This document shows, one piece after another, positions 1 through 43,017 of a DNA stretch of 43,017 nucleotides (position 1 is the first letter of the stretch; every line of letters begins with the position of its first letter). The translations under genes were made by a program, and so were the position numbers. The notes below the pieces were generated by a model that was not told the origin of the DNA, made no database searches, and was given only the letters and a program-made list of their open reading frames with translations. The DNA is from a virus, in IMG/VR virus record IMGVR_UViG_3300027396_000051, positions 1-43,017 of that record; one strand, 5' to 3'.

Positions 1-3000
1 CAACAGTATAGAATTTTAGATTCGGGTACTGATATTTCACCGTTACTTCCAATTTATAAGCACGAACTAGTTAACAAAGCCTATGCAGATACTAAAGTTT
101 CTAAAGCTGGTGTTGAAGCAATAAATCCAGAAACTGGAACCGTAGATCCTTCAATGGGTCGTATGACCGGTCCGTTAGTTTTGTCTAGAGATCCGGAACC
201 CGACGATGATGTTAATTACGATGGTTTAGTTGCTGCAACAAAACGTTATGTTGATAATTCAGCATTTGGCTCTTCAGTTAACCTATATGTTGCTCTCTCA
301 GGTCAAGATGATAGAGTAGGAGTGTCTAAAGATCTACAAGGTCGTGCTCTTGCTTATGCGTATCGCACCTTAGAAGCAGCATTAAAACGTGCTGAAGAAT
401 TAGTCTTAGAAGCACCAGTGGAATTAGGTCCTTATAAGAAAGTTTTAACCTACAACAATCACGCTTCTGAATGTACATTATCATCCATTGAAACATCACC
501 TGATTCTGGTACAGGATTTTCTGGTATTGTTAGAATGAGTGTTGATACAGTTACTCTAGTTTCTGTTGGTACTAATTATTATCCAGGAGATATTTTAGAA
601 ATTCAGGGCGGTACATTGCCAGAGGGCGGTGGTCGTTGTTACATTCAAGTTCTAACAACTTTAACAACTCCTGGTGCAATTTTAGGATATAAGATTATAT
701 CAACCGGGTCATATCTAACATTGCCTGGTTCTTCTAATATTTCAACTACTATTACTACATCAGCGGCACCTGCGGAAGTAGGTGCAATTGGTAGTGGGGC
801 TACATTTAACGTTACATATAAAGTAAACTCAGTACAGATTGTAAACGGTGGTTCAGATTATTCTCTAGTTTCTGTTAGAATTTCAGGCGGTGGCGGATCT
901 GGTGCGTTTGGTGAAGCTGTTGTAAATTCAGGTGCAGTTTCTTCAATTACAATTACAAACAAAGGTTCTGGATTTACTTCACTTCCGTCATTAAGTGTTG
1001 ACCTTCCAAGATTTTTAATCTATACTAATGGTTATAGAACAGACTATACTGGTGATTATTCAACTGATACACCACAAGCAATTAGAGGACGAGATATTCG
1101 TGCTGGACTATACCTAAGAGGAGAGACCTCAGGTGCTTTAGCTGAAATCCTTAGCCACCCTGGTGACCTAGATTCTGAAGGAAACGAAATATTTGACGTA
1201 GATATCAAATCAGGTTCTTTTATTCTTGGCGAAGTAATTTCCTATGGTGATATTGCTAAAAATATTCAAATTTCAGTTTTAGTAGAAAGCGGAGAATATT
1301 ACGAAAACTATCCGTTAAGAGTTCCTGCAAATACTTCTATTGTAGGTGACGAATTTAGACGTGTTATTTTCCATCCAAGACCGGGAACTTCTAGCTCTCC
1401 TTGGGCGTTTATAAAATTCCGTAGAGATCCAGTGATAGACGGGCTAACAGTAGCCACTCAAAATTACGGATACCATTATCTACAAGATTCAACTCAGCCA
1501 GTCTATCCTATGATAGATAACAAAGGAGGATTTGAATCAGCATCAATATTATTAGGACTTAATAGAAGATTCTTGCAAGAAGAAATTGTTGCTTGGATGA
1601 ATGATAACATTGCTAATAATACTGCACCATTTAATAGTTCATTTACATACGATGAAACACTATGTAATAGAGATGTTGGATTATTGGTTGATTCGTTTAT
1701 ATTCGACTTAAAGTACGGAAGTTACAATCGTACAGTATCTGCAGGTTTAAAATACTATCAAAGCGATAGTGCTAGCATAGCCATTACGACTCAACTTTCA
1801 CAGTATCTGGTTGTATTAGATAAACTTGAAAGTCTAATGTTGGATTGTATTTCAAATACTCAAATTACAAACATTTATCAAAATACATTCCCTCAGGTTA
1901 TTGATGCTGCATATCAAGCAGAAAGCGGATCTGCTACTGTTATTCCGTTATTAATATTAGTGTTGAAGGATGTTATTGACGGATCTGGTTCGGTTAACTA
2001 TCCTAAAGAAAATAACCAAATGGACGTTTTCCTTGCTAACGACTCTGTTCGCTGGCAGGCTATCAGCGCCATTGGTCACGGTGGATTTATGGGTGTACTA
2101 GATCCAGAAGGACAGATTCTTTCTAGATCACCTTACTTCCAAGAATGTGCTTCTTTTTCAAAGAGCGAAAACAGACAAGTATTTGCTGGAGGTATATTTG
2201 CCGACGGTTTTGCTGGTAACTTAGAATTTGTTATTAATAATATTCAAACACCGACTCGATTAGAAGTTTCTGGGTTAGATCGATTCCCTCAAGTTCCAGC
2301 ATCATTTATTGTTGGCGATTCAACTTATCGAGTAAACTATATTAGAGACTTTGTCTACGGCGTAGGTAATTTTACCTACGATTCTAACAAGTGTGCTAGA
2401 GATATTGGCATTATCACTAATGCTATTTTAGATGATTATATTTTAGGAACAAACTATAAACACGTTCTATCTGGATTGTCATATCTTAGAAGTTACACCT
2501 CTGTTGTTACAACTTTACAAAAATCGCAGACAATATCAGGTTTAAACTATGCACGTGATCGTATACTAACATTTACTACTGGTGACACCGCATTTAGCAA
2601 TTTTATTACCAATGCATTTGCAAATGTTACTAATTTAATTAATTCTGTTAGCCCAGACGGCGCACCTGATTATTACTATACACTTTTAACTGCGCCTGGC
2701 GCAGGAGTTGAAAATTCTGTAAATGAGTTAATACTTAACAAAGACTTTTTAGTAGACGAAGGTATAGCATTTATTAATTCAACATTAAGTCCAGAAAGTA
2801 TCGAAAACTACAATGAAACAGCCTGTCGAAGAGACCTAGGATATTTTATTGATGCATTTACATATGATTTACAGTATGGCGGAAATACTGCTACTAATCT
2901 AACTATACAAGGTTACTACGATGGTACTGGAGTTACCATTTTAGGACCTGGTGAAATAGCTCCGACAGTAGCGGTGTTTTCTAGAATACAAGATATTATT

Positions 3001-6000
3001 GGCTATGTTATTTTAGCAAATACTAGTTGGATTAAATCTCTAGGCAATACTTCCATTCAGTCGACTGCTGGCGGATTAGGAAATTCAGGTACTGTTACAA
3101 TAGTTGAGAATTTAATTCAAAGTGTAATTGATGTCTTAACTAACGGTCTAAGTTCATTACCTGCAGACGTTGATCCGTCATTTAGTTTAGGTATCAACTA
3201 TGCTTCAAATGCAACTAAAACAACAGTTGTTAATAACTTAACTAACATTGAAAATGATAGTGTCTTGTTTATTAATGCTGCATATCAAAACGGATCGTCA
3301 GCTGTACTTGTTTTAGATCAAACAACTCCTTGGCCATATAATGTATTCACATACGATTCAAGTGCTTGTAACAGAGACGTTGGATTAATTTTAGATGGCC
3401 TAGGTTATGATATTGTATTTGGTACTAACTATTGGACAAGAGTTAGTGGCACCGCCTATAGAATGAGCCAAAGCGCAGTTGTTATCCAAGACCAACGAAG
3501 CATAACAATAAGAGCTATTGACGAAACTTATCGACTAGTTAATATCGAACTAACAGGTTACGGTGATATTCAAGATACAGTATCCCTAAACAATGCTACC
3601 ATTGATGATATTATTGATAGAGGCGTTTCAGCTACTCCATCTCTGTCATTTACTTTGCCTCCTGGGTTATCAACAAATAAAACAAATGCCTTTAATTTAT
3701 TAATGGCAAATAGAAATTATATTGTTGCTGAAGTAGATGGTTGGATTAATGCACAAATTTCTGGAAACATTAGTCCTTGGGCCACCGGAGACACATACAA
3801 TGCTGCAAAATCTCAAAGAGATACAAAGTTAATTGTTGAAGCCGTTATCCACGATCTTATCTACGGAGGCAATGCTGCAACAAGACAGGCTGCATTAAAA
3901 TATTACAATAATTTAACTGGTGCTTCTATGTTGGCATCAGGACAACCAGCTCGATGTTCAGCAGCCCTACAGTGGGCTAATACTGTAGCAAAGGCTGTTA
4001 TTATTAACACAGCCCCAGGAACTACATATTCAACTTTATCAAGAACAACAGGTTCAGCAGCTTCAGCATCTGAGCAGATAATTATTGATAATTTGTTTAC
4101 TGCAATAACTGGTGCTATATCTGCAAACGATATAGATTCAATGTTTGCTCTAGTTGAACCAAACTTAGGTTCTTACGCTTATAGTACAGACGCTGTTACA
4201 GCAAGATCATTAATTCAATCTGCCAAATTAAACATTCAACAGTCAGTTATAGAATTTGTAAACTATTACGGTAACAGATATGAATTAATTATGCCTGGTA
4301 ACCGATCAATGCTTGCTAATGACTATACGCAGGTCAATGATATGGGCTATGGGGCAATTGCTGCCAACGGTGGTTTATTGGAACTTGTTTCAGTATTTAC
4401 ATACTATAACTATACTTCTTATTATTCAATTACTGGCGGACAGATTCGATCTGTAGGTGGTTCATCAGCTCACGGTGTATATGCGCTAGTTGCAGAAGGT
4501 GCTGATCCGTTAGAAGTTCCAACACCAACATCAACATACGAAGATTTGGCTCAAAGGGTTGATTGTTATTATCCAAGTCCATCGTTCGCCAACGTAACAA
4601 ATGGTCTATTAATATTTGTTACTAATTATAAGTACCCACCGCTAGGAGGGGGAGAACTTGAAGTTGACCATGATGGGGTCATGTATAGATATGCAATTAC
4701 ATCGGTAGCAACTAATGATTTGCCTCCAGGTGTGGCTCGATTAAACTTAAGCAGTGGAACAGGTGGCAATGACAACGGTCTTCACGCTGTAATCCCAGAC
4801 GGTACAAAGATGACTGTTCGTTGTAACAGTCAAATTTTACTCACAGGTGCATTAGGTGAAGTTGCTGTTAGACCATCTACTGGTTTAAAATTAAGAGAAA
4901 CTCCAGATTTTGTTAATCGTGTTTTACAATTTACAGAAGTACAAGATGATAATGCACCTTATGAAATATTATTCACCGCAGGAAGTTCTTCTATTAGTGT
5001 TCTTGCAACAATTACAACAATCGCTACAAATGTATGTACAACCAGCCAAAATCATAAATTAGAAGTTGGTGATAAATTTATTCCTAGAACTACATCTAAT
5101 GGATTGGTAGCCGGTACGACTTATTACGTGTTAACTGTTCCAAAATATAATCAGTTTACACTTTCAACTGCACCTGGCGGAAGTACTTCAACATTAACTA
5201 ATGGTACAGGGTTAACAATTAAAGGTATTAAGACTCACAAACTAATTGAAAATTATCTAGTTAGTTTTGATTCGAGTGGCACATTACCAAGCGAAGTTAT
5301 TCCTACAGTAAGATACTGGGTACTATCTACTGATTTAACTGATACCGAATTTAGTGTTTCTTCAGATAAAAATGGACTTGCCATTGACTTTGCCAGTGTA
5401 GGTTCTGGTACAACAGTATACTATCCAGAGGGAGTTACACTAACTCAGTTAAGAGAAAATTACAATTATATCGAATTAACGGTCTTTGAACCTGGAGAAT
5501 TTACCAGTGATTATCCAACTGGTAGAGCTTGTACTATTGCAGTTGGCGTGGCAGCAACCATTACACTTAATAGTCACGGATTTAACGATGATGACGTTAT
5601 ACGATTTACTACTGACGGAGTGATTGGAAATAATCTTCCAACAGGATTAACTGAACAGACTAGATATTTTGTAGTTAATAAGACAACTAATAATTTCCAA
5701 GTATCAACTGAAAAAGGAGGTACTCCTGTTGACACAACAGCCGCAGGTTCTGGTACATTCTATGTTGGTAAAGTTACTGGTCGAGTAGGGGATGATAACT
5801 TTGCTGTAGTTGGTATAGCATCACAAGAAATTAGCAGAGTGTCTGGATCTAAATTTGTATTCAAGGGAGAAGAATATACAGTTTCTTCTTATCAACCAGA
5901 ATCAGTTACAAACAAACCATATGCTAGAGTAGTATTAGATAGAGCACTAGTTGATGCTATCAACAATTTCCCATCTAGTTACACAATCTTTAGTTCGGTA

Positions 6001-7950
6001 CCAATCCGTTCAAGCGGATCGTTGGGTACACTAACTATCCGTATTGCGTTGACTCGAGTTACATCACACGACCTATTAGAGATTGGTACTGGTTCTTATG
6101 CAGATACTAACTATCCAAAAGAAATTTACGGTTCGTCAGTTAATCCATTAGATCCTTCAAAGGAGACTGTAGAACGAGATGTTGGTCGATGCTTCTATGT
6201 AACCACAGACCAATACGGTAACTTTAAAGTTGGTCCATACTTTGCTGTTGACCAAGGTACTGGTCAAGTTACATTCTCAAGCTCAATTGCGCTAAGTAAC
6301 CTAGACGGTCTAGGATTTAAGCGTGGTGTGCCTATTGCTGAATTTTCAACAGATTCATCATTTACAGATAATGCTACAGATACAGTACCAACAGAAAATG
6401 CTGCACGTATCTATATTGAACGTAGATTAGGTGTAACACACAATGGAACCAACGTTGACGATTCCTTGTTAATACCACAAAATTTAACAGCAGGATTTAT
6501 GGCACTATCTGGTCAGTTGCCAATGAAAGGAGATATGAACCTTGCAGGTTACAATATCTTTAATTTAGGTGATCCGATAGATCCTACAGATGCTGTTAAT
6601 TTACAAAGTTTAACATTTGATAACTTCCAAGATGTAACATTAACAACTCCATCAAACGGTCAATTATTAGGATTTACTGGTACTGATAATGCTGCGGTTA
6701 ATGTAACTATAACGGGTGATGTCAGTGCTACAAGAACAGGAAATAATTTAGATATTCAATATAATGCTGGCTCAATTGTTAATGCAGATGTAAATGCTTC
6801 TGCTGCCATTGACCAAAGCAAATTGAATATGACCGCTGCGTCAACTCGTGCTAATGCTACAGGCATTACACAAGCTGATCGTGGATTGTCAAGTTTTGAT
6901 TCTGCACAATTTACTGCAACAAATGGTTGGTTAACCGTTAAAGATAACGGTTTAACATTATCTAAACTTGCTCAATTAAGTTCTAAAACTGTAGCAGGTA
7001 ATTCATCAATTTCTACTGCTAATGCATCAGAAGTTGCATTTACTACTGTTGTCGACGGCGGCTTAGGCATTAAGAAAGCACAGTACACAAGTACTGGTTT
7101 CCTAAGAAGAAATTCTGGTATTAGTAATACTTCTGACGCAGACTATTCAGTTATTGGCTCATCAGCTGGTAGTAGTTCAGCTGTGGGCGCAGGTGAAATT
7201 ATTGTAAGAGACAGCAACGGTGACTTTGGTGGTAGAACCATTGATATTTCATCAATTAAAGTTGACACACAAGTTGCTGTTGATACAGCCACTGCAGGCA
7301 GTGGTGGTTATCTAAGATACTATGGATACAATTCTGCAGGTGGTGTTTTAATTCAAGATGGTACTGTTGCTTCTGATAAGGTAACAAAATATTGGAACGA
7401 CTTACATCAATTTAAAACACAGAACGGATTATCAGACGCACCAATAACTTGTTCTAGTATTCAAACATTAGCACTAACCACTGGTGCTTATAATACCAAT
7501 GGAACTATTACAGGTCGATGGACATTGACTGGTACTTCACCAAATGAATCAAGATTACAAGCAACTTACTCAGCTGACTTAGCAGAAAACTACGAAGGCG
7601 ATAAAGAGTATGAAGTGGGTACAGTTCTTGTATTCGGTGGTGAAAAAGAAGTTACTACAACAGGAATTAAAGGCGATACCAGAGTTGCAGGTGTTGTTTC
7701 TAATACTGCTGCCTATACCATGTATGAAGCTTGTCCAGGATTTAAAAATCTAGTTGCACTACAAGGGCGAGTACCTTGTAAGGTAGTTGGTAAAATTAAG
7801 AAAGGAGATATCTTGGTAACATCAGGAATTCCAGGGGTTGCTACTGCCGCAGTTGGCGATGTAAAAGTTGGTACTGTGGTCGGTAAAGCACTTTACGATT
7901 ATGACAGCGATCATATTGGTACACTTGAAATTGCGGTAGGGAGAACATAA
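1..7950 (+). CDS. Giant modular tail-fibre/virion structural protein, 5' end outside window
   Basis: The frame is open from base 1, so the first in-window Met (154) is internal and the gene begins upstream; at least 2,649 residues are present. Known phage-fibre elements are visible. Two 'M-x-G-x-L-x-L ... DP ... DAVN' attachment-type motifs occur, one near the start (GRMTGPLVLSRDPEPDDDVN) and one near base 6520 (MKGDMNLAGYNIFNLGDP). Gly-rich beta repeats lie around 790-1000. Five degenerate YDxxxCxRDxGxxxD modules lie between 1640 and 3920, and two related beta modules around 5000-5230 and 5530-5770. The last ~130 residues (from ATYSADLAENYEGD) resemble a C-terminal domain that I recall from T4-like marine phage fibres. 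It probably forms a host-contacting fibre or baseplate appendage. The stop overlaps the next start (TAATG). Exact T4 equivalent unknown. Confidence 0.85.
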   Translation, partial: QQYRILDSGTDISPLLPIYKHELVNKAYADTKVSKAGVEAINPETGTVDPSMGRMTGPLVLSRDPEPDDDVNYDGLVAATKRYVDNSAFGSSVNLYVALSGQDDRVGVSKDLQGRALAYAYRTLEAALKRAEELVLEAPVELGPYKKVLTYNNHASECTLSSIETSPDSGTGFSGIVRMSVDTVTLVSVGTNYYPGDILEIQGGTLPEGGGRCYIQVLTTLTTPGAILGYKIISTGSYLTLPGSSNISTTITTSAAPAEVGAIGSGATFNVTYKVNSVQIVNGGSDYSLVSVRISGGGGSGAFGEAVVNSGAVSSITITNKGSGFTSLPSLSVDLPRFLIYTNGYRTDYTGDYSTDTPQAIRGRDIRAGLYLRGETSGALAEILSHPGDLDSEGNEIFDVDIKSGSFILGEVISYGDIAKNIQISVLVESGEYYENYPLRVPANTSIVGDEFRRVIFHPRPGTSSSPWAFIKFRRDPVIDGLTVATQNYGYHYLQDSTQPVYPMIDNKGGFESASILLGLNRRFLQEEIVAWMNDNIANNTAPFNSSFTYDETLCNRDVGLLVDSFIFDLKYGSYNRTVSAGLKYYQSDSASIAITTQLSQYLVVLDKLESLMLDCISNTQITNIYQNTFPQVIDAAYQAESGSATVIPLLILVLKDVIDGSGSVNYPKENNQMDVFLANDSVRWQAISAIGHGGFMGVLDPEGQILSRSPYFQECASFSKSENRQVFAGGIFADGFAGNLEFVINNIQTPTRLEVSGLDRFPQVPASFIVGDSTYRVNYIRDFVYGVGNFTYDSNKCARDIGIITNAILDDYILGTNYKHVLSGLSYLRSYTSVVTTLQKSQTISGLNYARDRILTFTTGDTAFSNFITNAFANVTNLINSVSPDGAPDYYYTLLTAPGAGVENSVNELILNKDFLVDEGIAFINSTLSPESIENYNETACRRDLGYFIDAFTYDLQYGGNTATNLTIQGYYDGTGVTILGPGEIAPTVAVFSRIQDIIGYVILANTSWIKSLGNTSIQSTAGGLGNSGTVTIVENLIQSVIDVLTNGLSSLPADVDPSFSLGINYASNATKTTVVNNLTNIENDSVLFINAAYQNGSSAVLVLDQTTPWPYNVFTYDSSACNRDVGLILDGLGYDIVFGTNYWTRVSGTAYRMSQSAVVIQDQRSITIRAIDETYRLVNIELTGYGDIQDTVSLNNATIDDIIDRGVSATPSLSFTLPPGLSTNKTNAFNLLMANRNYIVAEVDGWINAQISGNISPWATGDTYNAAKSQRDTKLIVEAVIHDLIYGGNAATRQAALKYYNNLTGASMLASGQPARCSAALQWANTVAKAVIINTAPGTTYSTLSRTTGSAASASEQIIIDNLFTAITGAISANDIDSMFALVEPNLGSYAYSTDAVTARSLIQSAKLNIQQSVIEFVNYYGNRYELIMPGNRSMLANDYTQVNDMGYGAIAANGGLLELVSVFTYYNYTSYYSITGGQIRSVGGSSAHGVYALVAEGADPLEVPTPTSTYEDLAQRVDCYYPSPSFANVTNGLLIFVTNYKYPPLGGGELEVDHDGVMYRYAITSVATNDLPPGVARLNLSSGTGGNDNGLHAVIPDGTKMTVRCNSQILLTGALGEVAVRPSTGLKLRETPDFVNRVLQFTEVQDDNAPYEILFTAGSSSISVLATITTIATNVCTTSQNHKLEVGDKFIPRTTSNGLVAGTTYYVLTVPKYNQFTLSTAPGGSTSTLTNGTGLTIKGIKTHKLIENYLVSFDSSGTLPSEVIPTVRYWVLSTDLTDTEFSVSSDKNGLAIDFASVGSGTTVYYPEGVTLTQLRENYNYIELTVFEPGEFTSDYPTGRACTIAVGVAATITLNSHGFNDDDVIRFTTDGVIGNNLPTGLTEQTRYFVVNKTTNNFQVSTEKGGTPVDTTAAGSGTFYVGKVTGRVGDDNFAVVGIASQEISRVSGSKFVFKGEEYTVSSYQPESVTNKPYARVVLDRALVDAINNFPSSYTIFSSVPIRSSGSLGTLTIRIALTRVTSHDLLEIGTGSYADTNYPKEIYGSSVNPLDPSKETVERDVGRCFYVTTDQYGNFKVGPYFAVDQGTGQVTFSSSIALSNLDGLGFKRGVPIAEFSTDSSFTDNATDTVPTENAARIYIERRLGVTHNGTNVDDSLLIPQNLTAGFMALSGQLPMKGDMNLAGYNIFNLGDPIDPTDAVNLQSLTFDNFQDVTLTTPSNGQLLGFTGTDNAAVNVTITGDVSATRTGNNLDIQYNAGSIVNADVNASAAIDQSKLNMTAASTRANATGITQADRGLSSFDSAQFTATNGWLTVKDNGLTLSKLAQLSSKTVAGNSSISTANASEVAFTTVVDGGLGIKKAQYTSTGFLRRNSGISNTSDADYSVIGSSAGSSSAVGAGEIIVRDSNGDFGGRTIDISSIKVDTQVAVDTATAGSGGYLRYYGYNSAGGVLIQDGTVASDKVTKYWNDLHQFKTQNGLSDAPITCSSIQTLALTTGAYNTNGTITGRWTLTGTSPNESRLQATYSADLAENYEGDKEYEVGTVLVFGGEKEVTTTGIKGDTRVAGVVSNTAAYTMYEACPGFKNLVALQGRVPCKVVGKIKKGDILVTSGIPGVATAAVGDVKVGTVVGKALYDYDSDHIGTLEIAVGRT
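1639..3920 (+). repeat. Five degenerate protein modules in the giant fibre
   Basis: The signature YD-x3-C-x-RD-x-G-x3-D-x(3-5)-D-x2-YG recurs at about 1642, 2371, 2809, 3346 and 3799. In the last copy the Cys is replaced by Gln and the Gly by Lys. Spacing is 440-730 bases. The copies are diverged at DNA level, so this is an old protein-level duplication rather than a recent tandem array. Each unit is followed by a helical stretch and a Gly/Asn-rich stretch. Likely a repeated structural domain along the fibre shaft (inference). Confidence 0.7.
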
Positions 7951-10061
7951 TGGCATACAATAACAATATTACGGTTGGATCTCCTCCGTTATTATGGAGT
8001 GAATTGAACGATGCGTTTACCAAGGTAAACGAAAATTTTGACATACTTTCAGCAACTATGGGAGGAGCAGGTTTAGTTCCTGTAGACTTCGGTGCTCTTG
8101 ATTCGGACGTTACACCTGCTTCAGATAACTTATACAAATTAGGAGATGCTTCACATAGATGGAAATCTATAAGAACAGCTAGTTTTTTAAACACTGATCC
8201 CGATCTAGAAAATGGAGTATGGATTGGTCCGGCACATATAACAAACCAAGGATCGACAATAACACTTCCAAACGAATCTACAGTAAACGGTTCTTTGATT
8301 ATTGATCCCGATAAAACATTTTTCAAAATTATTGATGTTGACAATGGAAACAGCATTGTTGCTCAAAGTTTTGGTGACACGGTTAAATTTTTATCAGGAA
8401 CTGGTACTTCAATGATTGTTGATTCAGCAGCAGAATCAATAACATTTAACAATGATGGCATTTTATCAGTATCAAGCGGTAGTGGAATTTCTGTTTCTAC
8501 GGTCAATGGTGCTGCAACTATTACAAACACCGGTGTAAGAAGTTTGACTAGTACTACAAGTTTGCCAAGTGGTAGAACTGCTGGTGCTGGTATTAATATT
8601 GATAATCCAACCGGAGAAGGAATTAAAATTACCAACACTGGTGTTATATCAATCATCAGTGGTGTTGGTATTACAGTTTCTTCTGATCCTGCAACTGGAC
8701 AAGTACAGATTATCAACTCTGCTCCTGGCGGTAATGTGTATTCTGGATTTTTAATTGACAGTGATTACGCAAATATTATTCAGGCAGATAATACTTCAGA
8801 TACCGTATCATTTAACAGCGGCACTGGAATTACGTTAGATAAAAATCCTACTACAGATACAATTACATTTTCAGTAAATCCTTATTTTGATTTAACAGGA
8901 AATGTCACAGGTGATTTAACTGGAGATGTTACGGGCAATGTTACTGGTGATTTAACAGGAAATGTCACAGGTGATTTAACTGGAAATGTTACTGGTAATT
9001 TAACTGGAAATGTTACTGGTAATGTCACTGGTGATATTAAAGGATCAGTATTTGGTGATGACAGTTCAATCTTAGTAGATGCTGTAAGTAACTATATATT
9101 CGGTAATGTTTCGGCAACTACATTAAGAACAGCAGAATCAAAAATTGCATTAGGTAGCGATGCTGGCAAGACTGCACAAAGCACCTATGCTGTGGCTATT
9201 GGTCAAGAAGCTGGTAAGACTTCTCAAGGATCGTCGGCAGTATCTGTTGGTTACTTGTCTGGAAATGTTTCACAAGGTGATCAGGCAGTGGCTATTGGCT
9301 ATCAGGCTGGAACTAACACACAAGGAACATCAGGAATAGCTATTGGCTTCGAGGCTGGCAAAACTTCACAGAGCACATATGGAATATCAATTGGTCATAT
9401 TGCTGGAGAAATCTCTCAAGGTATTCAGGCAGTAGCTATTGGTACCAACGCTGGTCAGAATACTCAAGGAGGAATAGCTGTAGCTATTGGTACCAATGCT
9501 GGAGAATCTAACCAAGGTTCGGCAGGTGTTGCAATTGGATATTATGCCGGCAAAACTACACAGGAAACTGGGGCTGTAGCAATTGGCTATACTACCGGGC
9601 AGATCACGCAAAGACAAGGAGCAGTAGCTATTGGTTGGAGTGCAGGTCAAACTAACCAAGGAGCTAATGCAATCGCTATTGGATATCGAGCAGGCTTCAC
9701 AAATCAAAATGCAAGTTCGATTGTACTGAATGCCAGTGGGGTTGCATTAGAAGCTGCGGCCGCTGGATTCTTTGTTAATCCTATTAGATCAACTGCTAAC
9801 GGTACTCCGTTGATGTATAACACATCAACCAGCGAATTATTTTACAGCAGCGTATTAGAATTTATTGGTAGTAAAATTTCAACTAGTGATTCTAGTGGAA
9901 TTACTGTCGATGTGGTAACAACATTTAACACTGACGTTGTTGCAGAAAATGATGTAATAATTCGAGGAAGTCGTGTTATTAACCTGGCAGAATTAAAATC
10001 AGTAGTTGCTGCAAGTTCAAGTTTTGCTGATTTCCAAACTAAAATAGCAGCACTGGTATAA
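7950..10061 (+). CDS. Tail-fibre protein with tetrapeptide and 16-residue AIG repeats
   Basis: 703 residues. The N-terminus (ITVGS...LNDAFTKVNENFDIL) is a variant of the 'VNxNFxEL' anchor shared with the proteins at 10073, 18317 and 21367, suggesting docking to the same baseplate part. The middle has beta-rich fibre sequence. It is followed by 12 [DN][LV]TG tetrapeptides (8889-9032) and 12 units of a 16-residue repeat of type A-V-A-I-G-x-x-A-G-x3-Q (9141-9716). The second repeat resembles the left-handed beta-roll heads of trimeric YadA-type adhesins, so a trimeric fibre is likely. A C-terminal ~110-residue segment without repeats may be the tip or trimerisation domain. The start overlaps the preceding stop by one base (TAATG). 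Confidence 0.85.
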   Translation: MAYNNNITVGSPPLLWSELNDAFTKVNENFDILSATMGGAGLVPVDFGALDSDVTPASDNLYKLGDASHRWKSIRTASFLNTDPDLENGVWIGPAHITNQGSTITLPNESTVNGSLIIDPDKTFFKIIDVDNGNSIVAQSFGDTVKFLSGTGTSMIVDSAAESITFNNDGILSVSSGSGISVSTVNGAATITNTGVRSLTSTTSLPSGRTAGAGINIDNPTGEGIKITNTGVISIISGVGITVSSDPATGQVQIINSAPGGNVYSGFLIDSDYANIIQADNTSDTVSFNSGTGITLDKNPTTDTITFSVNPYFDLTGNVTGDLTGDVTGNVTGDLTGNVTGDLTGNVTGNLTGNVTGNVTGDIKGSVFGDDSSILVDAVSNYIFGNVSATTLRTAESKIALGSDAGKTAQSTYAVAIGQEAGKTSQGSSAVSVGYLSGNVSQGDQAVAIGYQAGTNTQGTSGIAIGFEAGKTSQSTYGISIGHIAGEISQGIQAVAIGTNAGQNTQGGIAVAIGTNAGESNQGSAGVAIGYYAGKTTQETGAVAIGYTTGQITQRQGAVAIGWSAGQTNQGANAIAIGYRAGFTNQNASSIVLNASGVALEAAAAGFFVNPIRSTANGTPLMYNTSTSELFYSSVLEFIGSKISTSDSSGITVDVVTTFNTDVVAENDVIIRGSRVINLAELKSVVAASSSFADFQTKIAALV
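8889..9032 (+). repeat. 12 x 12-nt tandem repeat ([DN][LV]TG)
   Basis: Twelve consecutive codon quartets encode DLTG, NVTG, DVTG or NLTG with no length variation. Two blocks (starting near 8889 and 8949) are almost identical at DNA level, pointing to recent slippage or recombination. The next quartet (DIKG) is a decayed copy. Probably a thin beta-helical or triple-stranded shaft whose length can vary between strains. Confidence 0.9.
9141..9716 (+). repeat. 12 x 48-nt tandem repeat (16-residue AVAIG unit)
   Basis: Twelve in-register 16-residue units, the first starting KIALGSDAGKTAQSTY and the last AIAIGYRAGFTNQNAS. The core A-[VI]-[AS]-[IV]-G-x2-[AST]-G-x3-Q is kept in nearly every unit, while the variable positions cluster after the conserved Gln. 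YadA-type heads usually repeat at about 14 residues; here the period is exactly 16 throughout. Variation confined to fixed positions fits a surface that evolves for receptor contact (inference). Confidence 0.9.
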
Positions 10062-10072
10062 GGGGCAGGTAA

Positions 10073-11047
10073 ATGACGAAACAAACAATTAACGTAGGTC
10101 AGTCCGCAAACGATAAGAAAGGCGATAGCCTTCGAGCAGCGTTTCAAAAAGTAAATGCTAATTTTACAGAATTATATGCATCTGTAGGATCTGACGCTGC
10201 TGGTAATCAATTAGTCAATGGTCTGCAGGTTGTTGATCTAGATGCTAACGGAATTATAACACTACCAAATAGTAGTTATTTAGAAAGTACAGATATTAAC
10301 TTAAAAGTTGGTGCTCAAGGTACGGTAACTATTCGTAGCAATGCTGAGAGTAATCTTACTACACAATCATGGTTATTTGACATTGACGGTAATTTAACAT
10401 TCCCAAATGGCGAGACAATAATATCCCAGCCGGTGCAGATATTCATACATAAGGACAACGGAGATAGTTCAGGCGAAGTAGTTTTACAACCCGACGGTGT
10501 TAGTATACAGGCAACATCACTTATTGACCCTAGAGCTTGTTTAGTAACAGCAGGTCTTAATGGCGCAACAGTACAAATAGTAGATTCTGCAAATAATATA
10601 TTCAATTGGACATTTGAAGCAGATGGTACATTGCAAACTCCTAATAACGGAAGAATTAGACAAAACCATAGTTTTACTAGAACCACTTCAGCTTCAGCAT
10701 CAGCGGCTACTCCTGTTGTAGTATGGACAGCGTCAGAAGATTGGATATCTGGAATTAAACTCACTATACAGGTAGAAGGGGCAGTAACAGGTGATAGCAC
10801 AGGATGGCACGTACAGACCTGCGAAGCTACTATTGCTTCTAGAGGCTATGCTAATGGAGTTAGCGGCTATGGGGATCCAGAGATGAGTGTCTACGGAATA
10901 ATTTATACCAGCACAAATCCTCTGGCAACATTTGAAGTTCAAAGAAATGCAACTACAAGAAAAGTTGAAGTTGTGGCAACCGGAAGCGATATTAACAATA
11001 ACATTATCGTATCAGTACATTCAGTAGAAATTGGTACAACAGATTAA
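10073..11047 (+). CDS. Small fibre/baseplate structural protein with shared N-terminal anchor
   Basis: 324 residues. Begins TINVGQSANDKKGDSLRAAF followed by QKVNANFTELY, almost the same as the start of the 18317 product, which I take as a baseplate-anchoring motif common in T4-like marine phages. Two 'W-x-F-x-x-DG-x-L-x-x-P-N' beta motifs (WLFDIDGNLTFPNG and WTFEADGTLQTPNNG) follow, of a type also present in the next gene. The C-terminal ~130 residues are a Ser/Thr-rich beta domain without a recognised family. Starts 12 bases after the previous stop behind a purine-rich stretch (aaggggcagg). Specific role unknown. Confidence 0.75.
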   Translation: MTKQTINVGQSANDKKGDSLRAAFQKVNANFTELYASVGSDAAGNQLVNGLQVVDLDANGIITLPNSSYLESTDINLKVGAQGTVTIRSNAESNLTTQSWLFDIDGNLTFPNGETIISQPVQIFIHKDNGDSSGEVVLQPDGVSIQATSLIDPRACLVTAGLNGATVQIVDSANNIFNWTFEADGTLQTPNNGRIRQNHSFTRTTSASASAATPVVVWTASEDWISGIKLTIQVEGAVTGDSTGWHVQTCEATIASRGYANGVSGYGDPEMSVYGIIYTSTNPLATFEVQRNATTRKVEVVATGSDINNNIIVSVHSVEIGTTD

Positions 11048-11061
11048 AAGGAAGAGCGAGT

Positions 11062-14000
11062 ATGGCAATTAAACCATTTGAGATACAAAGTTCAACACTG
11101 ACAATTGGCGGTGTTGATTTACAAGCAGGTAACACGAGTGTTGTTATTCCTGGTGTTACACAAGCAACTAGTTACAAAGTTGAAGAAGTTGAAGACACAG
11201 GGGATCAAACTCAAACACTTAACCCAGCAACAGCAGTTGTTGTTGATTTTATCACATACGATCAAATTTCAGCAGGCCTGAATCCAAACTTTACAGCCGA
11301 TTATACTGTAGAACTAGACGAAGAAGGCTACATTGACAAGATTCAAGTTAATGGTCGAGGAACATACAATTCTTATCTCTCTGGCTTGAACGAAAGCAAT
11401 GATATGTATGCTTACATCGGCTCGGGTAGTGCTAATGATCGTCCTATTGTTCCGCAAGACTGGACACAGATTCCGTTCCGTCCTAAGATGCGAGCAGGTG
11501 AGATTGAAAACGTTGGCGGTGGCGGCATTGACAAGATTTATAGCATTGCTGGAGCATATACTATTGTAGCAGTCAACACTGGAGACAACGTTGTTTACAT
11601 AGCAGGTGACCACGCTGGTACTTTAAATAACTGTGATTACATTAACGTTACTGTTGCTCCTCCACAGGTAGCATACGCGGCACTTGACATATCTTATAAC
11701 AATATTACAGATCAAACTGCCATAACCTTTGACTCTGATCTTGAAGTACAATCTTTTTTCGCTACCCAAGAGACCAAAGTTGCGGCTATTAATTTAATGA
11801 ACAATCCAACTGGATTGTTTGTACCTAGTGGATTTGAGCTTAATGGCACATTTGCTTTTGGAGCCGGTGATAGAATTAGTTCTCTTAATTTTCCATGGTC
11901 ATCATTTACTGTAAATGACGACGGTACAGTTACCTTTCCAGATGGTACTAAGCAATCAACAGCCTACGGTAGTTATGCTAGACGTTCATACTTGTTACAC
12001 GAGGACGCTAACCCAAATGGATTTACAACTCCACAAACAATCACTATTGATGGTATAGACTATGCTGGCGGCGAGGTTCAACAAGATAACGCATTTGGTG
12101 CGGTCAGTAGTCGTGTTACCCTATACGCAGACAGTATGTTTGCTATGATAGCAGTAAACACTGACGTCAACACAGTCTACTACAATGGTGAAACAGGTGC
12201 AGACGGTGATGGTACAAAAACAGTTGCTAGTGGTTTAGAAAACTATCGCGATGGTTATTATTCTTGGTACAATAAATTTTCAGGCACAGGTGATCCTGCT
12301 ATAACACAGATTGTTATTGCTAAGAATCCTGCTAATCCTGGCAATGTTAGTTACTATAATAGAAGCACAGACACTAACAACGATGACTTTACAGTATCAG
12401 GACTAGCCGGTGCTACAACTGTTATTGTGTTCAATGTCTACTGGGATGCTGACGGTGGTCCAGCATATGAAAGTTCTATTGAAACAGCCACTAAGGCTAT
12501 CATTGATGCGGCAATCTATGACGGTGGCCCAACAGAACTAACTGATTTAACGGCTATCAAAGCGGCATTTTATGCTAGATCCGCTGATATGAAGTCTGCC
12601 ATAGAAGGTTGGGAAGGCGATTTATTATTTGCTCTCTTTGAGTTCTTTAGTGACACATTCCAAGCAGTCAAACCAACAACTACTATTAGTAACGGATCGG
12701 GTGCTGTGCTAGAAATACGAGTACGACCTGACGGCGAGGGCGGGTTTTATTACGATAATGAAGATGTAATTTTGCCAGGCACAGGATATCAAATAGGAGA
12801 TACCTTAACTGTGCCAGGCACAGAGTTTGGTGGAACAAGTCCTGCTAATGATGTAACTATCACTGTAGATAGTGTCAGTTTTCCAAACGGCGGTATTGTA
12901 GACCATAGTGTTTCAGGAACAGCACCTAGTCAAGTATGGCCACAGTCATACATTCGTGATGGTAACGCGGATATTTTTGACATTGGTAACTTCATTGGTA
13001 CTGATCATACTCGTGTAACTGCCGTAGCAACATTAACATATACAGGTGGCGGCACAACTGGTAATGCTGTATTCCAAACATTGAATATTATCAGTGCTGA
13101 CAAGGCTATCAGCCCAGGGCAGTGGGCATGGTTTGAGTCTTCTGGTCGTGGAGCACTTATCAACTGGGCATTGAGCTATGGTGATAATAATGAAGCCGCT
13201 TACCTAGACGAATACACTGGTTATAACAGCACAGCGGCATTAAACTACGACTATCAAGTAGATGTAGACAATGCTCACTTAACGATAAGAGGTGACGGCA
13301 GATGGGACATTGGTAGCAGTAACTTTGATACTAAGATATTCTCCATAGCCGAAATAGACCCTGATCCGCTAGATATTATTGTTAGAGCCAACAACAACGA
13401 TTGGATGTTTGATCGCAATGGTAACTTAACATTGCCTACTGGTGGCGATATTCTAGACAGCAATGGTGACTCAGTACTAGCCGGTGGTGGTGGCAATTTG
13501 ATTGGTACCGGTAGTGCCGCTGGTGTTGGTTTTACTCGCACAGTCTACACTGATTACTTTAACGGACAAGGTGGTGAAGCAGACGGCAACGGAAATCAAG
13601 ATTGGTTCTGGGCCACCGATGTTACTGGAGTAGAAGCGGGCGATACTATTACATTCCGCCAAGGAGAAGTAAGAACTATCAGTAACGTTACAGTCAACGG
13701 CTTATACACCGCTATAGATTGGTCCGGTGATGCTGTAACTGGCAGCGACACCCTACCTCGTTATCCTGTAACAATAACATCTAGCGATTATTCAGCACCT
13801 GAAAAGAACAAGGCAAGAATCAAACCTGATCTTACAGCCGCAAATGATTGGGGACACTACATGGATATCTATGCCGGCGGCGGCAGTCCTGTAATAGACA
13901 GCAAACACATCCACATGTCAGGACATACTGGCGAAATAGAACTGTTCTTAGGCACTGACAGCAACTATGTTTCTGCCAAAGAAGCAGGTACAGCACCCGC

Positions 14001-14190
14001 AGGTGTACGCCTACACAGTGAAAATGATGTCAGTGTTGAAAGCAGTAACCTACGCATTAATCGCAAGGGCAGTACTTGGGCCGCAGTCTACGGTGACGGA
14101 AACAACGTTAATTCAGACGGCAATACCAACGACCTAACGTTTGATTGTATTGCTGTTGACGAACACGGTGACTATTATGTAGGCGGTTAA
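11062..14190 (+). CDS. Giant fibre protein, N-terminal part, ended by an in-frame TAA
   Basis: 1042 residues, starting MAIKPFEIQSSTLTIGGVDL after a good ribosome site (aaggaagagcgag). Contains a fibre-type WMFDRNGNLTLPTGGDI motif near 13400 and a Gly-rich GTGYQIGDTL module near 12780 that recurs after the stop (SGYNSNDEL near 14800). The frame stops at 14188-14190 in the middle of what looks like a beta-propeller blade (AVDEHGDYYVGG). The same frame continues open for another 2,412 bases with the rest of that blade (ADAIISKYGRDGNLIWSN). The intact gene would therefore be 11062-16605. If the stop is real and not read through, this product ends as a truncated fibre. Codon use looks less AT-biased than in flanking genes (by eye), which would fit acquisition. 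Confidence 0.75.
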   Translation: MAIKPFEIQSSTLTIGGVDLQAGNTSVVIPGVTQATSYKVEEVEDTGDQTQTLNPATAVVVDFITYDQISAGLNPNFTADYTVELDEEGYIDKIQVNGRGTYNSYLSGLNESNDMYAYIGSGSANDRPIVPQDWTQIPFRPKMRAGEIENVGGGGIDKIYSIAGAYTIVAVNTGDNVVYIAGDHAGTLNNCDYINVTVAPPQVAYAALDISYNNITDQTAITFDSDLEVQSFFATQETKVAAINLMNNPTGLFVPSGFELNGTFAFGAGDRISSLNFPWSSFTVNDDGTVTFPDGTKQSTAYGSYARRSYLLHEDANPNGFTTPQTITIDGIDYAGGEVQQDNAFGAVSSRVTLYADSMFAMIAVNTDVNTVYYNGETGADGDGTKTVASGLENYRDGYYSWYNKFSGTGDPAITQIVIAKNPANPGNVSYYNRSTDTNNDDFTVSGLAGATTVIVFNVYWDADGGPAYESSIETATKAIIDAAIYDGGPTELTDLTAIKAAFYARSADMKSAIEGWEGDLLFALFEFFSDTFQAVKPTTTISNGSGAVLEIRVRPDGEGGFYYDNEDVILPGTGYQIGDTLTVPGTEFGGTSPANDVTITVDSVSFPNGGIVDHSVSGTAPSQVWPQSYIRDGNADIFDIGNFIGTDHTRVTAVATLTYTGGGTTGNAVFQTLNIISADKAISPGQWAWFESSGRGALINWALSYGDNNEAAYLDEYTGYNSTAALNYDYQVDVDNAHLTIRGDGRWDIGSSNFDTKIFSIAEIDPDPLDIIVRANNNDWMFDRNGNLTLPTGGDILDSNGDSVLAGGGGNLIGTGSAAGVGFTRTVYTDYFNGQGGEADGNGNQDWFWATDVTGVEAGDTITFRQGEVRTISNVTVNGLYTAIDWSGDAVTGSDTLPRYPVTITSSDYSAPEKNKARIKPDLTAANDWGHYMDIYAGGGSPVIDSKHIHMSGHTGEIELFLGTDSNYVSAKEAGTAPAGVRLHSENDVSVESSNLRINRKGSTWAAVYGDGNNVNSDGNTNDLTFDCIAVDEHGDYYVGG

Positions 14191-14373
14191 CATTGCCAGA
14201 GAGCTGATGCTATTATCAGCAAGTATGGCCGTGATGGCAATCTAATCTGGAGCAATTATAGCGAAGGCGCAGTTATAACAGGCTTTGAACCACAGGCCAT
14301 TGCTTACCACAACGGTGAAGTAGCCTCGGCAGTAAAAACCAACAATGGTAGAACAACTTCATATCTCAAACTA

Positions 14374-16605
14374 GTGGTTCAAAACAGCACCACCGGCGAA
14401 GTTAAATCTACCACAGATATTTACGACACAGACAATACTGTTCGTGCTACTAGTATGATATACCACTCAACACTTGGTTGGGTTGTAGTTGGTAAAACCT
14501 GGGGTGAAACATTGGTATCCAGTACTATCACAGCCACTGGCAACACTGGTGTAGGTATTATTGAATTACCATCGGCACAGACAAAGTTAGAGAATATTTA
14601 CCCAGAAACCAACGGTGACTGGTATATGACAGGTACTAGTATTACTGGCGATCAATATCTAACTTCTGGCTTAGGCATGTATCGTGATGTACCTATAACT
14701 ACTGTTACTGGTGGCGGTGCTGGAGGCGTTGCTAGAGTTACTGTAAGTTATAACGGTGGCGGAACATACAGTGATCTCACTGTTACCACTCAAGGTAGTG
14801 GATACAATTCCAACGACGAACTTAAAATACCAGGTAGCCTACTAGGTGGTGTTGACGGTGGATCTAGCGTAACTGCTACTCCATTTAGTGTCAATCCAGC
14901 ATCAGGTCGAATTATGGTACAGTTCAGTAAGATTGATTACCCTAGTTTATATGATCAACTAAACTGGGCATCATATACTGTATCTTATAACGCACATCCT
15001 CCAGCAGATGTTGTCAGCATTGTAGACAGCCAAGATGGTTATTGGAATGTGGTCATTGACAATTCAGACATCAACATCAGCGTGGCCACTTTCTATACTG
15101 CCAGCGGTAACGATCTAACATTCCTTGCTCAGGTGTCAGGAGATGCTCTAGTTGGTCCTAATAGTGTGTTAACTGGAGTTGCTTCTAGAAAGACCATACG
15201 ACTTGACATGGGATTTGCTATGGGTTACGGTAGTGTTGACTTTACTGGCGGTACATTTACTATTTCAAGACACTTAAATACTCGCCCTTGGGTATGGACC
15301 AGCGGTTGGACACGCTATTTAGATCCAGCGGTTAACTACGGAAGCGGTACAGCCTATACTGTAGCAGAAGTTCCTGCTGGTGGTTTACTGGTTGGCGGCT
15401 ACATAGATGGTACACCTACCAACCATAGTTTTATTTGGAAGTTAAACACCAATGGTTCAACTGGTTGGCTCAAAGGAATTCTAGCAGACGGACAGGGAGT
15501 TCGCAGTCTAGCAGTCAGTACAGTAGACGGCAGTATATATGCTACAACCACTTACAATCAAGGCACACTGAACAAACTAGACTACACTGGCGCACTACAG
15601 AGTCGTATAGCGGCGACAGGCATGTGGGGATTGAATCCTCATGTAAAACTAGAAATAGATCTTGACGGTAATGAGCAGGTCTATGTTGGCGGATCAGGTG
15701 GTGCTATTTGGATTGGCCCATATGGTGCTTTTATGTTAAACAAATTTACTTCGAACCTACAGCCAGTCTGGGGCAGAAGTATGCACTACAACGGTGGTGA
15801 AAGCATAAACATTGAATACAGTGGTGATCCTTATGATAACTTTGTATTAGGTAAAGGGCAGGCAACTCTAGTTGGTTATTCTAACTTGTTTAGCGTCAGT
15901 AATACCAACGCTGTGATGTTCACCATGGATACTACAGATGAATTTACACCTGTTAACAATGTTTGGGAAATCAAGACACACGCTGATCAGAAATGGGAGT
16001 TACAAGAGGACTGGGCTACAAATGACCTATTGACTCTTGGCATTGAAGCGAAAACCAGTTCAGCATCAACAGATATTGAGGTTACTGGACTCGCACTATC
16101 ACAATGGAGATTCCAAGAAAGGGTTGTTAATCTAAACGAAATACCAAATGGTATAGTTGGTGTAGAATCTATTACCTTTGCTGATGGTAATGTGCTGGAT
16201 CATAACCCTAGCGACATTCCTCCAAGTACAGGATTTGATTCGCAAACAGGTTGGAACTATACACTACAGTTAAGTGACCGTGGTAGATTTATTATCAACC
16301 AAACTGTACCTAATACTAGTTACGCTCAACACTTGTATATCACAGTCCCTCGCAATGACAATGTTCCATTCCCAGTGGGCACAGTGATTACACTGATAAA
16401 CACAAACAGTATCTCAGGAAACGGATATAAAATTTATGTACAACCAGAAAGTTATGGTGATCTTAATGCTCCTCAGATTTGGACCACTGGCGGAAATCAA
16501 AATCCAAGCACTTGGAGTTTCCAGGGTATACAGACTGCTACACTGATGAAGATTAGCAGTAACGGTTGGTTGTTGACTGCTAATGATGTTATAAACGAGG
16601 ACTAA
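14374..16605 (+). CDS. Giant fibre protein, C-terminal part (same frame as the upstream part)
   Basis: This is the continuation of the 11062 frame. The first start-like codon after the TAA is GTG at 14374, with no ribosome site before it, but the open frame and the homologous sequence begin at 14191. That argues against an independent gene: either read-through of 14188 or a broken gene. The sequence shows propeller-like repeats (SIYATTTYNQGTLNKLDYTG; an AVSTVDG and a LEIDLDGNEQVYVGG strand-turn) and a C-terminal beta domain ending in tail-fibre style (YKIYVQPES...TATLMKISSNGWLL). 743 residues from the GTG, about 804 from the TAA. Probably the receptor-proximal half of the fibre. Confidence 0.7.
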   Translation: MVQNSTTGEVKSTTDIYDTDNTVRATSMIYHSTLGWVVVGKTWGETLVSSTITATGNTGVGIIELPSAQTKLENIYPETNGDWYMTGTSITGDQYLTSGLGMYRDVPITTVTGGGAGGVARVTVSYNGGGTYSDLTVTTQGSGYNSNDELKIPGSLLGGVDGGSSVTATPFSVNPASGRIMVQFSKIDYPSLYDQLNWASYTVSYNAHPPADVVSIVDSQDGYWNVVIDNSDINISVATFYTASGNDLTFLAQVSGDALVGPNSVLTGVASRKTIRLDMGFAMGYGSVDFTGGTFTISRHLNTRPWVWTSGWTRYLDPAVNYGSGTAYTVAEVPAGGLLVGGYIDGTPTNHSFIWKLNTNGSTGWLKGILADGQGVRSLAVSTVDGSIYATTTYNQGTLNKLDYTGALQSRIAATGMWGLNPHVKLEIDLDGNEQVYVGGSGGAIWIGPYGAFMLNKFTSNLQPVWGRSMHYNGGESINIEYSGDPYDNFVLGKGQATLVGYSNLFSVSNTNAVMFTMDTTDEFTPVNNVWEIKTHADQKWELQEDWATNDLLTLGIEAKTSSASTDIEVTGLALSQWRFQERVVNLNEIPNGIVGVESITFADGNVLDHNPSDIPPSTGFDSQTGWNYTLQLSDRGRFIINQTVPNTSYAQHLYITVPRNDNVPFPVGTVITLINTNSISGNGYKIYVQPESYGDLNAPQIWTTGGNQNPSTWSFQGIQTATLMKISSNGWLLTANDVINED

Positions 16606-16606
16606 G

Positions 16607-17227
16607 ATGCCAGTTACTCAACTATCAGCAAGCGTAGGTCGTACAACGGATAGCATAGCAAATACTTTACCTGCTGGCTTTTCGTTCAACGGAGTTAACA
16701 GTTCTTGGTTCAATACTCCTGGAGAGTATCCTTTTAATGGCAACAGTTATGTGGTCACAACCAGCGTAGGTACATGTAATAATATATCTATTAACCTTTG
16801 GTTTAGACCCTTAGCGGCTAATAGGATATTAATGACAGAACAGGATACTGGTGTTGAAAATTTTAGTTATCATTATTCTATGTTAGAGATTGATGCCAGC
16901 GGTTATGTTAGAGGCAGGATATGGGACGGCAGTGGTAACATCTTTTTAACATCGCCCTTGCCCGTAAATCTAGCTCGCTGGAATCATATCTATTTGAACT
17001 ATGATAATACCAATACGATTATGGTGCTTAATGGCGGTACTCCTCAACAGACCTTTATAACTAGACAAGTACCACCGCAGACCTTTATTGGTATAGGGAC
17101 GTTTACCGTTACAAATATAGGAACTCAAAATAGATACGTTGGCAAGATTAACGACCTACGCATCAGTAGCAATGGTGAAGGATCATCTTGGGCTAGTACT
17201 GTTGGCAACTATCCAGGCGCGATTTAA
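16607..17227 (+). CDS. LamG/concanavalin-like adhesin
   Basis: 206 residues, starting one base after the previous stop. A jelly-roll signature of the laminin-G/concanavalin type is visible: a strand 'NISINLWFRP' after the N-terminal third, then 'ARWNHIYLNYDNTNTIMVLNGG', matching the family's 'W-x-H-x-x-x-x-x-D ... x-x-x-G' core, and 'YVGKINDLRIS' near the end. Such domains bind glycans or surface polymers, so a fibre-tip or accessory adhesin is likely. Its stop (TAA, 17225-17227) shares the palindrome TTAA with the stop of the convergent QueC-like gene. Confidence 0.7.
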   Translation: MPVTQLSASVGRTTDSIANTLPAGFSFNGVNSSWFNTPGEYPFNGNSYVVTTSVGTCNNISINLWFRPLAANRILMTEQDTGVENFSYHYSMLEIDASGYVRGRIWDGSGNIFLTSPLPVNLARWNHIYLNYDNTNTIMVLNGGTPQQTFITRQVPPQTFIGIGTFTVTNIGTQNRYVGKINDLRISSNGEGSSWASTVGNYPGAI

Positions 17228-17817
17228 CGAATACCCTGCTCTTTGAGTTTACGACAAGTATCACACCGTCCACAGGGTGTGATATTTTTTTCACTGTATA
17301 CAGGCACACGACACGACCAAAACATGTTACGCAGAGTTTCTGGTAACATGTCATAGATCTCACGCTTGGTCATGTTCATTACAGGAAATATCTTTTCTGC
17401 AGGCGTAAATGCCTGTAGTATTTTGTTAGCACGAATACGGCGATCTTCTAAGCGTTCATTATGATCATTGGCCTGCATACCCATAGCAACTTTTTTAATG
17501 TCTGGATTTACACTACAGACATAGCCAGCAAAGAAGTTCATACTATCAGTGTCGTACAAGAAATTACGGCCAAAAGGTTGTGTGCCTATTTCACTTTCAC
17601 TATAGGCAAATTCAAAACCTAATCGCTTTAGTTCTTTAGTGGCAAGATCTACTGCAATCTGTTCAGCCCGCCAACGCTGTTCTACATTTTTATTGTGAAC
17701 GTGATGTATGTGGATGTCATGGTCCTTGTATTCATCTTCAGTTAATAGTTTGTAGACCATGCCTAGACTGTCTAGGCCGCCGGAATACATAGCTAGTATT
17801 GTGGGTTTTTGTTCCAT
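17224..17817 (-). CDS. queC: QueC-like 7-cyano-7-deazaguanine synthase (PP-loop ATPase)
   Basis: 197 residues. The N-terminal PP-loop SGGLDS (12-17) is the ATP-pyrophosphatase signature. Four Cys, C169 and the C182-x2-C185-x2-C188 cluster, match the zinc site of QueC, which turns 7-carboxy-7-deazaguanine into preQ0. It is somewhat shorter than bacterial QueC (about 220-230). In phages such enzymes can feed tRNA queuosine or 7-deazaguanine modification of phage DNA (established for other phages). No queD, queE or dpdA is visible here, so the host or other parts of the genome would have to supply the rest. It lies antisense to the fibre genes and overlaps its upstream partner by 25 bases. A PP-loop enzyme of other specificity is the main alternative. 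Confidence 0.75.
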   Translation of the reverse strand: MEQKPTILAMYSGGLDSLGMVYKLLTEDEYKDHDIHIHHVHNKNVEQRWRAEQIAVDLATKELKRLGFEFAYSESEIGTQPFGRNFLYDTDSMNFFAGYVCSVNPDIKKVAMGMQANDHNERLEDRRIRANKILQAFTPAEKIFPVMNMTKREIYDMLPETLRNMFWSCRVPVYSEKNITPCGRCDTCRKLKEQGIR

Positions 17818-18263
17818 ATATAAAATGTGTAAACTTCGTTGATAGGGTGTTCTTGTGGCTGTGGATTAAGTTCGTGCGCCCTAGGAAAGTAGACAGCATA
17901 CTTTGTGGGCCAATTAGGATTTAAAAAAGCACGGGCAACAAACCGATCACAATATGGAAGTACAAGTTTAAGCAAATCCTTACAGAACTGCTCTCCAAAC
18001 GCTAGTCCCCCGTCTATAATAATAGTATCCCAGTGCTTGTTTAGTGTAAACCAGTCCTTGTTCTTAATTTTAGGATCTACATACTTGGGTTCTAAATCCC
18101 ACGCTTCTGTTGCTAACGGTAACAGCAATTTAGTGCTACCTAACAACAAAACTTGCCCTACACAATACTGCTCAAATACCTTAAAATCCGCTTCGTTAGG
18201 TGCTGCAGGCCATTTTAAATTGATCCAAAATTCATTATCTGAGTGTATTTTATCATCGAGCAT
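17793..18263 (-). CDS. Small methyltransferase-fold protein, function unknown
   Basis: 156 residues. The pattern 'QVLLLGSTKLL' (strand 1 plus glycine loop), an acidic position after strand 2 (KYVDP) and 'WDTIIIDGG' (strand 4) suggest a compact SAM-dependent class I methyltransferase fold. The glycine loop is unusual (GST rather than GxG), so catalytic activity is uncertain. Its 3' end overlaps the QueC-like gene by 25 bases, so the two are translated from one minus-strand message and probably act together. Between its start and the divergent late promoter at 18280 there are only about 15 bases. No minus-strand promoter was recognised. Confidence 0.5.
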   Translation of the reverse strand: MLDDKIHSDNEFWINLKWPAAPNEADFKVFEQYCVGQVLLLGSTKLLLPLATEAWDLEPKYVDPKIKNKDWFTLNKHWDTIIIDGGLAFGEQFCKDLLKLVLPYCDRFVARAFLNPNWPTKYAVYFPRAHELNPQPQEHPINEVYTFYIWNKNPQY

Positions 18264-18279
18264 ATGAATGTTATTTAAC

Positions 18280-18287
18280 GATAAATA
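18280..18287 (+). promoter_or_regulatory. T4-type late promoter GATAAATA
   Basis: One-base variant of the T4 late promoter TATAAATA. It lies 29 bases before the ATG at 18317, with a purine-rich ribosome site (aagagagcg) between. Expected start of transcription about 18293. It restarts plus-strand transcription after the antisense island. Confidence 0.75.
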
Positions 18288-18316
18288 CTAAGCAGGAAAA
18301 CAAAAGAGAGCGCATT

Positions 18317-18892
18317 ATGGCAATTCAGACAATCAACATCGGTAATGTAGTAAACGACGGTTTAGGTGATGATCTACGAACAGCATTTCAGAAAGTAAAT
18401 GCTAATTTTTCAGAATTAAATTCGTCACTAACAATCACAGCTTCCAATATAGGAACAACTGGGTATGGAATTTTTAAAGAAAAAGTGGGTCCAGAATTAC
18501 AATTTAAAAATTTAGTATCCGGTAATAAAATGATGTTAGACGATACTGGTAATGCTATTATTGTTAACAGTACTGCCGATGACGCATTTATTAGATTTGA
18601 CACCAATTCTGGTTCAATGCTGGCCAGTACGCATACACAAATTACATTAAGTGGTGGGCCTGCAAGCGGGTCTACTACTAGTAGAAATGATATTGAAGTT
18701 TCAACATTTGGATCTACAGTTTATTTTAAAACTGTTGTTCCAGTAACTGATATTGTAACTTCCTACGATTTTGGTGCGATTGGCAGTGAATACAATAATG
18801 CATTGCAATTTCTATATGCTATGACAAATATGGATTTTGGAACATTTACTATTCCGGGACGTTTTGATTTAGACTGCGGCACGTTTGTTTAA
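18317..18892 (+). CDS. Structural protein with shared fibre-anchor N-terminus
   Basis: 191 residues. The N-terminus (TINIGNVVNDGLGDDLRTAF followed by QKVNANFSEL) matches that of the 10073 product almost residue for residue, so both probably dock on the same virion site. The rest is a Ser/Thr-rich beta domain ending 'DFGTFTIPGRFDLDCGTFV'. First gene of the late transcript from 18280; the next gene starts 12 bases on with an AAGGAG site. In T4-like marine phages such proteins are virion components (family knowledge). The precise baseplate position is not determinable. Confidence 0.75.
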   Translation: MAIQTINIGNVVNDGLGDDLRTAFQKVNANFSELNSSLTITASNIGTTGYGIFKEKVGPELQFKNLVSGNKMMLDDTGNAIIVNSTADDAFIRFDTNSGSMLASTHTQITLSGGPASGSTTSRNDIEVSTFGSTVYFKTVVPVTDIVTSYDFGAIGSEYNNALQFLYAMTNMDFGTFTIPGRFDLDCGTFV

Positions 18893-18904
18893 GGAGACGT
18901 CCAG

Positions 18905-21370
18905 ATGATTACCTGGATCACACCTGCAGGAAGTTTAGGGATATTACCTGAAAAAGTTATATCAGAAACAATAATTGAAGCATCTTCAGATGTTGGGGAT
19001 ATCACCTTTACACTTATTTCAGGAAGTTTACCAAGAGGTTTAAAACTTACCGGAAATACAATAACAGGTACTCCTGTAGAAGTTAGAGTATATACAGAAA
19101 GTAAATTTGTTATTCGAGCACAAGATAGTAATGATTTAAAAGATCAAACTTTTATCATAGGCATCGACGGTGCTGACAGACCCTACTGGCTGACCAACGA
19201 AGGATTTTTAAATGTTGGCAGAGGCGAAGCATATTTTGTTCTCGATAACGATTATGTTAATTTTCAATTAGAAGCCAGAGATACAGATTTAACAGCAGGA
19301 GATAATTTAGAATTTTATCTAGTCCCTAACGGTGGGGAACTACCTCCTGGATTAAGTTTAAGTAAAGATGGTATAATTTCTGGATTTACTGATCCCATAT
19401 TTGCTTTAGAATATTCCGGTAATCCTTACGGGGGATACGATACAGCACCATTGGACGTTGTTCCATTAGATTTCGTAGAAGCTAAATCAAACGGTTACGA
19501 TACATTTTATTACGACGATGTAACCTATGATTACAATGATCCAAGCAGAACCCCGAGACGATTAAGTAGAATATATAATTTTGTTGTAGGAATATCGGAC
19601 GGTATCTATACCGAGACTAGATTGTTTAAAATATATGTTGTCACTGAAGAATTTCTACAGGCAGATAACAGTATTGTACAAGTAGATACAAATTTATTCC
19701 AAGCAGACGCTAGTAGTTTTAGACTTCCGTTATGGATTACTGAAAGTTATCTAGGACGTTTTAGAGCAAATAATTATGTAATTATATTTTTAGATGTTTA
19801 TAATCCGCCGACATTAACTGGTACTACTGTATATTTTCTTGTTCCAACAAATCCAGATAACAGTGAAAGTGTGTTGCCTCCCGGAACTGAAATTGACACA
19901 ATGACCGGAGAGATTGCAGGGAAGGTACCGTATCAGGCAAGGATAACCAAAACATATCAATTTACAATTAGGGCTACTAATTTTTCATCTACTCTAGCCT
20001 ACACAAATTATACATATAAAGGTCTTTGGAATTCCGGTATAACATATTCAATAAACGATGCTGTAGAATTTCAAAATAACATCTATGTTTGTATAACTGC
20101 TCATAAAAATAGATTACCAACCGATGTAAGTTATTGGTTCCAAGGAACAGCGTATGCAGATAAAACATTTACAGTTGATGTTATTGGAGAGATCGAAAGT
20201 GCTGTTAATTGGATTTCAGATTCTGACTTAGGAACTATTAAACCAAATCAGCCTAGCAGATTATCTGTAGAGGCAGAAAGTTTACTCTACGGAGGACACA
20301 TAGGCTACGAATGGGTCAGTGGAAAATTGCCGCCAGGATTAACATTCTATCCTACTGGGCTTATTGAAGGAAAAGTAAAACAATTTGCCGATGATGCGGG
20401 AGATGGTCTAACAAGATTTTACGAAAGAACAGATTCAGCTGAAGACAGCTCTACATTAAGTAGAGAATTTAGTGGAACTTGGGATCAAGGAACAACAACC
20501 TTTGACAAGAAGTTTACATTTACAATTCGAGCTAGAGATTCTGTAAATTTTGCCACACTCGATAAGACTTTTTATTTTACTGTAATATCAGATAATACAA
20601 AAACATTTGCTAATCTTTATCTAAAAGCATTTCAAACTAAAGAAAAGAGATTGGCGTGGTACGATTTTATAACTGATGTTACTATTTTTAAACCGGACGA
20701 TTTATATCGTTATGGAGATAAAAATTTTGGAGTTCAAACTTCATTGAAAGTGTTAGTGTTTGCAGGCATTGAAAGTGTTGAGGCTGTAAAATATGTCCAG
20801 GCAATCAGTCGAAATCACTACAATAAAAAATTAAAATTTGGAAATTTAAAAATTGTAAAGGCTAAAGATCCTATTACTCAAGAAACAATCTACGAATTAA
20901 TCTATGTAGAAATAGTTGATGAATTTGAAAAAAATGGTAAAAGTATTAAAGATACCATAAACTTATCAAATACAATAAAAAGTAAAGTCTTAGTAAGCTA
21001 CGATGCTATTAAAATAGATAGCGATATTCCGTTAGTTAGTGACAGTGACCATCAACGTATATTTCCAAATTCTATTAAAAATATGAGAAATAGAATTAAG
21101 ACTGTAGGCGACAACGACAGAGAATTTTTACCTCTTTGGATGAGGAGTATTCAAGACCAATCAACCTACGAAACAGGATATACAAAAGCACTTCCATTGT
21201 GCTATTGTAATCCAGGCGCATCTGCTTCAGTTTTATCAAGAATTAAAGCCAGCGGGTTTGATTTTAAAACAATTAATTTTGAAGCAGATAGATATGTAAT
21301 AGATATTATAGACGGAGTGATAGAGGATAAATACCTTGCATTTCCGCAACGTGGAGAAAAATTACCGTGA
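18905..21370 (+). CDS. Tail/baseplate structural protein with putative-Ig (He_PIG-like) repeats
   Basis: 821 residues. The phrase 'LPxGLxxxxxTGxIxGxxx' typical of putative Ig-like domains occurs four times: LPRGLKLTGNTITGTP, LPPGLSLSKDGIISGF, LPPGTEIDTMTGEIAGKV and LPPGLTFYPTGLIEGKV. A short carbohydrate-binding-like stretch (GLWNSGITYSINDAVEFQNN, as in CBM5/12 modules) sits around residue 375. The last ~250 residues, rich in Lys, are a distinct domain without repeats. Likely an elongated, multi-domain baseplate or fibre component that may touch polysaccharide. Its stop overlaps the GTG start of the next gene. Confidence 0.75.
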   Translation: MITWITPAGSLGILPEKVISETIIEASSDVGDITFTLISGSLPRGLKLTGNTITGTPVEVRVYTESKFVIRAQDSNDLKDQTFIIGIDGADRPYWLTNEGFLNVGRGEAYFVLDNDYVNFQLEARDTDLTAGDNLEFYLVPNGGELPPGLSLSKDGIISGFTDPIFALEYSGNPYGGYDTAPLDVVPLDFVEAKSNGYDTFYYDDVTYDYNDPSRTPRRLSRIYNFVVGISDGIYTETRLFKIYVVTEEFLQADNSIVQVDTNLFQADASSFRLPLWITESYLGRFRANNYVIIFLDVYNPPTLTGTTVYFLVPTNPDNSESVLPPGTEIDTMTGEIAGKVPYQARITKTYQFTIRATNFSSTLAYTNYTYKGLWNSGITYSINDAVEFQNNIYVCITAHKNRLPTDVSYWFQGTAYADKTFTVDVIGEIESAVNWISDSDLGTIKPNQPSRLSVEAESLLYGGHIGYEWVSGKLPPGLTFYPTGLIEGKVKQFADDAGDGLTRFYERTDSAEDSSTLSREFSGTWDQGTTTFDKKFTFTIRARDSVNFATLDKTFYFTVISDNTKTFANLYLKAFQTKEKRLAWYDFITDVTIFKPDDLYRYGDKNFGVQTSLKVLVFAGIESVEAVKYVQAISRNHYNKKLKFGNLKIVKAKDPITQETIYELIYVEIVDEFEKNGKSIKDTINLSNTIKSKVLVSYDAIKIDSDIPLVSDSDHQRIFPNSIKNMRNRIKTVGDNDREFLPLWMRSIQDQSTYETGYTKALPLCYCNPGASASVLSRIKASGFDFKTINFEADRYVIDIIDGVIEDKYLAFPQRGEKLP
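21326..21333 (+). promoter_or_regulatory. Possible internal late promoter GATAAATA
   Basis: Same octamer as at the other late-promoter sites, here inside the 3' end of the preceding gene and 34 bases before the GTG start at 21367. A GGAG ribosome site lies at 21353-21356. Being inside coding sequence, it could be chance; spacing to the start is nevertheless like that of the intergenic copies. Confidence 0.45.
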
Positions 21371-21954
21371 CAAGCAACATTAATTACGCAGCAATTAACG
21401 AAAACTTTCCTAGAGCTGGGCAGGATAACGATACACAGGTTTTTCGTGACAACTTTAATCAAATTAAAGATAACTTTATAGCAGCTAAAAGTGAAATTGA
21501 AGATCTACAACAAAACGCTGCAAGAACTGACCAGGATAATGAATTTTTTGGAAACAAGATCGTTAATGCGATGTTTGTTAACACAACAGATGTAATAATT
21601 CCATCCGAACTGGCAATATCAAGCGGAATAGTAGATATTGAATTTGCCAGTGGCGCATATCAAATCATTACGTTAGGTGATAATGCAACATTTAATTTAA
21701 CAGGCTTTCCAGCTGACTCGACATCAGTTGGTAAAGTTACATTAGAATTGTACACTAACGATGCTCTTACACCAAGAGAAATTACATTTTCTTTATCAGG
21801 AACTGGTGCTACTCAAAAGAAGAAAAATAATTTTCCATCTGTTGGAGGAGCGTATGATCTAGAAGCGTTATCAGATGTAGATCCTGTTATTGTTGAAATT
21901 TGGAGACACGGCCCAGACACATTCTTTATGAACTATGTTGGCCAATTTAGCTAA
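21367..21954 (+). CDS. Structural protein with fibre-anchor-like N-terminus
   Basis: 195 residues, starting with GTG in a GTGA overlap with the previous stop. The GGAG at 21353 supports this start. The N-terminus (INYAAINENFPRAGQDNDTQ, then VFRDNFNQIKDNF) is a variant of the NDxxxDxLRxAFxKVNxNF anchor in other fibre genes of the window. A beta domain follows (ITLGDNATFNLTGFP..., ending IVEIWRHGPDTFFMNYVGQF). Likely a virion structural protein of the baseplate/fibre set. Stop overlaps the next ATG (TAATG). Confidence 0.7.
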   Translation: MTSNINYAAINENFPRAGQDNDTQVFRDNFNQIKDNFIAAKSEIEDLQQNAARTDQDNEFFGNKIVNAMFVNTTDVIIPSELAISSGIVDIEFASGAYQIITLGDNATFNLTGFPADSTSVGKVTLELYTNDALTPREITFSLSGTGATQKKKNNFPSVGGAYDLEALSDVDPVIVEIWRHGPDTFFMNYVGQFS

Positions 21955-22184
21955 TGTTTCATCCACTAATTGGTGATTTAACCAATCTAAAAGATCAAGA
22001 AGTTGAAAATAAACTTCTTGAATTGAACAAAAAATATTACGCTGCCGCACGTTTAGGCAGCGCAGATCTATTGACACAACTATCAACTTGTATTACAATA
22101 TATAAAGAAGAGCTCAGCAAAAGGCATCTACAAAAATTGAAACAAGCAGATGGTGATTTAGGTCAATTGATCAATGTCGATTAA
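21954..22184 (+). CDS. Small conserved phage protein, unknown function
   Basis: 76 residues, predominantly helical and charged (MFHPLIGDLTNLKDQEVENK). TAATG overlap with the gene before and an 11-base overlap with the gene after show it belongs to the same translational chain. I recall similar small proteins next to replication and structural genes in T4-like marine phages but know no function. No Cys clusters, signal peptide or membrane segment. Confidence 0.65.
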   Translation: MFHPLIGDLTNLKDQEVENKLLELNKKYYAAARLGSADLLTQLSTCITIYKEELSKRHLQKLKQADGDLGQLINVD

Positions 22185-22638
22185 TAACACAACAGAACAA
22201 CTTATAGAAGGTATATTAAGGCACGGTCCAGATATCTTGGAACATTGCCCCTGTTCTGATGATCTAACTCAATACGTTAATAGAATACATCAAGAACATC
22301 TGCATTATCCAATACCACCTAAAGAAATAAATCCAAAACACTGGTTCATTCCCGACGATTATTATCCAAATCTTGTAGAAATGCTCTACGGAATGTGCGA
22401 AACTGATGAACAAAGAGATCGAGTAAGTCAGGAACTAGAACTTTACATTAAGTACGGTATGTCTGATGTACTCTATGTTATGAAGTATATTGTAGATACT
22501 CTTAGGGCAAACAATGTAGTTTGGGGTGTAGGACGTGGAAGTTCTGTAGCAAGTTACGTACTCTATTTGATAGGGGTACATAAGATAGATAGTATTAAAT
22601 ACAATTTACCAATAGAAGAATTCTTCAAGGAGATATAA
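22174..22638 (+). CDS. Protein resembling a fragment of DNA polymerase III alpha (C-family palm)
   Basis: 154 residues. The C-terminal ~40 residues, from NNVVWGVGRGSSVASYVLYL to the end at EEFFKEI, closely follow the DnaE/PolC palm entry motif (GPGRGSAAGSLVxYLLxIT-x-IDPL-x-YNLxFERF). The protein stops right there, before the catalytic Asp motif and the rest of the palm, so it cannot be a polymerase. The N-terminal part has a CPC motif (EHCPCSDDL) and helices. It may be a domesticated nucleic-acid-binding piece or a decoy/adapter (inference). It keeps overlaps and a strong ribosome site downstream, so it looks like a maintained gene and not debris. Confidence 0.6.
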   Translation: MSINNTTEQLIEGILRHGPDILEHCPCSDDLTQYVNRIHQEHLHYPIPPKEINPKHWFIPDDYYPNLVEMLYGMCETDEQRDRVSQELELYIKYGMSDVLYVMKYIVDTLRANNVVWGVGRGSSVASYVLYLIGVHKIDSIKYNLPIEEFFKEI

Positions 22639-22639
22639 A

Positions 22640-22870
22640 ATGGGTAAAACATATATGAGTATGCGCGGTAAAGAAGTAGACATGGAAAAAATGGGTCTAC
22701 GTTTTGAAAAAACTCCCGCAGTAGGAAATATGAAAGTAAATGCTCGCGGTGACGAGTTAGGTGAAGGTGGAAAAATTGTTAGAACTAGAGAACAGGTTTT
22801 ACAAGATTATTATGCCCAGAACCCAAATGCATTGCGTGAAGAAGTAGCAACTCGCGGCAATAAAAAATGA
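22640..22870 (+). CDS. Small conserved phage protein, unknown function
   Basis: 76 residues, starting one base after the previous stop with an AAGGAGAT site 8 bases upstream. Rich in Gly, Lys and Glu (SMRGKEVDMEKMGLRFEKT, then AVGNMKVNARGDELGEGGKI). No domain recognised. I recall proteins of this type in marine T4-like phages. The Arg/Lys-Gly pattern suggests a nucleic-acid-associated or unstructured virion protein, but nothing in the sequence proves either. Confidence 0.6.
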   Translation: MGKTYMSMRGKEVDMEKMGLRFEKTPAVGNMKVNARGDELGEGGKIVRTREQVLQDYYAQNPNALREEVATRGNKK

Positions 22871-22877
22871 GGTAAAG

Positions 22878-23126
22878 ATGGCCACACAATTCGAAGCACG
22901 ACAAATGCAGGTACGCCCCCTGCCTAAGGATATCTTAGTTTATAATATGGATATGGGCGAACAAACAACCAAATCCGGCATTGTCATCCAAAGCGATGAC
23001 GGTAAGGCACACGGTGTTAAGCCTCGTTGGGCTCAAGTCTATAAAGTAGGCGAACGGTGTGAACTTGATGTTAAGCCAGGACAATGGATCCTTATTGAAC
23101 ACGGTCGTTGGACTCGTAAGATCTAA
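22878..23126 (+). CDS. GroES-like co-chaperonin, N-terminal part ended by an in-frame TAA
   Basis: 82 residues up to the TAA at 23124. The Cpn10 pattern is visible: 'VRPLPKDILVYNMDMGEQTT' followed by KSGIVI (strand plus mobile-loop region), then 'PRWAQVYKVGE...VKPGQWILIEHG' (the G-x-V/V-x-x-G and GD-x-V-L core). In T4 the co-chaperonin gp31 works with host GroEL to fold the capsid protein; a similar role is inferred. The frame stays open after the stop for 49 more codons and ends exactly on the start of the next gene, so the ancestral protein was about 132 residues (22878-23276). As written, the protein lacks its C-terminal strands and may be inactive unless the stop is read through. Confidence 0.65.
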   Translation: MATQFEARQMQVRPLPKDILVYNMDMGEQTTKSGIVIQSDDGKAHGVKPRWAQVYKVGERCELDVKPGQWILIEHGRWTRKI

Positions 23127-23276
23127 ATTGACGACGGTGAATCTATCAAGGAAGTTCAAAAAGTAGAAGTTGCTTCTATACTTGCCGTTACGGATGAACG
23201 TCCCGATACTGCCTATTGGGGACAAGAGTTTTCAAATGGCGACAGTCTAAATATTAGACCAGAAGACTTTATGTAA
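23127..23276 (+). pseudogene. C-terminal remainder of the GroES-like gene beyond the in-frame stop
   Basis: Same frame as 22878. Encodes 49 residues starting IDDGESIKEVQKVEVASILA and ending NIRPEDFM, with no ATG, GTG or TTG start near its beginning. Its TAA (23274-23276) overlaps the ATG at 23276, the usual TAATG join in this genome, showing that the long frame is the natural one. Either translated by read-through of 23124 or untranslated. Confidence 0.6.
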
Positions 23277-23521
23277 TGGGTTTCAAGAAGTCTTGGGATG
23301 TTAGTGAAATAACATCCCAAATACACAATCTCTCCAGAAATTGTTCTAGTTCTTATACAGACGGATTTACCGCGTTTGAACTAAAAAAAGAACTTTACCT
23401 CCTTAAAGAAGTTATCGATCGTGCTCTAAAAGATGCTCCTGATTTTGGCGAGTTGGAAAAAGACTGGTTGACAGGGCAAGAACAAAAGCGTATCATTAAT
23501 ATATTAAAATCAAAGGAATAA
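23276..23521 (+). CDS. Small conserved phage protein, unknown function
   Basis: 81 residues. Starts in a TAATG overlap with the full-length co-chaperonin frame. Helical and charged, with W near the N-terminus (FKKSWDVSEITSQIHNLSRN) and a TDGFTAFELKKELYLLK helix. I recall related proteins in T4-like cyanophages, with no known function. Two bases separate its stop from the next ATG. Confidence 0.6.
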   Translation: MGFKKSWDVSEITSQIHNLSRNCSSSYTDGFTAFELKKELYLLKEVIDRALKDAPDFGELEKDWLTGQEQKRIINILKSKE

Positions 23522-23523
23522 TA

Positions 23524-23895
23524 ATGACTAATCCGTTTCGTGATCAAGAGAAATTTATGCGAGCCTGCGACCAAACAGTTGAAGGCTTTAATCAAGATCA
23601 GTTTAAATTGTATCTTGATTTAATGGAAGAAGAATGGAAAGAATTAAAAGTAGCGATTGACAATAGTGATCAAGTTGAAACTTTAGATGCTTTATTAGAT
23701 TTTATTGTTGTTACTGTAGGTGCAATTCATTCAGCCGGCTTCGACGGAGAAGGTGGTTGGAAAGAAGTTATGCGTACAAATTTTGCTAAGATCGATTCCG
23801 AGACTGGTAAAGTTCGTAAACGTGAAGATGGCAAAGTACTCAAACCCTTAGGCTGGACTCCTCCAGACCTTAAACCTTTTGTGGAAAAGAAATGA
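23524..23895 (+). CDS. MazG-like NTP pyrophosphohydrolase
   Basis: 123 residues. The all-alpha NTP-pyrophosphatase pattern is present: an 'EEEWKEL' helix (metal-binding E-x2-E type) and a 'DALLDFIVVTVGAIHSAGF' helix carrying the second acidic pair. The tail with KVRKREDGKVLKPLGWTPPD is one I recall from phage members of this group. Such enzymes hydrolyse nucleoside triphosphates to monophosphates and in phages are thought to reshape nucleotide or (p)ppGpp pools. Substrate cannot be read here. Its stop overlaps the next start (ATGA). Confidence 0.7.
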   Translation: MTNPFRDQEKFMRACDQTVEGFNQDQFKLYLDLMEEEWKELKVAIDNSDQVETLDALLDFIVVTVGAIHSAGFDGEGGWKEVMRTNFAKIDSETGKVRKREDGKVLKPLGWTPPDLKPFVEKK

Positions 23896-24338
23896 AAAAA
23901 GGATTCACCTGTTCCACATTTGATCTGTTTCACGCCGGGCATATTATGATGCTCAAAGAAGCAAAAACTCAATGCGACTATTTGATAGTAGGTCTACAAA
24001 CAGATCCTACAATTGATCGCCCGGGAATTAAAAATAAACCTATTCAAAGTATATTTGAGCGTTACGAGCAACTCAAGGCCTGCAAGTACGTTGACGAAAT
24101 ACTAGTCTACGAAACAGAAGCTGACCTTGTAAATATCTTGCTTTCTTATCCCATTGATGTTAGAATACTAGGACAAGAATACGAAAATGAGGATTTTACA
24201 GGTCGCTGGGAATGTAATGATCGAGGAATTGAGTTTTATTTTAATAAACGAGAACACAATTTTTCAACAACAGAACTAAGACAACGTGTCATAGCCGCTG
24301 AAATTAATAAGGGATTAAAAAATGGAAATCCAACCTAA
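23892..24338 (+). CDS. Glycerol-3-phosphate cytidylyltransferase-like nucleotidylyltransferase
   Basis: 148 residues. HxGH motif at 14-17 (STFDLFHAGH) and the C-terminal 'FSTTELRQR' (ISSTxxR equivalent) define the HIGH nucleotidylyltransferase superfamily. Length and the FD-x-FH-x-GH context fit the TagD/GCT group that makes CDP-glycerol from CTP and glycerol-3-phosphate. The 'ERYEQLKACKYVDEIL' segment also fits (family pattern RxxxLxx..xVD). The product could feed cell-envelope or lipid chemistry in the infected cell, or be used to modify host surface (inference). Other cytidylyltransferases of the family cannot be excluded. Overlaps both neighbours. Confidence 0.75.
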   Translation: MKKGFTCSTFDLFHAGHIMMLKEAKTQCDYLIVGLQTDPTIDRPGIKNKPIQSIFERYEQLKACKYVDEILVYETEADLVNILLSYPIDVRILGQEYENEDFTGRWECNDRGIEFYFNKREHNFSTTELRQRVIAAEINKGLKNGNPT

Positions 24339-24492
24339 AGATACAAGCAAGGGACATTTTTATGTTAGCCTTGTAAAAAGTGCTGTACGTGTTGCTGCTG
24401 GTATTGCTCTTATTTGGCCTCAAAATATTATTCTTGCAGGTGCATTAATTATTGCAGCAGAAATTTTAGGCATTGCAGAGGAACTAGTATGA
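24322..24492 (+). CDS. Small membrane protein, 56 residues
   Basis: Begins with an ATG inside the end of the cytidylyltransferase gene (17-base overlap) and ends in an ATGA overlap with clamp loader gp44; the overlaps on both sides support it as a real gene. The sequence begins MEIQPKDTSKGHFYVSLVKS and has a hydrophobic stretch from about residue 20 to 50 (VRVAAGIALIWPQNIILAGA, then LIIAAEILGIAEEL), enough for one long or two short membrane passes. Function unknown; possibilities include anchoring replication proteins or an accessory membrane role. Confidence 0.65.
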   Translation: MEIQPKDTSKGHFYVSLVKSAVRVAAGIALIWPQNIILAGALIIAAEILGIAEELV

Positions 24493-25403
24493 AAGAATTG
24501 TGGGTAGAGAAGTATCGTCCAGCAAGGATTGATGGATATGTGTTTAGAGATGCACATCAACGCAGTCAAGTTGAAACTTGGATTAAAGATCAAAGCATTC
24601 CTCATTTACTGTTAAGTGGATCGGCAGGCATTGGTAAAACTACTCTTGCTAAGATTCTTATTCACGAATTAGGAATTGAAGACTATGATGTGTTAGAAAT
24701 TAACGCATCGCGTACAAACTCTGTTGAGGATGTTCGTGACAAGATCACAAACTTTGTACAAATGATTCCTTTTGGCCCATTCAAAGTTGTATTGCTTGAC
24801 GAGGCCGATTATCTTTCACCGAACGCACAGGCAGCACTCCGCGGAGTAATGGAGGAATACCATGCAACAGCTCGCTTCATTCTTACTTGTAACTATCCCA
24901 ATCGTATTATTCCTGCTATACATTCGCGGTGTCAAGGCTTCCACGTCGAACGTACTGATATTACAGAGTTTACTGCTCGTGTGGCTACTATCCTCGTCGA
25001 TGAAGGTGTGGACTTTGATCTTGACACCTTGGATAATTACGTAAAGGTAACTTATCCAGACCTTCGTAAGTGTATTAATCTAGTACAACAAAATGTTAAT
25101 GAAGGCAAACTAGCTGCTCCTAACAAAGGCGATCAAGGCGAAGCAGACTGGAAGTTTGATATGGTTACCTTGTTTAAGGCTGGAAAAATTAATGAAGCAC
25201 GTAAAATGTTATGTGGAAAACTACGTGCAGAAGAAATGGAAGAAGTATATACATGGTTGTATAATAACGTCGAAATCTTTGGATCAGAAGAAAATCAAGA
25301 TAAAGCAATCTTGATTATTAAACAAGGGTTAGTTGATCATGCATTAATTATCGATCCAGAAATTAATCTTTCAGCGACATTAATTAAATTGGGTAGACTA
25401 TGA
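24489..25403 (+). CDS. 44: Sliding-clamp loader ATPase subunit, T4 gp44-like
   Basis: 304 residues from ATG 24489 (MKELWVEKYRP, the classic N-terminus of clamp-loader AAA+ ATPases); the frame extends upstream but that part is the membrane gene in another frame. Walker A GSAGIGKT at 44-51, Walker B 'VVLLDEADYLS', and an 'HSRCQGF' SRC motif are all present. It loads the gp45 clamp onto primer-template DNA. In T4, gp44 is followed by gp62 in a translational overlap; here the overlapping gene is a shorter unrelated-looking protein. Confidence 0.92.
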   Translation: MKELWVEKYRPARIDGYVFRDAHQRSQVETWIKDQSIPHLLLSGSAGIGKTTLAKILIHELGIEDYDVLEINASRTNSVEDVRDKITNFVQMIPFGPFKVVLLDEADYLSPNAQAALRGVMEEYHATARFILTCNYPNRIIPAIHSRCQGFHVERTDITEFTARVATILVDEGVDFDLDTLDNYVKVTYPDLRKCINLVQQNVNEGKLAAPNKGDQGEADWKFDMVTLFKAGKINEARKMLCGKLRAEEMEEVYTWLYNNVEIFGSEENQDKAILIIKQGLVDHALIIDPEINLSATLIKLGRL

Positions 25404-25654
25404 GCAGCCGATATATGATTGTTACCTACTATCTAAAACCAAATGGTAGGCATGACGAAATTACAGAATTTAAAAATGCATTAAAAATGAGACACATTCA
25501 AACCGCTAAAGTCATCTTAGACTTTAAAGAAAGAAAGTGTATCAAAAATGGTCTCAATCCAGAGGCCGGTTATGAGGACATGCTAGAATTTTATAAAAGA
25601 ACGATAGGGGATCAATTGACCCCCCATCTTCCTAATGATCAAGAGTCACCGTAG
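25400..25654 (+). CDS. Small protein coupled to the clamp loader, unknown
   Basis: 84 residues, ATGA overlap with gp44, TAG stop. Sequence starts MSSRYMIVTYYLKPNGRHDE and contains a strand 'TAKVILDFKERKCIKNG', suggesting a small alpha/beta protein. It occupies the position of T4 gp62 but is less than half its length (T4 gp62 is 187 residues) and I see no gp62 resemblance, so I do not name it so. Its 3' end overlaps the convergent phoH gene by 16 bases. Confidence 0.6.
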   Translation: MSSRYMIVTYYLKPNGRHDEITEFKNALKMRHIQTAKVILDFKERKCIKNGLNPEAGYEDMLEFYKRTIGDQLTPHLPNDQESP

Positions 25655-26379
25655 ATCGATAGTATCTCCTTTACCGCCTCGTGGCGTTCTACATCTTGTA
25701 TGTCAAAGTGAACAATGTCCACATATCTATGATTTTTAAAGTCGTTATATAACTTTAAAAACTCTAATAAGCCGTTGTTTGATGGACGGTCTGCTTGTTG
25801 TAAGTCCCCAGTTACAACCATTTTGCTTCCTTGTCCTAATCTAGTCAACAGCATTTTCATCTGTGACGGTGTGGCGTTTTGCATTTCATCTGCTATGATG
25901 ACCGCATTTTTAAAAGTTCTGCCGCGCATATATGCTAGAGGACTAGTTTCAATCACCCCCTCACGTACAAAGTTTTCAATTTCTCTAGCATTAAAGTTTT
26001 CAGCGAAAACATCAAAAATAGGCTTGGTCCAGGGTTCCATTTTTTGATTTAGATCCCCGGGCAAGAATCCGTGTTGCTCGTCAACACTTACAGCAGGTCG
26101 AGTAATAATGATCTTGTCTGCAGAACCGTACTTTAACTGATCAATTGCCCACTGAACGCCCAGCATGGTTTTACCCGTGCCCGCAGGCCCGATGGCAAAA
26201 ATTATCATTTTGTTGGGATCGTTAAGTTTTAGTAGATAAGTCTCTTGACTTAAATTCTTGGGATAGATTTGAACTCGCTTACGCTTCTCGTTTAATCTAT
26301 GATCAATATTTATTACGTTGCTTTGAAAACGTGGGTCATACTGCTCTTTTTGCTGAACTTGCGCTCTTTTTCGCTTCAT
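25639..26379 (-). CDS. phoH: PhoH-like ATPase
   Basis: 246 residues. Walker A 'GPAGTGKT', followed by 'KIIITRPAVSVDEQHGFLPG' and 'IADEMQNATPSQMKMLLTR' (Walker B DE), then 'VVTGDLQQAD', all hallmarks of the PhoH P-loop family related to superfamily 1 helicases. Widespread in T4-like marine phages; the role is unsettled, proposed to involve RNA metabolism or phosphate stress. The start at 26379 has a strong ribosome site on the minus strand (AAGGAGGGC). The leader contains a near-perfect hairpin (26412-26434). No pho-box was recognised. Transcribed against all neighbours. Confidence 0.92.
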   Translation of the reverse strand: MKRKRAQVQQKEQYDPRFQSNVINIDHRLNEKRKRVQIYPKNLSQETYLLKLNDPNKMIIFAIGPAGTGKTMLGVQWAIDQLKYGSADKIIITRPAVSVDEQHGFLPGDLNQKMEPWTKPIFDVFAENFNAREIENFVREGVIETSPLAYMRGRTFKNAVIIADEMQNATPSQMKMLLTRLGQGSKMVVTGDLQQADRPSNNGLLEFLKLYNDFKNHRYVDIVHFDIQDVERHEAVKEILSIYGDS

Positions 26380-26411
26380 ATAAGGTTAGCCCTCCTTTTT
26401 AGGTGTTAGGC

Positions 26412-26434
26412 ACGGACCCTACCGTAGTGTCCGT
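26412..26434 (-). promoter_or_regulatory. Hairpin in the phoH leader
   Basis: ACGGACCCTA, 3-base loop, TAGTGTCCGT: a 10-bp stem with one mismatch. It lies 33 bases upstream of the phoH start. No T-run follows on either strand, so it is not a standard terminator. It may be a binding site or an mRNA-stabilising leader structure. The surrounding 26380-26520 gap holds otherwise only the phoH ribosome site and the late promoter at 26499. Confidence 0.45.
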
Positions 26435-26498
26435 CGGCCGAACACAAAGATATTTAACATCTGCGACAAAAAGATATATGTAATGATTAAATTTTCGC

Positions 26499-26506
26499 GA
26501 TAAATA
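26499..26506 (+). promoter_or_regulatory. T4-type late promoter GATAAATA
   Basis: Late-promoter octamer in the phoH/26521 intergenic region. Expected transcription start near 26512, leaving a leader of only about 9 bases that still includes most of the GGGAG ribosome site before ATG 26521. Drives the late operon that runs through the lysis genes to the terminator at 30512. Confidence 0.8.
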
Positions 26507-26520
26507 CAAAGGGAGATATT

Positions 26521-27039
26521 ATGGTCGATTTAAAAGATATTATTAATAACATCGAAAACATTTACGGCAGCAATAATAGCTTAAAATTACTTAAAGATTT
26601 TGAGCGTGTTGTTGATGAGCTAGATATCTATGTTTTCGATAACTGGATTGACGGAGAGCTTGTTGCTGGTCCTAATGAAAGTCGTTACTTTGTAGAATGC
26701 ACTTTTATGTGGCCTAAAAAACAAATGCCTGAACCTAAGGGCGGTCTACGTTTAATAGAATACGGTTGTAAAGTTGAGTTTGGTGAAACACGACTTGCTA
26801 AAGTAAGAAAAATTAAAAAACCAGATGATATTCGCCCTGGTACAAAGAAAGGCAAAATTGATCACGAAGATGTCTGGTTAGTTCGTATTACTATGCCTAA
26901 AAAATTAATGGCTGACGTAGATCGAGGCCATAGAAATTTAGATAGCAACAAAATAGAAGATGTTGTTAATCAATATGGTGCAGCAGCAGCAGCGCCAGAT
27001 GCCAGCGAAGAAGCTGTACAGGATATGACAAATGCATAA
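26521..27039 (+). CDS. Conserved T4-like marine phage protein, probable virion component
   Basis: 172 residues. No enzyme motif. Sequence starts MVDLKDIINNIENIYGSNNS and has a 'WPKKQMPEPKGGLRLIEYGC' core and 'VWLVRITMPKKLMADVDRGH'. From memory, proteins with these phrases pair with the following gene in many T4-like cyanophages, usually annotated as hypothetical or structural. First gene after a late promoter, so late expression. The C-terminal ~25 residues are Ala-rich and probably flexible. Overlaps the next start by 8 bases. Confidence 0.65.
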   Translation: MVDLKDIINNIENIYGSNNSLKLLKDFERVVDELDIYVFDNWIDGELVAGPNESRYFVECTFMWPKKQMPEPKGGLRLIEYGCKVEFGETRLAKVRKIKKPDDIRPGTKKGKIDHEDVWLVRITMPKKLMADVDRGHRNLDSNKIEDVVNQYGAAAAAPDASEEAVQDMTNA

Positions 27040-27775
27040 GCAACTTAACGAAGGTTTAAGAACCAACGACCTTAAAGATTTAGTATATTCACTTTTTGAA
27101 GTTGACACATACAAATCTAAGATGGGAGAGGACAAAGATGTTTGTGTTGTTAGCTTTCAGGTCAAAGATCGATCTCCTGCACGTGACCTAATGGAATTCA
27201 TTGAAAAGGGTTATCATTTTGTTTTAGACGCTGACGTTAGTTCAGGCGAAAACGAAAAAGGTGAATATTCAGTATTTGTAGAATTAAACCGAAGCCCTAA
27301 GCTAGCAGAACAAATTAAAGAATTATGTTACGGAGTTAAAAAATTAACCGGCGTAGATGATTTTAAATTTAAATATCACAGAAGTTCCGATGTTCACGAA
27401 GTTAACGAAGAAACATTGAGAAAAATTATTCCCGGTGATTCACGTGCCTACGAAGAACACATGGGCCAGGTTAGAACTGAAGATGTAAAGCGTTTTTTTA
27501 CAAAAACATTAATGGATAACTTAACTCTAAACAACAACGTGATAACAATTCACAAACCGTTTGATGTTAAGGTACAACTAGAAATTATTAAAGACGATAC
27601 TCCAGAATCTATTTTAGAAGCAACAGAAGGTGCATATGTTGTTGACGAAAAAGCAACTAGTGAAATTTTCTGGCTTACAAAAGTTTTAGGCGATTACAGC
27701 ATTAATAAGGTTGGAGAAAATTTTATTTTTAACAACGGTAATCGTTCTATGTTATTGAAAAGGATCGAACAATGA
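27032..27775 (+). CDS. Conserved T4-like marine phage protein, probable virion component
   Basis: 247 residues. N-terminus MHKQLNEGLRTNDLKDLVYS; L-x-E/G at residues 5-8 resembles a T4 prohead-protease site. Alternating alpha/beta sequence with 'GYHFVLDADVSSGENEKGEY...VFVELNR' and a C-terminal 'FWLTKVLGDYSINKVGENFIF'. I recall the same gene pair in cyanophage genomes with no assigned function. ATGA overlap with the endolysin downstream. A structural role rests on context only. Confidence 0.6.
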   Translation: MHKQLNEGLRTNDLKDLVYSLFEVDTYKSKMGEDKDVCVVSFQVKDRSPARDLMEFIEKGYHFVLDADVSSGENEKGEYSVFVELNRSPKLAEQIKELCYGVKKLTGVDDFKFKYHRSSDVHEVNEETLRKIIPGDSRAYEEHMGQVRTEDVKRFFTKTLMDNLTLNNNVITIHKPFDVKVQLEIIKDDTPESILEATEGAYVVDEKATSEIFWLTKVLGDYSINKVGENFIFNNGNRSMLLKRIEQ

Positions 27776-28407
27776 GCTTCACATTTAACTTTACTAGAGA
27801 TCAAGTAGCAGATATCATCAAAGGTAATCCATATATTGATCATTGGTACGAAGCATTAAATGAAATTTTACCAGATTATGAAATTAACACCCCCCAACGT
27901 GTAGCAGCTTTTATGGCACAATGCGCACACGAATCAGGTGGATTTCGTGTATTAAAAGAAAACTTAAATTATAAAGCACCTAGTCTACGTAAGATTTTTC
28001 CTAAGTATTTTACAGACGATGCAACAGCTAATCACTATGCTAGTTTACCTAACAAGCAAGAAGCTATAGCAAATCGCATTTATGCAAATCGTATGGGTAA
28101 CGGTCCAGAAGACTCTGGCGACGGTTATCGTTACTGCGGTCGCGGACTAATTCAATTAACAGGTAAAGAAAATTATACCTGGTTTGCTGCCAGTTTAGAT
28201 ATTCCTGTAGAGGAAGCGGCAGAATACCTACAGACATTCGAAGGTGCTGTGCAATCAGCTTGCTGGTTCTGGGAAACAAACAACCTAAATCAATGGGCAG
28301 ACAAAGGTGACATCCTAACATTAACCAAGCGTATCAACGGTGGTACTATTGGTTTAGAAGATCGTATCAAACATTATAATCACGCATTACACGTTTTTGG
28401 AGCATAA
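27772..28407 (+). CDS. GH19 (chitinase-like) endolysin
   Basis: 211 residues. The glycoside hydrolase family 19 lysozyme pattern is clear: 'AQCAHESGGF' with the catalytic Glu at 54, 'RYCGRGLIQLTGKENY', and 'LTKRINGG'. Phage GH19 proteins cleave the peptidoglycan glycan backbone. No signal peptide, so it needs a holin; spanin genes and a holin candidate follow directly, making this the lysis endolysin. A second GH19 domain in the window (gene at 40170) is built differently and is probably virion-borne. Confidence 0.85.
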   Translation: MSFTFNFTRDQVADIIKGNPYIDHWYEALNEILPDYEINTPQRVAAFMAQCAHESGGFRVLKENLNYKAPSLRKIFPKYFTDDATANHYASLPNKQEAIANRIYANRMGNGPEDSGDGYRYCGRGLIQLTGKENYTWFAASLDIPVEEAAEYLQTFEGAVQSACWFWETNNLNQWADKGDILTLTKRINGGTIGLEDRIKHYNHALHVFGA

Positions 28408-28410
28408 CTT

Positions 28411-28875
28411 ATGTGGATGCTAGCGTGGGTACCGGATGCTGTACTAATTTATGCTGTACACCTAGTATTACTAGCAGGTGCCATTGGTACATTTTTAAGT
28501 TTCTTTTTATTACATAGAATTGTACGTTGGTTCCCTGCACTAGCACCGTATCATTTACTTTTACAAATTGTCAGTGTTGTATTATTAGTTGCTGGGGTTT
28601 ATTTTAAAGGTGGCTACGATACTGAAGCAGAATGGAGAGCTAAGGTAAAAGAAGCAGAAGATAAAGTTGCACAGGCAGAACGTGCTAGTTCAGACCTTAA
28701 TAAACAATTAAGTGAAGAAAAGAAAAAGAAACAAAAAGTTCGTGTTGAATACTACAATACGGTTAAAACACAAATTCAAGAAGTTGAAAAAATTATCAAT
28801 GCAGAATGCAAAATAGACCCTCGAGTAAACGAGTTAGTTAATAAAGCTGCAACTAATCCAGAGGCTAAAAAATGA
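28411..28875 (+). CDS. Inner-membrane spanin candidate (Rz-like)
   Basis: 154 residues. Two N-terminal membrane segments (about residues 8-33 and 45-67), then a charged coiled coil (EAEWRAKVKEAEDKVAQAER onward, residues 70-130) ending before a short tail. It overlaps the lipoprotein gene by ATGA. Rz/Rz1 pairs commonly overlap and the i-spanin carries a periplasmic coiled coil. Usual i-spanins have a single membrane anchor; two are unusual and would place the coil according to an in-in or out-out topology. Called from context plus coil. Confidence 0.65.
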   Translation: MWMLAWVPDAVLIYAVHLVLLAGAIGTFLSFFLLHRIVRWFPALAPYHLLLQIVSVVLLVAGVYFKGGYDTEAEWRAKVKEAEDKVAQAERASSDLNKQLSEEKKKKQKVRVEYYNTVKTQIQEVEKIINAECKIDPRVNELVNKAATNPEAKK

Positions 28876-29138
28876 AAAAATTAGCACTTTTATTAGCAGT
28901 AACTTTATTAGCAGGATGTTCAACTGCTCCTGTAATTCCTAAATGGCCCGAGGTTCCTAAAGAATTATTAGAAGCTTGTCCCGATCTAAAAACCGTAGAT
29001 CCTAAAAATGACAAACTTAGCGCCATTGTTGAAGTTGTAGCAGACAACTACAAGGAATATTACGATTGCAAAGCACAGGTTGATAATTGGATTTCATGGT
29101 ACAAAGGGCAACAAAAAATTTGGGAAACACTTAAATAA
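28872..29138 (+). CDS. Outer-membrane lipoprotein spanin candidate (Rz1-like)
   Basis: 88 residues. Lipoprotein signal MKKLALLLAVTLLAGC with lipobox LLAGC, Cys16 as lipidated residue, leaving a mature chain of 73. The residue after Cys is Ser, which favours outer-membrane sorting. The mature part starts Pro-rich (STAPVIPKWPEVPKELLEAC) as in many o-spanins. Together with the coiled-coil partner upstream it would fuse the two membranes at lysis. Start overlaps the i-spanin stop (ATGA). Confidence 0.7.
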   Translation: MKKLALLLAVTLLAGCSTAPVIPKWPEVPKELLEACPDLKTVDPKNDKLSAIVEVVADNYKEYYDCKAQVDNWISWYKGQQKIWETLK

Positions 29139-29162
29139 AGTTAGTATTTAAAGGAGCGATGA

Positions 29163-29726
29163 ATGGCATTAATTGATTCAGTGTTAAATTTAGTTAACAA
29201 GCAACCCAAAGATCCGGACGCACCAAAGCCTCCAGTGGGATCACGCAGCGAGCGTGAAGCAAAACTAAAAGACAAAGCAGGTATGGTTATTTCTGTATTT
29301 GCATTATTATTAGCGGTTAACGCATGGTATAGTGGCAAATTATCTAGCACGGTATTAAACAATACACTAGGTGCTAACAATACATGGGCACAATATCAAG
29401 CCAAAGCAGGTCGTGGAGTTAGCTACGAGATTGCCGCTAAGACAACCGCTGATCCAAAACTTAAAGCAGCGTTCATGGCTGAAAAAGAACGCATGGATGA
29501 AGACAAGAAAGAACTTGCTGTTAAAGCAAAGGCCATGGAACACGAGCGTGAAATTGCTAAAAAGTCTAGCCCATGGATTGGTTATGCTTCAACAGCGTAT
29601 CAATTAGCTATTGTTGTATTATCTGCAAGTATTCTTGCAGTTAGCATGGCAATGTTCTGGGGCAGCTTTGTAGTAGCGGGCGCCGGAGTATTATTGAGCC
29701 TAAATGGTTTATTCCTTTGGTTCTAA
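29163..29726 (+). CDS. DUF4337-like membrane protein in the lysis region
   Basis: 187 residues. One membrane segment near residues 40-57 (GMVISVFALLLAVNAWYSGK), then a 'NNTWAQYQAKAGR' segment and a Lys/Glu-rich coil, then two C-terminal membrane segments (about 140-187). The order TM / N-x-W-A-x-[FY]-QAK / coil / TM-TM is that of the DUF4337 family found in bacteria, of unknown function. An AAGGAGCG site lies 9 bases upstream. Between spanins and holin candidate it could be an antiholin, lysis timer or envelope modifier (inference only). Confidence 0.6.
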   Translation: MALIDSVLNLVNKQPKDPDAPKPPVGSRSEREAKLKDKAGMVISVFALLLAVNAWYSGKLSSTVLNNTLGANNTWAQYQAKAGRGVSYEIAAKTTADPKLKAAFMAEKERMDEDKKELAVKAKAMEHEREIAKKSSPWIGYASTAYQLAIVVLSASILAVSMAMFWGSFVVAGAGVLLSLNGLFLWF

Positions 29727-29745
29727 AATAAATTAGGAGCGGACA

Positions 29746-30267
29746 ATGACTGAAGAAGTAAAGAGCGAAAGTGAAAAGAAAAAAGAAGATTGGATGAATG
29801 CTAAATGGCGTCCAATGATGGGTTGGATGTATATGGTTGTCTGCATGATGGACATGGTTGTATTTCCAATCTTATGGAGTTTGTTACAAACTCTAACACA
29901 TAGTCCTATTACACAATGGAATCCATTAACCTTACAAGGTGCTGGTTTATTCCATATCGCAATGGGTGCAGTATTAGGTATCGCGGCATTTGGTCGCACA
30001 CAAGAAAAACTAAATGGAGCAAACAATGGTGGCGCACAACCAATGGCAACAAGTAACCCTTCAACATTTGGCCCTGCTACGGCAGCACCAAGCAGTTTCC
30101 CAGCAGCGACTACGCCAGGTTTCGGAGCACCAAGCTCCCCAAGTAGCTTTAGCGGAAGCAGCTTTGGAGGCGTATCTAAGCCAGCAACATTTGGGGCACC
30201 AGCTGCACCGATGATGAGCAGTACAGGTAAACCAATGCCGGTTCAACCTGATCAACCAGAAATTTAA
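29746..30267 (+). CDS. Holin candidate with Phe-Gly-rich tail
   Basis: 173 residues. The N-terminal part 'KKEDWMNAKWRPMMGWMYMV' followed by two hydrophobic segments (about 25-47 and 62-86) resembles small holins of the GTA_holin_3TM type. The C-terminal ~80 residues are low-complexity Ala/Pro/Ser/Phe/Gly sequence with repeated F-G dipeptides (STFGPA, PGFGAP, SSFGGV, ATFGAP). The position after endolysin and spanin genes supports holin function. A pore-forming structural role other than lysis is not excluded. AGGAGCGGAC precedes the ATG. Confidence 0.55.
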   Translation: MTEEVKSESEKKKEDWMNAKWRPMMGWMYMVVCMMDMVVFPILWSLLQTLTHSPITQWNPLTLQGAGLFHIAMGAVLGIAAFGRTQEKLNGANNGGAQPMATSNPSTFGPATAAPSSFPAATTPGFGAPSSPSSFSGSSFGGVSKPATFGAPAAPMMSSTGKPMPVQPDQPEI

Positions 30268-30276
30268 GGAGATAGT

Positions 30277-30483
30277 ATGAAACACATTATTTTTGTAGCA
30301 GGTCTTGCATTAGCAGTTTCTTCCCCTGCATTTGCAGCCGATGCTCCTGCAAAAGCAGAAAAGGTTTGTATTAAAACTACTGATGCCAAAACAGGTAAAG
30401 AAGTTGAAAAATGCAAAACTATGAAAAAACACGAAAAGAAAGAAGGAACTAAGGTTGAAGGAACAAAGCCAGATAAAAAATAA
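30277..30483 (+). CDS. Small secreted Lys-rich protein
   Basis: 68 residues with a clear Sec signal (MKHIIFVAGLALAVSSPAFA, cleavage after Ala20), mature ~48 residues, strongly basic, with two Cys (VCIKTTDAKTGKEVEKC) that could form a disulphide in the periplasm. AAGGAGATAG ribosome site. Last gene of the late lysis operon, just before the terminator. Function unknown; it may bind the anionic cell wall or outer membrane at lysis (inference). Confidence 0.6.
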   Translation: MKHIIFVAGLALAVSSPAFAADAPAKAEKVCIKTTDAKTGKEVEKCKTMKKHEKKEGTKVEGTKPDKK

Positions 30484-30511
30484 TTTGAGCTCAGTAAATC
30501 TTAATTAAATA

Positions 30512-30540
30512 AAAGGACTACTTGACGTGGTCCTTTTTTT
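30512..30540 (+). terminator. Rho-independent terminator closing the lysis operon
   Basis: AAAGGACTAC, loop TTGAC, GTGGTCCTTT: a 10-bp stem with one G-U pair, followed by a run of T to 30540. The loop and first base of the 3' arm double as the -35 box of the next promoter. Confidence 0.85.
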
Positions 30541-30557
30541 ATTGTATAATAGTATTA
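30522..30557 (+). promoter_or_regulatory. Sigma70-type promoter nested in the terminator, drives dnaJ
   Basis: TTGACG (30522-30527), a 17-base spacer made of the terminator's 3' arm and T-run, then a perfect TATAAT (30545-30550). The expected start of transcription is at about 30557, the A of the dnaJ ATG, so the message would be leaderless. Host-polymerase (early) use is inferred from the consensus boxes. Confidence 0.8.
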
Positions 30558-31402
30558 TGGATTATTACTCAACACTAGGTTTACAAAGAGGTGCATCTGA
30601 CGACGAGATTAAAAAGGCTTATCGCAAACTTGCGATGAAGCATCATCCCGATCGTGGAGGTGACCAAAATAAATTTAAAGAAATATCTACTGCCTACGAA
30701 GCATTAAGCGATCCTGATAAAAAACGGATTATTGATATGGGCGGAGATCCTAATGCACAACCAGGAATGGGCGGCGGATTTTACAACCAAGGCCCATTTG
30801 AATTTCACTTCGGTGGCGGCATGCCGGGCATGGACGATATTTTTTCGCAGTTTGGATTTGGACGTAGGCCAATGCGAAGAAATAGATCTGTTAACATTAA
30901 CGTAGAACTTTCCTTAGAAGAAGTTTTAAAAGGCAAAGATTTAAATGCTGAAATTACTATACCCGGCGGGCAAAGAAAATTAATTAATATTTCAATTCCT
31001 GCAGGCGTAGATCACGGCCAACAAATTCGATATGAAGGTATGGGCGACACAACCCTACGAGATGTCCCGGCAGGAGATTTGATTGTTAATCTTTATATTC
31101 GAAAACATCCAACATTTATTAGAGAAGGCGATTCTTTAATCTTTGAACATAATATTTCTGTCTGGGATGCTATATTAGGAACAACAATAGATGTTCCTAC
31201 TATCTCAGGAAAAAATATTAGTGTCAGTGTTCCAGCAGGAACACAATCAAATACAATACTAAGTTGCAAAGGAGAAGGTTTGCCAAATATGCGTTCAAAA
31301 ATACGTGGGCCGTTATTAATTAAAATTAATGTCAATATTCCACGTAACCTATCAGCTAATCAAATACATAAAGTACAACAACTAAGAGACGGAGTCGAAT
31401 AA
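30557..31402 (+). CDS. dnaJ: DnaJ/CbpA-type Hsp40 co-chaperone
   Basis: 281 residues from ATG 30557; ten more codons upstream are open but would lie over the promoter, and the J-domain itself begins at residue 2 (DYYSTLGL). J-domain with HPD at 30-32, a Gly/Phe-rich linker (about 65-110), and two C-terminal substrate-binding beta domains (VNINVELSLEEVLKG...; GDLIVNLYIRKHPTFIREGD). There is no CxxCxGxG zinc region, so it is the class B (CbpA-like) form. It would stimulate host DnaK. There is no ribosome site before the start, fitting a leaderless message. The TAATG junction couples it to clpA. Confidence 0.9.
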   Translation: MDYYSTLGLQRGASDDEIKKAYRKLAMKHHPDRGGDQNKFKEISTAYEALSDPDKKRIIDMGGDPNAQPGMGGGFYNQGPFEFHFGGGMPGMDDIFSQFGFGRRPMRRNRSVNINVELSLEEVLKGKDLNAEITIPGGQRKLINISIPAGVDHGQQIRYEGMGDTTLRDVPAGDLIVNLYIRKHPTFIREGDSLIFEHNISVWDAILGTTIDVPTISGKNISVSVPAGTQSNTILSCKGEGLPNMRSKIRGPLLIKINVNIPRNLSANQIHKVQQLRDGVE

Positions 31403-33714
31403 TGATTGAACCAAGTCAAAGTCTACAACAAATTTTTGAAAATTCGATGAATATGGCAAAAAGCCTTGATCACGAATATATTACCATTGAACATTTGCTT
31501 CTTGGTATAATGGATGATGCTGATTCATTTAAGATGATCACCGACTTCGGTGCTGATGCTAATTTTATTAAAACAAATCTAGATCATTATATTAAAAATA
31601 ATCTTAGCGATATTAAAAATCCAGAATGCGAAAAACCAAGAAAAACTCATGCTGTAGAACGTGTGCTCAATAGATGTTTTACTCAAGTTTTGTTTAGTGG
31701 GCGTCAACGTATTGAAGTTGCAGATGTTATTGTTAGCATCTTAAATGAAAAAAATAGTTTTGCATTTTATTTTTTAAACAAAGGCGGCTTAACAAAAGAA
31801 AAATTTATTAATTATTTCCAAGAAATGGTTAATAATGAAGAAGAATCAAGCCAAGAAACCGCAGTTACAAACCCTAGTCAGATGGAACGAATTATTAATA
31901 CTTTTTGTACTAACCTAAGCCTACAAGCAAAACAACGTAAAATTGATCCTGTTATTGGTAGAGACGACGAGCTTGAAAAGGTACAACTTGTTCTTGCTCG
32001 CAGAAACAAATGTAATGTTTTACTGGTAGGTGAACCCGGAGTCGGTAAGACTGCTATTGTAGAAGGTCTTGCTCGCAAGATCTTTGAAAAGAAAGTACCT
32101 AAGTTTATTCAAGACCATCAGGTCTATAGTTTAGATATTTCAGCATTGCTAGCTGGTAGTAAGTATCGTGGAGATTTTGAAGAACGTGTAAAAGCTGTGT
32201 TAGGTGCTTTAGAAAAGAAAGGCAAGATTATTTTATTCATTGACGAAGCACACATGATGCAAGGTGCCGGTGCTGCTAATCAAAGTTCAAATGATATGGC
32301 CAATATGTTGAAGCCAATCCTTACTAAAGGTGTTATTAAACTTGTAGCATCAACTACGTGGGAAGATTATCGTAAACATTTTGAAAAAGATCGTGCTCTA
32401 ATGCGTCGATTCCAACGTGTTACGGTTGACGAGCCAACGCCAGAACTTGCAGTTAAAATTATTAAAGGTATTAAGAAATACTACGAAAAACATCACAACG
32501 TTAAAATTACTGACGGTGCAATTGAGCAATCAGTTAAACTTTCTATGAAGTATATGTCTGATAAAAAATTACCAGACAAAGCAATTGACATTATCGATTG
32601 TGCTTGTGCTCGTTATAAAGTAAAAGACGAAGACGGCATGGAAGGCATTGAACAACTGGTAGATATTGAACAGGTTACATACGAACTTAGTAAAATGGTT
32701 AATATGCCGCTAGAAATGGTAGCACAAAAAGAAAGTAAGAACTTATCTGACCTAGAAGGTTCCATGAAGGCATCTGTTTATGGACAAGATACAGCAGTTG
32801 ATAATCTTCTTGATAAGATTTTTGTTTCTCAAGCAGGTATGAAAAATCCTAATAAACCCATTGGCAGTTTTCTATTTTTAGGTCCAACTGGTACAGGTAA
32901 AACAGAAACTGCAAGAGCGTTAGCAGATAAAATGGGTATGCAATTAATTCGTTTTGATATGAGTGAATATCAAGAAAAACATAGCGTTGCTCGATTAATT
33001 GGTGCACCTCCTGGTTATGTTGGATACGAAGATAACGCAGGTCAGTTGATTACCAAACTACAAGAACACCCAAATGCTGTATTGCTTTTAGATGAAATTG
33101 AAAAAGCACATCCCGATGTGTCAAACATCTTGTTACAATTTATGGATAACGGATTTGTAACTGGAAGTAATGGAAAACAAGCAGACGGTCGCAACACTAT
33201 TTTAATTATGACCAGTAATTTAGGGGCAGCAGACAACGAAAAAAATACCATAGGTTTTGGTGACTTAAGCAAGGACGACGAGGACGACAAGGCAGTTAAG
33301 AAATTCTTTGCTCCGGAGTTCCGTAATCGTTTAGATGCTATTATTAAGTTTTCAAATCTTTCAATGGTTACCGTTGGTCAAATTGTTAAAAAGTTTGTTA
33401 AAGAACTTAACGATCAACTTAAAGATAAAGGCATTGAGATTGTTGTTGATTCCGAATCAGTTAAATGGTTAGCTGAAAGAGGTTACGATAAAAAGATGGG
33501 CGCAAGACCGTTGGCTCGTTTAATTGATAATAAACTCAAATCTCCTTTGAGCCGTAAAGTCCTATTTGGAGAATTACAAAACGGCGGACGAGTTGATGTT
33601 AGCATTGAGAATGACGATCTAAAATTTGAAATTAGTCCTATTTTAACCAAAGAACAGAAAAAGGCATTGAAGCGAGGGTTAAACTTGGAGGAATCCAATG
33701 AAGAAACCGTATGA
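31402..33714 (+). CDS. clpA: ClpA-type AAA+ unfoldase
   Basis: 770 residues (E. coli ClpA 758). N-terminal Clp repeat domain (SLDHEYITIEHLLLGIMDDA), then D1 with Walker A GEPGVGKT (210-217) and 'FIDEAH', D2 with Walker A GPTGTGKT (494-501) and 'LLLDEIEKAHP', then sensor 'GARPLARLI' and ClpA-type C-terminus. There is no long coiled-coil M domain between D1 and D2, which excludes ClpB. An Ile-Gly-Phe loop (617-619, in KNTIGFGD) sits where ClpA/ClpX carry their ClpP-docking IGL/IGF tripeptide. So it probably feeds proteins to a host (or other) ClpP; no clpP is present in the window. Translationally coupled to dnaJ. Confidence 0.88.
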   Translation: MIEPSQSLQQIFENSMNMAKSLDHEYITIEHLLLGIMDDADSFKMITDFGADANFIKTNLDHYIKNNLSDIKNPECEKPRKTHAVERVLNRCFTQVLFSGRQRIEVADVIVSILNEKNSFAFYFLNKGGLTKEKFINYFQEMVNNEEESSQETAVTNPSQMERIINTFCTNLSLQAKQRKIDPVIGRDDELEKVQLVLARRNKCNVLLVGEPGVGKTAIVEGLARKIFEKKVPKFIQDHQVYSLDISALLAGSKYRGDFEERVKAVLGALEKKGKIILFIDEAHMMQGAGAANQSSNDMANMLKPILTKGVIKLVASTTWEDYRKHFEKDRALMRRFQRVTVDEPTPELAVKIIKGIKKYYEKHHNVKITDGAIEQSVKLSMKYMSDKKLPDKAIDIIDCACARYKVKDEDGMEGIEQLVDIEQVTYELSKMVNMPLEMVAQKESKNLSDLEGSMKASVYGQDTAVDNLLDKIFVSQAGMKNPNKPIGSFLFLGPTGTGKTETARALADKMGMQLIRFDMSEYQEKHSVARLIGAPPGYVGYEDNAGQLITKLQEHPNAVLLLDEIEKAHPDVSNILLQFMDNGFVTGSNGKQADGRNTILIMTSNLGAADNEKNTIGFGDLSKDDEDDKAVKKFFAPEFRNRLDAIIKFSNLSMVTVGQIVKKFVKELNDQLKDKGIEIVVDSESVKWLAERGYDKKMGARPLARLIDNKLKSPLSRKVLFGELQNGGRVDVSIENDDLKFEISPILTKEQKKALKRGLNLEESNEETV

Positions 33715-34384
33715 TGTAAAGTATACAGGTCAAAAGTTTTACAATAAGTGGTTATACAAAGTTACCGTCTTGATCAAGGGGGTATCTTTGTTACGCACAA
33801 AAACATATGATGAGATTAGAGAATTCTGTTTAAACCCAGAAGAACAAGATCGACATTATTATTTTGACAGCAGAAAACAAGCATTTAGTAACAAAGATCA
33901 AATCTTAGAACTAGTTACATTTTTAGAAAAAAATAAAAATGTTGAATTTACTAAAAGAATTGAAAGTAGATATATCGACATATACACTAACGATGCTACA
34001 TTTTGTAAAAATCTTGCTTTAGAATTTAAAGATTATGTAAGACATGTATTTGAACCATTTCCTGGGCAAGAACAAGAACAAACAAATTCAAATTCGATTT
34101 TTGCTAAAAAATTACCTCATAATAGATATAACTACAAAGTATATCTTCTTCCCCATAAGTTAAAAGGAAATAAAGAAGCAAAAGAAAGTTTTGTTTCTTG
34201 GATTGAAACTCAAGGGGAAAAGATACGAATGTCAACCGCAGTTAAAAGTTGGTTTATAAAGACCGATTATAATTGGGACCGTCGATACGTACTTGTAGAG
34301 GACGAAAAAACTCTATTCATGATGCAATTGCGAAATGGTGAAGTTGTGGGTAGGGTTTACGACTATCAAATTTTAGCTAAATAA
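33698..34384 (+). CDS. Unknown protein translated from the clpA message
   Basis: 228 residues, starting inside the end of clpA (17-base overlap) with GGAGG just upstream (33688), so translationally coupled. Rich in aromatic and Lys residues. Starts MKKPYDVKYTGQKFYNKWLY; a repeated strand pattern 'NKWLYKVTVLIKG' and 'NRYNYKVYLLPHK' suggests two related alpha/beta halves. No recognised motif. Coupling to an unfoldase makes an adaptor or substrate-selection role worth testing, but nothing in the sequence shows it. Confidence 0.6.
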   Translation: MKKPYDVKYTGQKFYNKWLYKVTVLIKGVSLLRTKTYDEIREFCLNPEEQDRHYYFDSRKQAFSNKDQILELVTFLEKNKNVEFTKRIESRYIDIYTNDATFCKNLALEFKDYVRHVFEPFPGQEQEQTNSNSIFAKKLPHNRYNYKVYLLPHKLKGNKEAKESFVSWIETQGEKIRMSTAVKSWFIKTDYNWDRRYVLVEDEKTLFMMQLRNGEVVGRVYDYQILAK

Positions 34385-34387
34385 GAG

Positions 34388-34756
34388 ATGTCCACTGAAA
34401 TCATTGTTTTACTAGAAAATTATTCAACTGAATCGGCAACTCCAGATTTTACATATACTGAAAAGGGTATCGGTGCTGGGTATCATAGCCTAAATAATTC
34501 GCTGCATACAGCAGTTTATAGAGTTGATTCGTTTGTTGGAACTATTAAATTGCAAGGGTCTTTAGCATTAGATCCTAGCGAATCAGATTGGTTTGACATT
34601 GATGGAACTACATTAGGCGACGATAGTACGCTAATTACAAATCCAGATAACCCTGTAGTGTCTCAAAGCGTTAATTTTACTGGTAATTTCGTCTGGATTC
34701 GTGCCGGTCACGTATTAGAAGACGGTACTATCCAGTCAATTCACTATAACTTCTAA
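34388..34756 (+). CDS. Small beta-rich protein, possible virion component
   Basis: 122 residues, starting three bases after the preceding stop. All-beta sequence beginning MSTEIIVLLENYSTESATPD and including 'FVGTIKLQGSLALDPSESDW' and 'TGNFVWIRAGHVLEDGTIQS'. The pattern resembles small beta-sandwich decoration or fibre proteins I recall from T4-like marine phages, but no family can be named. It lies at the end of the dnaJ-clpA transcript, directly before a late promoter, so it may be expressed both early and late. Confidence 0.55.
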   Translation: MSTEIIVLLENYSTESATPDFTYTEKGIGAGYHSLNNSLHTAVYRVDSFVGTIKLQGSLALDPSESDWFDIDGTTLGDDSTLITNPDNPVVSQSVNFTGNFVWIRAGHVLEDGTIQSIHYNF

Positions 34757-34768
34757 CATTTAAAATAA

Positions 34769-34776
34769 GATAAATA
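34769..34776 (+). promoter_or_regulatory. T4-type late promoter GATAAATA
   Basis: Intergenic octamer. With T4 geometry transcription would start near 34782, one base past the first available ATG (34781), which therefore cannot be used; the ATG at 34802 remains. Opens the capsid-cargo cluster. Confidence 0.8.
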
Positions 34777-34801
34777 TAGTATGTCCTTACGGAACCATAC
34801 T

Positions 34802-35203
34802 ATGAAAGATATTATCACTAAACTTGAAGTTTCTTTATTTGAAACAGAATTAAATTCAGCAGACCCTAAGGGTGATTACGAAGCTAAAAAGAAGGCCCTA
34901 CACGATCTTGAAACTGATCCTGTTGTTATGAAAGAGCCTGATCTTGCAAAAGCAGTACAGCAACGTAAATTAGACTTAGAAAAAGAAGCTAGATCTAAAG
35001 GGATAAGAGAATCCACAGATCACGAAGCAAGCATGGCTAAAGCAGAATTAGTTCAAATTGCAAAAAACGCCAAGATTCTTTTTAATAGTATCCGAGAAGG
35101 TGATGAATTACCAGGATGGGTTAGTAGTTATATTACCCTTGCCAATGATCATTTAAATTCTGCCGCAGAGCATGTAGAATATAATCCACCGGAGCAGAAA
35201 TAA
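34802..35203 (+). CDS. Small conserved late protein (cargo cluster)
   Basis: 133 residues from ATG 34802 (MKDIITKLEVSLFETELNSA). An ATG seven codons earlier in frame lies at the inferred transcription start, so I reject it. Helical, highly charged, with 'GIRESTDHEASMAKAELVQI', where I-R-E/S matches the T4 prohead-protease pattern. The second half (ASMAKAELVQIAKNAKILFN, followed by GDELPGWV) is a phrase I recall in several marine phage virion-associated proteins. TAATG junction to the next gene. Function unknown. Confidence 0.65.
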   Translation: MKDIITKLEVSLFETELNSADPKGDYEAKKKALHDLETDPVVMKEPDLAKAVQQRKLDLEKEARSKGIRESTDHEASMAKAELVQIAKNAKILFNSIREGDELPGWVSSYITLANDHLNSAAEHVEYNPPEQK

Positions 35204-35550
35204 TGTTATTAAAAGAAATGTGGTCGGCTATAGGAGCTCCAAAAGATGACGAGCAAGCTGACATTGATTGGATTGACGATTTAAAATTTTATATTGATAA
35301 TAATACAGAATTATTAACAAAATATTTCTTTCCTGCGGTAAAGCGCCACGAAAAACATGCAGGACATCCAAAGGCTTTCACAATTTACATTAAACCTTTA
35401 AGAAGTTGTTTAGAAAATTATTGTGAAATGTTTGATATTGAAGATGCCAATGAAAAGTTTCCTGAAAGCAAAATTGTTGAACTAGCAAAAATGATTGCTA
35501 CTGAACAAGAAAAGCATATCGAGAACGGCGACTATAAACAGGAAGACTAA
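35203..35550 (+). CDS. Small helical late protein (cargo cluster)
   Basis: 115 residues. TAATG overlaps at both ends. Helical and acidic, starting MLLKEMWSAIGAPKDDEQAD and containing 'YFFPAVKRHEKHAGHPKAFT'. No recognised family. Position directly before the large cargo fusion and under the same late promoter suggests that it acts in the virion or assists packaging of its neighbour. Confidence 0.6.
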   Translation: MLLKEMWSAIGAPKDDEQADIDWIDDLKFYIDNNTELLTKYFFPAVKRHEKHAGHPKAFTIYIKPLRSCLENYCEMFDIEDANEKFPESKIVELAKMIATEQEKHIENGDYKQED

Positions 35551-38500
35551 TGAAACTTTTAGAATTATTCTACAAGAGAAATAATTTACCTCTTATAGAA
35601 GGTGGAAACCTTTCGACTCAAAGCCCTGGCTGGCAAGGAGATACCGGTGACCATCAAGCTCAGCAAATTGATCTTAAAGTTCACAAGCGTTCTTATATTG
35701 TTCCAATATTAGACAAATTATTAAACGGAATTAATTCTAGTTTTACTGCATCAGTTGGTCACGAACTTTGGAATAAAAAAGTTTTAGCAAGTAAAAAATT
35801 CTTAAGCGGATCTAGTTTACATTTTTTTAATACTGACTTACCCGACGACGAGTTTGAACGTATTAAACCTAAAGTTGGCGATATAGATACACAAATTAAT
35901 AAAGAATATGCAGGAGAACTTGTTCAATTTTTACAATCCTCAACAGGTAAAGTTGTTGGCAATGGAAAATTAATTGGATTTAGTAAAGGCAACGAACAAT
36001 ATAGTACAATGTGGGAGTTAACTGATCCTCCTATTAAGGTACAGATTGATCTTGAATTTGTAGATTATGAAAAAGACGAACCCACTGATTGGGCAGGATT
36101 TAGTCATAGCAGTAGCTGGGAAGATTTAAGCCAAGGTATCAAAGGTGTATTTCACAAGTATCTAATTCAATCATTTACACGATTAACAAGCCAAGATTTT
36201 TTATTAAGAAAAATGGTTGGCCGAGGTAAAGCTAGAGTTGAACAAGATGTTCCAACAACAGACAATATGTTTTCTTTTGCTGTTAGTAGCAAAGAAGGCG
36301 GAGGCCTTCGTCCTAAATATGAACCAGTATTAGACGATGCCGGACAGCCTTTAGAAATTGACGGTCTTCCTGTTATGAGGGCGTTGCCAGCAAGTGGTTA
36401 CGAAAAGAATATTGGAAAAATTTTCCAAAACATATTTGGTAAAAGAGTTAAAGAAACAGAAATACAAAAACTTCTTCCTAAGACATGGAGTTTTACAGGA
36501 TTATTAGAAATTATGAATCTTGTTGTTCCTCAGGATGAAAAGGAAAAAGTCATTGATGCATTTATTGATAAGCTATATGCTCCTGGCGCACAAGGATTAT
36601 ATAAAGGCGATCCTGAAAGAGATATCTTAGAAAAAAATACAGCACTTAACTATGCATTAAAAACTTTAAACGTTACACCTCATAAAAATCTTGAACAAAT
36701 GCGTCAAGATTATAAAGCAAGTTACAAAGTATCCGAAAGTATTAACGAAGCCGAAGTAGTACAAAGTAAAAGAAAAGGAATTGTTCATTTAGAAAAAATG
36801 AAGGATTCTGATTTTTTAAATTTATTAGACGAATTAAAAAATTCAGCAACAGGAAAATTTGAATTACACAATGTTCCAATGACCGTTAAAGTAGACGGGT
36901 TTGGTGCTAGGTTTGGTAAAGATAAATCTGGCAAACCATATATGGAAACTAGTCGTAGTGGTCCTAAGTTTGAACCTGGTACATTCAGCAAACATGCTGA
37001 AGAAAGACAAGCCGCTCCAGATGTAAAAGCTAGGGCTAAGTTATTTGATGATCTATACGACGAGATGATGCATGTCATTGCTAACGTTGATCAAAAATTA
37101 GGTAATACCGCTCTCAATGATGTAAAAATTCATTGTGAAGTTTTATATCTACCATTTGCTACTGAAACAGAAGATGGTAAATTAAAATTTGTTGGCATAC
37201 ATTATGACAAGTTGCCCGAAGGTGTTACTCTAGCACTTGTGCCATTGTTTGCTGAAAAAAGCTCAACTGGCGAACAACATCCAAATAGCGACAAATACAT
37301 CTCTGCATTGAGAAAAATTGGTCGCATTGGAACAACAATGTTCATTGACAACTCGTTAACTACTAACGGCAGTTTAGATGTAACTGGGGCATTGCCTCCC
37401 ATTGAAAATCTTGAAACATTACGATCGTTAGTTAATAGCGGTAAAAGAGATCTTAAAAAAGAAGCTACCGAAGCATTGCAGCCTGTCAAAGAATATCTAG
37501 CAAAATTTATCATCCAACATCCAGATATTATAGGAAAGGATAAGTTAGGCAAAGATTATGAAGGCATTATTCTTAACACAAAGAATGGTCCTGTTAAAAT
37601 TACTAGTCAAGAACAAAAAGATATTATTTCTGCAAAAAACGCAGCAATTAAATCTGCAAGACCTCCTGGAGCAACAGGCGATGGAAGATCGGGCAAAACT
37701 GCTGTCGTTACCGCAGGAAGTTTTGTTGGGCACATTGGACATCAACAACTTGTAGATTTTGTTTTAAACAAAGCGTCTCAGTTAAATGCTGATCCTTATG
37801 TTTATATTAGTAGTGCCGTGGGACCAGACGATCCTATTCCAGCTTCTGTTAAATTACAAACATGGCAAAAATTATATCCAGAAAAGAAGGCCATGTTCCA
37901 GCTGATCCAAGAAGGTGGATTAGTTATGAAAAAAATTGAAAAAGAATTAGTAACATCAAGTAATCCTCCTCCATACGATCATATCATTGTTATGGTTGGC
38001 GAAGATCGATATGAAGGATTTAAAAAATGGATGGAGCATTTATCTAAAAGGATGAAGAATCCTAAATATCCAGGATTTGAACATGTTAAATTTGATGTAG
38101 AAGTTACACCAAGAGCTGCCGAAACTGGCGGAACTGGAATGAGTTTTACTAAATTACGTAACATTTTAAAAGATCCTAATGCTACTCCAGAACAGCAATT
38201 TGCATTATGGTCTCAAGGTTTTGATGTTCAAAAATTAGGGAAAGATTGGATTATGAAATTAATGGATTTCACACGCAAGGGCATGGGTATTCAAGAAAGC
38301 ATATCTGAAGCACCGATTGAAATGGATCCTTCCGAACCAATGAATCCTATGATTCATAGCCATGACAAAGCCAACCCAGCGAAGTTAAAATATAGAATGA
38401 TGAGAGCAGCTGGACAAATTAAAGATCTTGCTAGCAGAGTAGACAATGCTAGTCCATACGAATGGCAAAACATGGCCAAACAATTTGACGAACTTAAAAT

Positions 38501-38951
38501 GAATGTAGAACAAATTCGTCATGCCTTAGAAGAACTTGCTAAAGTAAGAAGAAAAGGTGGAATCCGAAGTCGCGGTATTGATCCAATGATTGATAGCGTT
38601 GAAGAAGGTTGGAAAAGTAAAACGGCAGGCGCAGCTTTAGCTGCTGCTAATTTATTAGCAAGTCCGGCACAGGCGGCAGAAGAACCAGTCAAACCTATTA
38701 CTATTGCCTATGTAATGATCGATGGCGAAATGAGGAAATATAATTTAGGTGATAAATTTTCTTCTGCGAAAGAAGCCGAAGAATTTATTAGTAAGGTTTT
38801 AGATAAACAAGGATTACAGGGTTATCAACTAGAAATAAAACACGGTTATCCTAAAAAGAAAGAAGTAAAAGAAGGATATGGACGCTATTGGTGTTCCACT
38901 GATAAAAAATGGAAAACTCGTAAGGGTCCTAAACAAAAGAGATCATCATGA
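35550..38951 (+). CDS. Multi-domain protein: ligase-like adenylyltransferase plus HIGH nucleotidylyltransferase
   Basis: 1133 residues. N-terminal region 18-400 of unknown fold. Domain 2 (~408-690) has the ATP-ligase nucleotidyltransferase motifs: I K447-V-D-G450, an SRSG turn, a likely motif III with E530 (IHCEVLY), IV E671-G-I-I-L, V K683. Domain 3 (~718-900) has H728-I-G-H731 in 'AGSFVGHIGHQQLV' and 'MSFTKLR' (864-870), as in NadR/NMN-adenylyltransferase-type enzymes. Then a helical segment (KANPAKLKYRMMRAAGQIKD) and a C-terminal domain after 'VEEGWK' with a hydrophobic AGAALAAANLLASPAQA stretch. The N-terminus MKLLELFYKR resembles that of T4 Alt (MELITELF). Candidate prohead-protease sites follow E17, E400, E916, E920 and E1019, mostly between domains. 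Possibly a packaged polyprotein carrying nucleic-acid-repair or NAD-related enzymes. Substrates unknown. Confidence 0.75.
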   Translation: MKLLELFYKRNNLPLIEGGNLSTQSPGWQGDTGDHQAQQIDLKVHKRSYIVPILDKLLNGINSSFTASVGHELWNKKVLASKKFLSGSSLHFFNTDLPDDEFERIKPKVGDIDTQINKEYAGELVQFLQSSTGKVVGNGKLIGFSKGNEQYSTMWELTDPPIKVQIDLEFVDYEKDEPTDWAGFSHSSSWEDLSQGIKGVFHKYLIQSFTRLTSQDFLLRKMVGRGKARVEQDVPTTDNMFSFAVSSKEGGGLRPKYEPVLDDAGQPLEIDGLPVMRALPASGYEKNIGKIFQNIFGKRVKETEIQKLLPKTWSFTGLLEIMNLVVPQDEKEKVIDAFIDKLYAPGAQGLYKGDPERDILEKNTALNYALKTLNVTPHKNLEQMRQDYKASYKVSESINEAEVVQSKRKGIVHLEKMKDSDFLNLLDELKNSATGKFELHNVPMTVKVDGFGARFGKDKSGKPYMETSRSGPKFEPGTFSKHAEERQAAPDVKARAKLFDDLYDEMMHVIANVDQKLGNTALNDVKIHCEVLYLPFATETEDGKLKFVGIHYDKLPEGVTLALVPLFAEKSSTGEQHPNSDKYISALRKIGRIGTTMFIDNSLTTNGSLDVTGALPPIENLETLRSLVNSGKRDLKKEATEALQPVKEYLAKFIIQHPDIIGKDKLGKDYEGIILNTKNGPVKITSQEQKDIISAKNAAIKSARPPGATGDGRSGKTAVVTAGSFVGHIGHQQLVDFVLNKASQLNADPYVYISSAVGPDDPIPASVKLQTWQKLYPEKKAMFQLIQEGGLVMKKIEKELVTSSNPPPYDHIIVMVGEDRYEGFKKWMEHLSKRMKNPKYPGFEHVKFDVEVTPRAAETGGTGMSFTKLRNILKDPNATPEQQFALWSQGFDVQKLGKDWIMKLMDFTRKGMGIQESISEAPIEMDPSEPMNPMIHSHDKANPAKLKYRMMRAAGQIKDLASRVDNASPYEWQNMAKQFDELKMNVEQIRHALEELAKVRRKGGIRSRGIDPMIDSVEEGWKSKTAGAALAAANLLASPAQAAEEPVKPITIAYVMIDGEMRKYNLGDKFSSAKEAEEFISKVLDKQGLQGYQLEIKHGYPKKKEVKEGYGRYWCSTDKKWKTRKGPKQKRSS

Positions 38952-39574
38952 AAATATCTGATATATTAGAACATAAGAAAAGCCGAAGAGCAAAAGTGTA
39001 TAATGTCAAACCTAGAAACCCTGTAGCTCATGCTGCACAAAGTGTTATCTCAGGTGCCGGTGCTCATAAAGATATGAAGAAGGCACAAAAACAAGGATAT
39101 GAAAAACATAAAAAACCAGCAGAAGTAACAGAAGGTTTATTAGATAGATCTAAAAGACAACAAATTATTCAATTCTTAGCTAAAAAGATGGACTGGGAAA
39201 TAAACTATCTTGAACTTGCTAGTGATGCTGAATTAATTTCATGGTATAAAAAAGTACAGGCAGGAAAGGATCCTATGAAAGAATCAGGTTTTGGACGTGA
39301 TGCTTATCAAAGAGATTACGATAGTAGCGTAAGCGGATTTGGACGTAGAAATAGAGAAGATGATTGGGACGAGGGCAACACCGAACCACCAAATAACTTT
39401 GCTATCTATATCAACGGTAAAAAATGGAAAGTGTTTCCTGGTCAAGGAACATACGCAGACGATCACAGAGAAATGGCTCAGCTTCGTAGATTGCAAGACA
39501 TGTGCCGTAAGAAAACTGAACAGACTGGCAAGAAATGGGAAGTTTCTCGTACAGGCGAACCAGCCACAGCATAA
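38948..39574 (+). CDS. Cargo-cluster protein with MKISDILE N-terminus
   Basis: 208 residues, ATGA overlap with the gene before. N-terminus MKISDILE nearly repeats that of the gene at 41543 (MKIRDILE). A basic region (KSRRAKVYNVKPRNPVAHAA) is followed by V-T-E/G, a helical domain (SKRQQIIQFLAKKMDWEINY), an Arg/Asp-rich linker, and a C-terminal module 'NNFAIYINGKKWKVFPGQGT ... DHREMAQLRRLQDMC' that I recall as a recurring module in marine T4-like phage proteins. No enzyme motif. Likely head-internal or virion protein (inference). Confidence 0.65.
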   Translation: MKISDILEHKKSRRAKVYNVKPRNPVAHAAQSVISGAGAHKDMKKAQKQGYEKHKKPAEVTEGLLDRSKRQQIIQFLAKKMDWEINYLELASDAELISWYKKVQAGKDPMKESGFGRDAYQRDYDSSVSGFGRRNREDDWDEGNTEPPNNFAIYINGKKWKVFPGQGTYADDHREMAQLRRLQDMCRKKTEQTGKKWEVSRTGEPATA

Positions 39575-39777
39575 TGGATTTATCTGAACTAAAACGTCTT
39601 GCAGGTATTACCGAATTTAAAGGTTATCAACCTTACGACGGCAGCAACATAAGTATTACTGGAAACGAAAAAGGCGAACTTATGAAACAACATAATATTA
39701 AACCAGGTACTCCGGAATGGTTTCAATTATGGTTCAGTCTTCCTTATCTAACCGGAGAAAAACCTGTAGGAAAATAA
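39574..39777 (+). CDS. Small cargo-cluster protein [12 protein letters not shown]
   Basis: 67 residues from ATG 39574 in a TAATG overlap; the frame is open 13 codons further upstream, but that ATG lies deep inside the preceding gene. Sequence [20 protein letters not shown], then '[20 protein letters not shown]' and '[20 protein letters not shown]'. A conserved small protein of T4-like marine phages as far as I recall, function unknown. Possibly another short-signal-bearing head protein. Confidence 0.65.
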
Positions 39778-39778
39778 A

Positions 39779-40102
39779 ATGATTACAATATCACCATCAG
39801 CAAAAATAAAAATTCAAGATTTGCTTTCTGAAGAGGGAAACCCTAATTTAAAACTTCGTACCTTTGTACAAGGTGGCGGATGTAGTGGATTTAGTTACGG
39901 CTTTACCTTTGACGACGAACAAAACGAAGATGACTTTGAATTTGATTGCGGTGCATGGAAAGTATTAGTTGACGCAATGAGTATGCAATATCTACACGGT
40001 GCAGAGATAGATTATAAAGAAGAATTAATGGGATCAAGTTTTACTATCAAAAATCCTAATGCAGTAACAACCTGCGGTTGTGGAAGTAGTTTTGCAGTAT
40101 GA
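39779..40102 (+). CDS. A-type iron-sulfur carrier (IscA/ErpA/HesB-like)
   Basis: 107 residues, the usual family length. The three ligand Cys are all present: C35 in '[12 protein letters not shown]' and C99/C101 in 'TTCGCGSSF'. Such proteins carry Fe-S clusters to apo-enzymes; HesB/IscA-like genes are known in marine T4-like phages. Here it sits among virion-type genes behind a late promoter, so late supply of clusters (for example to phage or host oxidoreductases) or packaging is possible. No CTS-like N-terminus. ATGA overlap with the next mini-gene. Confidence 0.9.
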
Positions 40103-40173
40103 ACGAGTATCCTGTTTATCCACCACAAGAAGGCGAATGGGATCGTCCTCTAAATCCATATAGTCCAGTATGA
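40099..40173 (+). CDS. 24-residue mini-protein between two ATGA junctions
   Basis: Encodes [20 protein letters not shown] plus YSPV. Its ATG overlaps the stop of the Fe-S carrier gene and its TGA overlaps the ATG of the HAD-GH19 gene, the same four-base junction at both ends, which strongly suggests it is translated. Pro/Tyr-rich, no membrane segment. It may be a real peptide or serve mainly as a translational bridge to the gene downstream. Confidence 0.6.
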
Positions 40174-41339
40174 GAGCAGAAGAGTTTAGTTTACCCAAAG
40201 GAATGAAAGTCTATGTTGATATGGACGGAGTCCTTGCTGATCTTTTTAATCATGTAGGAGGTTTACATGATGTAGAGCACTACAATAAAATGACAAAAGA
40301 TCAATGGGAAACATTTTTTAAAGACTCTAATGCCTATGAATTATTTCGTGACCTTCCGGCATTTTCTACTGCTAATAAACTTTTAAGCATAGTAGTTGAT
40401 TATGCAGGTGGTTATAATATTTTAAGCAGCCCATTAAACTTTGATAAAGAAGGAAGCATTAGAGGTAAACGTGAATGGCTGAAAAAACATATTCATGTTC
40501 CTGCTGACAAAATTATATTCGAACACGAAAAATACAAATATGCAAAAAATGCTGACGGTACTCCTAATATTCTTATTGACGATTACGGTGTAAACATTCG
40601 TGCTTGGCAACAAGCGGGCGGTATTGCTATTAAGTATCAAGCAGACGAAGATAGTTTATCTAAAGTCTTTTCTGCATTAAAAACTGCTGCTAAGGGAGAA
40701 GTTGACGAGGGATGGAAGGACTGGGCAGCAGCCGGGGCACTAGGAACTGCAATGGCATTCGGTGCTCCTAGTGATGCTAATGCTAAACATTCTAAACCGG
40801 ATGTTATTCAACAGGTATCTAAAAAAGATATTGCAAAAAGCGTAACCGGTAATCCCCACGAAGTCTACTTAAAAAAGGCTGCTGAAAAAGCAGGTATAGT
40901 AGGTCACGAGCTTACAGCGTTTTTAGCACAATGCGCTCACGAAACTTTAGATTTTAAACACATGAAAGAAATAGGCGGATCATTAGACTTTCGAAAATAT
41001 GATCCTAAATATGCTCCTAAAAAAGCAAAAGCATTGGGTAATAAAAATGTTGGAGACGGAGCAAAATATAAAGGTCGCGGATACATACAGCTGACAGGTC
41101 GAGACAATTATAAGAAAGCAGGCCAAGCATTAGGATTGCCGTTAGAGCAAAAACCCGAACTTGTAGAAAAACCAGAAATTGCTGCTAAAGTAGCAGTTTG
41201 GTATTGGAAAAATAGAGTAGCACCAAAAATTGATAGTTTTAAAGATACTAAAGCGGTTACTAAAACTATCAATCCCGGGCTTAAACATTTAGACTCTAGA
41301 AAAGAAAAGCATCAGGCTTTCCAGGTAGCAATGAGATGA
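40170..41339 (+). CDS. HAD 5'(3')-nucleotidase-like domain fused to a GH19 lysozyme domain
   Basis: 389 residues. Domain 1 (~10-175) has the HAD nucleophile motif D17-M-D19-G-V (VYVDMDGVLADLF) and the phrases 'LPAFSTANKLLSI', 'ILSSPLNF' and 'NILIDDYGVNI' of the 5'(3')-deoxyribonucleotidase group. A linker V178-D-E180/G181-W-K, followed by an Ala-rich hydrophobic stretch (AAAGALGTAMAFGAPSDANA), leads to a GH19 domain (~225-389) with 'AQCAHETLDF' (Glu258) and 'YKGRGYIQLTGRDNY'. The linker matches that in the 35550 product and carries a prohead-protease-like V-x-E/G site. The N-terminus MRAEEF matches the next gene's MRAKEF. Perhaps a packaged protein cut into a nucleotidase and an entry lysin (inference). 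Confidence 0.8.
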   Translation: MRAEEFSLPKGMKVYVDMDGVLADLFNHVGGLHDVEHYNKMTKDQWETFFKDSNAYELFRDLPAFSTANKLLSIVVDYAGGYNILSSPLNFDKEGSIRGKREWLKKHIHVPADKIIFEHEKYKYAKNADGTPNILIDDYGVNIRAWQQAGGIAIKYQADEDSLSKVFSALKTAAKGEVDEGWKDWAAAGALGTAMAFGAPSDANAKHSKPDVIQQVSKKDIAKSVTGNPHEVYLKKAAEKAGIVGHELTAFLAQCAHETLDFKHMKEIGGSLDFRKYDPKYAPKKAKALGNKNVGDGAKYKGRGYIQLTGRDNYKKAGQALGLPLEQKPELVEKPEIAAKVAVWYWKNRVAPKIDSFKDTKAVTKTINPGLKHLDSRKEKHQAFQVAMR

Positions 41340-41536
41340 GAGCTAAAGAGTTTGTTATAGAAAACTTTGCTGACGGAAAAGTTAAAGGAAAAAGCCGCCC
41401 CGGAAGAGTAAAACGTTCAGGGGCTAGTTGTTCTGGTTCAGTTACTGATCTACGCAAACGTGCAAAAAATGCATCGGGTGAGAAATCTAAAATGTATCAC
41501 TGGTGTGCAAATATGAAAAGCGGAAAGAATAAATAA
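41336..41536 (+). CDS. Small basic cargo-cluster protein with Cys pair
   Basis: 66 residues, ATGA overlap. N-terminus MRAKEFVIENF aligns with T4 internal-protein signals (MKTYQEFIAE) and with MRAEEF of the gene before. The remainder is very basic (KVKGKSRPGRVKRSGASCSG, then 'RKRAKNASGEKSKMYHWCAN'). I recall this Arg/Lys-rich module with the YHWC ending as common in marine T4-like phages, often at the C-terminus of larger proteins. Likely DNA-binding inside the head (inference). Confidence 0.65.
   Translation: MRAKEFVIENFADGKVKGKSRPGRVKRSGASCSGSVTDLRKRAKNASGEKSKMYHWCANMKSGKNK
41528..41535 (+). promoter_or_regulatory. Weak late-promoter candidate AATAAATA
   Basis: One-base variant of GATAAATA at the end of the preceding gene. 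Transcription would begin at about 41541, leaving practically no leader before ATG 41543, which also lacks a ribosome site. Plausible only if the gene is leaderless; may be chance in an AT-rich gap. Confidence 0.3.
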
Positions 41537-41542
41537 TATATT

Positions 41543-41800
41543 ATGAAAATACGTGATATTTTAGAATCAGCTACAGCAGGAGCAACATCATCGGCTAATA
41601 TCGGCACGGTTGTTAGCCCTCATATTGCTATAGGAAAAGATCGTGGAAATAAAAGCTACACAGGTAGCCCAGGCAAATCTGGTACAAAAGCACCAGCAGT
41701 TCCTAAAGTAAAACAAGCAAAAAATAAGGACGGTACAGCTAAAAATGCCCTAGATATGAAAACTAATATCTTCGGTGGCGGCTCTGCCATAAAAAGATAA
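41543..41800 (+). CDS. Low-complexity cargo-cluster protein with MKIRDILE/S N-terminus
   Basis: 85 residues. I6-L7-E8/S9 fits the prohead-protease pattern exactly, as with T4 internal proteins cut after a short N-terminal signal. The rest is Gly/Ser/Lys/Ala-rich and probably disordered (SATAGATSSANIGTVVSPHI, then 'KSYTGSPGKSGTKAPAVPKV'). I recall similar SATAGATSS proteins in T4-like marine phages. No ribosome site, so probably translated by coupling to the gene before, 6 bases upstream. Confidence 0.65.
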   Translation: MKIRDILESATAGATSSANIGTVVSPHIAIGKDRGNKSYTGSPGKSGTKAPAVPKVKQAKNKDGTAKNALDMKTNIFGGGSAIKR

Positions 41801-41803
41801 ATA
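41796..41803 (+). promoter_or_regulatory. T4-type late promoter GATAAATA
   Basis: Octamer overlapping the stop region of the preceding gene, 38 bases before ATG 41842. Expected start near 41809; the leader contains AAGGAC as a weak ribosome site. Confidence 0.75.
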
Positions 41804-41841
41804 TATTATAGGATCTTTATACAGGATACAAGGACTCAAAC

Positions 41842-42639
41842 ATGGACTTCAAATCATTACTTACTAAAATTCATAGCTTAAACGATCAAGTTGATCTACC
41901 AAAAGCTCCAGAATTACCAAAAGCTGTTCAGCTTAACGAAGATGCACAATTACGTGTGCTAGCAGGTACTTCATCATATATTGCAGAAGCTAAGAAAAAA
42001 GCTGATGAAAAGATGGATGAAGTTTTTGATGCCGATGCTAAAGTAGGCGACAAGAAAAAAACAGCTAGTGGCGGTACAGCAGAAAAAACTAAAACTGGTT
42101 TGAAACATACAGCGGGTGATCGCTATAGTGGAAAACAAGCTGAAAAAGAAGATAAGAAAAAGAAAGACGAGTCTATTGATCCTGAGTTCAAGTCTAAATT
42201 TAGTAAGATGGTTGAAGCTGCAAAGGGTAAGCCAGATTTTGCAGACATCGACGGTGACGGTGACAAAAAAGAACCAATGAAGAAAGCTGCTAAAGATAAA
42301 AAGAAAGGCGGCGACAAGAAAGATGGCAAGAAAGGTATGAGTGCTAAACAAGCAAAATACTTTGGTAAGAAAAACGAATCTGTAAAAACTTCTAAGAAAG
42401 TAGTTGCAGAATCAGTTGAAACAAAACTATCTTTCAAAGACATGGTAAAACTAGTACAAGAAAGCGGCGGTCAACAACAAATTGATCCAAAAGACAAAGA
42501 ATTATTTGCCTGGGCTGAGCGTGTTGCTAAATCTAAACTAGGTGAAGGAATGAAAGCAGATCTATATGCCGGGCTAGTATATGAAAGAATGGGCGGTGTA
42601 TTTGAAATGTATGATGTGTTATCCGAAGCACAAAAGTAA
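41842..42639 (+). CDS. Lys-rich probable internal head or scaffold-like protein
   Basis: 265 residues, extremely charged, with a long Lys/Asp/Glu-rich middle (about 50-180) including an EF-hand-like 'DFADIDGDGDKKEPMKKAAK' segment. That phrase is one I recall from many marine T4-like phages. Prohead-protease-like sites: I47-A-E49/A50, VVAE/S, LVQE/S and a near C-terminal LSE/A (260-263). The C-terminal ~65 residues form a compact helical part (FAWAERVAKSKLGEGMKADL, YAGLVYERMGGVFEM). No enzyme motif. Own late promoter and a terminator right behind it indicate strong, separate late expression, as expected for an abundant head component (inference). Confidence 0.65.
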   Translation: MDFKSLLTKIHSLNDQVDLPKAPELPKAVQLNEDAQLRVLAGTSSYIAEAKKKADEKMDEVFDADAKVGDKKKTASGGTAEKTKTGLKHTAGDRYSGKQAEKEDKKKKDESIDPEFKSKFSKMVEAAKGKPDFADIDGDGDKKEPMKKAAKDKKKGGDKKDGKKGMSAKQAKYFGKKNESVKTSKKVVAESVETKLSFKDMVKLVQESGGQQQIDPKDKELFAWAERVAKSKLGEGMKADLYAGLVYERMGGVFEMYDVLSEAQK

Positions 42640-42657
42640 TTTTACCAAAAGGTAAAC

Positions 42658-42688
42658 AAAAGCCAGTCCTGAGTTGACTGGCTTTTTT
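42658..42688 (+). terminator. Rho-independent terminator after the Lys-rich head gene
   Basis: An 11-bp perfect stem AAAAGCCAGTC/GACTGGCTTTT with 7-base loop and a T-run to 42688. A small extra hairpin (TTTACC-aaaa-GGTAAA, 42641-42656) precedes it. The 3' arm contains the -35 box of the next promoter. Confidence 0.9.
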
Positions 42689-42709
42689 GTTGGCTATATA
42701 ATATACTTT
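42674..42709 (+). promoter_or_regulatory. Sigma70-type promoter nested in the terminator, drives dsbA
   Basis: TTGACT (42674-42679), a 17-base spacer containing the terminator's T-run, TATAAT (42697-42702). Expected start about 42709, then a leader with AGGAGA (42717-42722) before ATG 42728. Same design and same 17-base spacing as at 30522. Confidence 0.85.
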
Positions 42710-42727
42710 TATACACAGGAGAATACT

Positions 42728-42988
42728 ATGGCAAAAATGTATGGTGCAGAAGAAAAAGCCAAACTTGAGAGACTTATCAATGAAGGCGGAAATGTACTTC
42801 GTGAAATTGAAGATCTCCAAGAAGGCCTAAAAGAAACCGTTAAAGCCGTAGCAGAAGAGCTGCAAATCAAACCAAGCTGGATCAATAAAGCAATCAAGAT
42901 TGCACATAAAGATAATTGGAAAGATCACGAAACTGAATGGGACGAAGTTGAAATGATCCTTGGCGTTACTAAACGTTTACCAGAATGA
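42728..42988 (+). CDS. dsbA: DsbA-like dsDNA-binding late-transcription protein
   Basis: 86 residues (T4 DsbA 89) from ATG 42728 with AGGAGA six bases upstream; the frame is open further upstream, but those codons overlap the promoter. The sequence pattern 'LERLINEGGNVLREIEDLQE' followed by 'LKETVKAVAEELQIKPSWIN' and 'HETEWDEVEMILGV' fits the phage dsDNA-binding protein that binds near late promoters and aids late transcription in T4. Placing it under an early-type promoter suits a protein needed before late transcription. Stop overlaps the next start (ATGA). Confidence 0.8.
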   Translation: MAKMYGAEEKAKLERLINEGGNVLREIEDLQEGLKETVKAVAEELQIKPSWINKAIKIAHKDNWKDHETEWDEVEMILGVTKRLPE

Positions 42989-43017
42989 TAGAATACTTTA
43001 ATTCAACCATAGAGACC
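42985..43017 (+). CDS. Start of a further gene, cut by the window end
   Basis: ATG in an ATGA overlap with dsbA; eleven codons are visible (MIEYFNSTIET). The junction type is the same as for other real genes in the window. Too short to identify. Confidence 0.5.
   Translation, partial: MIEYFNSTIET

Follow-up and report, generated by a model that had tools for sequence, protein, structure and literature searches.

A 1,133-residue chain with three enzyme-like domains

The window, a 43,017-nucleotide stretch of viral DNA, carries on its + strand a genuine open reading frame of 1,133 amino acids (35550–38951); the call and translation bear out the existence, length and coordinates given in an earlier note on this DNA. 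All features described below lie on the same (+) strand. Four further viral contigs (L001–L004) hold an unaltered copy, which rules out an assembly artefact as its origin. A profile scan matched 199 relatives, 80 loci of which were taken on, and the loci of both scans yielded 80 core-spanning reading frames, reduced to 61 by removal of near-duplicates, the window's own included. Searches of the reading frame against Pfam, NCBIfam and PDB sequences returned no match above cut-off or significant. No phage-collection record spans 80% of the chain (38 match it in part), a scan of the genome contig collection found zero relatives, and the homologue goes unnamed in main-text passages about Campylobacter phages IBB_35 and CP21. 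Judged by sequence comparison, the order along the chain is a putative leader, a Pol-beta-like nucleotidyltransferase, a linker site, a joined ligase–HIGH part and an exchangeable cassette tail.

The Pol-beta nucleotidyltransferase superfamily has a signature of hG[GS], DxD and a third acidic residue. This signature is found in the first domain (residues 18–400, folded to about residue 390; 35601–36749) as G87 S88, D111 D113 and D167 in 61/61 aligned sequences, and the fuller motifs GS, GDxD and QxDxE (G87 S88, G110 D111 D113 and Q165 D167 E169) are equally invariant (61/61). Residues 18–395 model as a Pol-beta-like nucleotidyltransferase with a weak fold match: the eight top Foldseek rows all belong to DNA polymerases beta and mu (E 4.9e-3, TMq 0.25, weak), polymerase mu rows head the VIA list (weak, Z 8.3), and fold comparison matches TUTases and poly(A) polymerases as well. 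PHROGs family phrog_19290 matches the domain (E 2e-22), and a PDB profile search with residues 1–420 gave nothing significant. This further enzyme-like domain had been overlooked in the earlier note.

The motifs which that note did list are all present (KVDG at 447–450, E530, EGIIL at 671–675, VKIT at 682–685, HIGH at 728–731 and MSFTKLR at 864–870), and K447 and HxGH, whose lack of conservation it had said would count against its reading, are invariant (61/61). In the ligase-like domain (residues 404–700; 36759–37649), K447, D449, G450, E530, E671, G672, K683 and T685 are unchanged in all 61 sequences, and these include what we take to be the KxDG, the Glu of motif III, the EG of motif IV and the first Lys of motif V of the ligase superfamily. 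ATP-dependent ligases usually have a second Lys in motif V. Here it is absent, position 685 being Thr in 61/61, and for this reason we call the domain ligase-like and treat its activity as uncertain. Stand-alone homologues occur in Xanthomonas phage X1 and Stenotrophomonas phage YB07. Foldseek places RNA ligases first (5d1o, 6.8e-4; 6vt0, 1.5e-3) and DNA ligases below them (3rr5, 1.1e-2). The proposed membership of the ligase superfamily is supported by the motif residues other than the second Lys.

These rankings bear on what the first two domains might do. A packaged family X gap-filling polymerase, working with a ligase that seals nicks in the entering DNA, would agree with the lead of polymerases beta and mu in the fold lists. 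However, RNA ligases outrank DNA ligases, TUTases and poly(A) polymerases are among the matches to the first domain, and passages of PMC9503650 describe phages as repairing tRNA by means of nucleotidyltransferases together with RNA ligases; we consider a DNA-repair job rather unlikely. Because RNA ligases rank first by fold, RNA ends would be the favoured substrate.

The HIGH domain (residues 712–915; 37683–38294) has H728, G730, H731 and R870 invariant (61/61). Its activity had been described as NMN-adenylyltransferase-like. HxGH and the fold support a HIGH-superfamily adenylyltransferase, with CoaD ranking first (Z 14.0, rmsd 2.7, 151 aligned) and NMN adenylyltransferase slightly lower (Z 12.5); we predict an adenylyltransferase-like fold, with CoaD- or NMN-type substrates as candidates. 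phrog_3041 matches the domain (PHROGs, E 3e-15), Pfam FAD_syn does so below cut-off in 5/5, and a PDB profile search with residues 385–960 recovered the RibF HIGH motif only. The ligase-like and HIGH parts are joined in all 61 sequences. In the 1,133-residue chain no [LIV]xE[AGS] site lies between them. The two had been expected to be cut apart, which this lack of a site contradicts; the expected site ahead of the ligase-like part, at E400, is upheld.

Candidate cut sites at E17 and E400

Residues 1–17 (35550–35600) form a candidate leader ending in LIE/GGN (slashes mark candidate cuts), and [LIV]xE/G occupies the E17 column in 60/60 scorable sequences, the remaining one of the 61 aligned (L057) being truncated there at a contig edge. 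Model confidence is low over residues 1–11 (pLDDT <50), averages 60 over residues 11–20 and reaches at least 94 from about residue 21, where the core begins. This conservation and the position at the edge of the predicted domain support the earlier assignment of E17 as a prohead-protease-type site, and the T4 Alt start quoted with it, MELITELF, is reproduced by translation from NC_000866. Leaderless homologues in pv27, YB07 and X1 (in X1 by its annotated start) begin at M-GGN. Separately, six relatives have 124–143 residues upstream of E/GGN, which may be upstream start calls.

The internal candidate, INE/A (residues 398–401; 36741–36752), has [LIV]xE[AGS] at the E400 column in 53/61 sequences and no more than 15 residues off in 55/61, with no strict motif nearby in the other six; the next-best column after E17 and E400 has the motif in only 15 of 61. 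Within those 55, identity is 1.00 at P1 and 0.89 at P1', as against a mean pairwise identity of 0.12–0.22 in the flanks outside P3, P1 and P1', and 9% of shuffled linkers place a motif near this position. E400 has pLDDT <50 in both structure models. Rather than lying in folded cores, a placement named earlier as evidence against cutting, E17 and E400 lie at low-confidence edges of otherwise confident domain models. A site kept while its surroundings change supports E400, too, as prohead-protease-type, and the two are well supported as predicted cut sites; what takes the case beyond chance is the comparison across aligned sequences, not a motif count in one protein.

It could instead be that the packaged protein loses its leader only, the remainder acting as one multifunctional enzyme with the E400 motif as a flexible hinge. 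E17 is indeed the best conserved site, the ligase-like and HIGH parts do remain joined, and in phage SPN3US 13 of 14 mapped cuts are removals of an N-terminal propeptide, according to passages of PMC10052503. Yet a hinge need not retain [LIV]xE/A amid changing surroundings, and the existence of the nucleotidyltransferase and ligase as separate genes in X1 and YB07 implies that the parts are able to work apart. Loss of the leader alone thus seems unlikely, and cutting at E400 as well is probable.

The protein has nine [LIV]xE[AGS] sites: the five listed in the earlier note (E17, E400, E916, E920 and E1019), all present, and E396, E557, E788 and E1108, which it omitted. Shuffling gives a mean of 3.4, and 0.8% of 2000 shuffles reach nine; there are six [LI]xE[AGS] sites against a mean of 2.4, and 3.5% of shuffles reach six. 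By composition, this one protein exceeds chance only to a moderate degree, and we rejected the count as proof. We likewise rejected equal weight for the five listed sites: the strong ones are E17 and E400; E916 and E920 are weak as fixed cut positions (Glu in 10/61 and 4/61), and E1019, with E1108, flanks a cassette that locus L006 lacks. E557 (Glu in 8/61, motif in 7/61) and E788 (Glu in 23/61, motif in 4/61) are unconserved and lie inside folded cores. A third boundary may fall at IQE/S and ISE/A (residues 914–921; 38289–38312), where the positions are unconserved and a motif is often nearby, a strict one falling within 80 residues of the end of the HIGH domain in 34/61 sequences (17% of shuffles).

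Observed-to-expected ratios, which are descriptive because all the sequences are related, are 0.15 in core 1, 0.30 in core 2 and 2.49 in the tail for [LIV]xE[AGS]. The core depletion is not specific to this motif, since [FYWM]xE[AGS] (0.17, 0.41 and 0.91 in the tail), [LIV]xxE[AGS] (0.27, 0.48 and 0.74) and [LIV]E[AGS] (0.42, 0.54 and 0.78) are also low there; with D, K, Q or N in place of E before [AGS], ratios run from 0.70 to 2.57 without strong core depletion. The tails are also enriched, less so, in [LIV]xN[AGS] (1.77), [LIV]xE (1.65) and the reversed motif (1.55). Other proteins of at least 250 residues in G002, a contig with the identical reading frame, contain 136 motifs against 109 expected (n=85).

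Tail cassettes and neighbouring genes

The tails vary from phage to phage and contain cargo modules, and across the relatives [LIV]xE[AGS] occurs in them 120 times where about 50 would be expected. Of the 57 tails searched (those of the 61 with more than 40 residues), 18 include a nearly full-length homologue of a gene that also stands alone, and in eight the homologue begins at that gene's own start Met. In the window, the cassette at residues 921–1019 (38310–38606) matches separate reading frames in L061, L065, L080, L084, L087, L095 and L108, from related phages. The cassette that follows (residues 1020–1108, VEE/G to VKE/G; 38607–38873) includes a signal-peptide-like stretch and is missing in L006, both junctions being at E/G; the chain closes with 25 residues and a stop (38874–38951), an end that L006 shares. 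Part of the next reading frame (38948–39574), which starts MKISDILE/H, is fused into the L099 tail. Such comparisons suggest that the tail lengthens when adjacent cargo genes, already bearing their own targeting start, are fused to it in frame. No peptidase domain was detected in the reading frame with Pfam, PHROGs or NCBIfam, or with Pfam in 49 relatives' tails of at least 100 residues, scans that weak matches can escape.

Further downstream, a small reading frame with an internal start (39535–39777) is possible cargo by its sequence. Another (41336–41536) has a capsid-targeting-like start, MRAKEFVIE/N, and relatives in 12/61 loci; a third (41543–41800), with relatives in 11/61, starts MKIRDILE/SATAGATSS, resembling after its site the LAE/SATAGATSA of the capsid protein. 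In the downstream gene cluster the motif occurs near the start in 86/310 cases, as against 311/2548 internal windows. In the capsid proteins of five contigs, one with the identical gene and four related, L[AIV]E/[SA] aligns with FLTE/A of T4 gp23, the place at which gp23 is cleaved; the site that ends the leader is like this one of the phage's own capsid protein. Peptidase_S77, the gp21-type protease, is present in 5/12 large contigs, G002 among them, and was not found in 7/12, including G006 (199,865 bases), contigs that may be fragments.

These neighbours bear on whether the chain is packaged at all. An ordinary cytoplasmic fusion protein, which would combine nucleic-acid repair enzymes with cofactor enzymes, be produced during infection and stay unpackaged, its motifs being incidental, would be consistent with the modest motif count and with the split homologues of YB07 and X1, which are leaderless and adjoin replication and baseplate genes. 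It would leave unexplained the conserved leader with its T4-like site, the motifs near the starts of downstream genes and the cargo genes fused into tails. T4-GC190, a cyanophage core protein (putative citidylyltransferase) detected by others in S-SM1 virions, also speaks against it: this is a distant homologue of the HIGH domain (E 1.7e-11), starting MKSFSQFLTE/T in P-SSM2, and a scan of its reading frame with nucleotidyltransferase and ligase profiles found neither domain. We regard a cytoplasmic fusion as very unlikely, and packaging with removal of the leader as highly probable.

Proposed maturation and comparison with known systems

The reading that we prefer, and think likely, is that the 1,133-residue chain is a head-packaged cargo polyprotein of a T4-type phage, matured by a gp21-type protease. 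Like the targeting sequences of T4 internal proteins, the leader would bring the chain into the core of the prohead; the protease would strip this leader and cleave at E400 and at least one tail site, giving products of about 43 kDa (18–400) and 57–58 kDa (401 to 916/920) and small peptides that would pass into the next cell along with the DNA. The packaged, prohead-cut polyprotein of the earlier note thus survives in its leader, at least one internal site and probable packaging; the predicted products differ from its separate ligase and HIGH enzymes. Once released, the nucleotidyltransferase and ligase might rebuild and seal broken nucleic-acid ends, with RNA such as cleaved tRNA favoured, and the adenylyltransferase might regenerate a cofactor of the dinucleotide type, for instance NAD. 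A joint role in repairing ends and renewing a cofactor is a tentative proposal, on balance doubtful.

It is fairly plausible, on present comparisons, that the prohead protease of T4-type phages serves as a polyprotein processor, splitting a modular, fusion-grown cargo in the head into an end-repair and cofactor kit. If so, this protease would not be just a propeptide trimmer, as it would also divide multi-enzyme cargo, and its cut sites would offer a sequence signature by which injected proteins could be recognised in the genomes of uncultivated phages. The model would point, too, to a way of gathering and exchanging payloads, in which genes with targeting starts are fused in frame and are still releasable.

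The known kinds are T4 internal proteins and polyvalent proteins, of which a multi-enzyme chain cut by the prohead protease would be a variant. T4 IPII, IPIII and Alt, which enter the host with the DNA (passages of PMC3012670; T4 record), have a short N-terminal targeting sequence with an [LI]xE-type end, for example T4 MKTYQEFIAE/A; the counterparts here are MRAKEFxxE/ in neighbouring genes and MKLLELF...LIE/G in the 1,133-residue reading frame. Each T4 protein is made singly and is cut once, close to its start, whereas the chain here combines several enzyme domains and cassettes and has additional sites within it. The presence of two or more different enzyme domains in one chain recalls polyvalent proteins, in which an embedded peptidase is not universal. 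Passages of Iyer et al. 2017 (PMC5512222) describe each of these as a single phage polypeptide that is injected and carries many domains, propose the release of the domains as separate units and list Pol-beta nucleotidyltransferases for conjugative elements only; release is assigned there to the embedded peptidase, whereas the sites here fit the phage's separate prohead protease. In YB07 and X1 the order is as here (nucleotidyltransferase, ligase, CTP_transf_like), but these are separate genes, a single gene without a match lies between the nucleotidyltransferase and the ligase, and there is no leader; their fourth gene matches Pfam CTP_transf_like and not the HIGH profile at E 0.1. In SPN3US and phiKZ-like phages, as described in parts of PMC10052503, packaged proteins are cut in trans after x-x-E, much as we propose here, with the difference that their protease has AxE specificity.

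Conservation of the polyprotein and its candidate cut sites

The ORF at window 35550-38951 (+) encodes a conserved and modular polyprotein of 1133 residues in which two candidate prohead-protease sites are firmly supported, one at the leader and one internal; its sequence is unchanged in four further viral contigs (L001-L004). The ligase and HIGH motifs named in the earlier note were confirmed at the residues it gave. The five [LIV]xE[AGS] sites it listed are likewise present, but the tally was short, as there are nine (residues 17, 396, 400, 557, 788, 916, 920, 1019 and 1108). Shuffled versions of the ORF held a mean of 3.4 sites, and at least nine in 0.8% of 2000 shuffles, so the motif count by itself is weak evidence.

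A first scan of viral_contigs returned 12 loci, and a profile scan returned 199 relatives, of which the loci of 80 were taken. In the loci of both scans, the core is spanned by 80 ORFs; removing near-duplicates left 61, the window's ORF among them. Eight residues are invariant in all 61 sequences in the nucleotidyltransferase-like first part (G87, S88, G110, D111, D113, Q165, D167 and E169) and eight in the ligase part (K447, D449, G450, E530, E671, G672, K683 and T685), as are H728, G730, H731 and R870 in the HIGH part. Conservation of K447 and of the HIGH motif (as HxGH), a check set earlier, is borne out (61/61).

The motif falls on the E17 column in 60/60 scorable sequences of this alignment, always with Leu, Ile or Val at P3 and Gly at P1', unlike the leader itself, which varies in length and sequence. 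Leaderless homologues in Vibrio phage pv27 and Stenotrophomonas phage YB07 start M-GGN, the expected start of the cut protein. The Xanthomonas phage X1 homologue does so from its annotated start, with an upstream start also open, and that of Campylobacter phage CJLB-14 has retained a leader, which ends ILE/GGN (a slash marks a candidate cut after Glu). In the structural model of residues 1-420 (mean pLDDT 90.4), pLDDT is under 50 at 1-11 and 398-420 only, and the block containing E17 (11-20) averages 60.

On the E400 column the motif occurs in 53/61 sequences, compared with 15 at E1108, 8 at E396, 7 at E557 and 4 at E788. Among the 55/61 sequences with the motif within 15 residues, identity is 1.00 at P1 and 0.89 at P1', and mean pairwise identity in the surroundings outside P3, P1 and P1' is 0.12-0.22; 9% of shuffled linkers contain the motif. 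The strict motif is missing within 15 residues in 6/61, and in several of the aligned sequences displayed the residue after the Glu is Glu, Asp or Asn. The model of residues 385-960 (mean pLDDT 86.6) falls under 50 at 393-401, spanning E400, and at 928-941 and 953-960; the block that contains E916 and E920 averages 62, and the E557 and E788 blocks average 95 and 87. The earlier note had also placed protease-like sites between the ligase and HIGH domains. This did not hold: among the 25 columns listed, none with the motif in at least three sequences lies there, and from the alignment the two parts would be expected to stay joined as one product.

Predicted folds and split homologues

By fold, the first part comes closest to DNA polymerases beta and mu, and the match is weak (Foldseek E 4.9e-3, probability 0.99, TMq 0.25; by VIA, Z 8.3, rmsd 3.8 over 172 aligned residues, barely above the level rated common). 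For the 385-960 model, Foldseek places three RNA or tRNA ligase structures, 5d1o (archaeal RNA ligase, 6.8e-4), 9qw7 (tRNA ligase domain, 1.0e-3) and 6vt0 (Naegleria RNA ligase, 1.5e-3), ahead of DNA ligases (3rr5, 1.1e-2). The available text of PMC9503650 describes phage tRNA repair in which nucleotidyltransferases are paired with RNA ligases. Solely from this pairing and the fold ranking, RNA-end repair would be favoured over DNA repair as the predicted role. The HIGH part resembles CoaD (Z 14.0) and, with Z of at most 12.5, NMN adenylyltransferases; that it might serve NAD is a guess from its superfamily.

Phages YB07 and X1 each carry, within a run of four genes, first-domain homologues (E 8.6e-16 and 4.3e-52, respectively), homologues of the ligase part (E 1.7e-19 and 4.8e-28) and a gene matching Pfam CTP_transf_like (E 1.4e-10 and 9.9e-7). 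Neither CTP_transf_like gene matched the HIGH profile at E 0.1, so kinship there rests on superfamily and gene order.

Variable tails

Motif density is 0.32 per 1000 residues in the first core (22-385; 7 seen, 50 expected), 0.77 in the second core (412-905; 23 against 78) and 6.5 in the tails (120 against 50), figures that are descriptive because the sequences are related. The tail enrichment of 2.49 is the highest of 13 motifs tried, followed by the sub-motif [LI]xE[AGS] (1.95) and [LIV]xN[AGS] (1.77). Core depletion is not special to the motif, as other Glu-containing controls are also depleted.

Tail length varies between 11 and 1256 residues. The L006 relative (74% identical in a 5-sequence alignment) lacks residues 1020-1108, with E/G at the junction, and L009 carries a segment absent in L011. 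A homologue of a stand-alone ORF (at least 70% of an ORF of up to 320 aa matched, at E 1e-10 or better) is held in 18 of the 57 tails searched, and in eight loci (L059, L061, L062, L066, L067, L091, L096 and L101) the match runs from the ORF's own start Met. For example, MRAQEFTRKPLAE/GDIP in the L062 tail corresponds to MRATEFIKKQLSE/GDIP of a separate L059 gene (87% identical, E 3e-85), which starts one base past the end of the L059 polyprotein gene. Part of the window's next gene (38948-39574) recurs in the L099 tail (59% identical, E 1.7e-21). Pfam searches of 49 tails found HD domains in four, amidoligase in two and lysozyme in one. The L009 (tail, 8395-11979) and L011 (tail, 10632-14399) polyproteins, of 2073 and 2135 aa, have extra NTP_transf_2-like, Amidoligase_2 and DUF6934 domains, and L012 has their amidoligase part as a separate gene.

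Genome context and comparison with known systems

A gp21-type protease (Peptidase_S77) scored above cut-off in the large contig G002, which bears the identical ORF. Among the 12 large contigs searched it is present in five and was not found in seven, G006 among them. The protease gp21 prefers [LI]xE. In G002, G008, G011, G012 and G013 the protease carries V[LV]E/S close to its start. The capsid protein of these contigs bears L[AIV]E/[SA], aligning with FLTE/A, the place where T4 gp23 is cut. With Thr also accepted after Glu, near-start motifs occur in 86/310 downstream genes (genes 1-6) versus 311/2548 internal windows, and in 45/438 upstream genes versus 274/3463. Of the 2481 records for the capsid protein of G002, the best eight belong to jumbo phages, Phosso and PA5oct included.

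Window 24861-43014 matches the end of G002 (219,444 bases) at 100% identity, and the window's first 24.9 kb extend past that end. At 40170-41339 (+), an NT5C 5'-nucleotidase-like domain is fused to a chitinase-like GH19 lytic domain in a protein starting MRAEEF; VDE/GWKDWAAAGALGTAMAF between its domains resembles the polyprotein's VEE/GWKSKTAGAALAAANLLASPAQA cassette, both stretches being signal-peptide- or membrane-helix-like. A small ORF at 39779-40102 (+), with a C-x-C-G ending, resembles an A-type iron-sulfur carrier. At 30527-33714 (+) a DnaJ-like protein adjoins a two-domain Clp/AAA ATPase, and many of the 61 loci have related ORFs (families not named by the search) on the upstream side of the polyprotein.

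The nearest experimental support is for T4-GC190, a distant HIGH-domain relative: this putative citidylyltransferase was detected in purified virions of cyanophage S-SM1, according to the available text of Sullivan et al. 2010 (PMC3037559). P-SSM2_194, annotated T4-GC190, matches the HIGH profile (E 1.7e-11) and starts MKSFSQFLTE/T. Two ORFs of the cultured Kyanoviridae member Methylophilales phage Melnitz-3 have capsid-targeting-like starts, MQGFKTFLSE/A (L124:257-1342) and MKKFSEIIE/A (L124:2968-4920), the second with a HIGH domain.

The polyprotein is probably delivered from the head; its cutting, enzyme activities and biological role are predictions. In the literature searched, largely outside subscription journals, we found no report of a polyprotein split by a prohead protease. 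In SPN3US, N-terminal propeptide removal accounts for 13 of 14 mapped cuts (PMC10052503, available text). T4 internal proteins and Alt offer a model for packaging and injection (PMC3012670, in the portion available), and the nearest concept is that of polyvalent proteins, whose splitting is assigned to embedded peptidases in the accessible part of PMC5512222.
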